Made by a program: the position numbers and the translations under genes. A DNA stretch of 36,899 nucleotides from Clostridiaceae bacterium (GTDB taxonomy: Bacteria > Bacillota > Clostridia > DSM-8532), in NCBI GenBank assembly GCA_012516065.1, contig JAAYXD010000282.1, positions 1 to 36,899 of the forward strand. The letters run 5' to 3'. This document shows, piece by piece, positions 1 through 36,899 of the stretch. The notes under the pieces are model-generated. The model saw only the letters and a list, made by a program, of their open reading frames with translations, did not search any database and was not told the origin of the DNA. Every line of letters begins with the position of its first letter. Within the stretch, counting starts at the first letter, position 1.

Positions 1-132
1 ACCCGTTCGAAATCTTTGATTTCGGTAGCGGATGAAGCTATTTTATCATATAACAAAATCAAAGAAAACCGGCATCATGTAATTGTTTTACATATAATCA
101 AACAGATACCGTTTCAGGAACAAAAATTTTAA
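1..132 (+). CDS. C-terminal end of a protein starting upstream of the window (possible GGDEF-domain tail)
   Basis: Frame 1 is open from the first base to a TAA at 130-132, giving the last 43 residues of a protein whose start lies outside the window. The tail contains ADEAILSYNKIKENRHHVIV, which resembles the ADxALYxAKxxGRNRV stretch that closes GGDEF diguanylate cyclase domains. The match is loose (the usual LYxAK and GRN are altered), so a degenerate GGDEF domain is only a suggestion and the fragment could belong to something else. No terminator is evident between its stop and the next gene. Confidence 0.4.
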   Translation, partial: TRSKSLISVADEAILSYNKIKENRHHVIVLHIIKQIPFQEQKF

Positions 133-256
133 TAATCGCTTGACGTTTTCCAGATTTAGTAATACCATAAAAATTACTTATAAGATCCCGCTGGGCTGGT
201 ATTACTGCATGCGTAGCAAATTCCTTATGCCCGATCCGATTTCAGGGGGTGGAACG

Positions 257-871
257 TTGAGTAAATTGGAATCTGTCTTTATAGGCATAATAATAGGACC
301 GGTTCTTCCAATTCTTCTCTTTTTGGCAGGGTGGTGGACCAGCTTTTTTTTCGCAGCGGAGCGAACCATATTTTTATTCAGCCTGGTTGGATTCGGAATC
401 GGCTGTATAACAGACATCATAGTTTTTGAATGGATTAAAAAAGCCTACTGGTGGAAACAAAGCGTATTGGTTATGATCTATTTATTTTACTCGGCGTGTT
501 TTTTTGGTTTTTTTATGGGCGTCCCGGTATTTAACCTGGCTGTTGGAGCCATCGCCGGAATTTTCATGGGTAGAAGGTTTTATCATGAAGGTATCGATAA
601 GGAACAGCTAAAGAAAGCTTCCGCGTCTTTTGCACTTTTCTCTGCGCTGGTGATGGTACTCGTTTCGATTGCGTCAGCTTATTTTGCGACAAGAGATATT
701 ACAGATACGGCGCGAAACCTGAAAGGCATGTTTAGACTGCAGTTTCTTCCGACAAATCAAATGATTATTGCTCTGATAGTGGTTGGCGGAACCGGCCTGG
801 TTTTATCACAATATTGGATTGCAAAAAAGTTAACGCATTGGGCATACGGTATTGGAAATAAAACAGCGTAG
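257..871 (+). CDS. Hypothetical multi-pass membrane protein
   Basis: A 204-residue protein if translation starts at TTG 257, which sits 4 bases after a strong AGGGGGTGG ribosome-binding stretch (244-252). The same frame can be extended to TTG 140, but that start has no ribosome binding site. Hydrophobic segments lie at about residues 7-25, 34-54, 65-80, 84-104, 120-142 and 170-188, so five or six membrane helices are likely. Between them is a short charged loop (YHEGIDKEQLKK). I do not recognise a functional family, and no catalytic or transport motif is visible. It ends 52 bases before the PHP-domain gene on the same strand and could be co-transcribed with it. Confidence 0.7.
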   Translation: MSKLESVFIGIIIGPVLPILLFLAGWWTSFFFAAERTIFLFSLVGFGIGCITDIIVFEWIKKAYWWKQSVLVMIYLFYSACFFGFFMGVPVFNLAVGAIAGIFMGRRFYHEGIDKEQLKKASASFALFSALVMVLVSIASAYFATRDITDTARNLKGMFRLQFLPTNQMIIALIVVGGTGLVLSQYWIAKKLTHWAYGIGNKTA

Positions 872-923
872 AAATTATTTGGAAGTACGAAAAACGGTAA
901 GAAGGTTTAAGGGAGATTGTTCA

Positions 924-1766
924 TTGATACTGGATAAAATCGCTGATTTGCATGTTCACTCGTATTATTCGGACGGGACAATGTCGCCGGAAGAAATTTT
1001 AGAAGCCGCTTTAGCCAAAGATGTAGGTTTATTGGCTATTGCCGATCATAATGTCCTTGAAGGTTCTGTCAAATTGCGGGAACTTTGCTCCAAATGCAAT
1101 ATCCGTTATGTTCCCGCTGTTGAGCTGGATACGCTTTGCGAAGGAAAACCCATTCACATACTTGGGTATGGAATGGATTTTTCAGATAAGGAATTCTGTC
1201 TCTTTGTCAGAAGAAACCGCGCTATGCTTGATGAAATAAGCGTAAAGCTGATAGAAAAAATGCAGGCGGATTATAATTCCGTTTCGCTGCCGGATTACCT
1301 GGAATACTCTTACGACAGGAAAAAAGGCGGCTGGAAGGCTCTGCACTATTTGCTCGATAAGGGTCTGTCAAAGAGCTTACGGGGAGGGCTGGAATTTTAT
1401 GATATTTACAATTGCTCTTACGATTGTGTGGACTTTCCCACTGTGAGCGCTGCGGCGCAGTATATTCATAATGCCGGCGGCAAGGCAGTCCTGGCTCATC
1501 CCGGAGAAGTAATTAAAGAAACGGATATGAATTTATTCGCCGAAAAGGTATTGGAACTTGTTTCCTATGGGCTTGACGGCATTGAATGCTATTACCCGTT
1601 TCATACGAAGGACATTACGGACATTTGTCTGGAAATATGTAGAAACAAGGGTTTGCTTATTACTACCGGTTCGGACTGTCACGGGGACTTCGGAAGAACG
1701 GAAATCGGAGAAACGGGCATAGCAATTGGACAGTTGAATCTTGGGAATCTCTTATCAACCACATAG
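924..1766 (+). CDS. PHP-domain metal-dependent phosphoesterase
   Basis: PHP-superfamily protein of about 280 residues starting at TTG 924, preceded by GGGAG at 911-915. An ATG at 852 in the same frame overlaps the upstream gene and adds residues absent from the family, so I prefer 924. The first metal-binding motif is DLHVHSYYSDGT (His10, His12), followed by IADHN, then LAHPGE, and near the C-terminus GSDCHGD. These His and Asp residues hold the di- or trinuclear metal centre of PHP phosphoesterases such as YciV/TrpH (RNase AM, 3',5'-nucleotide phosphatases) and histidinol phosphatases. The order and spacing fit the TrpH-like subgroup. The substrate cannot be read from the sequence. A cytoplasmic soluble enzyme is expected, as no signal or membrane segment is present. 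Confidence 0.85.
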   Translation: MILDKIADLHVHSYYSDGTMSPEEILEAALAKDVGLLAIADHNVLEGSVKLRELCSKCNIRYVPAVELDTLCEGKPIHILGYGMDFSDKEFCLFVRRNRAMLDEISVKLIEKMQADYNSVSLPDYLEYSYDRKKGGWKALHYLLDKGLSKSLRGGLEFYDIYNCSYDCVDFPTVSAAAQYIHNAGGKAVLAHPGEVIKETDMNLFAEKVLELVSYGLDGIECYYPFHTKDITDICLEICRNKGLLITTGSDCHGDFGRTEIGETGIAIGQLNLGNLLSTT

Positions 1767-1957
1767 GTATAAGAAAATGTCCTGCCGACGCAGTTTTTTA
1801 TTTAGGGAAAAAAGATGGATATAAGGCTTTTTCGAACCTCCTGTCACATTAACTGAAATATGGGATGAAGAAAACCAGTGTTTTATTATGATAAAAATTA
1901 TTATGATTCATGAAGATTTTAAGCCGGGAAATAAACGGTGCTTCCGGAGGGAGTCGT
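1767..1957 (+). other. Intergenic stretch with an unexplained open frame, possibly decayed coding DNA
   Basis: Between the PHP gene and the GNAT remnant no start-plus-ribosome-binding-site combination was found. A frame overlapping the end of the PHP gene runs from about 1736 to a TAA at 1850-1852 and has protein-like composition (for example CPADAVFYLGKKDGYKAF). It may be the tail of a decayed or frameshifted gene. I cannot name it. Confidence 0.25.
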
Positions 1958-2205
1958 ATGTGTTTGGAGATAAGAGAGGCCATAGCAGATGATATTGATG
2001 ATTTACAGGAGTTATACTTAAAGCATTAACACAATATCCGCCGGAGGAACCTCAAATAAAGGAGGAATGGGTTTCACTCCTGGAAGAGAAACAGTCTTCT
2101 ATTTTCCCGGTGCAATTATGCGGTTCGGTGAAAAACGGATATTTGCGCACGGGAAAAGCATGCGGCAGGGCTGTTCAAATAAATTTGCGGGAGGTATTTG
2201 TATGA
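1958..2205 (+). pseudogene. Frameshifted, truncated GNAT acetyltransferase remnant
   Basis: ATG 1958 follows a strong GGAGGGAG site (1947-1954) and encodes EIREAIADDIDDLQELYLKH, the typical start of a GNAT N-acetyltransferase, then meets TAA at 2027. Shifting one base in the ATTAA at 2025-2029 reopens the frame from 2026 (LTQYPPEEPQIKEEWVSLLE), which is also GNAT-like, to a TGA at 2203-2205. The conserved acetyl-CoA-binding motif (R/QxxGxG) is missing, so the gene is both frameshifted and internally deleted. Its reopened frame ends in an ATGA overlap with the intact GNAT gene at 2202, suggesting the two were once translationally coupled tandem copies. A sequencing error could explain the shift but not the missing motif. 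Confidence 0.55.
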
Positions 2206-2651
2206 ATTTGGTTATCAGGGAAGCAGGTATAAAAGACTTACCGGATATTCTGGCGTTATATAAGCAGCCTGATATGGATAATGGTGAAGTTCTGCCGGTA
2301 GAACAGGCTGAAACTATTTTCAGGAAAATGGCAGCTTATCCGGATTATAAAGTATATATTGCAGTAAGTGACAATGAAGTTGTCGGTACTTTCGCGCTGG
2401 CGGTTATGGATAACCTTGCCCATATGGGATCGCCTTCGGGACTGATTGAGGATGTAGTTGTAAAAACGGACCGGCAGGGCAAAGGGATCGGAAAACAAAT
2501 GATGAAATATGCAGTGGAATACTGCAAAAAATGCGGATGCTATAAGGTCGTATTGTCAAGTAATCTGAAAAGAGAAAAAGCGCATCGTTTTTATGAATCA
2601 TTGGGGTTTATAAAACATGGATACAGCTTTTTAACAGAGCTGAAAGATTAG
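2202..2651 (+). CDS. GNAT-family N-acetyltransferase
   Basis: 149-residue GNAT acetyltransferase, the usual size for a single-domain member. The start is ATG 2202, 7 bases after GCGGGAGG (2188-2195); an in-frame extension to 2067 runs over the upstream pseudogene and is not family-like. The N-terminus NLVIREAGIKDLPDILALY is the beta1-alpha1 unit. Motif A is VVVKTDRQGKGIGKQMMKYA, with the acetyl-CoA pyrophosphate-binding QGKGIG. Motif B follows as REKAHRFYESLGF. The domain transfers acetyl from acetyl-CoA to an amine, and the acceptor cannot be inferred. It lies at the head of a run of small single-domain genes on the same strand. Confidence 0.88.
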   Translation: MNLVIREAGIKDLPDILALYKQPDMDNGEVLPVEQAETIFRKMAAYPDYKVYIAVSDNEVVGTFALAVMDNLAHMGSPSGLIEDVVVKTDRQGKGIGKQMMKYAVEYCKKCGCYKVVLSSNLKREKAHRFYESLGFIKHGYSFLTELKD

Positions 2652-2709
2652 AGTCTGACAAAAGGCGCGTTCATGCAAATATCAGTTAGAAACTTTGGGG
2701 AATCCTTAT

Positions 2710-3408
2710 ATGACAGGTATCAGTTGTATATTGTTCGATTGTATGGAGACAGTTGTTGACATTGTAAAAAAACCTGATATCAGATTGTATTGTGAATGGG
2801 CTTATTTCGGCAGCGGGTACGAATCTTTATGGGATAGTTTTGATTCTTTTGTCGACGGTTATGAAAAAGCAGTAAATTATCTTAAGTCAAAACAGCAGGA
2901 ATATGAAGAACACAATATAATTGACAGATACAGGCATATGGTTCGAATGATTCCCGTACACTTGCATGAAACAGAAACCGTAGTAAATGCAATCTTCGAG
3001 AACTATTGGAATAACTATAAAAGAAACTGTATTGTTCATGATTCGGTTAAATCAACACTGTATAGTTTGTCAGACAGGTTCAGGCTTGGAATTGTGTCAA
3101 ACTTTATCGTAGATGACGGCGTCGAAGAACTGCTTGATATCCATGAGATCAGTAAATTTTTCGATTTTGTTATTACATCCGTTAAGGTTGGATGGAGAAA
3201 GCCGCATGAAAATATATACGCTGCGGCTTTGGACGCAGCTAAGGCATCAAAAGAGCAGATACTTTTTGTAGGCGATGATTATGTTTGCGATTATGAAGGG
3301 CCGCTGAAATATGGGTTTAATGCCGTTTTGCTTGATAGAGAATCTAGGTTCGGCAGTGTAAATATAAGAATATCGGGTATTGAAGATCTGGTAAATTTAT
3401 TATGTTGA
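2710..3408 (+). CDS. HAD-superfamily hydrolase with atypical motif I
   Basis: 232 residues from ATG 2710, with GGGGA at 2697-2701 as ribosome binding site; TTG 2695 in the same frame lacks one. HAD motif I is FDCMETVVD with nucleophile Asp10, but the usual second Asp (DxD) is Met12. This recalls 2-haloacid dehalogenase-type members (DAYGT), which also lack it, rather than phosphatases. Motif II is IVSNF, the Lys motif is RKPHENIY, and motif III/IV is GDDYVCDYEGPLKYG. The cap is helical, inserted between motifs I and II (about residues 20-125), placing it in subclass I. The missing acid/base residue makes phosphatase activity uncertain. It lies 58 bases downstream of the GNAT gene. Confidence 0.82.
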   Translation: MTGISCILFDCMETVVDIVKKPDIRLYCEWAYFGSGYESLWDSFDSFVDGYEKAVNYLKSKQQEYEEHNIIDRYRHMVRMIPVHLHETETVVNAIFENYWNNYKRNCIVHDSVKSTLYSLSDRFRLGIVSNFIVDDGVEELLDIHEISKFFDFVITSVKVGWRKPHENIYAAALDAAKASKEQILFVGDDYVCDYEGPLKYGFNAVLLDRESRFGSVNIRISGIEDLVNLLC

Positions 3409-3424
3409 TGCAGGAGAGAAACAC

Positions 3425-3844
3425 ATGATTGTTACGCCCAATTTCCATTTTCCCGGCAATTGTATGGAAGCAATCGAGCTGTATAAAAAAGTATTCGGCG
3501 CTAAGGTTCTTTGCGTATTAAAAAGCAAAGATGCGAACCCTGCGGATTATACTCCGGATGAAAAGTATTCCGAGCATGTGTACCATGCCGAAATAATGAT
3601 TGGTGAAACCCGGATCATGATGTCCGATATTACTGATAATAAAGACCATACCCCAGGCAACTCGTTATCACTGGTTGTTACTTTTGATACCGCCGATGAA
3701 GTCAAAAAGGCATATAATTTATTAAAGAATGGTGCGGTTATTATTTCTCCAATGAGAAGCACTACTTATTCATCGTGTTTTGTATCACTGATAGATAAGT
3801 TTGGAATGAGATGGGAACTAATGACCGAACAAACAGAAAGATAA
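3425..3844 (+). CDS. VOC-superfamily (PhnB/glyoxalase-like) protein
   Basis: 139 residues, starting at ATG 3425 with CAGGAGAG just upstream and 16 bases after the HAD gene, so probably the same transcript. The sequence has the PhnB-like VOC layout: NFHFPGNCMEAIELYKKVFGAKV, then HAEIMIGETRIMMSD, then a second beta-alpha module ending SLIDKFGMRWELM. This is the family formerly called 3-demethylubiquinone-9 methyltransferase-like. Such proteins are small cytoplasmic dimers that often bind metals or antibiotics. No substrate can be assigned from sequence alone. Confidence 0.85.
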   Translation: MIVTPNFHFPGNCMEAIELYKKVFGAKVLCVLKSKDANPADYTPDEKYSEHVYHAEIMIGETRIMMSDITDNKDHTPGNSLSLVVTFDTADEVKKAYNLLKNGAVIISPMRSTTYSSCFVSLIDKFGMRWELMTEQTER

Positions 3845-3913
3845 TTAAAAGACATAAATCCGAAGGGCCATGAATTATATACCATAAGCGTTATTTTATC
3901 AGGAGGATAATAT

Positions 3914-4459
3914 ATGGAAGATATAGAAAATACACAGGCAAAAAGATTATTTGATAGTTTGCTTAACCATACCGATGAAAAAACAGCTTATGATATCGCC
4001 TGCGGAATTAAGCTGTCAAAAAGCCCGTCGGATAAAAAGAAACTTGAGTGGGCTGAACATATCTGCAACAGGCTCGATAACAGCTTTGAGAAGGAAAAAG
4101 TTAAACAGATTCGTATGGGATGCTGCTGTAAACCTTCATTGGCAAAGATGAAAGAACTGAAAAAGGTTTACACGGAATCAGTAAACCTGATTGATTTTGC
4201 TGAAAAACTGAATTCTCTGAATCTTGGTGCGAGTTTTTGGTGTGATAACAATGCATTATTTATATGTTATCCGGTTTGCTATTGTTCTTTTGTAAAGAAC
4301 ATTGATAAGCGGCTCCCAATAAGCTGGTGCTACTGTACTCTTGGCCATGCAAAGTATATGTATGAATATGTTTTTGACTGCGAAGCAGAGGCAGAGCTTT
4401 TAGAGAGTATTAAATCAGGGGGAACAAGGTGTGTCATTAAGATTTCAAAAAGACGGTAA
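3914..4459 (+). CDS. Cys-rich conserved hypothetical protein (probably DUF6144 type)
   Basis: 181 residues from ATG 3914 with AGGAGGATAATAT upstream, a very good ribosome binding site. The protein is soluble and rich in cysteine: a CCC-K-P cluster near residue 70 (RMGCCCKPS), then FWCDN, ICYPVCYCSF, SWCYCTLGH and a C-terminal TRCVIKISK. The paired cysteines suggest metal or Fe-S binding, or redox-active thiols. I recall this arrangement from small clostridial proteins grouped as DUF6144, but I cannot confirm the family here. The 3' end overlaps the possible GTG start of the next gene by 29 bases, pointing to coupled expression. Confidence 0.7.
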   Translation: MEDIENTQAKRLFDSLLNHTDEKTAYDIACGIKLSKSPSDKKKLEWAEHICNRLDNSFEKEKVKQIRMGCCCKPSLAKMKELKKVYTESVNLIDFAEKLNSLNLGASFWCDNNALFICYPVCYCSFVKNIDKRLPISWCYCTLGHAKYMYEYVFDCEAEAELLESIKSGGTRCVIKISKRR

Positions 4460-4463
4460 AGAA

Positions 4464-4814
4464 ATGAAAGAATTTTTAGGAAAGCAGGTAGAAGTAATAA
4501 TTGACAGACCAATGGGCAGCAAACATCCAAGGTGTGAAATCATTTATCCTGTTAATTACGGATTTGTACCCGGAACAATAGCCAGGGACGGGAAAGAGAT
4601 TGATGCCTATGTTTTAGGTGAGTCTGAACCGCTTGATAAATATAAAGGTTACGTAATAGCTTATATTCACAGGAAAAATGACAATGAAGACAAGCTTGTA
4701 GTTGCAAAAGAACTTAACAGGTATTGCAAAGAACAGGTGCAAACTTTAACGGAATTCGTAGAAAGAGCTTTTGATATAGAGATTATTATTCATGAAAGCA
4801 ATTCATTAAATTGA
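4464..4814 (+). CDS. Short class I inorganic-pyrophosphatase-like protein
   Basis: 116 residues from ATG 4464, or 127 from GTG 4431, which has the better-placed CAGGGGGA site but would overlap the upstream gene by 29 bases. The sequence matches the core of soluble class I pyrophosphatases: VEVIIDRPMGSKHP, IIYPVNYGFVPGT, then RDGKEIDAYVLG. In Escherichia coli Ppa the last motif is DGDPLDVLV, holding Asp65, Asp67 and Asp70; here Asp65 and Asp70 are kept and Asp67 is Lys. A later NEDKLVVA resembles the EDAKLVAV that carries Asp102. Full pyrophosphatases are about 175 residues, so this is a shortened relative with an altered metal site and may not hydrolyse pyrophosphate efficiently. Confidence 0.8.
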   Translation: MKEFLGKQVEVIIDRPMGSKHPRCEIIYPVNYGFVPGTIARDGKEIDAYVLGESEPLDKYKGYVIAYIHRKNDNEDKLVVAKELNRYCKEQVQTLTEFVERAFDIEIIIHESNSLN

Positions 4815-4818
4815 AATA

Positions 4819-4850
4819 CCTGAGAACCGCCGTAAATGGAGGTTCTCAGG
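4819..4850. terminator. Hairpin between convergent genes (probable bidirectional terminator)
   Basis: A perfect 10-bp inverted repeat, CCTGAGAACC (4819-4828) and GGTTCTCAGG (4841-4850), with a 12-base loop, lies between the pyrophosphatase-like gene and the convergent GH18 gene. There is only a weak T-rich stretch after it (CTGTTCTT), so termination is likely but not textbook. Confidence 0.65.
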
Positions 4851-4875
4851 CTGTTCTTACAGTTCACCGGTATAT

Positions 4876-6396
4876 TTAATGCCTTATTATTTTCTTGACA
4901 ACGGACTCATTAGCTAAAACATTCCATATGTTTTCGTCCTCAATTCCGAGGCGCCACAATGCAAGGCCGTTTATACCCATATTCCATGCGGTTCTTAATT
5001 TTGCGCGGATGCTGTCAGCGTTTTCAAACCATACCTGGTGCTGCTGCCCCTGTTCGTCGGTATAGGAAAAATAGGGGGTCTGGAATCGCATGTCAAACCG
5101 GATTACGCTTCCGTACCGGTTCGCAAGCTGTATTGCCCTGTCATGGGATACGTAAGAGCTTCTTCCTGTCGTAAGGTTAAAGTCGAAGCCGAATACTGAA
5201 ACCGCTGCGGCGATTTTATACCACGGCATTTTTGTTTTCGTATAGTTCAGTACCCTCTGCATCCACGGTATTGATACCGGAGGTCCGGGCGGGCTTCCGG
5301 GCCATCCGAATTCATTATAAAGCATTACAATGAACTGGTCCACGGCGCTTCCGATAACACTGTAATTAAACGGATCGGAAAATGGATTGAACGGCTCGTC
5401 GCTTATACGGGACGGAACCGAAGCCGAAAGATAATAGCCCCTTGGTCTGAATGCGTCGGCTATATCGACATAAAGCTGTGCAAGGTTATCGCTGTCCTCG
5501 GTGTATGCGTCTTCAATATCAATATTCACGCCGTCAAAATTATACTGCTCTACCAGTTGTACAAGATTATTTGCGAATGCGCGGCGGTTCGCGGGTGATG
5601 AAACAAGCCGGCGGACAAGCTCCCTGGCAAGTTCCGTTCCTCCGGGACGGTATAAAAGGTTATGTATAACCGGGAGTATTTTTATATTGTTCCTATGGCT
5701 TATCGCTACAAGAACCCGGATATCCTGATCGGTGAACTGGTAAAACTTGTCGACCTGTGTGGGGTCATTGCGGCTTATCTGGTAAAAAAACAGGCATAGC
5801 TCCGAAATAAGTGATACGTTGTTTACAAAAGAGAAGTACGAACCGGGCAGGCCGGGGCCTTCGGCAAGCGTATAAAAGCCGATTATCGGCTGGATAGGGC
5901 GGCTCGTATCGTGCGCGTCAACAGTAACGACATTTTCGGAAATCCATCCTGTTGAACCGTTATACAGGACAACCCTGTACCAGCCGGTCCGGTATCCTGT
6001 GACGGGAAGCCGTGCTCCCTGCTGCATGACCGCAAGAACAGGGTAATTTGTTCCGGGGCCGCTTCGCACGTTGACCATTGCCGCATTTACGATTACTTCC
6101 GTGTAAAACGGTATTAAAAGCCTTTGCCCGGCGTATATCGTACTGCCGGTTATATTGTTCAGTTCGACCAATGACGGAATTGTCGTATCGAAAAGCTGGG
6201 CGAGCCTGTAAAGGGAATCTCCCGGCTGTACCGTATACTGCATGAGCCTGCCGGGGGTTGGGGGTATATATATCATTTGTCCGACATTTATGACTGTACC
6301 TGAAATTTTATTTGCCTGCTGAAGTGTTTCGACGGTCGTTCCAAAGCGCTGCGCTATCTTATAAAGGCTGTCTCCTGCCGCTACGGTATACCACAT
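4876..6396 (-). CDS. LysM-LysM-SH3b-GH18 spore/cell-wall glycosidase (SleL/YaaH-like)
   Basis: 506 residues. Two LysM peptidoglycan-binding repeats lie at about 2-45 (YTVAAGDSLYKIAQRFGTT) and 52-97 (YTVQPGDSLYRLAQLFDTT). A bacterial SH3 domain spans about 103-160 (VNVRSGPGTNYPVL), and a glycoside hydrolase family 18 barrel about 170-505. The GH18 signature is FDGVNIDIED with catalytic Glu295. There is no signal peptide: LysM begins at residue 2, as in SafA/YaaH/SleL-type spore proteins that are made in the mother cell and deposited in the coat or cortex. The SH3b insertion between LysM and GH18 differs from the simplest SleL layout. The likely role is N-acetylglucosaminidase cleavage of cortex or cell-wall glycan, inferred from family architecture. 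The gene is a single unit convergent with the upstream cluster. Confidence 0.88.
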   Translation of the reverse strand: MWYTVAAGDSLYKIAQRFGTTVETLQQANKISGTVINVGQMIYIPPTPGRLMQYTVQPGDSLYRLAQLFDTTIPSLVELNNITGSTIYAGQRLLIPFYTEVIVNAAMVNVRSGPGTNYPVLAVMQQGARLPVTGYRTGWYRVVLYNGSTGWISENVVTVDAHDTSRPIQPIIGFYTLAEGPGLPGSYFSFVNNVSLISELCLFFYQISRNDPTQVDKFYQFTDQDIRVLVAISHRNNIKILPVIHNLLYRPGGTELARELVRRLVSSPANRRAFANNLVQLVEQYNFDGVNIDIEDAYTEDSDNLAQLYVDIADAFRPRGYYLSASVPSRISDEPFNPFSDPFNYSVIGSAVDQFIVMLYNEFGWPGSPPGPPVSIPWMQRVLNYTKTKMPWYKIAAAVSVFGFDFNLTTGRSSYVSHDRAIQLANRYGSVIRFDMRFQTPYFSYTDEQGQQHQVWFENADSIRAKLRTAWNMGINGLALWRLGIEDENIWNVLANESVVKKIIRH

Positions 6397-6772
6397 AACA
6401 ACACCTTATAATCATTTTCTTTACATCAGTATATGAAAGGAAAAGGTGGTATGTGATATATGATAAATTACGGATTATGCGATAAAAAAGAAGGAAGAGC
6501 AGGGCATGATATATAAACCTCAAACCAAAATACACTATTCAAAGGATATTGGAATTGATTAAGGTATAGGAATAGTTTAACATAATAAAGGGGAGGTGTA
6601 CCTATCTCTAAAGATAGCATGTATAATGCCTTGTTATCGATTTTTTCCTGATACATAAAAATCAAGTACCTTGTATAAATGGTTTAGGACGCAAACTGTT
6701 TGTTTGTGGTAAAGTCATGCTGGTGTAATATGCAAAGGTTATCAGATGCTCAATTTTTCGGGTGGTGTATAT
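6397..6772. other. Divergent intergenic region between the GH18 gene and the YesN-type regulator gene
   Basis: 376 bases with no convincing gene. On the minus strand CATATACT (6428-6435) fits the sporulation sigma-E/K -10 pattern about 30 bases upstream of the GH18 start, but the -35 is unclear. On the plus strand a small hairpin CTATCT...AGATAG (6602-6617) is followed directly by TATAAT at 6622-6627, which may be the -10 of the regulator gene promoter, although no good -35 was found at the right distance. Confidence 0.35.
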
Positions 6773-8401
6773 ATGTACAGAGTTCTTGTTGTAGATGATG
6801 AACCAATTCATAGGAGAGAAATGGCTAAACTGGTTATGTCACTGCGGAGCAGCTACATAGTAGATGAAGCTGAAAATGGCAGAAAAGCTCTGGAGATGAT
6901 CAACAACAATAAATACAATATTCTGATAACCGATATAAAAATGCCGGTTATGGATGGATTGCAACTGCTTGAGTCTATAGAAGAAAAAGCCTCCCATATG
7001 AAGATTGTTGTTTTAAGCGGCTACGATTATTTTGAATATGCTAAAGGGGCCATCAAGTTTGGAGCCTGTGATTATATACTTAAGCCCGTTGATCCTGAAA
7101 CAGTTGAAATGATGCTTAGAAGAGTGGAAAAACTGCTTAAGGAGCAGGAGGAAAATGATAGAACCAGGGATTCTCTTAAAAAGGAGTTGGATGTTACATA
7201 TCCGGTTTACCTTGATTATGCAATGAATAGGTTGATAAGAGAAGAACTCTCACTTGATAATGAACCTATTATACAGGATGTTTTAAAAAATGAAGGCGAC
7301 TGCAGAATTCTAACCATTTTAATCTCAGATAGAAAGACAACTGCCTCAGGCAGCTCAAATACAATGAGGAAAGACGAAATCAAATCTTATGCCAGGAGCG
7401 CTGTCTGTGACCGTTTAAATGCTTTCGGTCGGCATTTATCGTTTTTTCTTGAGGATAAGAGGTTGATACTGGCGATAATTTTATTCTCGACAAATAAAAC
7501 CAATATATATGCGGATGATTTAATTCCGGAACTGAATCAGATCGCTTCTTTATTTTATGAGCAGCAGGAATTAATTATAAGTGTAGGAATCAGCAATTCT
7601 TATAAATGCTCGTGTCACAATTGGAAAATAGCTCTCCGTGAGGCACTGCAAGCACTTGAACATTGTTTTTACAAAAAAGAGCCGATATGCATATATGGCA
7701 TTGATGGAAAATTACCGATGAAAAATGCACTGCCGGATGTGCTGCAGCTCGAAACAGAACTGAAGGACGCAATAGTTCAATGTGACAGGGAAAGAATCTT
7801 TAAATGTTTTGATTATTTTTTCTCCGGATTGGCAAAAGAGTCCAGGATTGCGCCGGATATATTGATAAACTACACTGAAAACCTGCTGATATCGTGTCTG
7901 GATACCATAAAAAAATCAATCGAGAACCGCGATTTTTTAGAGTTAAGCTATAAAATAAGACAATCAATAAATCAGTGTGCATATCTCGTAGAATTGTCAG
8001 AAGTTTCAAGAAACCTGGCTACTGCTGTTATAGACACATTCCAGACTGTTTTGGAGGACAGAAACAAATACATCATCCAGAAATGCATTGAATATATATC
8101 CGGAAATCTGTCGGAAGAATTAAGTGTTGAAACGCTTGCGCACAGATTTCATTTCAATCCTAATTATTTTAGTACAATTTTTAAAAAGAATACGGGAGTT
8201 GCTCTTTCATACTTCATTCTGGATATGAGAATGGAAAAAGCAGTCTTTTTATTACAGAACAGCGAAAAAAAGATATATGAAATTGCCGAGAAAGTTGGAT
8301 TTAAGGATGTGAAGTATTTTTGTAAGGTTTTTAAAAGCAAGTTTGGAGTTACACCTAACCATTACAGGATATTTGCCGGGAAAGGTGGCTTTGTTAAATG
8401 A
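6773..8401 (+). CDS. YesN-type response regulator with AraC-family DNA-binding domain
   Basis: 542 residues from ATG 6773 (GGGTGG at 6760-6765), where the protein begins directly with the receiver domain; ATG 6746 would add nine residues. Receiver domain residues 1-120: VVDDEP acidic pair, phospho-acceptor Asp54 in ITDIKMPVMDG, and Lys in LKPVD. A middle region of about 300 residues follows, as usual in YesN regulators. The C-terminal AraC double helix-turn-helix occupies about 440-540 (LSVETLAHRFHFNPNYFSTIFKK, then IYEIAEKVGFKDVKYFCKVFK). Its partner is the kinase that overlaps it by 4 bases at ATGA. By analogy with YesM/YesN loci it should activate the ABC transporter and GH127 genes downstream in response to an extracellular oligosaccharide. 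Confidence 0.92.
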   Translation: MYRVLVVDDEPIHRREMAKLVMSLRSSYIVDEAENGRKALEMINNNKYNILITDIKMPVMDGLQLLESIEEKASHMKIVVLSGYDYFEYAKGAIKFGACDYILKPVDPETVEMMLRRVEKLLKEQEENDRTRDSLKKELDVTYPVYLDYAMNRLIREELSLDNEPIIQDVLKNEGDCRILTILISDRKTTASGSSNTMRKDEIKSYARSAVCDRLNAFGRHLSFFLEDKRLILAIILFSTNKTNIYADDLIPELNQIASLFYEQQELIISVGISNSYKCSCHNWKIALREALQALEHCFYKKEPICIYGIDGKLPMKNALPDVLQLETELKDAIVQCDRERIFKCFDYFFSGLAKESRIAPDILINYTENLLISCLDTIKKSIENRDFLELSYKIRQSINQCAYLVELSEVSRNLATAVIDTFQTVLEDRNKYIIQKCIEYISGNLSEELSVETLAHRFHFNPNYFSTIFKKNTGVALSYFILDMRMEKAVFLLQNSEKKIYEIAEKVGFKDVKYFCKVFKSKFGVTPNHYRIFAGKGGFVK

Positions 8402-10260
8402 ATGTAAATTTACGGAAAAATAAGCTGTTCGTTCTGCTGGAGAATATATTGAACTCAGTCAGATTACGGACGAAGCTTGTAATAACTTATATTGTCATTA
8501 TAATCACAATTATTAGTTTTTTAGGCGTTTCTTGTTACAAAATGAGCAGCAATCTGATCTTAGATGTTACAGCAAAGAATGTATATGAGCTTATAAAGAA
8601 GAATAACGAGATTGTTGATGAAAAATTATCAAAAGCGCTGGACAGCAGTATCGCCTTAATTGCGGATAAAAGCTTGTTTAATACGCTCTCCAGCCTCGAT
8701 CCTGACAGTGAAGAAAGTATTATCAAATCTGACAGAATTATCTCCAATATTCTGTCACGATATCTGATGAACGCTCCGGGCATATACTCTTATAAGCTTG
8801 TCACAAGCTATTACACATTTACACCTGATGCAGGAAACACCTCACCGGGCTTTCTTCCTTTCCAGGAGTTTTCGAAAACATCAATATACAGTGCGGCCAA
8901 GAAAGCACAGGGTAAAGCGGTATGGATACCCACCTATGACTTTGTTAAGGAGTTCCGCCAGAAAGATTTGGAAGATATACACATGGAAGGAAGATATGTC
9001 TTTTCCATGGCAAGGATGATTGATTGCCTTGATTTTGTAAATGGCCAGGTTTTACACTTAAGTGATGAAGTAGAAAGACCTTTCCTTGTGATTGACTATT
9101 TACCGGGTTTTTTTACTGATGTGTATAACAAGAGTAATATAGTAGGGAATTCAATGTTTTTTGTTGCAAGCAAGGATGGTACGGTTGTAGCGCAATCAGA
9201 AAACAGCCAATTGGTATTGGAGGAACAGGATACATGGCTTGATATGGTAAGAGAAGAAACCAGCGGATATGTCAATGTGGTACTTAACGGAGAACCATGG
9301 ATACTATGTTTTGACACTTCAAATGTTACCGGATGGATTACGATGATTTTTGTTAATGCAAAAGAACTGACTGCTCCCCTTTTGATAGGAATCAGAAACA
9401 GAAGTTTTTATATTGCGATAACCTTATGCCTGGTCTCGATGATAATTGCCTATATAATTTCCATAAGAGTAACGACTCCGATAGACAGGCTGACAAAGGC
9501 AGCTAAAAAGATCGGTTCCGGTGATTTTGACGTGATGCTGCATGAAGAATATGACATTGAGTTCAAGCAGTTGGCTGACACAATGAATTATATGAGCAGC
9601 AAAATAAAAACCCTTATTAGAGAAAACTACGAGGTAAAGATTCGTGAAAAAGAAGCTACTATTGGAGCCCTTACCCTTCAGTTAAATCCGCACTTTCTTT
9701 ATAATACGATAAACATCATTAACTGGATTGCAATACGAAACAAACAAAATGACATAAGTAAAATGCTTATCAGTTTATCTTATATGTTGAATTACACTGT
9801 GCGTACAAAACAAGACATTGTACGTTTCAGTGACGATCTTGAATGGTTGGAAAAGTATCTTTACATTATGTCCATCCGTTTCGAAGGTAAGTTTATAGTC
9901 GAATATGACATAAATCCCGAAGTTTTAAGCGCCAAAGTGCCGAAGCTGTTTCTGCAGCCAATTATAGAAAATGTCTTTACACATGCTTTCAGTAGTATGG
10001 AAAGTGATGGTACGATAAAGATTTCTGCAAAGAAAGACGGGAATCTTGCGTTTTTTTCAATTGAAGACAATGGAAAGGGTATATGCAAAGATGATATTGA
10101 TATGATCCTGAACCGTCCCCGGGAGGATAATCTGAGCATAGGCATTTCTAATGTTAACAGAAGAATAAAAATCATATACGGCGAAGAGTACGGAATAAAA
10201 ATAGAACCATCTGTTTCAGGAGGAACAAAGGTAATAATAGTTTTCCCATTCAACAAGTAA
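8398..10260 (+). CDS. YesM-type sensor histidine kinase
   Basis: 620 residues, start ATG 8398 overlapping the regulator stop as ATGA, which indicates translational coupling. A transmembrane helix at about 27-47 is followed by an extracellular sensor region to about 335 (Cache-like by position), a second helix at 337-356, and a HAMP linker (TPIDRLTKAAKKIGSGDFDV). The His_kinase domain has phospho-acceptor His432 in LQLNPHFLYNTINI, typical of the LytS/YesM class. The C-terminal ATPase has PIIENVFTHAF (N box), EDNGKGI (G1) and GISNVNRRI. The extracellular part probably reads sugar availability directly or through the lipoprotein encoded next. It signals to the adjacent YesN protein by phosphotransfer. 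Confidence 0.92.
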   Translation: MNVNLRKNKLFVLLENILNSVRLRTKLVITYIVIIITIISFLGVSCYKMSSNLILDVTAKNVYELIKKNNEIVDEKLSKALDSSIALIADKSLFNTLSSLDPDSEESIIKSDRIISNILSRYLMNAPGIYSYKLVTSYYTFTPDAGNTSPGFLPFQEFSKTSIYSAAKKAQGKAVWIPTYDFVKEFRQKDLEDIHMEGRYVFSMARMIDCLDFVNGQVLHLSDEVERPFLVIDYLPGFFTDVYNKSNIVGNSMFFVASKDGTVVAQSENSQLVLEEQDTWLDMVREETSGYVNVVLNGEPWILCFDTSNVTGWITMIFVNAKELTAPLLIGIRNRSFYIAITLCLVSMIIAYIISIRVTTPIDRLTKAAKKIGSGDFDVMLHEEYDIEFKQLADTMNYMSSKIKTLIRENYEVKIREKEATIGALTLQLNPHFLYNTINIINWIAIRNKQNDISKMLISLSYMLNYTVRTKQDIVRFSDDLEWLEKYLYIMSIRFEGKFIVEYDINPEVLSAKVPKLFLQPIIENVFTHAFSSMESDGTIKISAKKDGNLAFFSIEDNGKGICKDDIDMILNRPREDNLSIGISNVNRRIKIIYGEEYGIKIEPSVSGGTKVIIVFPFNK

Positions 10261-10338
10261 ACATCTGATGAAAATACACCAATATGATAAAAGTACAATA
10301 TCATTTCTTTTGTTCATTATATACAATAAAAGAGTAAA

Positions 10339-10354
10339 ATGGCTGCGCAGCCAT
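10339..10354. promoter_or_regulatory. Perfect 16-bp palindrome upstream of the ABC binding-protein gene
   Basis: ATGGCTGCGCAGCCAT is its own reverse complement and lies 29 bases before the start codon, downstream of an AT-rich stretch that includes TATACAAT (10319-10326). It could be an operator, or an mRNA hairpin that stabilises or attenuates the transporter message. A T-rich stretch (TTAATTTTTA) follows, so a weak terminator between kinase and transporter genes is also possible. Confidence 0.45.
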
Positions 10355-10383
10355 ATTAATTTTTATGCTCAAGGAGGTCAAAT

Positions 10384-11778
10384 ATGAAAAGCAAATCACG
10401 TTTGTTGTCGATATGTCTGTTACTCTGCTCTGTAATGCTCCTGTTTATCGGATGTGATAAGGCGCCGAAGGCTGCCGGAGACTCCGGCGGAGCGGCACCG
10501 GCAGATAAAACATCAAATACTGCCAAGGAAGTCGTGCAGCTTACCTATTCGGGATGGGGGTCTCCCAGTGAGAAAAATGTAACCGAAAAGGCGATTCAGA
10601 AGTTTAATGATAATAACCCGAATATAAAGGTTACATATATGCATGTTCCCACGGACTATGTTACAAAAATGGCTACTCTTGCAGCGGCGAACCAGTTACC
10701 GGATGTTTTCATGTTCTATAAGAATAACACCGTTGAATGGGGAGAGCAGGGGAAATTATACAATCTTAAGGAATTTCTTGATAATGACCCGGATATTGAC
10801 GAAAGCAAGCTGATTCCGAATGCACTTCTCAGAATTGATGAGAATACGATTGTTGGAACAAAAATTTGTGAAGAAGCTTTTGCGCTCTACTATAATGTTG
10901 ACATGTTCAAAGAAGCGGGCGTGGAACCTCCACCGACAAGAGCTGAGGATGCCTGGGACTGGGATACGTTTGTTGAAGTGTGTAAAAAACTGACCATAGA
11001 CGAAAATGGAAATAATGCTTTATCACCCGATTTTAATAAAGACCGGATAAAGCAGTATGGAGTCCGTTTTCACAGGTGGATGTGGTCGCTGTTTTTCGAC
11101 TCTAACCAAACAAGCATAGTAAAGCCGGATAAAAGCGGTTTAAATCTTAGTGACCCGGCGGCTGCAGAGGCTGTTCAAAAACTTGCGGATTTAATTAATG
11201 TGCACCATGTTGCGCCAACAGTAACATCGGAAAAGAACCTGCCTGCTCCCGCAACGGCAATGCAAAGTAAAAAAGTTGCTATGAACATTGATGGGCAATG
11301 GGTAAACGTTGACCTGGCAGATGCGGGATTGAATTTTGATGTCGGTGTTCTTCCGAAAATGAAGGTTCCTTCAACGGTTCAGTTTGGCGAAGCAATTGTC
11401 ATGTCCGGACAGACAAAACACAAGGAAGAGGCATGGACTCTGTTGAAATGGATGATTAATCCGGAAACATCTGTTGAAATCTATAGCAGCGGATTATGGA
11501 TGCCTACGGTAAAAGAATGGTACACGAACCCTGAACTGTTAGAAAAATGGGCATATGTAAAACCTGGACATCCAGACGGGTTCAAATCTGCAGTTGTTGA
11601 TACGGTACTGAATTATGGATACAACAACTACGGATATTGGCTGAAGAATGCCGCTGAAATAGAAACTATTATTACTACTGCGTTGGATGATGTGTGGATA
11701 GGTGCAAAAACAGCGGCTGAGGCTTTCAAGGAAATTGAATCACAGTTGGCGGAAAAATATCAGGGTGTATACGAATAA
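10384..11778 (+). CDS. ABC transporter sugar-binding lipoprotein (family 1 extracellular solute-binding protein)
   Basis: 464 residues from ATG 10384 with AAGGAGGTC upstream. The N-terminus is a lipoprotein signal: Lys/Arg-rich start, hydrophobic core, then the lipobox LFIGC with lipid-modified Cys24, followed by an Ala/Gly/Ser-rich linker. The mature part has the MalE-like family 1 layout: VVQLTYSGWGSPSEKNVTEKAIQKFNDNNPNIKV at the start (residues about 50-80), LPDVFMFYKNN, ALYYNVDMFKEAG, and the C-terminal EEAWTLLKWMINPETS. It would capture an oligosaccharide outside the membrane and hand it to the two permeases downstream. The neighbouring GH127 gene suggests an arabinofuranose-containing ligand, which is inference. 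No ATPase gene is present, so a shared MsmK-type ATPase encoded elsewhere is expected. Confidence 0.93.
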   Translation: MKSKSRLLSICLLLCSVMLLFIGCDKAPKAAGDSGGAAPADKTSNTAKEVVQLTYSGWGSPSEKNVTEKAIQKFNDNNPNIKVTYMHVPTDYVTKMATLAAANQLPDVFMFYKNNTVEWGEQGKLYNLKEFLDNDPDIDESKLIPNALLRIDENTIVGTKICEEAFALYYNVDMFKEAGVEPPPTRAEDAWDWDTFVEVCKKLTIDENGNNALSPDFNKDRIKQYGVRFHRWMWSLFFDSNQTSIVKPDKSGLNLSDPAAAEAVQKLADLINVHHVAPTVTSEKNLPAPATAMQSKKVAMNIDGQWVNVDLADAGLNFDVGVLPKMKVPSTVQFGEAIVMSGQTKHKEEAWTLLKWMINPETSVEIYSSGLWMPTVKEWYTNPELLEKWAYVKPGHPDGFKSAVVDTVLNYGYNNYGYWLKNAAEIETIITTALDDVWIGAKTAAEAFKEIESQLAEKYQGVYE

Positions 11779-11814
11779 AATACACTTAACGGATGAACCG
11801 ATAAAGACTTGCCG

Positions 11815-11842
11815 GGAGGCTGTCTGTAAAAAGACAGTCTCC
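11815..11842 (+). terminator. Attenuator-type hairpin after the binding-protein gene
   Basis: GGAGgCTGTCT (11815-11825) pairs with AGACAGtCTCC (11832-11842) across a 6-base loop, starting 36 bases after the binding-protein stop. The T-rich tract is poor (TTCGC), so it may be a partial terminator or a 3' stabiliser. Either would leave more binding-protein message than permease message, as is common for such transporters. Confidence 0.6.
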
Positions 11843-11869
11843 TTCGCAAATAACAGGTTTTATTTATTA

Positions 11870-11962
11870 AAATGCCCTGCAGAACTTCTGCTTATTGAGG
11901 CGGAGTAATGAATCATCTTTATACTATACGTCACCTGCTGCTCCCACCATTACAGGGCATTT
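11870..11962 (+). ncRNA. Nested inverted repeats forming a structured RNA between transporter genes
   Basis: Outer arms AAATGCCCTG (11870-11879) and CAGGGCATTT (11953-11962) are perfectly complementary over 10 bases and enclose about 73 bases. Inside are a small hairpin CAGAACTTCTG (11880-11890) directly abutting the outer arm, and a second pair GTAATG (11905-11910) with CATTAC (11948-11953). The result is a branched, nested structure with no coding potential. I do not recognise a known RNA class. It could be a processing site, a regulatory element or a miniature mobile element. Confidence 0.5.
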
Positions 11963-11968
11963 GATAAT

Positions 11969-12010
11969 AATCGCGTCGTTTTTTATATAAAACCCACGGC
12001 GATTTTTGTT
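11969..12010 (+). terminator. Terminator-like hairpin before the permease genes
   Basis: AATCGC (11969-11974) pairs with GCGATT (11999-12004), followed by TTTTGTTTT. The stem is short (six to seven pairs) and the loop is long and T-rich, so termination would be partial. It lies just ahead of the AAGGGGAG ribosome binding site of the first permease gene. Confidence 0.4.
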
Positions 12011-12026
12011 TTAAGGGGAGATATCA

Positions 12027-12953
12027 ATGTCAAATAAAACAACAGCAAATGTAAAGTCATATACAGGAAGAAAAAAAAGATTGTTTGATGAGCTTTCGGG
12101 ATGGTTATTTGCCAGCCCTGCCATCCTTGGTTTTTTAATATTTATTTTGGGTCCGATGATAGCCAGCTTGTATTTAAGCATGACTGATTATACCATAGTT
12201 GTTAAGCCCAATTTTATTGGTTTTCGGAATTATGTTGAACTTTTTACTTCGTCAACCTCTCTTTTTTTTCAGGCGCTAAAAGTAACAGCTTACTATGTGG
12301 CCCTTTCTGTACCGATGCAAATTATTTTTTCTTATTCAATAGCGCTTTTACTTCATCAAAGAGTCAAGTGCCTGAGCTTTTTTAGGACAGCGTTCTATCT
12401 ACCCACCATTGTCCCCTTGGTTGCATCATCAATGGTATGGATGTGGCTTTTGAATCCGGATCTCGGTTTTCTGAATGAAATTCTAAGGGCATTGAACTTG
12501 CCCACAAGCCAGTGGATTTATGCCCAGGAGACTGTTATCCCTACTCTTGCGCTCATGAGTGTTTGGAGCAGCGGGGGCGCGATGCTTATATTTTTAGCTG
12601 CGCTTCAGGATATACCAAATGTATATTATGAAGCGATCTATATTGATGGGGGAAATAGTATTGATAAGCTGCGGTATGTTACAATTCCGATGACTACTCC
12701 GACCATTTTCTTTAATTTGGTTATGGGTCTGATAAACGGATTTCAGGTCTTCGTACAGCCATATATAATGACGGAAGGCGGACCGAAAAACTCCAGTCTG
12801 ATGTATGTTTTTTACCTTTACAGGGAAGCTTTTACTCACCAAAACATGGGTAATGCGTGTGCAATAGCATGGATCCTTTTTATTATCATTATGGCTTTCA
12901 CGGCTTTAATTTTTAAGACATCCCAAAACTGGGTATACTACGAAGGAGAGTGA
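12027..12953 (+). CDS. ABC transporter permease, MalF-type sugar subfamily
   Basis: 308 residues from ATG 12027 with AAGGGGAGATATCA upstream. Six membrane helices are apparent, starting with ASPAILGFLIFILGPMIASL after a basic cytoplasmic N-terminus. The cytoplasmic EAA loop is YYEAIYIDGGNSIDKLRYVT, the coupling helix that docks on the ATPase, followed by IPMTTP. This is the usual size and layout for the first permease (CUT1 class) of oligosaccharide importers. It precedes the second permease gene by 6 bases and lies 248 bases after the binding-protein gene, a gap filled with hairpins. Confidence 0.93.
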   Translation: MSNKTTANVKSYTGRKKRLFDELSGWLFASPAILGFLIFILGPMIASLYLSMTDYTIVVKPNFIGFRNYVELFTSSTSLFFQALKVTAYYVALSVPMQIIFSYSIALLLHQRVKCLSFFRTAFYLPTIVPLVASSMVWMWLLNPDLGFLNEILRALNLPTSQWIYAQETVIPTLALMSVWSSGGAMLIFLAALQDIPNVYYEAIYIDGGNSIDKLRYVTIPMTTPTIFFNLVMGLINGFQVFVQPYIMTEGGPKNSSLMYVFYLYREAFTHQNMGNACAIAWILFIIIMAFTALIFKTSQNWVYYEGE

Positions 12954-12959
12954 GATGAT

Positions 12960-13790
12960 ATGATTCGGGCTAAAATCTCCAAAGTCCTGATTTATACAGT
13001 TCTTATATTGGGTTCTTTGGCGTCCATTTTTCCTTTTTTCTGGTTGATTAGAAGTTCTTTAATGTCGACAGCACAAATTTTCCAGCTTCCTCCAATATGG
13101 ATTCCCAAGCCGTTTATATTTAGTAACTACCTTGAGCCATTTAAAATTCTTCCTTTTGCAAAATATTATATAAACTCTGCAGTAATCGTATCTTCGGTGC
13201 TGGTTGGTGTTCTTATAAGCAGTTCTCTTTCCGCTTACAGTTTTGCTCGATTGAAATGGAAATGGAGAGATCGGGTTTTTTATATTATTTTAAGCAGTAT
13301 GATGCTTCCATATGCAGTCACGATGATACCTACTTTCATAGGATGGAATGCCCTGGGCTTAGTAAATACATATTCTCCGCTTATTATTCCGGCCTATTTC
13401 GGAGGAGGCGCGTTCAATGTATTCCTGGTCAGGCAGTTTCTTCTTTCCATACCGAAGGAATTGGATGAAGCGGCGTATATAGACGGCGCAAGCAAATTGA
13501 AAATATTTATTAAAATTATTTTACCTTTATCAAAATCAGCGCTGATTGTTGTAGGGATTTTTACTTTTGTTAATACATGGAACGACTTTCTTGCACCGCT
13601 GATATATTTGAACAGCGAGCATCGTTTTACGCTCGCTCTTGGGCTTTTTCAATTCCGCGGCATGTACTCCGCACAGTGGAATGTTTTAATGGCGGCTTCC
13701 ACGCTGGTATTGCTTCCTAATATTATCGTTTTTATTATTGGGCAGAAATATATTCTCCAGGGAATAGCACTTACCGGTATTAAAGCCTGA
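12960..13790 (+). CDS. ABC transporter permease, MalG-type sugar subfamily
   Basis: 276 residues from ATG 12960. Its ribosome binding site GAAGGAGAG overlaps the end of the first permease gene, so the two are surely co-translated. It has six helices, with the N-terminal VLIYTVLILGSLASIFPFFW and the EAA loop LDEAAYIDGASKLKIFIKI followed by ILPLSK. The C-terminus GQKYILQGIALTGIKA is the standard MalG-type ending. It forms the heterodimeric channel with the MalF-type partner. The ATPase is not encoded here and would be supplied in trans. Confidence 0.93.
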   Translation: MIRAKISKVLIYTVLILGSLASIFPFFWLIRSSLMSTAQIFQLPPIWIPKPFIFSNYLEPFKILPFAKYYINSAVIVSSVLVGVLISSSLSAYSFARLKWKWRDRVFYIILSSMMLPYAVTMIPTFIGWNALGLVNTYSPLIIPAYFGGGAFNVFLVRQFLLSIPKELDEAAYIDGASKLKIFIKIILPLSKSALIVVGIFTFVNTWNDFLAPLIYLNSEHRFTLALGLFQFRGMYSAQWNVLMAASTLVLLPNIIVFIIGQKYILQGIALTGIKA

Positions 13791-13822
13791 ATTCTCAAAA
13801 TTATTGCAGGGGGAGTTGCGTT

Positions 13823-15808
13823 ATGAATAACGGATCAACAAGAAGTTCAGAAGAAGTCAGCTTGAAAGCAGTAAAAATTACCGATAGTTTCTGGTCTGGA
13901 TATCAGAAGCTTGTAAAGGAAGTTGTATTGCCATATCAATGGGAGGTTATGAATGATAGGGTACCCGAAGCCGAGCCCAGTCATGTAATAAAAAATCTCA
14001 GAATCGCAGCCGGTTTAGAAGATGGAGAATTTTATGGATTTTTCTTTCAAGATACCGATTTGGCCAAATGGTTGGAAGCGGTTGCATATATACTCGAGAC
14101 TTATCCCGATCCGGAGCTGGAAAAGCTTGCGGATGAGGCAATTGATCTGGTTGAAAAAGCCCAGCAGCCGGATGGATACCTTAATACTTATTTTACGATA
14201 AAGAAGAAGGGCAAACGCTGGACCAACTTATATGAATGTCATGAACTGTATACTGCCGGTCATTTTATCGAAGCCGGGGTTGCTTACTATCAGGCTACCG
14301 GAAAACGTAAGCTGCTGGATATTGTATGCAGGTTTGCCGATTACATTGATACTGTATTTGGGCCTGAACCGGGTAAACTGCAAGCATATGACGGGCACCA
14401 GGAAATAGAGCTTGCGCTTGTCAAATTATATAAAGTTACAGGTGAAAAACGTTATCTGGAGCTAAGTAAGTTCTTCCTGGATGAACGCGGAAAAGAGCCA
14501 TTTTATTTTGAAATAGAGTGGGAAAAGAGAGGAAAAGTATCAGAATGGAATAATAGCACTGATGAGAAATATTCCCCAGGTCAAAATCGTCAATATAATC
14601 AGACTCATTTACCGGTTAGGGAACAGAAAGAGGCTGTTGGTCATGCCGTCCGGCTGCTTTATATGCTTACGGGGATGGCAGATGTAGCAAAGGAATATAA
14701 TGATAAAAGCCTGTTGCAAGCATGCCGTAATTTATGGGAAAATATTGTTACGAGGCAGATGTATATTACGGGCGGAATTGGCTCCACATCAATAGGGGAG
14801 GCATTTACTTTTGATTATGATCTTCCCAATGATACAATATATGCCGAAACCTGTGCGTCCATTGGCCTTATCACATTTGCTCACAGAATGCTTCAAATAG
14901 AGAATAAAAGCGTATATGCTGATGTTATTGAAAAGGCGTTATATAACATAATTATTGGTTCCATGGCCAAGGACGGGAAACATTATTTCTATGTAAACCC
15001 GCTCGAGGTTTTTCCGGAAGCCAGTGAAAAAAATCCGATAAAACGGCATGTAAAACCAAGAAGACAAAAATGGTACAGTTGCGCATGCTGTCCTCCGAAT
15101 CTGGCAAGGTTAATCGCTTCGCTGGGACTGTATATATTCACTAAAAATAGTGACACTCTGTTCATACATCAGTACGCAGCATGTGAGGCCGAACTTGAAG
15201 TTGCGGGCTCAAAAATAAAAGTTGTTCAGGAATCTGCTTATCCCTGGAATGGTGAAATTAAAATTGGAATCGTATCAGATGTTCAAAAGGAATTCAATAT
15301 TGCTTTAAGAATACCCGGCTGGTGCAGAAAATACAGTGTTGATTTAAATGGTAATAAACTGGAAGCAGATAATTTATTGAAAGAAGGGTATTTATACATT
15401 CGAAATGTATGGAGTGGGAATGATCAGATACACTTAGTGCTGGATATGCCGGTAGAAATGATGGAAGCCAATCCGCTGGTGCGCGCAAATGCAGGAAAGG
15501 TCGCTCTGCAAAGAGGCCCGGTTGTGTATTGTATTGAGGAAGAAGATAACGGCGATAACCTTTCGGCTCTTTCCATATTGACAGAACCTGAAGTCGATTA
15601 TGATCCGGAACTGTTTGGAGGCGTACATGTAATAAAGATCAAAGGTTATCGGAGATTGAACGATGGATGGGAAAATAAGCTGTATAAACCGGCTGGAAGC
15701 AAATATAAACCTGTTAATATAAAAGCAATCCCATATTATTTATGGGGAAACCGGACACCCGGAGAAATGATGGTCTGGATAAGAAGAGCAGGTAATGAAA
15801 TTGATTGA
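13823..15808 (+). CDS. GH127 beta-L-arabinofuranosidase
   Basis: 661 residues, the usual length for glycoside hydrolase family 127 (DUF1680), from ATG 13823 with CAGGGGGAG upstream. The family marks are GGIGSTSIGEAFTFDYDLPN, YAETCASIG and CACCPPNLARL. In the characterised Bifidobacterium longum enzyme HypBA1, a zinc ion is held by Glu338, Cys340, Cys417 and Cys418, with Cys417 as nucleophile; the equivalents here are Glu342, Cys344, Cys422 and Cys423. All are present, so the enzyme should be active. There is no signal peptide, so it acts in the cytoplasm on imported beta-L-arabinofuranosides, such as those from hydroxyproline-rich plant glycoproteins. It is the last gene of the transporter unit, 32 bases after the permease gene. 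Confidence 0.92.
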   Translation: MNNGSTRSSEEVSLKAVKITDSFWSGYQKLVKEVVLPYQWEVMNDRVPEAEPSHVIKNLRIAAGLEDGEFYGFFFQDTDLAKWLEAVAYILETYPDPELEKLADEAIDLVEKAQQPDGYLNTYFTIKKKGKRWTNLYECHELYTAGHFIEAGVAYYQATGKRKLLDIVCRFADYIDTVFGPEPGKLQAYDGHQEIELALVKLYKVTGEKRYLELSKFFLDERGKEPFYFEIEWEKRGKVSEWNNSTDEKYSPGQNRQYNQTHLPVREQKEAVGHAVRLLYMLTGMADVAKEYNDKSLLQACRNLWENIVTRQMYITGGIGSTSIGEAFTFDYDLPNDTIYAETCASIGLITFAHRMLQIENKSVYADVIEKALYNIIIGSMAKDGKHYFYVNPLEVFPEASEKNPIKRHVKPRRQKWYSCACCPPNLARLIASLGLYIFTKNSDTLFIHQYAACEAELEVAGSKIKVVQESAYPWNGEIKIGIVSDVQKEFNIALRIPGWCRKYSVDLNGNKLEADNLLKEGYLYIRNVWSGNDQIHLVLDMPVEMMEANPLVRANAGKVALQRGPVVYCIEEEDNGDNLSALSILTEPEVDYDPELFGGVHVIKIKGYRRLNDGWENKLYKPAGSKYKPVNIKAIPYYLWGNRTPGEMMVWIRRAGNEID

Positions 15809-15896
15809 TAATACCCTGCATTTATCCGTTATAAAAGCATAAGTATCACCATACTGACTGCATGTTTTGTGTTCATTAAGCGCAAAAATGATATTT

Positions 15897-15925
15897 AAAA
15901 AGGGAGCCGGAATGGGCTCTTTTTT
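15897..15925 (+). terminator. Rho-independent terminator of the GH127 operon
   Basis: GAGCC (15904-15908) pairs with GGCTC (15915-15919). The stem is extended by the A tract before (AAAAAG) pairing with the TTTTTT after, and six T residues follow at 15920-15925. It lies 88 bases after the GH127 stop and closes the transport operon. Confidence 0.82.
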
Positions 15926-16023
15926 AATTACTAAAATTTATTGCATTGTTTTAAATTCATTGGAAGCATGGAATAAAACAAATACCGGTCAATGCCGATA
16001 TAAATAATGTAGTGTACCCTTCT

Positions 16024-16065
16024 CCATGCGTTTTGAATTCCGCATTATATGCCGAAAACGCATGG
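16024..16065. promoter_or_regulatory. Long inverted repeat upstream of the giant surface-protein genes
   Basis: CCATGCGTTTT (16024-16034) and AAAACGCATGG (16055-16065) are perfect complements of 11 bases. The 20-base loop itself contains GCAT...ATGC, so the hairpin may be extended. No T tract follows on the plus strand, which argues against a simple terminator. It lies 59 bases upstream of the TTG start at 16125, within the likely leader or promoter, and may be an operator or leader RNA structure. The rest of the 316-base gap (15809-16124) holds only the upstream terminator and AT-rich sequence. Confidence 0.55.
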
Positions 16066-16124
16066 AACCGGCGTATGTGTATTAAATAAATCGAAGTCTT
16101 ATTTTTACTGCAAGGAGCTGTAAT

Positions 16125-19100
16125 TTGGTTATGAATTATAAATTCCTTAAATTACCGGCAGTGATTCTGACAGTATTTTTACTGATGGGAATGGTATTCC
16201 CGCAGATGCAGCCAAGTTTTGCGAACAACATATTCAATCCTTCCGTTTCATACAATTCCGCGACGGGAAAATGGGATATAAAGTGGATTCCGATAGATGG
16301 AACCGCAACCTTTTCATTGACATGGCACGGGCCTGCGGGAGCTATGCCCGCATATACCGACGAAACTCTTGTGTTTGACGGAAAATACAACGTAGTAAGC
16401 CTTACGTTTCTGCCGGACCATATATATGATTTAACTTTCAGTTTCAAGGATTCGGACGGAAATCCGGTCCAGTTTGTTAACAAATACGGAGAAATTGTGG
16501 ACAAAGAAACGCTGTTCTTCCTGTCAAAGATCACGTTCCAGGGTACGTCGTTCAATGACGCTGCCGTTCTCGGAGGACTCGAGGACGCCGATCCCGATCT
16601 TATACAAAGCGGCGGCCAGACAGTGAGAATTATAAGCGGAAACGACCCTAAAATCACACTCAGGTGGAAAGTGCCGACGATTTGGGAGCCGTCGGTCAAC
16701 GCCGTCCTTTACATTACCGATGAAAATGTTAACCTTGACAGGCTTGAGAGCGGCGGCACATCGCATGTCGATCTTGACTATGCGTATTTTCATATAAGGA
16801 TGTATGAGGTTACAAATATAATAACCGAAAGAATATTTACAACAACGGTCCAGGAAGGAACAGGCGCGATAATAGTAAGCCAGTCGGGCGATCCCGTGCA
16901 GGGCTTCGGAACCGGCGGAAGCGTTACCGCTTCCGACGGGTTTGTTTATTTTACGCTCGACCAGTCCGACGGAATACTGCCCGGAACGGAATATGAGAAC
17001 GTTAATATTAAACTGACATTCCGGTCTGGCCTTTCCGAAGCACCGTTCACGAGGCTCAACTCCGCCTCAGGCAATTTTCCCATTGAGAACAAGGACAATA
17101 TTTTCCAGTCTACAGGCGGTCAGATTACGTCAATTTTCACACCGCTGTGGTTCGAAGCGTCTAAGGTTGACGTCGACAAGCTTGAGCTTAAGGTATACAA
17201 GATAAAAAGCCGGAACTATACCGAACTGTATTATGAAGTACAGGACGCCGGTTCAATTGTGGAACTTTTGGAGAATCCCAGCCAATCAAGCAGCGGCATA
17301 AAGCTGCCCGACGCGAGCATACCGGATACAACGGGCTGGGGAAGCGTTATTGTTGATATTCCAATCGACCGGAACGGCGAGCATCCCCAAAGGTTTTACA
17401 GGTTTGTCGTAACGGACGGGGATTCGCTTACCCCGTTAGGGTCTCTTGCGATAAATTTGCAGCTTCTCGGGAACGATACGGGAAAACCCCCCGTTCCGAG
17501 GGAAATAGAAGCGGAACCGCTTTACAGCGGAAAGCAGGAAGTTTTTTATAAAAACCCGCAGGTGCCTGTTCCGGTAAAAATTCCGCTGTCCGATATAAGA
17601 ATTTCATTTGAAAAACCGCTGGTCTGGATGACGCGGCCGTGGAACGAAATAATAGCAAGCCCGGATGATGATAATGATTTCACATTCCACCTGCTTTTAA
17701 ACACATACCTGTCTGATGACATTAAAGCGGTTGAAACAAGAGAAGTAGGCGATGAAGGGGTTACGGTATATGTGCCCGTGAAAGAGAAGAGGGTGCTCGC
17801 TGTCGGGAAACACCAGCTTAATGAGGACCCGAATGACAGCACGCGCGTCTATTTCGAGATTGACGGTTCGAAGCTGTTTTATGATTATGTGAGGGATGTT
17901 CCGCTGGACTATGAAAACGACGTTGATTACGATATAAACGGCAACGGCGATTATCCTGATTTCCTTCTGCCGAATACCAAATATTACATCAGGATGTTTT
18001 CGACAAGGCTCAGGAACCATGATGATGTTAACTGGGCGTTAAGAGATCAGCTTGATTTTGAAAGCGATATTTCATACATATCTCCGATAACCAGTTTTAC
18101 GACATACCCTACAAGGGAAAAGCCGGTGCCCCTTCCGAACCTTTCACTTGATATCGACTTTGAGCCCGATCCCGATCCTGTGACGGGTAAGCCCGTAATG
18201 AACGGGATTATAGTGGAATTCCCGAAGATATTGAATGACAACGACTGGCTCAATTATACGAATGTTACGCAAGGCAGGCGCATTGCGTACGAGCTTTATA
18301 TAAGCGACAGCCCCGACGAGAGCAGTTTCATCCTGCTCGATTCTCCGTTTCTCGCACCGCTGGAAACGCATTATCCGGACGATAACCCGGACGCCCCGAT
18401 GTCTGCGCTCGTAACGGTCTTTCCGGCAGGCAGCGGCGAGGAGTTAAAGCCAAATACGACTTATTATTTCATGGCACGCGCGAAACTGTATGTCAACGGG
18501 GAAACCGAGCCTTTTATCACAAGCGATCTAACGCCGATAAAATCGATTACAACCCCGAAAACCGATTCGGGGGACCTTGATGATCTGGACAGGGAGCCGA
18601 GGACGCCTGTTGAATTCTCGATAGCAAGAGACAGTGAAGGCGAACTCGAGCTGACCGATTCGAAAGTTACGTTTAACTGGCTGCATGCCGAGAAGGACGT
18701 AACGTATGAGATGGTTGTCACAAGGAAAAAACTCGCGCCGAACGCATCGTCTGATGATTACAAAAATGATCCGTACAATGTGGGCGACGCGTCAACAACG
18801 GGATTTCTGCAGGCATACAGGGATTACATTAACGCCGGAGATTTGGAACTGCATATTAAACTTGACGATTCACAGCTTAAAAGCATTGGTCTTGAATATG
18901 ACCCTGAAACCCGTATTGCAAGGTTCCCGATAAGCCTGCCGTTTTTAAGGCCGAACCACCTTTATTATTTCAGTTTAAGGGCTGTCCGCGGCAGGGGGAC
19001 CGAAGATGCCCGGTACAGCAAATGGGTAAGCATCCCCGTAACGACAAAGATGGTCGCTCCTCCCGATTTCTTTGAAGTCGTAACCGACGTGCAGCTTGGG

Positions 19101-21224
19101 TTTAATATCAGGCTTTACGGAGATATACCGCCCGAAGATGTCGGTATAATGCTTAAGAAGGGATACCAGTCAAGAGCGGCGTATGTTGAGCTGTCAAAGG
19201 CGAAATATACCGTCGTCAGGGATGGAAACACGTATTATATAAGGATTTTCGATCTCGATCCCGATACATGGTACGACATAAGGCCGTTTTATAAAAAAGC
19301 AGACAAAACATACTGGTATGACAGCGACAGCAAGAGCTGGAGCGAGTCGGAAGGCGATCCTGTCACGATGAAGACAAGGAACACATTGAATGAAATTGAA
19401 GTACGTTTTGCCGGAGAAAAACGCTATAAGTATTTCCTCGAACTGAGGACGGACGATGATGAGGGTTATATAACCCTTGAATATAACGCAACAGGCGAAA
19501 CGGACTATGGTTATACCCTCGATGACGGCACGCGCATCGAGTTCTATCTCGAAAAGACAAACGCTTACCTCGAGGAAGGCTTAGAGGATAAATACCTGTA
19601 TTACGCGAAAATCAGCAGCGCGCGCCGCAGGAGAAGCGACGGAACCTACACAAGGCAGCCGCTTTTCAGCAACACGCGCTATTATATAAAGGTTTGGGCG
19701 CATTATATTGAAGACTCGAAGCATATAGGCCCTGTCACGATACGGACCGACTTCAGCCAGAGCGACTACGACAAGGATCATATGAAGGACGAATTACGCG
19801 ACATGTTCGAGACAAAGGCCGACAGCCTCATGCGCAAGCTTTATTTTACCGTTGACGAGAAAAATAAGGCGGTCAACCGCGTTATGCTTAAGGCTTCGAG
19901 GGTATCAAACCTGATGCAGGTATCGGGGTATACCGGTGTTACGGTGGACATATCGAAGGAAAACCCCGAAGCGGCTATTGATGTCATATTAATTCCGTAT
20001 GATATTCTGAAAACTGTACAGGATTACAACAGCCGCCTGACAATTAAGCTGGCGGGCTGCGACATAACCTTAACGCGCGACTCATTCGACCTTGACGCGC
20101 TGAAAAAGCTGTCCGACGCAGTCGGCGTAAAAGAGACTATGCTTGAAATTACGTCTGAACGCAAAGCATCCGGAACGGCGCCGGTACCGTTCGGTTATTC
20201 GTACGCGTCAAAGGTGTATGATATAAAGTTCGTTTCTGTTGGTATGAAACGTACATATGCGGAAATCAACGAGATTATATATGACATACTGAAAGAACCA
20301 GAGGCAAAAGGCCCGTTCAAGTACGGCATCCTTGACAGGGAGCTTGTCAGGCTGCTGGAAAAGGAAACGAACCTTAACTATATGAGCCATGTTGAGCTTG
20401 ACAATATGATTTCCAAAATTATTGACATCGTTGAAGAGGAGCTGTCAATGTATATCAAAGATATTCTTGAAGGCGGGAGAGGCTTTTCCGCTTCAAGGAT
20501 AAGTTATAAGGATGTACCCGGGTTGCCGGGCGGCATTAAGCTTAAAATGGTTCACAGCGGCGCGGGCGCAATGACCGGGCCTTACATGCTCACGCGTGAG
20601 CAGCCTGAATGGCGCGAACCGGAAGGAATAAAGGCATGGATATTCCCGTATGTCGTATTTACCGCATACAAGCCCGGACAATATGCCGTATTTAATCTGC
20701 CGGCAGTGAACATACAGACTCCGGACGGATCGGTTGATCCTGATTTCCGGCTTCTGTCGCAGAAATATGACCTGAGGAAAGCGTTCGGTACGACGTATTT
20801 ATATCCCGGAGATTATGTTTCCGCGGAAAGCGCCGTTCTGCTTTTCGAGATCATAACGGAAACGGGCAGTGAGGTCGAGGGCCTGTCGATACCGGCTAAA
20901 ATAAATTACTATAAGCTTAATGAAATATTCTCCGCTGCTTCGATAAGGCAGAATATAAACCGCGGGCAGGCGGTCTGCCTTGTTGTCGAGATATATTGTT
21001 ATAAAACGGGAATACCTTCGGCGATGTTAAGACCGTCAAAAAGGCTGTATATAAGCAATTCCGATTCGATGCCCGATTATTTGTACAACCGGCTCGTTGT
21101 TGCGCTTGATCTGGGCATTGAAACTCTCGAACCTGGCAATGTTTATACTGCGGAAAAGACGGCAACCGCAGGGGAGCTTATCGAAAAAGTGATATCTGTG
21201 CTCGATTTGCTTGGTGAATGGTGA
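16125..21224 (+). CDS. Giant secreted fibronectin-III-like surface protein with degenerate SLH end
   Basis: 1699 residues starting at TTG 16125, which is spaced 7 bases from AAGGAG (16112-16117); ATG 16131 would be 13 bases away. A signal peptide covers residues 1-34, ending PSFA-NN. The body is beta-rich. Repeated PP/TP-containing joints and TxYYFxxRA strands (TKYYIRMFS, TTYYFMARAK, NHLYYFSLRAV, TRYYIKVWA) mark at least five fibronectin-type-III-like modules. A coiled or helical segment lies near 1230-1500, followed by a C-terminal region with weak SLH character (DYLYNRLVVALDLGIETLEPGN...YTAEKTATAGELIEKVI). It probably sits on the cell surface as an S-layer or matrix component. No enzymatic motif was found. 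Codons are richer in GC (ccg, gcg, gac) than in the transport operon upstream. It is followed 16 bases later by a second protein of the same kind. Confidence 0.78.
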   Translation: MVMNYKFLKLPAVILTVFLLMGMVFPQMQPSFANNIFNPSVSYNSATGKWDIKWIPIDGTATFSLTWHGPAGAMPAYTDETLVFDGKYNVVSLTFLPDHIYDLTFSFKDSDGNPVQFVNKYGEIVDKETLFFLSKITFQGTSFNDAAVLGGLEDADPDLIQSGGQTVRIISGNDPKITLRWKVPTIWEPSVNAVLYITDENVNLDRLESGGTSHVDLDYAYFHIRMYEVTNIITERIFTTTVQEGTGAIIVSQSGDPVQGFGTGGSVTASDGFVYFTLDQSDGILPGTEYENVNIKLTFRSGLSEAPFTRLNSASGNFPIENKDNIFQSTGGQITSIFTPLWFEASKVDVDKLELKVYKIKSRNYTELYYEVQDAGSIVELLENPSQSSSGIKLPDASIPDTTGWGSVIVDIPIDRNGEHPQRFYRFVVTDGDSLTPLGSLAINLQLLGNDTGKPPVPREIEAEPLYSGKQEVFYKNPQVPVPVKIPLSDIRISFEKPLVWMTRPWNEIIASPDDDNDFTFHLLLNTYLSDDIKAVETREVGDEGVTVYVPVKEKRVLAVGKHQLNEDPNDSTRVYFEIDGSKLFYDYVRDVPLDYENDVDYDINGNGDYPDFLLPNTKYYIRMFSTRLRNHDDVNWALRDQLDFESDISYISPITSFTTYPTREKPVPLPNLSLDIDFEPDPDPVTGKPVMNGIIVEFPKILNDNDWLNYTNVTQGRRIAYELYISDSPDESSFILLDSPFLAPLETHYPDDNPDAPMSALVTVFPAGSGEELKPNTTYYFMARAKLYVNGETEPFITSDLTPIKSITTPKTDSGDLDDLDREPRTPVEFSIARDSEGELELTDSKVTFNWLHAEKDVTYEMVVTRKKLAPNASSDDYKNDPYNVGDASTTGFLQAYRDYINAGDLELHIKLDDSQLKSIGLEYDPETRIARFPISLPFLRPNHLYYFSLRAVRGRGTEDARYSKWVSIPVTTKMVAPPDFFEVVTDVQLGFNIRLYGDIPPEDVGIMLKKGYQSRAAYVELSKAKYTVVRDGNTYYIRIFDLDPDTWYDIRPFYKKADKTYWYDSDSKSWSESEGDPVTMKTRNTLNEIEVRFAGEKRYKYFLELRTDDDEGYITLEYNATGETDYGYTLDDGTRIEFYLEKTNAYLEEGLEDKYLYYAKISSARRRRSDGTYTRQPLFSNTRYYIKVWAHYIEDSKHIGPVTIRTDFSQSDYDKDHMKDELRDMFETKADSLMRKLYFTVDEKNKAVNRVMLKASRVSNLMQVSGYTGVTVDISKENPEAAIDVILIPYDILKTVQDYNSRLTIKLAGCDITLTRDSFDLDALKKLSDAVGVKETMLEITSERKASGTAPVPFGYSYASKVYDIKFVSVGMKRTYAEINEIIYDILKEPEAKGPFKYGILDRELVRLLEKETNLNYMSHVELDNMISKIIDIVEEELSMYIKDILEGGRGFSASRISYKDVPGLPGGIKLKMVHSGAGAMTGPYMLTREQPEWREPEGIKAWIFPYVVFTAYKPGQYAVFNLPAVNIQTPDGSVDPDFRLLSQKYDLRKAFGTTYLYPGDYVSAESAVLLFEIITETGSEVEGLSIPAKINYYKLNEIFSAASIRQNINRGQAVCLVVEIYCYKTGIPSAMLRPSKRLYISNSDSMPDYLYNRLVVALDLGIETLEPGNVYTAEKTATAGELIEKVISVLDLLGEW

Positions 21225-21240
21225 TTGGAGGGAACCCGGC

Positions 21241-24200
21241 ATGAGAACAAAAAGCATCATATTGCGCTTAATCGTATGGATTATTATATTGGGAATGCTG
21301 GCTGCTTTCGTTGTGGATTTGGCCCTTGCGCAGGTGATCCCTTCAACGCCGCCGCAGAATTTAAGGGTATCCGATATAGGATATGAGAATGAAGCCGGCC
21401 AGAACTGGTTTGCGGCTTTTTCGTGGAATTTGCCCACGTACCCTCCCGAAGCGACGCAGGATAAGTCACAGACATTTTATTTCAACCGCATCGAAAGGGG
21501 TACCGGAAAAATTATAAATGATGTGGCGCAAATAACATTAGGCAGCACGGCCACCTCTTTTTCAACATCGGGATACGGAATTGAGCTCGAACACGGAACA
21601 ATTTACGAATTATACGGAACTTCGTCTTACACATACGGTGATTTAGGGCAGTATACGTTTACGTCAGGGAAATCAAACCGTGTTAAATTCATTACGCATC
21701 TTGAGTTCGGCGCGGAATTGATTTCAGGAACAAATGAGATAAAAATCGTTTGGGACGACGTATGGGATACGGACGGGCGTATTGACTACCGCATCCTCAT
21801 TTCGGATACGTCGGGATTCACGCAGCCCCCGGCAATTCCGGATATCATAGGCTCGCAGATTGGTACCGAACAGAGCAGGGTGACCGTCTCGGGCGGGCGC
21901 CTTGAATACGTATATACGAATGCGCTTCCGGGCAGGGAATACTCAATCAAGGTTATCCCGCTCGTTAATTCGGATGTTGCCTCTATACCGGCAGAAGAGC
22001 TTCCGGTTGTTCGAGTAAAAACAGAAATCCTTTTAAAAGCAAAGAAAATGGGAGAAACTGCCGATGGCGTAAGGTGGATGCTTTTCTGGGATCCCATCAT
22101 TAAAGGTTCTATAGGCAGCACAACGTTCACAAGAGTTGAATACAAGCTGTACCGGCATGACACGGCGGGGAATGCCACATTTTTCGCTTTGGTTGTCGAC
22201 CGGGACAGATTTGAAATGATCATGAAACCCGAAGATGTCGAAAAATACACGTATTCAATTGAAGCTGTCGCTTACAGGCCGGACGGCTCTTCGGTCCCTT
22301 TCTATTCGTCGACTAAAGTGTCGCTCGTGGAACAGATACCGGAGTATCCGACTGCGCCGGAATTTGTTAAAAGTTTCCCGACAGCAGATCCCGCACCGCT
22401 TGTGTTTGACGACCTGCTGACGTCAAACAGCGCAACGCTTCTTTGGAAAGTGCCTGTTTCCGGCGACGGGAAAGTTGACACCGAGGTTTATTACGATCTT
22501 TATCTCGTTGATAAAATTGAAGAGATGAGCACACTTCCGATAACGAAAAGGATCGGCACAAACATAACCATGACGCGCGCGAATGAGGTCAGGGAACTGG
22601 AAACGGGAAGGCTTATCGGCTACCGTTATACAATAAACGGCCTCAATTCGAACTCGACATATTACGCGGTTCTTATAGCGAAAAAGAACTTTATAATCGA
22701 AAGCGAAGACGGTTTTATGGTGTCGCGCCCGTATGCGTCCGACCCGGCGATAAAGGTAATAATAACGCGCCCCGACGCCGAGATGGACAAACCCATCGCG
22801 CCGCCTTCTCCGCCGTTCAGGCTCAAACCGGGCGACGATTCGATCCGCGGAAACGAAATAATACTGCAGCTTGAAAAATCATGGCTCGAAATGTATCATT
22901 CGGGTTTAAAGAAATGGCTGTATGTCGTCGGCAGGGACGATCCCGAAAGAGGCAGGGAAGAGAGCTATTATAACGAAAACAATTCGTTTGATTATGATGA
23001 TTATGTTCAAAATCAAAACCTTCCGGACGGAGACGCAAACAAGAAACCCGCGAGAACTGTGGATTATCCGGCCGGCTGGCAGGTAAAAATACACTGCGTT
23101 GAGTATGATGATGCCCTTCAGATAGTTAAGTCGATAACCGGAAGGGATTTTGTCTCATACAGCGATCTGAGCCGTAATTATATTTTATCCTTACAAAAGC
23201 AGATTGAACCGGTACCCGTTCCGGATTTGAAACCTGATGAACGGCAGGTTTTCCTGCTTCCCGTACGCAACCTTGATCCTAATACGACATACCTGATTTG
23301 GGTAACCGTATCAAACAGCACGGGGACTCTTGAGTCCGATCCTTCCGATCCGCTGCTTATTACCACACTGCCCGATTTCCCGCCCGTTGTTGAAACGCCT
23401 GTCGTGCCGACGGATCTGAAAGGCATCGCGGCCGATACTTACGTTGATCTGTTCTGGAGTTACCTTCCCGGATACAGCTATAACATAAGCTACGCGGCCG
23501 AAGATGACAGGACGAAGGCTATCGGGACAGTAACGGTTTCCTACGAGCAGCTGCGTTACGAGCCTTCATACAGGATCGCGGCTTTAAATGCGAATACCGT
23601 CTATTATTTCTGGATCCAGGCCCTTGCCCCGTCCGAACGGGGCGGGTTTACCGCGTCCGACTGGAGCAACTCGATCGCAGTGAAAACCGAGCCGTACAAC
23701 CCTCCGCCTAAACCGAGGGGTTTTGGAATAAAGGGTACACCTGACGCGATAACCGAGACAAGTATCTTTTACGAATGGATTCCCGACGAATCGGTTACGT
23801 TCATCCTTGAAATTTCAGAAAACGCCGATTTTTCGGATTCCGTCGAATACAGTGTGAACGGGTCGGAATACCAGGCTACGGGTCTGAAATCGAACTACCG
23901 GTATTTTGCGAGGCTTTATTCATACAGCGCCGCTACGGGTTTACGCTCCGAACCGAGTCATGTCGTGATGGTCGTGACAAGAAAGGGACGCGGCGAATAC
24001 GATGCCGATGTCCCGCTTGATGATATCCCCGTAGGGGACATGCTCGTAATTGACGCGATAGCAATTGACGGCGTTTGGAACGCAAAAGCCGTTGATGTCA
24101 ACGCGCACAGGCTGTCCGAGAAAATCAGGCAGTCGGTCGCCGGTACATTTTCGGTGGATTTGACCGTTCCGCCGCCCGGAACGAAAACGATAAGGCTTGA

Positions 24201-25158
24201 ACTCGGCGGCGAGGTATTGGAAACACTCGCGGGGACAAACCGTACGCTTATTGTCAGAACGCCCGGATTTGATATATATGTTTTCCCCGGATGCTTCCTG
24301 CAGGATACATATTTCAGGCTGAAACAAAGCCTCCGCGGCATATCGTTAAGGATTGACGTGCGTCCGAACCCGGGCGATATAAAGCCTGAGAACAGCATGC
24401 GGCTGATGGCTCCGATAACCGAAATGAAGGTGTACGCGGGGCGTGGCGAAAGCTTCTTCATGCTTGAGGATTTCATAAAACCCGTAAAAGTCATTCTGCC
24501 GATAGAAAATGCCGCCGAAGCGGACAAAATAAAAGCAAGGCATTATGATACGGTACGGTTGAAATGGGATGACGTTGATTACAGATGGATTGCTCAGGAG
24601 CGGAAATTTGCCGTCTATCCGAAAAAAAGCGGCGCTGTCGCGGCTGCAGCACTGAAGCCTGCGAATATTGCCGCGGGAAGCGGGATAGAGCAGACTCTTA
24701 AAAATATTTTTTCAATATACCGGATGCCTTCCGTCAATCCGGACAATCCTGCGCTCGAAAAGGAACTCACCGTGACCGAAGGCATAAAGCATTTAATGGA
24801 TATTATACCGTATGAATACCGGGACGGCGATGTAACGGAAAAGGCATTGAGAGCCGGCCTGCTGCTGCCGGGGAACGCGAACGGAAACGCTCCGTTAACC
24901 AAAGAAGAAGCCGTTTATGCTGCGGTTGCGGTATTACGGAAAAAAACAGGTCAGAATATACCGGATTCAACGTCGATATTGGCTCAAATTCCGAATGCGT
25001 CCGAAATCCGGCCGCAGTACAGGGCAGCAGTTGCTTTCGCGTTAAGCAGCGGGATTGTTGCCGAAAACGGCGGCATATTTTTGCCAAAAGCTCCGATAAC
25101 ACGTTCCGAATTACTGATCATTATTGAAAATATTCTTATCATGGCAGGTGAAATATGA
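21241..25158 (+). CDS. Large secreted fibronectin-III protein with C-terminal SLH-like region
   Basis: 1305 residues from ATG 21241, 8 bases after TTGGAGGG (21226-21233); an in-frame extension to 21211 overlaps the previous gene. Signal peptide about 1-30, ending LALA-Q. Fibronectin-III-like modules start at about residues 35 (TPPQNLRVSD), 375, 730 (VPTDLKGIAADTYVDLFWSY) and 830 (PPPKPRGFGIKGT). Their closing strands look like NSTYYAVLIA, NTVYYFWIQAL and NYRYFARLYS. A non-repetitive beta-rich stretch follows (about 920-1160). Last comes a region with SLH character: RAGLLLPGN...PLTKEEAVYAAVAVLRKKTG, then YRAAVAFALSSGIVAENGG with PITRSELLIIIENIL. It is presumably exported and held on the wall with its partner encoded 16 bases upstream, in one operon. 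Confidence 0.8.
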   Translation: MRTKSIILRLIVWIIILGMLAAFVVDLALAQVIPSTPPQNLRVSDIGYENEAGQNWFAAFSWNLPTYPPEATQDKSQTFYFNRIERGTGKIINDVAQITLGSTATSFSTSGYGIELEHGTIYELYGTSSYTYGDLGQYTFTSGKSNRVKFITHLEFGAELISGTNEIKIVWDDVWDTDGRIDYRILISDTSGFTQPPAIPDIIGSQIGTEQSRVTVSGGRLEYVYTNALPGREYSIKVIPLVNSDVASIPAEELPVVRVKTEILLKAKKMGETADGVRWMLFWDPIIKGSIGSTTFTRVEYKLYRHDTAGNATFFALVVDRDRFEMIMKPEDVEKYTYSIEAVAYRPDGSSVPFYSSTKVSLVEQIPEYPTAPEFVKSFPTADPAPLVFDDLLTSNSATLLWKVPVSGDGKVDTEVYYDLYLVDKIEEMSTLPITKRIGTNITMTRANEVRELETGRLIGYRYTINGLNSNSTYYAVLIAKKNFIIESEDGFMVSRPYASDPAIKVIITRPDAEMDKPIAPPSPPFRLKPGDDSIRGNEIILQLEKSWLEMYHSGLKKWLYVVGRDDPERGREESYYNENNSFDYDDYVQNQNLPDGDANKKPARTVDYPAGWQVKIHCVEYDDALQIVKSITGRDFVSYSDLSRNYILSLQKQIEPVPVPDLKPDERQVFLLPVRNLDPNTTYLIWVTVSNSTGTLESDPSDPLLITTLPDFPPVVETPVVPTDLKGIAADTYVDLFWSYLPGYSYNISYAAEDDRTKAIGTVTVSYEQLRYEPSYRIAALNANTVYYFWIQALAPSERGGFTASDWSNSIAVKTEPYNPPPKPRGFGIKGTPDAITETSIFYEWIPDESVTFILEISENADFSDSVEYSVNGSEYQATGLKSNYRYFARLYSYSAATGLRSEPSHVVMVVTRKGRGEYDADVPLDDIPVGDMLVIDAIAIDGVWNAKAVDVNAHRLSEKIRQSVAGTFSVDLTVPPPGTKTIRLELGGEVLETLAGTNRTLIVRTPGFDIYVFPGCFLQDTYFRLKQSLRGISLRIDVRPNPGDIKPENSMRLMAPITEMKVYAGRGESFFMLEDFIKPVKVILPIENAAEADKIKARHYDTVRLKWDDVDYRWIAQERKFAVYPKKSGAVAAAALKPANIAAGSGIEQTLKNIFSIYRMPSVNPDNPALEKELTVTEGIKHLMDIIPYEYRDGDVTEKALRAGLLLPGNANGNAPLTKEEAVYAAVAVLRKKTGQNIPDSTSILAQIPNASEIRPQYRAAVAFALSSGIVAENGGIFLPKAPITRSELLIIIENILIMAGEI

Positions 25159-25383
25159 TAAAATCAGAGATAGGGATTTGATCGGATTGGAAATTCCGTT
25201 TGTTTTTCCAAAAAGGTAAATATGGTTTAATTTGCTAAAAAGATGTCAATTATTTATAAGGAAGAAGCGGCAAAAACCGCCTTAATAAAGCGATTTGAAA
25301 TTGAACATAATACTATTGGAGAAACTCAGAAAAAAGTCCGATTGGAAAAACAGTTTACATAAGACAAAAAAGGGAGCGAAAAT

Positions 25384-26640
25384 ATGAGCGTATTTATTAT
25401 TGACGGCGGGGTTCCGCTTAAAGGAACAGTCAGGATCAGCGGTGCAAAAAATGCCATTCTTCCTTCGCTGGCTGCTTGTTTGTTGACGGAGGAAAAAACC
25501 ATATTGAAAGATGTTCCGGATCTTGAAGATGTACATACAATGTGTAATCTTCTTAATTCATTGGGAGCCGGAACCACCTTCAACAAAAAAGACAAGGAAA
25601 TTATCGTGGACGCGTCGTCAGTCAATAAATATACGGCTCCCTACGAGCTTGTCAACCAGATGAGGGCTTCATTTCTTGTTATGGGTCCGCTCCTGGCGAG
25701 AAAAGGAAGGGCAAAGGTTTCACTTCCCGGAGGATGCGCAATTGGGAGCAGGCCCGTTGATCTCCATCTCAAAGGTCTGTCCGCACTTGGTGCGAATATA
25801 AATACGGGTCACGGCTATGTCGAAGCGAGCGTTAAAGGGAGACTCACGGGTGCGAGGATATATCTTGACTTTCCGAGCGTCGGCGCGACTGAGAACATAT
25901 TGATGGCTTCGGTTTTGGCCAAAGGCCGGACAATAATCGAAAACGCGGCAACCGAGCCTGAAGTTGTCAATCTTGCGACACTGCTTGTATCAATGGGCGC
26001 GAATATAACAGGAGCGGGAACAGATACGATACGTGTTATCGGCACCGATCGGCTGCACGGAACCGAGCACGCGGTAATACCCGACCGCATTGAAGCCGGT
26101 ACGTTCATGCTGGCTGCAGCAATTACGGGCGGCAGTATTACGCTTGAAAACGTTATGACCGAACATATAAAACCTATAAGCGCGAAGCTCAGGGAAGCCG
26201 GCGTTGAAATTTCGGAAGAACTGGGCGTTGTTCATGTGAGATCGACATCAAACCCGAAAGCGGTCGACATCAAAACGCACCCGTATCCGGGATTCCCTAC
26301 GGATATGCAGGCACAAATGACTTCTTTCCTAAGTCGTGCCGAAGGAACAAGCATGATAGTTGAAACGATATTTGAAAACAGGTTTATGCATATAAGCGAG
26401 CTTAAACGCATGGGCGCAAGGATTAAGATTGACGGGCGGACAGCCATTATTGAAGGCCGCGTGCCGCTAATGGGAGCCCAGGTAAAGGCCACCGATTTGA
26501 GAGCCGGCGCGGCATTGATTCTTGCGGGGCTATGCGCCGAAGGCAGGACAGAAATAAGCGATATACGCCATATTGACAGGGGCTATGAAAGAATGGAGGA
26601 AAAGCTGAGGGCGCTTGGTGCAAGAATAAGAAGGGAATAG
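25384..26640 (+). CDS. murA: UDP-N-acetylglucosamine 1-carboxyvinyltransferase
   Basis: 418 residues, the standard MurA length, from ATG 25384 (AAAAAAGGGAGCG upstream). MurA transfers enolpyruvyl from phosphoenolpyruvate to UDP-GlcNAc, the first committed step of peptidoglycan synthesis, in the cytoplasm. Key residues are Lys22 and Asn23 in SGAKNAILPSLAA, and Cys118 in LPGGCAIGSRPVDLHL, the fosfomycin-target cysteine (Cys115 in Escherichia coli). Also seen are the paired EPT-barrel repeats (PSVGATENILMAS, EAGTFMLAAAITGG) and PGFPTDMQAQ with the conserved Asp. Low-GC Gram-positives often have two copies, murA and murZ; which one this is cannot be told here. The 225-base gap before it shows only a weak GCGG/CCGC hairpin (25267-25280). 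Confidence 0.96.
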   Translation: MSVFIIDGGVPLKGTVRISGAKNAILPSLAACLLTEEKTILKDVPDLEDVHTMCNLLNSLGAGTTFNKKDKEIIVDASSVNKYTAPYELVNQMRASFLVMGPLLARKGRAKVSLPGGCAIGSRPVDLHLKGLSALGANINTGHGYVEASVKGRLTGARIYLDFPSVGATENILMASVLAKGRTIIENAATEPEVVNLATLLVSMGANITGAGTDTIRVIGTDRLHGTEHAVIPDRIEAGTFMLAAAITGGSITLENVMTEHIKPISAKLREAGVEISEELGVVHVRSTSNPKAVDIKTHPYPGFPTDMQAQMTSFLSRAEGTSMIVETIFENRFMHISELKRMGARIKIDGRTAIIEGRVPLMGAQVKATDLRAGAALILAGLCAEGRTEISDIRHIDRGYERMEEKLRALGARIRRE

Positions 26641-26643
26641 CTG

Positions 26644-27231
26644 TCAGTCGTTAAGCTCATCGAGCGTAAGCCTGAAACTCGGAATAAAATGTTCGATGAA
26701 ATAATCGGCTTCGGGCATATTCATGTTTTTGATTTTTTTCGCTGTCGCTTCTGCGGCTTTTTTAAATTCGGTGTTTCCTGCCTTTTCCTCTTCAAGGCAT
26801 TTGATATACGCGCATATGCGGTCGGCGGCTTTTACAATTCTGCCCTCATCCGATGACTCGTCGTAAAAAAGAATGCCGCGGTAAATATCCCTTAACTCTT
26901 CGGGGAGCATTGTCAGAAGCTTCTCTTTCGAAATATCTTCCATATCTTTATATGCTTTTTGCATAAGCGGGTTGAAATACTTTATCGGCGTCGGCATGTC
27001 ACCGGTAAGCGCCTCGTTTGAGTCATGATAAAGCGCAAGAACGGCAATGCGTTCCGGATTGACGCTTCCGCCGAAATACACGTTTTTTATCACAGCGAGC
27101 GCATGGGCTATTACCGCCACCTGGTGGCTGTGTTCCTGTATGTTCTCTATATTCGTGTTGCGCATTAAGCTCCAGCGCATGATGTATTTCATGCGTGAAA
27201 GAAACGCAAAGAACTGGTGTGATTTATCCAT
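26644..27231 (-). CDS. yfbR: HD-domain 5'-deoxynucleotidase, YfbR type
   Basis: 195 residues, starting on the minus strand at 27231 with GGGAG 8 bases before the ATG. YfbR hydrolyses deoxynucleoside 5'-monophosphates and so helps balance dNTP pools. The family hallmarks are all present: MRWSLMRNTNIENIQEHSHQVA with Arg19, Trp20 and metal ligand His34, then LYHDSNEALTGDMPTPIKYF with His69-Asp70, and AADRICAYIKCLEE with the late conserved Asp. Its length matches Escherichia coli YfbR (199 residues). It is convergent with murA, the stop codons being 3 bases apart, and no terminator hairpin separates them, so the two transcripts probably overlap. Confidence 0.9.
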   Translation of the reverse strand: MDKSHQFFAFLSRMKYIMRWSLMRNTNIENIQEHSHQVAVIAHALAVIKNVYFGGSVNPERIAVLALYHDSNEALTGDMPTPIKYFNPLMQKAYKDMEDISKEKLLTMLPEELRDIYRGILFYDESSDEGRIVKAADRICAYIKCLEEEKAGNTEFKKAAEATAKKIKNMNMPEADYFIEHFIPSFRLTLDELND

Positions 27232-27317
27232 TTTTGTTCTCCCGGAATAAAACTGGTTTTATTTTATCATAACGCATTTATACAGTTCAAGAATACACTG
27301 TCTCACTATTTGAGCTC

Positions 27318-27342
27318 GCAAATTGCAAGTTAAAATGAAACA
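27318..27342 (+). repeat. Left terminal inverted repeat of the IS30 element
   Basis: Begins GCAAATTGCAAG and ends AAATGAAACA. Its partner is at 28602-28626. Ungapped comparison of the two gives about 19 of 25 identities, densest at the inner AAATGAAACA. Confidence 0.65.
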
Positions 27343-27350
27343 CTTTTTCC

Positions 27351-27364
27351 CTCTGTTAAAATGT
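27351..27364 (+). repeat. Perfect subterminal inverted repeat, left copy
   Basis: CTCTGTTAAAATGT. The reverse complement ACATTTTAACAGAG is at 28566-28579, upstream of the transposase gene. It is 8 bases inside the left outer repeat but 22 bases inside the right one, an asymmetric layout that suggests a transposase-binding or regulatory site. Confidence 0.7.
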
Positions 27365-27398
27365 AACTCCTTATACTGTCCATACCAAGATCTCTGTT

Positions 27399-27418
27399 TT
27401 CCTCCCCTAGGGGAGGAA
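27399..27418. terminator. 20-bp perfect palindrome at the transposase 3' end
   Basis: TTCCTCCCCTAGGGGAGGAA lies 17 bases beyond the transposase stop. It folds into a GC-rich hairpin flanked on the plus strand by GGCTTTTTAC. It may terminate outside transcription entering the element, or end the transposase transcript itself. Confidence 0.55.
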
Positions 27419-27435
27419 CGGCTTTTTACTTTATC

Positions 27436-28527
27436 TTATGCGCTTTCTTCTCTAATAACTTCTTTGGCGCTTTTTCCGTTCAATACTTTGCGTGGATAAC
27501 TATTTAACCATTCCTGGATTTTTAATATCTCTTTTTTACTGTATTCAGCTATTGCGCTTCCCTTAGGAATAAATCTCCTTATATGTCCGATTGCCTGCTC
27601 GTTCGTTCCCCGTTCCCATGAATGATAAGGGTGGCAATAGTAAATTTGGGTGCGTGGTTCGCCTCGAATGCTTACACACGACCGTTCTAACTTCCGCCAA
27701 TCTAAAAACTCACTTCCGTTATCCACCGTTATTGTCTTAAACTTCTCTCGAAAACGCTTAAATCCTATCTTATTTTCATATTCATCTATTTGCCGCAGCA
27801 CCTCTTTTTGTGTCTGTGAACGCAGCTTAAATATCAGTGTCTCTCTGCTCCTTCTTTCATTCAACACTAATAGGCATGCACGTCCTTTCCCTCGCCCAGA
27901 CTCCACACAGTCCATCTCCCAATGCCCTATTTCACTGCGCTCATTCGCTCCCTCAGGTCGGTCATCTATCCGTTTCGCTTCTACATCCCTTATTCGCTTT
28001 GTAACTCGTCTGTATTTCCTTTTTGACTTCTTCCCTTTCCTCGGTAAATCCTTTTTTGTCACATTCAGCAATAATTCCCGGTCTATGTAGTTATATAGCG
28101 TCCGCTCACATATCGGTGTCTTTTGATAGTCAGGATCATCCCTTAATTCCTTTATCGTTGAATATGGCGAATACTTTTTCTCCGTTATGTAGTCCTCAAT
28201 CTTTTCCGCTAATTTATGATTATTTCCTATCTTCAACTGTGGACCCTTTGCACTTGCCTTCCCTTCATAATCATCTTGGGCTTTCATGGCCGAATAGCTA
28301 ACCACTTCTCGCAAGTACGTGTCTAACAATATTACCTTCCCTCGTCTTAATTCGCGATTTATCGTGGCCGGGCTTACACCTAATCGTTCAGCCATTTTAC
28401 GCTGGCTCAGTCTTTTCCCTTTTGGTAATGCATTGTTTTTGTTCACTATCGCTTCTAATTCTTCACGTTCATCAAAAGTTAAGTGTTTACCCTTTCTTCT
28501 CGTTCTGATACAATATACTTGGCTCAT
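27436..28527 (-). CDS. IS30-family transposase
   Basis: 363 residues from the ATG at 28527 (minus strand), which has GGAGAAGACTC just upstream; an ATG at 28569 would add 14 residues and overlap the subterminal repeat. The N-terminal helix-turn-helix (LTFDEREELEAIV, then LSQRKMAERLGVSPATINRELRRG) binds the element ends. The catalytic RNase H-like domain shows the DDE triad: Asp in GHWEMDCVES, Asp in TVDNGSEF, and Glu in HSWERGTNEQ followed by IGHIRRFIPKG, all diagnostic of IS30. The frame is intact with no stop or shift, and the length is slightly above the family average. The product cuts and joins the IS ends. Confidence 0.95.
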   Translation of the reverse strand: MSQVYCIRTRRKGKHLTFDEREELEAIVNKNNALPKGKRLSQRKMAERLGVSPATINRELRRGKVILLDTYLREVVSYSAMKAQDDYEGKASAKGPQLKIGNNHKLAEKIEDYITEKKYSPYSTIKELRDDPDYQKTPICERTLYNYIDRELLLNVTKKDLPRKGKKSKRKYRRVTKRIRDVEAKRIDDRPEGANERSEIGHWEMDCVESGRGKGRACLLVLNERRSRETLIFKLRSQTQKEVLRQIDEYENKIGFKRFREKFKTITVDNGSEFLDWRKLERSCVSIRGEPRTQIYYCHPYHSWERGTNEQAIGHIRRFIPKGSAIAEYSKKEILKIQEWLNSYPRKVLNGKSAKEVIREESA

Positions 28528-28565
28528 GAGTCTTCTCCGTTTTTGTTTGTTTTTTTGGTATATAA

Positions 28566-28579
28566 ACATTTTAACAGAG
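28566..28579 (-). repeat. Perfect subterminal inverted repeat, right copy
   Basis: Exact inverted match to 27351-27364. It lies 38 bases upstream of the transposase ATG (28527, minus strand), where a transposase-bound site could also regulate expression of the gene. Confidence 0.7.
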
Positions 28580-28601
28580 ATGCTCTCATGAGCTATATTT
28601 T

Positions 28602-28626
28602 TGTTTCATTTAATTTTACAACTCGC
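28602..28626 (-). repeat. Right terminal inverted repeat of the IS30 element
   Basis: Read on the minus strand it begins GCGAGTTGTAAA and ends AAATGAAACA, matching the left end in inverted orientation. The repeat lies 74 bases upstream of the transposase start codon. Confidence 0.65.
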
Positions 28627-28654
28627 CTTTGTTTTGTTTATTCTGCAGTAATGT

Positions 28655-28751
28655 TGTCCCCGGATATTTCAGTGAAAATGTCGCCGGTATGAAATGGGAG
28701 TGGTGCTAAAAACTGTCCTGTTCAGGTGATATTTTCATTCTAATCTTGACA
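28655..28751. mobile_element. Possible solo end of an IS21-type element
   Basis: Just outside the IS30 element, TGTCCCCGG (28655-28663) is followed by AGTGAAAATGTCGCCGG (28671-28687) and by a diverged inverted copy, CAGGTGATATTTTCATT (28723-28739, 13 of 17 matches), with TTGACA at 28746-28751. TGT...ACA tips and repeated short motifs around GTGAAAAT/GATATTTTCA are typical of IS21-family ends. No istA or istB gene is present, so this would be a relic. The assignment rests on recollection of the family pattern and is uncertain. Confidence 0.3.
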
Positions 28752-28775
28752 TATTTATTTCTAACCGATTAAAAT
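28746..28775 (+). promoter_or_regulatory. Candidate promoter for speE
   Basis: TTGACA (28746-28751), 18-base spacer, TAAAAT (28770-28775). A separate perfect TATAAT at 28793-28798 lacks a recognisable -35 at 17 bases. Either would give a leader of about 230-260 bases before speE. The leader has pairing potential (CTGCT near 28833 with AGCAG near 28964) but matches no riboswitch I know. Confidence 0.5.
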
Positions 28776-29038
28776 TGCCTTAGTGTTTTTGCTATAATAT
28801 TTTTTGTCCAGACCACGATACCATCTGTGGAGAGCTGCTAAACGGAAATAAACTTAATCAGCGTAAAAAAGGAATAATGTTATCCTGGTGAAATCTTCCG
28901 AGTATATTGGTTTTATTTCTGAAGCCCTCGTTAAATTTAACCGCGAAAAATTACCAACGGACAGCAGTATCTGAGTCACGCCTGCTTATATTTCAACCGG
29001 AGATACTATATATCTAATGTATCGAAAGGATGATGGAA

Positions 29039-29899
29039 GTGCAGTTATGGTTTTCGGAAATGCATACACCTAACGCAAAATTCTCCATTAGGATTGACCG
29101 CCAGTTGTATTCCGGTCAAAGCGAATTCCAAAGGATTGACGTTTTTGAGTCTTTGGAGTTCGGGCGTTTCTTAGTCCTTGACGGATATGTCATGCTGACG
29201 GAAAAGGATGAGTTTATCTATCATGAAATGATAGTGCATGTTCCTATGGCCGTGCATCCGGACGCAAAGCGCATTCTTGTTATCGGAGGCGGTGACGGAG
29301 GCACTGTCAGGGAATTGACGCGCTATAACGCCATAGAACATATTGATCTTGTTGAAATTGATGAAAAGGTAGTAGAAGTGTCTAAGAAATACCTTCCGTG
29401 CGTGGCATGCGCTTTTGATGACGGACGGCTGAAAATACATTACAAGGACGGTCTGGAATTCGTCCGGCAGCGTGAAAACGAATATGACTTAATTATTGTA
29501 GATTCAACCGACCCGGTTGGAGTCGGCGAAGATCTTTTCACAAAAGAGTTTTACGGGAATTGTTTCAAAGCGTTAAAAGACGATGGTATTATGGTAAATC
29601 AGCATGAAAGTCCCTTTTACCATGCTGATGCCGTCGCGATGAAGCGTACCCATAAACGCATATTCGCCTTTTTCCCGATAAGTCTTGTATACCAGGCCCA
29701 TATTCCGACTTATCCCTCGGGGCATTGGCTGTTTGGATTTGCTTCTAAAAAATACCATCCGGTAAAGGATTTTGATCCGGCGAAATGGGAATCATTGGGT
29801 TTTAATACAAAATATTACAATACGAAACTGCATAAAGGCTCTTTTGCCCTGCCCAACTATGTGAAGGAGATGCTCGCCGATGCCGAGCAGGAGCTTTAA
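29039..29899 (+). CDS. speE: Spermidine synthase (polyamine aminopropyltransferase)
   Basis: 286 residues from GTG 29039, giving the family start MQLWFSE. AAAGGA (29025-29030) is 8 bases before it, while the two ATGs at 29030 and 29033 lie on top of that site. SpeE transfers aminopropyl from decarboxylated S-adenosylmethionine to putrescine in the cytoplasm. The family marks are LYSGQSEFQRIDVFES, LDGYVMLTEKDEFIYHEM, the cofactor loop VIGGGDGGTVRE, the acidic LVEIDEKV, and the catalytic DSTDPVG with the conserved Asp, then TYPSGHWLFGFASK. The length is standard. No speD or speA gene is adjacent, so the gene stands alone with its own promoter. Confidence 0.95.
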   Translation: MQLWFSEMHTPNAKFSIRIDRQLYSGQSEFQRIDVFESLEFGRFLVLDGYVMLTEKDEFIYHEMIVHVPMAVHPDAKRILVIGGGDGGTVRELTRYNAIEHIDLVEIDEKVVEVSKKYLPCVACAFDDGRLKIHYKDGLEFVRQRENEYDLIIVDSTDPVGVGEDLFTKEFYGNCFKALKDDGIMVNQHESPFYHADAVAMKRTHKRIFAFFPISLVYQAHIPTYPSGHWLFGFASKKYHPVKDFDPAKWESLGFNTKYYNTKLHKGSFALPNYVKEMLADAEQEL

Positions 29900-29953
29900 A
29901 TAAACGGTATAAACCGGCAAAATATCATTCTGAACGGAAAAATAAAAAATTTG

Positions 29954-29983
29954 TTTACCCGGACAGGCATAAAAGGGTATAAT
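29954..29983 (+). promoter_or_regulatory. Promoter of the CDP-alcohol phosphatidyltransferase gene
   Basis: TTTACC (29954-29959), an 18-base spacer and a perfect TATAAT (29978-29983), 35 bases upstream of the start codon. It indicates transcription separate from speE. Confidence 0.65.
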
Positions 29984-30018
29984 GAAGAAGCCGTTTATTT
30001 TTTTCAGGGGGTATCGCC

Positions 30019-30591
30019 ATGTTCAAGAAGGAATACATAACCATTCCGAACATTCTTTCAGTATCCAGAATAGTATTACTGCCGGTCTTGTTTATTTTTA
30101 TCTTCATTAAGATGTACTTTACCTTTACGGTTTCATATGCGCTTTTGGGCATGACTGATATGTTCGACGGGATGATAGCAAGAAAGTTTAATATGAAAAC
30201 CGAAATCGGCAAATATCTTGACTCTGTAGCCGACCTGTTTTTCTTTCTCTCGTCGGCTTATTTCATTCATTTCCTGTATCCAGAATATCTGAATCCTAAT
30301 TTAGGTTTGTTTTTTATTTTTCTGGGAATTCTCGCCGCTTCCTTTATTGTTTCATACGTTCGCTGCGGCAGGATCATTCTGATGCATACTTTTTTGGCAA
30401 AAATGTGCGCCGTGCTGGTATATTTTTTAGTCATCAGCTCATATTTTTTTAATACAACGCTGTTCATAACCTTTATTATCTGTGCCTATATCATTACATT
30501 TATTGAAGTAATACTGATGTTTATCAAGTACGGAAACATAGATCCCGATACACTGTCAATTTTCAGCCTGCTGAAAACATCCAGGAAATAA
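30019..30591 (+). CDS. CDP-alcohol phosphatidyltransferase (PgsA-like)
   Basis: 190 residues from ATG 30019 with CAGGGGG upstream. The full CDP-alcohol signature is present: Asp47, Asp50-Gly51, Ala54-Arg55, Gly64, Asp68 and Asp72 in TDMFDGMIARKF...GKYLDSVAD. These bind metal and CDP-diacylglycerol. Six membrane helices surround it, beginning IPNILSVSRIVLLPVLFIF, which is typical of phosphatidylglycerophosphate synthase and related enzymes. The enzyme would swap CMP for an alcohol such as glycerol-3-phosphate at the inner membrane face. Whether it makes phosphatidylglycerophosphate or a different headgroup cannot be read here. The glycerol-1-phosphate dehydrogenase gene 3 kb away makes its acceptor worth testing. 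Confidence 0.88.
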   Translation: MFKKEYITIPNILSVSRIVLLPVLFIFIFIKMYFTFTVSYALLGMTDMFDGMIARKFNMKTEIGKYLDSVADLFFFLSSAYFIHFLYPEYLNPNLGLFFIFLGILAASFIVSYVRCGRIILMHTFLAKMCAVLVYFLVISSYFFNTTLFITFIICAYIITFIEVILMFIKYGNIDPDTLSIFSLLKTSRK

Positions 30592-30634
30592 AAACATAAC
30601 TGTTCAAATCCGGCTGTTTTAAAAATACGGATTA

Positions 30635-30663
30635 TTGACAACAAAATAAAGATTTGGTAATCT
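30635..30663 (+). promoter_or_regulatory. Promoter of the T-box leader
   Basis: TTGACA (30635-30640), 17-base spacer, TAATCT (30658-30663). This is a consensus -35 with optimal spacing, about 40 bases upstream of the first T-box stem. Confidence 0.7.
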
Positions 30664-30703
30664 AAAAAAAATTATTTGTCCTGTGGACAGTAAAAAACAT
30701 AAA

Positions 30704-30970
30704 ATGCGATGAAGGGAAATAAGCGCCGGCAATTTGTGCTCCAGAGAGCTGTTGTACGCTGCGAAACAGCGCACATTCCGGTTGTGAGCTCGTCCCTGAG
30801 CAGTTATGCCGAACGCTTGCCAAGTAGGCATGATCGGGTATCCCCCGTTACAGGGAAGAAATCTTTTATGGTTTTACCGAGTGGGCATTTATATGCCAAG
30901 AAGAGTGGTACCACGGGAGCTGAAGGCTTTCGTCTCTTCCAGAAATGGAAACTGACGAGGCCTTTTTTTA
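30704..30970 (+). promoter_or_regulatory. T-box riboswitch (tRNA-sensing leader), probably leucine-specific
   Basis: Stem I opens with GCGATGAAGGGAAATA (30706-30721, K-turn-like GATGA) and closes with TCCCTGAGC (30793-30801). Its distal arm carries CAGAGAGC (30752-30759). In the 3' side of the specifier loop, CTC (30789-30791) is followed by one purine and then the closing TCCC, the normal position of a specifier codon; this reads as leucine. The T-box proper is GAGTGGTACCACGGGAGC (30903-30920), with TGGT at 30906-30909. The last T would pair with an A discriminator base, which fits tRNA-Leu and excludes Ser or Glu readings of neighbouring triplets. The only gene downstream before a stop signal is the TIM-barrel/acyl-CoA synthetase fusion at 31057. 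Confidence 0.9.
30923..30969 (+). terminator. Intrinsic terminator of the T-box
   Basis: AAGGC...TCGTC (30923-30934) pairs with GACGAGGCCTT, with TTCC/GGAA inside, and ends in seven T residues (30963-30969). Uncharged tRNA bound to the upstream T-box sequence would favour the competing antiterminator. Confidence 0.88.
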
Positions 30971-31056
30971 TACCAATTTCCATTATACCAGAGGCGTTTC
31001 AGGTCTCATTTTCATTATTAAGTTAACAGAACATTCATAATTAACAGGAGGGTAAT

Positions 31057-33585
31057 ATGAAAATAGCGTTTTCAACTCTGGGATGCCCTGATTTCAGTTG
31101 GGCAGACATATACTCGATGGCTAAGGACCTCGGTTTTGACGGCATTGAAATCCGCGGCCTCGGCGATGACATTTTTGCCGTAAAGGCGCAGCCGTTCACG
31201 GAAGACCAGCTTCCACAAACAATAAAAAAGCTTAAGGAGCTTAAAATCGAAATACCTTGCTTTTCTTCAGGCTGCTGCCTTAAGTTTGCCGACAGGGAAA
31301 AGGAAAATATCCAGGAAATTGAACAGTATATTCTGCTTGCTTCACGGTTTAAAACACCGTTTGTCCGGGTTCTCGGTGACCTCGAACCGCAGCCGAAAGA
31401 CGATGTCGATGACGAAACGGTTCTGCGAACGTTAATGAAGCTTGTTCCAATCGCTGAGAGACACGGGGTTACGCTGCTTGTTGAAACGAATGGAGTGTAT
31501 TCGGATACGGCAAGGCTGAAAAATCTGCTTGACCGCATACCCAGTGACGCTGTCGCCGCTCTTTGGGATATAAACCATCCATACCGCTACGCGGGTGAAA
31601 CACCCGGTAAAACCATACAGAATCTCGGAGCGTATATACGTTATGTCCATGTAAAAGACTCCGTTGTCATTGACGGCGTAACCCAATACAGGATGATGGG
31701 TGAAGGCGATCTTCCGATACACGAAATGATCATGGCTTTAAATTCGATAAATTATGACGGGTATATTTCCCTTGAGTGGGTTAAACGCTGGGCTTCAGAC
31801 CTTAGCGACGCCGGAATTGTATTTCCGCATTATGTGCATTACATAAGCAGGTATATTGAGAGAAAACCGGAAAAAAGCCGCCTGTATTACAACAAGACAA
31901 AGACGGGCCAATATATATGGGAAAAAGACACGCTTATAGATCTAACCTTTCCGCAGGTACTTGATCGTGTAGTCAGCGAGTTCCCCGATCAATACGCATT
32001 CCGCTATACAACTTTGGATTATACGAGGACGTATTCGGAATTCAGAGATGATGTCGACACTTTTGCCCGTTCGCTCATAGCTCTCGGCGTAAAACCGGGC
32101 GATCATGTCGCGATATGGGCTACAAACGTACCGCAGTGGTTTATTACGTTTTGGGCTTCAATTAAAATCGGGGCTGTCCTGGTTACCGTAAACACAGCAT
32201 ATAAGATTCATGAGGCCGAATACCTCCTTCGCCAGTCCGATACGCATACCCTTGTCATGATTGACGGATTTAAAGATTCGGATTATGTAAGCATCATAAC
32301 GCAGTTATGCCCCGAACTTGAAACTGCCGTTCCTGGGGAACCTTTGTATACGAAACGGCTGCCGTTTTTAAGAAACATAATAACTATAGGCTGTAAGGTA
32401 AAAGGATGTCTTACATGGGATGAAGCAATAGCCCTCGCTGAAAAGGTTCCTCTATACGAAGTGTATAACCGGGCAAACGCAGTAAAAGTGCATGACGTAT
32501 GCAACATGCAGTATACGTCCGGGACCACCGGTTTCCCTAAGGGAGTCATGCTTACGCATTATAATGTCGTGAATAACGGCAAAACAATCGGAGACTGCAT
32601 GGACCTTTCCACTGCCGACAGAATGCTGATCCACGTTCCTATGTTTCACTGTTTCGGAATGGTGCTTGCAATGACGGCTGCAATGACCCATGGGACAACC
32701 ATGTGCCCTCTTCCTTATTTCTCTCCGAAACAATCGCTGGAATGCATAACCAAAGAGAAAATAACATGCTGTCACGGCGTCCCGACAATGTTTATCGCGA
32801 TGCTTGAGCATGAGGATTTCTCAAAAACCGATTTTTCGCATATGAGAACGGGCATTATGGCAGGCAGCCCCTGCCCTGTAAAAGTCATGCAGGATGTCGT
32901 TGACAAAATGAACATGAAAGAGATTACTATTGTATATGGTCAGACCGAGGCTTCACCCGGCTGTACGCAAAGCCGTGTCGACGATCCCCTGGAAGTTCGT
33001 GTAAACACTGTTGGCCGGCCTTTGCCCGGAATAGAGTGTAAAATAGTTGACCCAAAAACAGGAGAGGATTTGCCCGACAATACCGATGGTGAATTTGTCG
33101 CAAGAGGCTACAATATTATGAAAGGATACTATAAAATGCCCGAGGCTACAGCCGCCGTAATAGATAAGGACGGATGGCTTCATACGGGTGATCTTGCGAG
33201 GAGGGATTCGAACGGGAATTTCAAGATAACCGGACGCATAAAGGATATGATTATCCGCGGCGGTGAAAACATATATCCGAAAGAAATAGAAGATTTCCTT
33301 TATACCCACCCGAAAATCATGGACGTACAGGTAATAGGCGTTCCCGACAAGCAGTACGGCGAAGAAATAATGGCCTGTGTAATACTTAAGGAAGGGGAAA
33401 CAATGACGGCAGAAGAACTGAGGGATTATGTACGCTCAAATATGGCAAAGCATAAGACACCGAAGTATGTTGAATTTGTAACCGAGTTTCCGATGAATGC
33501 CGCCGGGAAAATCCTGAAATATAAAATGCGCGAAGCTGCCATTGAAAAGCTTAAACTTGAGGGAGAAAAAATGGAAACAGCCTGA
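31057..33585 (+). CDS. Fusion of xylose-isomerase-like TIM barrel and acyl-CoA synthetase (AMP-forming)
   Basis: 842 residues from ATG 31057 with AACAGGAGGGTAAT upstream. Residues 1-275 form a sugar-phosphate isomerase/epimerase-type TIM barrel with the metal ligands in LLVETNG (Glu), LWDINH (Asp), VHVKD (His) and ISLEW (Glu). Residues about 290-842 form a complete ANL-class acyl-CoA synthetase: YTSGTTGFPKGVMLTH (ATP loop), YGQTEASPG, HTGDLARRDSNGNFKITGR, RGGENIYPKEIE, and Lys818 in NAAGKILKYK, the adenylation lysine. Acyl-CoA synthetases are usually about 550 residues alone, so the N-terminal third is extra. The enzyme should activate a carboxylic acid to its CoA ester. Its substrate is unknown; medium or branched-chain acids are a guess from the leucine-type T-box. 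Both domains look intact, with no frameshift at the junction. Confidence 0.9.
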   Translation: MKIAFSTLGCPDFSWADIYSMAKDLGFDGIEIRGLGDDIFAVKAQPFTEDQLPQTIKKLKELKIEIPCFSSGCCLKFADREKENIQEIEQYILLASRFKTPFVRVLGDLEPQPKDDVDDETVLRTLMKLVPIAERHGVTLLVETNGVYSDTARLKNLLDRIPSDAVAALWDINHPYRYAGETPGKTIQNLGAYIRYVHVKDSVVIDGVTQYRMMGEGDLPIHEMIMALNSINYDGYISLEWVKRWASDLSDAGIVFPHYVHYISRYIERKPEKSRLYYNKTKTGQYIWEKDTLIDLTFPQVLDRVVSEFPDQYAFRYTTLDYTRTYSEFRDDVDTFARSLIALGVKPGDHVAIWATNVPQWFITFWASIKIGAVLVTVNTAYKIHEAEYLLRQSDTHTLVMIDGFKDSDYVSIITQLCPELETAVPGEPLYTKRLPFLRNIITIGCKVKGCLTWDEAIALAEKVPLYEVYNRANAVKVHDVCNMQYTSGTTGFPKGVMLTHYNVVNNGKTIGDCMDLSTADRMLIHVPMFHCFGMVLAMTAAMTHGTTMCPLPYFSPKQSLECITKEKITCCHGVPTMFIAMLEHEDFSKTDFSHMRTGIMAGSPCPVKVMQDVVDKMNMKEITIVYGQTEASPGCTQSRVDDPLEVRVNTVGRPLPGIECKIVDPKTGEDLPDNTDGEFVARGYNIMKGYYKMPEATAAVIDKDGWLHTGDLARRDSNGNFKITGRIKDMIIRGGENIYPKEIEDFLYTHPKIMDVQVIGVPDKQYGEEIMACVILKEGETMTAEELRDYVRSNMAKHKTPKYVEFVTEFPMNAAGKILKYKMREAAIEKLKLEGEKMETA

Positions 33586-33624
33586 CAATAAGCATAAGCT
33601 CAAAACCGGCATTAAAATGTAATC

Positions 33625-33648
33625 GCGCCCGCCTCTGTAGGCGGGCGC
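33625..33648. terminator. Strong hairpin between convergent genes
   Basis: GCGCCCGCC (33625-33633) and GGCGGGCGC (33640-33648) form a perfect 9-bp GC stem with a 6-base loop. TTATCTTT follows on the plus strand. It lies between the fusion gene and the convergent glycerol-1-phosphate dehydrogenase gene, and probably stops transcription from at least the plus side. Confidence 0.72.
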
Positions 33649-33654
33649 TTATCT

Positions 33655-34836
33655 TTAAGACCGGCCGTAGAATATTTCCGTCAGTTCCTTTGTTATTTTA
33701 TCAAGCATTCCCTTCTCTTCCGCGAGGTTAAATATTGTATAACGCGGTTTCAGTTTATATGCCTTATACATGCTATCGATAAACAATTCCCTGCTGATTC
33801 CGATGTCTTTCGGGCTGTAACAGGAACCGAGCCTTTTCAGCAGGCCTATTATCTTCTGCGGATCGGTATTCGGCAGACCGTCAGGCAAGTAAGGCTTCAT
33901 ATATTCATAAACATACGCTGTAACCACGGTGCCAACCGCTACCGAATTGCCGTGGAGCGGATGCTCGGCATTTCTTGATATCGCGTCCATGTCCCAGTAA
34001 TGCGCAAAATTATGTTCCGCACCCGATGCAGGTCTTGAATCCCCATGCAGCCCAATCGCGACACCGGAAAGAACAAGGGCTTCCATAACATAGCTGACAG
34101 CCTGTTCATCCCTGGCTAAAAATTTATCCACGTTGGATATGCACTTATCCAATGCATTCTCGATGAGCTTCACGCAGGTTTCACAGTAAAGTTCATTATT
34201 GATTATCTTCGACAGCTTCCAATCATCCAGCGCCGTAAGCTTCCCGATAATATCGCCGAACCCCGCCCGCAGCATGTCGATAGGTGCATTCTTTAAGACC
34301 GCGGTGTCGGCAATAATAGCCAGCGGATATTTCCCCGGCAGCGTTTTTTTTATGCCATTTAGTATTATCGGTGACACAACGGAAGCATACCCGTCCATCG
34401 ACGGCGCCGTCGCTACGATTATAAACGGTTTTCCGGTTTTATAGCACACATGCTTGCATACATCATTTATAACTCCTGAGCCGACTGCAAGAACAAGGGA
34501 TGTTTTAACTTCAATTTCGGCAAGAAGCAATCCCAGCGCTTTCTCATCCGGTACAAGCTGCTGCCTCGTTTTAAAAATAAATGTCCTTAAATTAAAACCG
34601 CTGTCGGAAAGTATTCTCTCAACAAAGGAACCATAAGCTTCATATGTGTTTGTATCCGCTACTAGCAATATCTCTTTTTCTTTGTATTGCGATACGGACT
34701 TCAGAATTTCTTCCGCTATACCTTTGTTATTAATAAAAATTTTACCGATATCGACCGAATGTTTCCTCCCGCAGTCACAATCAAAGGATATGCCTGCCAT
34801 TTCACTAATGCTGTTTGTTTCCGTTATCTTTTTCAT
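33655..34836 (-). CDS. egsA: sn-Glycerol-1-phosphate dehydrogenase (EgsA/AraM family)
   Basis: 393 residues, close to Bacillus subtilis AraM (EgsA, 394). The family reduces dihydroxyacetone phosphate to glycerol-1-phosphate with NAD(P)H and a bound metal; in archaea this makes the lipid backbone, and in Bacillus it feeds heptaprenylglyceryl lipids. Visible marks are the Cys-rich N-terminus FDCDCGRKHSVDIGKI, the dinucleotide loop AVGSGVINDVCK, TAPSMDGYASVVSP, metal-ligand regions GFGDIIGK, GAEHNFAHYWD and HPLHGNSVAVG, and a helical C-terminal domain. The start at 34836 has CGGGAGTG 8 bases upstream. It is on the same strand as the citrate synthase gene, 164 bases downstream of it, with its own probable promoter. 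Iron alcohol dehydrogenase relatives are the alternative, but the motifs fit EgsA better. Confidence 0.9.
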   Translation of the reverse strand: MKKITETNSISEMAGISFDCDCGRKHSVDIGKIFINNKGIAEEILKSVSQYKEKEILLVADTNTYEAYGSFVERILSDSGFNLRTFIFKTRQQLVPDEKALGLLLAEIEVKTSLVLAVGSGVINDVCKHVCYKTGKPFIIVATAPSMDGYASVVSPIILNGIKKTLPGKYPLAIIADTAVLKNAPIDMLRAGFGDIIGKLTALDDWKLSKIINNELYCETCVKLIENALDKCISNVDKFLARDEQAVSYVMEALVLSGVAIGLHGDSRPASGAEHNFAHYWDMDAISRNAEHPLHGNSVAVGTVVTAYVYEYMKPYLPDGLPNTDPQKIIGLLKRLGSCYSPKDIGISRELFIDSMYKAYKLKPRYTIFNLAEEKGMLDKITKELTEIFYGRS

Positions 34837-34864
34837 ATTTCACTCCCGGCTTTCAAATAAAAAT

Positions 34865-34878
34865 GCATATTAATATGC
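34865..34878. promoter_or_regulatory. 14-bp perfect palindrome ahead of the egsA-like gene
   Basis: GCATATTAATATGC, 29 bases upstream of the start codon and downstream of the candidate promoter. On the minus strand it is followed by ATTTTTATTT, so it could be a weak attenuator as well as an operator. Confidence 0.4.
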
Positions 34879-34909
34879 CCTCATTGACGAGAGCATAATC
34901 AACAGAAAC

Positions 34910-34938
34910 AGCATATCAAATTATCCGGCATAAATCAA
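34910..34938 (-). promoter_or_regulatory. Candidate promoter for the egsA-like gene
   Basis: On the minus strand, TTGATT (34938-34933), a 17-base spacer, then TATGCT (34915-34910). Spacing is optimal and both hexamers are near consensus, so the gene can be transcribed independently of the citrate synthase gene. Confidence 0.45.
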
Positions 34939-35000
34939 CCGAATATAGCTGCGGGAAAGCATAATATTTTCGAATTTTAGCGGCAATTACGGGAATTTTC

Positions 35001-36368
35001 TTAACCGCGGCCTCTCTTTTCAATCGGTATATACTGCCTGTGCGGAGCAATACTTTTGTATGCGGGCCTGATTATTTTCCCGTTGTTAACGAGTTCTTCG
35101 ATCCGGTGGGCACACCAGCCCACAACTCTCGCGACCGCAAACAGGGGCGTGAACAATTCTTCCGGAATATTAAGAATCCTGTATACAAGCCCGGAGTAAA
35201 AATCAACATTAACGCTTACACCCTTATACATTTTTCTTTTTTCCGCAATTATCTGCGGAGCAAGTTTTTCAACTTTTTCATATAACCTGAACTCTTCCTC
35301 AAAACCTGCTTCCTTCGCAAGCTTTTCAGCATACTGCTTTAAAATTATCGCTCTCGGATCAGAAATCGAATACACCGCGTGCCCGACTCCGTAAATCAAT
35401 CCGCTTCTGTCAAAAGCTTTCCTGTCTAATATATCAAGCAGGTAATTACTTATTTCATTCTCGCTGTTCCAGTCTTTTATATGTTTTTTCATATCTTCGA
35501 ACATCTGCACAACTTTAACGTTCGCACCGCCGTGGCGCGGGCCTTTTAGCGAACACAGCGACGCGGATATTGATGAATAAGTGTCCGTACCCGAAGAAGT
35601 AATAACATGGGTTGCAAATGTGGAATTGTTGCCGCCGCCATGCTCGGCATGCAGGACGAGAGCCAGATCAAGCACTGTGGCTTCAAGCTCTGTAAATGAG
35701 CAATCCGGCCTCAGCAAATGTAGGATGTTTTCCGCCGTGCCGTATTCGGGTTTCGGACTATGAATAACAAGGCTCTTGTTATGGAAATAATGGGTTAGCA
35801 CCTGGTATCCGTATACCGCCAATAACGGCATTTGCGCAATTAACCTGACCGACTGCCTGATCAGGTTATCAATTGAAATGTCATCCGCACGTTTGTCAAA
35901 GGAATAGAGAGCAAGAACGCTCCTTGAAAGCAGGTTCATTACGTCCCTGCTCGGAAGTTTCATTATTGCATCCTCAACAAAAGATTCCGGCAGCTTCCTG
36001 TAATCCGACAGGAGATTCCGGAAATCATTCAATTCTTCGCTGCAGGGAAGTTCTCCAAATAACAGCAAATACGCGGTTTCTTCAAATCCAAACCGGTTTT
36101 CCGATGTAAAGCCGTTTACAATATCGTTAATGTCAATTCCCCGGTACAATAAACGGCCCGGCACCGGCACCATTTCACCTTCGTCAATAATATACGCATG
36201 CACTTCACCAATTTCGGTAAGCCCTGCGAGGACGCCCCTTCCGCTTATATCTCTCAATCCTCTTTTGACTTCATATTTTGTATATAGCTCCGGATCTATC
36301 CTGCTGCACTTTTCAGCCATTTTGCTGTATTTATTAATTAATTCTTTTTGTTTTGTTTTCCTGTCCAT
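35001..36368 (-). CDS. Citrate synthase
   Basis: 455 residues from the ATG at 36368 (minus strand), with AAAGGAG 8 bases before it; an in-frame GTG at 36377 sits on that site. Citrate synthase joins oxaloacetate and acetyl-CoA. The catalytic histidines are His243 in LHAEHGGGNNSTF and His279 in KGPRHGGANVK, and the C-terminal VNVDFYSGLVYR carries the conserved Asp. The GRGVLAGLTEIGEVHAYI and LLYRGIDINDIV segments near the N-terminus are normal for the longer clostridial citrate synthases. 2-Methylcitrate synthase cannot be excluded by eye. The gene is preceded by a c-di-AMP riboswitch and its terminator (36538-36715), and followed by the egsA-like gene. Confidence 0.93.
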   Translation of the reverse strand: MDRKTKQKELINKYSKMAEKCSRIDPELYTKYEVKRGLRDISGRGVLAGLTEIGEVHAYIIDEGEMVPVPGRLLYRGIDINDIVNGFTSENRFGFEETAYLLLFGELPCSEELNDFRNLLSDYRKLPESFVEDAIMKLPSRDVMNLLSRSVLALYSFDKRADDISIDNLIRQSVRLIAQMPLLAVYGYQVLTHYFHNKSLVIHSPKPEYGTAENILHLLRPDCSFTELEATVLDLALVLHAEHGGGNNSTFATHVITSSGTDTYSSISASLCSLKGPRHGGANVKVVQMFEDMKKHIKDWNSENEISNYLLDILDRKAFDRSGLIYGVGHAVYSISDPRAIILKQYAEKLAKEAGFEEEFRLYEKVEKLAPQIIAEKRKMYKGVSVNVDFYSGLVYRILNIPEELFTPLFAVARVVGWCAHRIEELVNNGKIIRPAYKSIAPHRQYIPIEKRGRG

Positions 36369-36537
36369 AAACAACACTCCTTTTCCGTATATATATTTGG
36401 GTTAACTGAATGATTTATTCGGTAATACCAGACGCAAAAATGCGTAGTTGACAAATGGATTGACGGTAACACCTGCTGCCCGAATCCCGCCATAACATGC
36501 ATATATAGGGCCGCAATAAGCGGAAGGATTAAAGTAC

Positions 36538-36564
36538 AAAAAAGCCATGGAGTATATCCATGGC
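36538..36564 (-). terminator. Intrinsic terminator of the c-di-AMP riboswitch
   Basis: On the minus strand GCCATGGA (36564-36557) pairs perfectly with TCCATGGC (36551-36544) across a 5-base loop, followed by TTTTTT (36543-36538). It lies 10 bases after the aptamer P1 stem and 169 bases before the citrate synthase start. Confidence 0.9.
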
Positions 36565-36574
36565 GCATTCGCAC

Positions 36575-36715
36575 TATACCCCTCTTTCAATGCCTACGAG
36601 GTTAGCTGCCGGGCTCGGGCTGAAAGAGTTACCCTATCCTAATGGAATTCGCCCCTGATTTGGGTCCCCCGCTTCACAACTGTGAATTAAGCATATTCAT
36701 TTGTCCGTGGGTATA
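36575..36715 (-). promoter_or_regulatory. c-di-AMP riboswitch (ydaO/yuaA class)
   Basis: Read on the minus strand, the aptamer carries the class signature in order: GCGGGGGACCCA, GGGGCGAAT, AGGATAGGGT, CAGCCCGAG, CGGCAGCTAACCTCGTAGGC, then GAAAGAGGGGTATA. The closing P1 stem is TATACCC (36715-36709) with GGGTATA (36581-36575). Known members bind two c-di-AMP molecules and switch genes off, usually those for potassium uptake or cell-wall hydrolases. An intrinsic terminator follows directly, and a promoter precedes it. The only gene that follows on the same strand is the citrate synthase gene. Confidence 0.93.
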
Positions 36716-36744
36716 TTTTACCACAGCCGATGTCCGAACGTCAA
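36715..36744 (-). promoter_or_regulatory. Promoter of the riboswitch transcript
   Basis: On the minus strand TTGACG (36744-36739), 18-base spacer, TAAAAT (36720-36715) with a TG one base before it (extended -10). It abuts the P1 arm of the aptamer, so transcription starts a few bases inside or upstream of that arm's pairing region; the exact start cannot be fixed by eye. Confidence 0.72.
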
Positions 36745-36899
36745 TTTCCCGATTTTTTTGGACGGTGTCAAATTGTTGTGGAGTTTTTGCTTGACAACCT
36801 CCTGTTGTTATCCAACCAAACTCCTTAACCGGCCATAAGATCTAATTAGTATCTGTGTTGGACTATTAGTGGGTAGATTGTATTGTTCTTTCTCGAATA
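36745..36899. other. Window end with no recognisable gene
   Basis: About 155 bases of non-coding sequence upstream of the riboswitch promoter. A short TGTCAA (36767-36772)/TTGACA (36791-36796) inverted pair is present, but no gene, RNA or repeat could be supported. Confidence 0.5.

Follow-up and report, generated by a model that had tools for sequence, protein, structure and literature searches.

The window, by which we mean the whole 36,899-nucleotide stretch analysed here, encodes two adjacent giant proteins, P1 and P2, which are probably a paralogous pair of Sec-exported envelope scaffolds, SLH-anchored and of fixed architecture, serving as a structural layer or spacer. Their conservation in related genomes puts the pair far beyond chance, and they look like a fixed surface building block, an old unit that many Clostridia have kept beside cell-wall genes. 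The literature that we searched yielded no published description naming the P1–P2 pair. The features of the locus are collected in Table 1.

Table 1. Features of the P1/P2 locus, in window coordinates; "order" refers to the taxonomic order of the window genome.
Feature	Position	Strand	Details
P1, giant Fn3-rich protein with SLH-fold end	16125..21224	+	1699 codons from TTG; relatives in 30/33 genomes of order
P1 probable Sec signal peptide, residues 1-33, PSFA|NN	16125..16223	+	read by eye; N-terminal hydropathy peak
P1 Fn3-like array, residues 35-1211	16227..19757	+	fold of last module (residues 1085-1211); fn3 in 14/24 P1 N-terminal members; earlier modules by sequence
P1 middle domain, residues 1249-1526	19869..20702	+	absent from Pfam; weak GAIN/ZU5-UPA-like fold; long helical insertion near residues 1378-1449
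P1 C-terminal SLH triad, diverged TRxE motifs	20703..21218	+	AF2 model residues 443-614 match 3pyw/6bt4, Z 13.7
P2 ribosome-binding site GGAGGG	21227..21232	+	
P2, giant Fn3-rich protein with SLH-fold end	21241..25158	+	1305 codons from ATG; relatives in 28/33 genomes of order
P2 probable Sec signal peptide, residues 1-30, ALA|QV	21241..21330	+	read by eye; hydropathy
P2 Fn3 array, about seven modules, residues 31-915	21331..23985	+	Pfam fn3, 5 stretches; AF2 model with Foldseek/VIA
P2 middle domain, residues 943-1140	24067..24660	+	homologous to that of P1 (hhalign)
P2 C-terminal SLH triad, with ITRSE retained in the third repeat	24661..25152	+	Z 16.9 to 3pyw; profile match to Sap SLH
murA, conserved downstream neighbour	25384..26640	+	TIGR01072, 596.6 bits; adjoins P2 in 20/20 loci of order
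yfbR-type 5'-deoxynucleotidase, adjacent to murA and conserved in order	26644..27231	-	19/20 loci
LysM-SH3-GH18 protein	4876..6396	-	lies upstream of P1, divergently oriented, in relatives L090, L091, L092, L108
Low-GC3 block: two-component system, sugar ABC transporter, aceric-acid-hydrolase-like enzyme	6746..15808	+	between LysM-GH18 gene and P1

An earlier note, made from the letters of this DNA, had described two coupled genes for exported proteins built mostly of Fn3-like modules, with no catalytic domain seen and directly before murA, and our analysis agrees with this description. Both reading frames are present, with 16 bp between the P1 stop codon and the P2 start and 225 bp between the end of P2 and murA. 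The TTG start of P1 is preceded by AAGGAG at 16112-16117 and followed by an in-frame alternative ATG at 16131. Each protein has a single strong hydrophobic segment in a hydropathy scan, located at the N-terminus, where the peak over the first 80 residues reaches 2.31 in P1 and 2.71 in P2 against later maxima of 1.17 and 1.59; the signal peptides were called from hydropathy and cleavage motifs by eye. No catalytic Pfam family matched either protein. A promoter scan 5' of P1 returned no more matches than in shuffles, while terminator-like sites around P2–murA exceed shuffles, one of them lying inside P2 and two on the minus strand.

The Fn3 content of P2 is seen both in sequence, where Pfam fn3 matches with an E-value of 7e-16, and in the AF2 model of residues 106-1305, which comprises Fn3 modules and an SLH triad but has a pTM of 0.37, such that the arrangement of the modules cannot be read from it. 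Window P1 has zero Pfam matches at E ≤ 1; Pfam fn3 is matched among the members of its N-terminal alignment, and the AF2 model of residues 1085-1699 contains one Fn3 module, matching Fn3 structures with Z up to 8.5, and an SLH triad. Pfam detects no cohesin or dockerin family (E ≤ 1) in either protein of the window or in four homologues from three other loci, nor in the 40 members of the P1 C-terminal alignment (E ≤ 0.1) or the 24 of the N-terminal one (E ≤ 0.01), and no carbohydrate-binding family was matched by Pfam in P1, P2, the homologues or the P1 alignment members. A viral fold library returned one nameless match (E 6.8e-4), the remainder being weak and including two annotated as SLH.

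In the AF2 models, both C-termini adopt a true SLH fold despite diverged motifs, superposing on the SLH triad of Bacillus anthracis Sap over 148-159 residues for P1 and 157 residues for P2. The earlier description of these ends as weak or degenerate is thus apt for the motifs and understates the fold, which the models show to be an ordinary SLH triad. In sequence, P2 gives a profile match to Sap SLH (E 4.9e-5) and falls below the Pfam SLH cut-off (19.4 bits vs 20.8), while Pfam SLH is matched in 16/40 members of the P1 C-terminal alignment. The first and second repeats of P2 carry LTVTE and LTKEE. No clean TRxE motif is found in window P1 (INRGQ, ATAGE), other genera have DNQSS at P1, and wider relatives retain TRQE, TRAE or TRGE; because of this motif-poor state in the window and elsewhere, P1 may have lost the ability to bind wall polymer. 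CsaB, the pyruvyl transferase of the SCWP, is encoded in the window genome (TIGR03609, E 1.5e-78) and in 44/44 genomes bearing P1 vs 205/347 without it, counts that ignore phylogeny. The SLH-fold triads would hold P1 and P2, or would have held their ancestors, non-covalently on pyruvylated secondary wall polymer.

P1 and P2 are paralogues (profile E 2.8e-13), and their middle domains align with each other (hhalign Prob 99, E 6e-18), that of P2 being the sole copy found with its profile in the genome. These domains have no sequence match in Pfam, and a profile search of the PDB gave weak, scattered matches, all above E 0.03. A PDB profile search with the alignment labelled A1 gave no match. Within the larger model, the P1 domain weakly resembles two eukaryotic folds, GAIN (BAI3, 4dlo) and the ankyrin ZU5-UPA (6m3q), with Z 9.1-9.2 over 135-153 residues, a score hardly higher than unrelated models often reach, and neither fold is among the matches listed for the P2 model, which are filled by Fn3 structures. 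The likeness may reflect nothing more than a common beta arrangement. We regard the middle domain as a candidate new family, which would link the SLH anchor to long, fixed-length Fn3 rods projecting from the wall.

Across the class, P1 is found in 44/391 genomes and P2 in 34/291. Lengths are tightly held, with P2 spanning 1242-1353 aa in 42 copies and P1 1615-1723 aa between the 10th and 90th percentiles of 39 copies (extremes 1465 and 1908), a statistic that omits one P1 cut at a contig start (L107) and one split into three ORFs with an internal TGA (L151). The latter was also excluded from the P1 alignment, as was a locus on a short contig without P2 (L162). Evolutionary distances of P1 and P2 correlate at 0.98, which exceeds the correlations with murA (0.89, 0.92), phylogeny being ignored. 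Within the order, three genomes with P1 and no P2 (G013, G014, G021) and one with neither (G022) are 75-86% complete, and in G015 the contig starts inside P2. For G025, where murA runs into the contig end, we rejected genuine loss of the pair; we also rejected an apparent absence of murA beside P2 in G030 (L105), where tblastn places murA and yfbR under a long overlying antisense ORF.

The conservation of the pair with murA in relatives, which the earlier note had proposed checking, holds within the order, with P2 followed by murA in every locus read. Of 20 class loci, 19 have P1 and P2 adjacent and 16 have murA one to three genes further downstream; in 13 of them, the gene directly behind P2 encodes X, an SLH-only protein. 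The arrangement in distant Clostridia is atp–P1–P2–(SLH-only X)–ywmB–murA–spoIID–M23. This includes a genome taken as C. thermocellum by inferred identity, in which the pair lies just after the F1F0 ATPase genes, presumably near Cthe_2610-2614, a position that fits the tags of the ATPase genes. Those genes are numbered Cthe_2602-2609 in PMC3039559. Caldicellulosiruptor, outside the class, has wecB–P1–P2–X in 3/3 loci read, with the pair directly after wecB and not beside murA. In the window's order, the ywmB family is absent (33/33 genomes), none of the loci read has spoIID next to the pair, and the atp genes are gone from the locus. Among the window-genome SLH loci examined (20 search loci and 4 contig stretches), X has no clear orthologue, the best matches being of general SLH similarity.

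The pair had also been noted as more GC-rich than the operon upstream. The difference is real, and its cause lies upstream: the genes at 6746-15808 have a GC3 of 0.36-0.42 and form a low-GC3 insertion present, among the loci read, in the window genome only, while P1 and P2, at 0.54, are normal for the genome, at the upper end of its sampled range. A foreign origin of the pair, considered on the basis of GC, was therefore rejected.

The wecB and atp genes share an ancestral neighbourhood, from which we infer the order wecB-atp-P1-P2-X-ywmB-murA, and because of this, and because the Caldicellulosiruptor pair is not beside murA, the closeness to murA may reflect an inherited order of genes at the locus. 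A further reading, in which the murA link is functionally meaningless and the pair is an accessory surface gene set inherited in a stable locus, is a real but minority possibility that is compatible with the other readings; the ancestral order accounts for all neighbours and P1 occurs in just a fraction of class genomes, yet the window's order has lost atp, ywmB and spoIID from the locus while keeping pair and murA together in 20/20 loci. The same retention bears on a role in sporulation or engulfment, which we consider very improbable. Many relatives have the pair beside spoIIT (ywmB), spoIID and the SpoIIQ-like M23 gene, the latter two following murA in 13/20 class loci, and PMC4703394 gives ywmB, as spoIIT, a part in the activation of sigma-E; however, the window's order keeps pair and murA without the ywmB family or an adjacent spoIID, and SLH-anchored proteins function outside the cell.

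The earlier note had left open a self-assembling surface layer or a scaffold not yet described, of which the scaffold fits well, the proteins being non-catalytic, modular and exported, with SLH-fold ends, a fixed architecture and no publication found in the literature searched. The surface layer is the less likely half, and a crystalline S-layer formed by P1 and P2 as a two-component lattice seems unlikely to us. P1 and P2 do share with S-layer proteins such as B. anthracis Sap (3pyw/6bt4) and Paenibacillus alvei SpaA (6cwf, 7sv3) export, the absence of catalysis and a three-repeat C-terminal SLH fold (Z 11-12 to SpaA for P1 and 15 for P2), and they are built of beta-sandwich modules and near-universal in the order. 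Unlike Sap and SpaA, they have Fn3 arrays rather than lattice domains, diverged TRxE motifs, a tandem paralogous arrangement and a pair-specific middle domain. Their codon adaptation indices (P1 0.693, P2 0.688), a proxy only for expression, rank 12th and 16th of 58 genes compared, above the middle but not extreme. Other SLH proteins are plentiful in the window genome, with 35 matches, some of them within open frames some 1000 aa long, and for C. thermocellum, to which one genome with the pair is assigned by inferred identity, the proteomics in PMC3039559 detected Cthe_2348 as the S-layer protein, which is encoded at a different locus from the pair.

A surface adhesin or substrate-binding pair, attaching the cell to plant material or to other cells, appears more doubtful still. 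Surface proteins of plant-degrading clostridia commonly carry Fn3 arrays on SLH anchors, and several of the genomes with the pair belong, going by their inferred identity, to cellulolytic species, but adhesins vary in repeat number, whereas P1 and P2 are single-copy and of fixed length, match no carbohydrate-binding, cohesin or dockerin family, and are syntenic with wall and ATP synthase genes rather than catabolic ones. The clostridial cellulosome-anchoring scaffoldins OlpB, SdbA and ScaC (PMC4582956) are likewise modular, SLH-anchored and without a catalytic domain, and occur in some of the same genera; P1 and P2 differ in having no detected cohesin or dockerin and in being a single-copy pair in a wall-synthesis locus.

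We thus favor the envelope scaffold pair, in which P1 and P2 would be co-produced from one operon, at a locus tied to wall-precursor genes (murA, or wecB in Caldicellulosiruptor), and would most likely cooperate as a structural layer or spacer, not as enzymes or variable adhesins. What the analysis establishes is the genes, their predicted folds, paralogy, conservation and synteny, and the co-occurrence with CsaB; attachment to the wall, the partnership of P1 and P2 and the structural role are inferred. More speculatively, and somewhat unlikely as a whole, P1 and P2, with X outside this order, could form a heteromeric two-rod scaffold that is an ancient standard wall part shared by Caldicellulosiruptor and this branch of the Clostridia, with a previously undescribed middle domain, a dose linked to the synthesis of wall precursors, and one or more SLH triads, among them that of P1, switched from polymer binding to protein–protein docking.

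The conserved presence of this giant, fixed-architecture pair in a core wall and ATP synthase locus hints at a structural component of Gram-positive envelopes for which the searched literature has no name. By inferred identity, the carriers include C. thermocellum, C. clariflavum and Caldicellulosiruptor, and because some of these hosts are genetically manipulable, the role is directly testable. The loss of TRxE in one partner may moreover provide a natural case of ligand change in an SLH triad.

The two proteins, here P1 and P2, are encoded by coupled genes, the P2 ATG lying 16 bp past the P1 stop codon and P2 having its own GGAGGG no more than 16 bp past that codon. Both begin with a Sec-like hydrophobic segment, and neither shows a second strong hydrophobic stretch or a sortase motif. 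Against Pfam, P2 matches fn3 at 7e-16 and SLH slightly under the cut-off, and the window's P1 has zero matches at E<=1. Among P1 relatives, 14/24 N-terminal segments match fn3 (E<=0.01) and 16/40 C-terminal segments match SLH (E<=0.1). Together with Fn3 folds in the AF2 models, these results bear out the exported, Fn3-like modular proteins of the earlier note. In the alignment, an Asp/Asn/Gly-rich loop at P1 residues 597-613 (window about 17913-17963), directly ahead of an invariant Y-P-x-F-L-x-P-N-T, is a possible calcium-binding loop judging by its sequence.

Features of the window
Feature	Position	Strand	Description
P1	16125-21224	+	open reading frame, 1699 codons
P2	21241-25158	+	open reading frame, 1305 codons
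Low-GC3 block	6746-15808	+	AraC-type response regulator, histidine kinase, sugar ABC transporter, aceric-acid-hydrolase-like enzyme
Transposase	27436-28569	-	IS30 family, 213.6 bits
T-box leader	30700-30940	+	112.4 bits
ORF overlapping T-box leader	30709-31026		probably not a gene
842-codon gene	31057-33585	+	acyl-CoA ligase part at about residues 290-834
Citrate synthase gene	35001-36377	-	
c-di-AMP (ydaO/yuaA) riboswitch	36575-36703	-	92.4 bits

The model of P1 residues 1085-1699 (39 homologues; mean pLDDT 88.4, pTM 0.65) ends in 170 residues that resemble the SLH triads of Bacillus anthracis Sap (Z 13.7, rmsd 3.0-3.2 over 148-159 residues) and SpaA (Z 11-12) in VIA-align comparisons, and its first 127 residues resemble Fn3 domains (Z up to 8.5). 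The middle stretch between them scores modestly in VIA-align, at Z 8.1-9.1 against GAIN domains of adhesion GPCRs and Z 8.3-9.2 against ankyrin ZU5-UPA, a resemblance that we treat as a model-derived lead. For P2 (residues 106-1305, 41 homologues; mean pLDDT 82.4), the pTM is 0.37, and therefore single domains are usable and their mutual arrangement is not. Structure comparison matches Fn3 up to residue 810 and Sap SLH in the last 164 residues (Z 16.9, rmsd 2.7, 157 residues). Sequence profiles alone also reach Sap SLH, at E 4.9e-5 for P2 and weakly, at E 0.012, for the P1 C-terminus.

The TRxE-like SLH motif is a hallmark of polymer binding. In wider relatives, P1 has TRQE in repeat 2 and TRAE/TRGE in repeat 3, and P2 has TRGE in repeat 3. 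The window's P2 has ITRSE in repeat 3 and LTKEE and LTVTE in the other two repeats, and its P1 only INRGQ and ATAGE; sequences of DNQSS type occur in genera g2 and g7. The SLH ends had been described as degenerate, and their motifs have indeed diverged in both proteins, with the predicted ends still matching the Sap triad. P1 and P2 are paralogues: their profiles match across 622 columns (Prob 98, E 2.8e-13), and those of the middle domains by themselves at Prob 99 and E 6e-18; a search of the window genome with the P2 middle-domain profile returns P2 only.

The earlier note also contrasted the GC-rich pair with the operon upstream. The contrast is real, but its source is the upstream block, with a GC3 of 0.36-0.42; P1 and P2 (0.54) lie near the top of the 0.41-0.58 range of a gene sample from other contigs. 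In four loci of the order (L090, L091, L092, L108), P1 is the direct neighbour of a LysM-SH3-GH18 gene; here the block lies between the two, and its aceric-acid-hydrolase-like enzyme scores 499 bits, under the cut-off of 950. At the same position, two other loci (L023, L093) carry SLH-protein genes, and the site may be a hot spot at which surface or sugar genes insert. Elsewhere in the window, the IS30-family transposase has the lowest codon adaptation of 58 genes compared. The riboswitch lies directly upstream of the citrate synthase gene, to our knowledge an unusual target. T-boxes usually govern amino-acid genes; here, one precedes the 842-codon gene, whose N-terminal 290 residues fall outside the matches listed.

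Within the order, P1 is found in 30/33 and P2 in 28/33 genomes, and the two gaps examined (G025, G015) are contig ends. In the class, P1 occurs in 44/391 genomes and 20/223 genera, some matches being partial, and P2 in 34/291 genomes; among 398 phylum genomes, those with P2 are the window genome and seven from one other genus, which we take to be Caldicellulosiruptor. Lengths are 1242-1353 aa for P2 (n=42 copies) and 1465-1908 aa for P1 (10th-90th percentile 1615-1723, n=39 copies). Across 35 loci, the pairwise identities of P1 track those of P2 with a correlation of 0.98, against 0.89 and 0.92 for P1 and P2 with MurA; shared ancestry alone gives high values, and the excess for the pair is only suggestive.

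A fortuitous neighbourhood would be a rival reading of the locus. Conservation of the pair with murA, a check named in the earlier note, is seen in 20/20 loci of the order (L090-L109), with murA next after P2, and yfbR follows in 19/20 (L106 stops within murA). A 452-codon antisense ORF spans murA and yfbR in L105 (2707-4065, +), and a comparable one, whole or in pieces, crosses these genes in other loci of the order; it is probably a codon-bias effect. In the class (L147-L166), P1 and P2 are adjacent in 19/20 loci (L162 lacks P2) and murA lies 1-3 genes past P2 in 16/20; the others counted are L162, L165 (P2 and X, no murA near), and L160 and L164, which stop too early. X, an SLH-only protein of ~280 aa, follows P2 in 13/20 (L147-L155, L157, L163, L165, L166), and Pfam confirms it in L150. 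It accompanies the pair outside the window's order, combines TRAE-type repeats with a short N-terminal region of unrecognised fold (L186 11031-11864; L150 11993-12853), and has no clear copy in the examined SLH loci of the window genome. In 6/20 (L147, L148, L150, L151, L153, L161), P1 is preceded by ATP synthase genes, two of which have Pfam confirmation in L147; wecB lies ahead of the atp genes in 3/4 extended loci (L189, L190, L192; L191 begins at a contig end) and immediately before P1 in L159. The ancestral order is likely wecB-atp-P1-P2-X-ywmB-murA-spoIID-M23. A role of the pair as a sporulation factor would find company in spoIID and M23 genes, which follow murA in 13/20 class loci. In the window's order, a search that detected the Bacillus subtilis control found ywmB/spoIIT in none of 33 genomes, and spoIID-family genes, present in 32/33, are never at the P1-P2 locus in the loci read; the pair and murA are still together despite these changes.

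The remaining rivals are an S-layer proper formed by the pair and an adhesin. The SLH ligand is pyruvylated ManNAc according to SpaA structure titles. All 44 genomes that carry P1 also have the pyruvyl transferase CsaB (TIGR03609; E <= 2.3e-69 in every case), versus 205/347 of those lacking P1 (Fisher p 6e-10, phylogeny not taken into account). The wecB product makes UDP-ManNAc, and all three Caldicellulosiruptor loci read have wecB-P1-P2-X without murA; this is weaker evidence than it appears because wecB is in the ancestral neighbourhood too. From fold, pairing and constraint, we infer that both proteins would be exported and that SLH triads would anchor at least P2 on the pyruvylated wall polymer. 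The middle domain would serve as a spacer or joint between P1 and P2, and P1 may attach via its diverged triad, via P2, or via X where present.

No paper on the pair was found in the literature searched, whose coverage omits most subscription papers, so absence is not proven. The tags Cthe_2610-2614 (exact tags presumed) likewise gave no match in the searches made; they should cover the pair because the F1F0 ATPase is Cthe_2602-2609 in PMC3039559. Proteins that join Fn3 modules to an SLH anchor are already known, and what is new here is the conserved P1-P2 unit with a middle domain outside Pfam; the Fn3 rods of the pair would form a fixed-height layer or spacer outside the wall.
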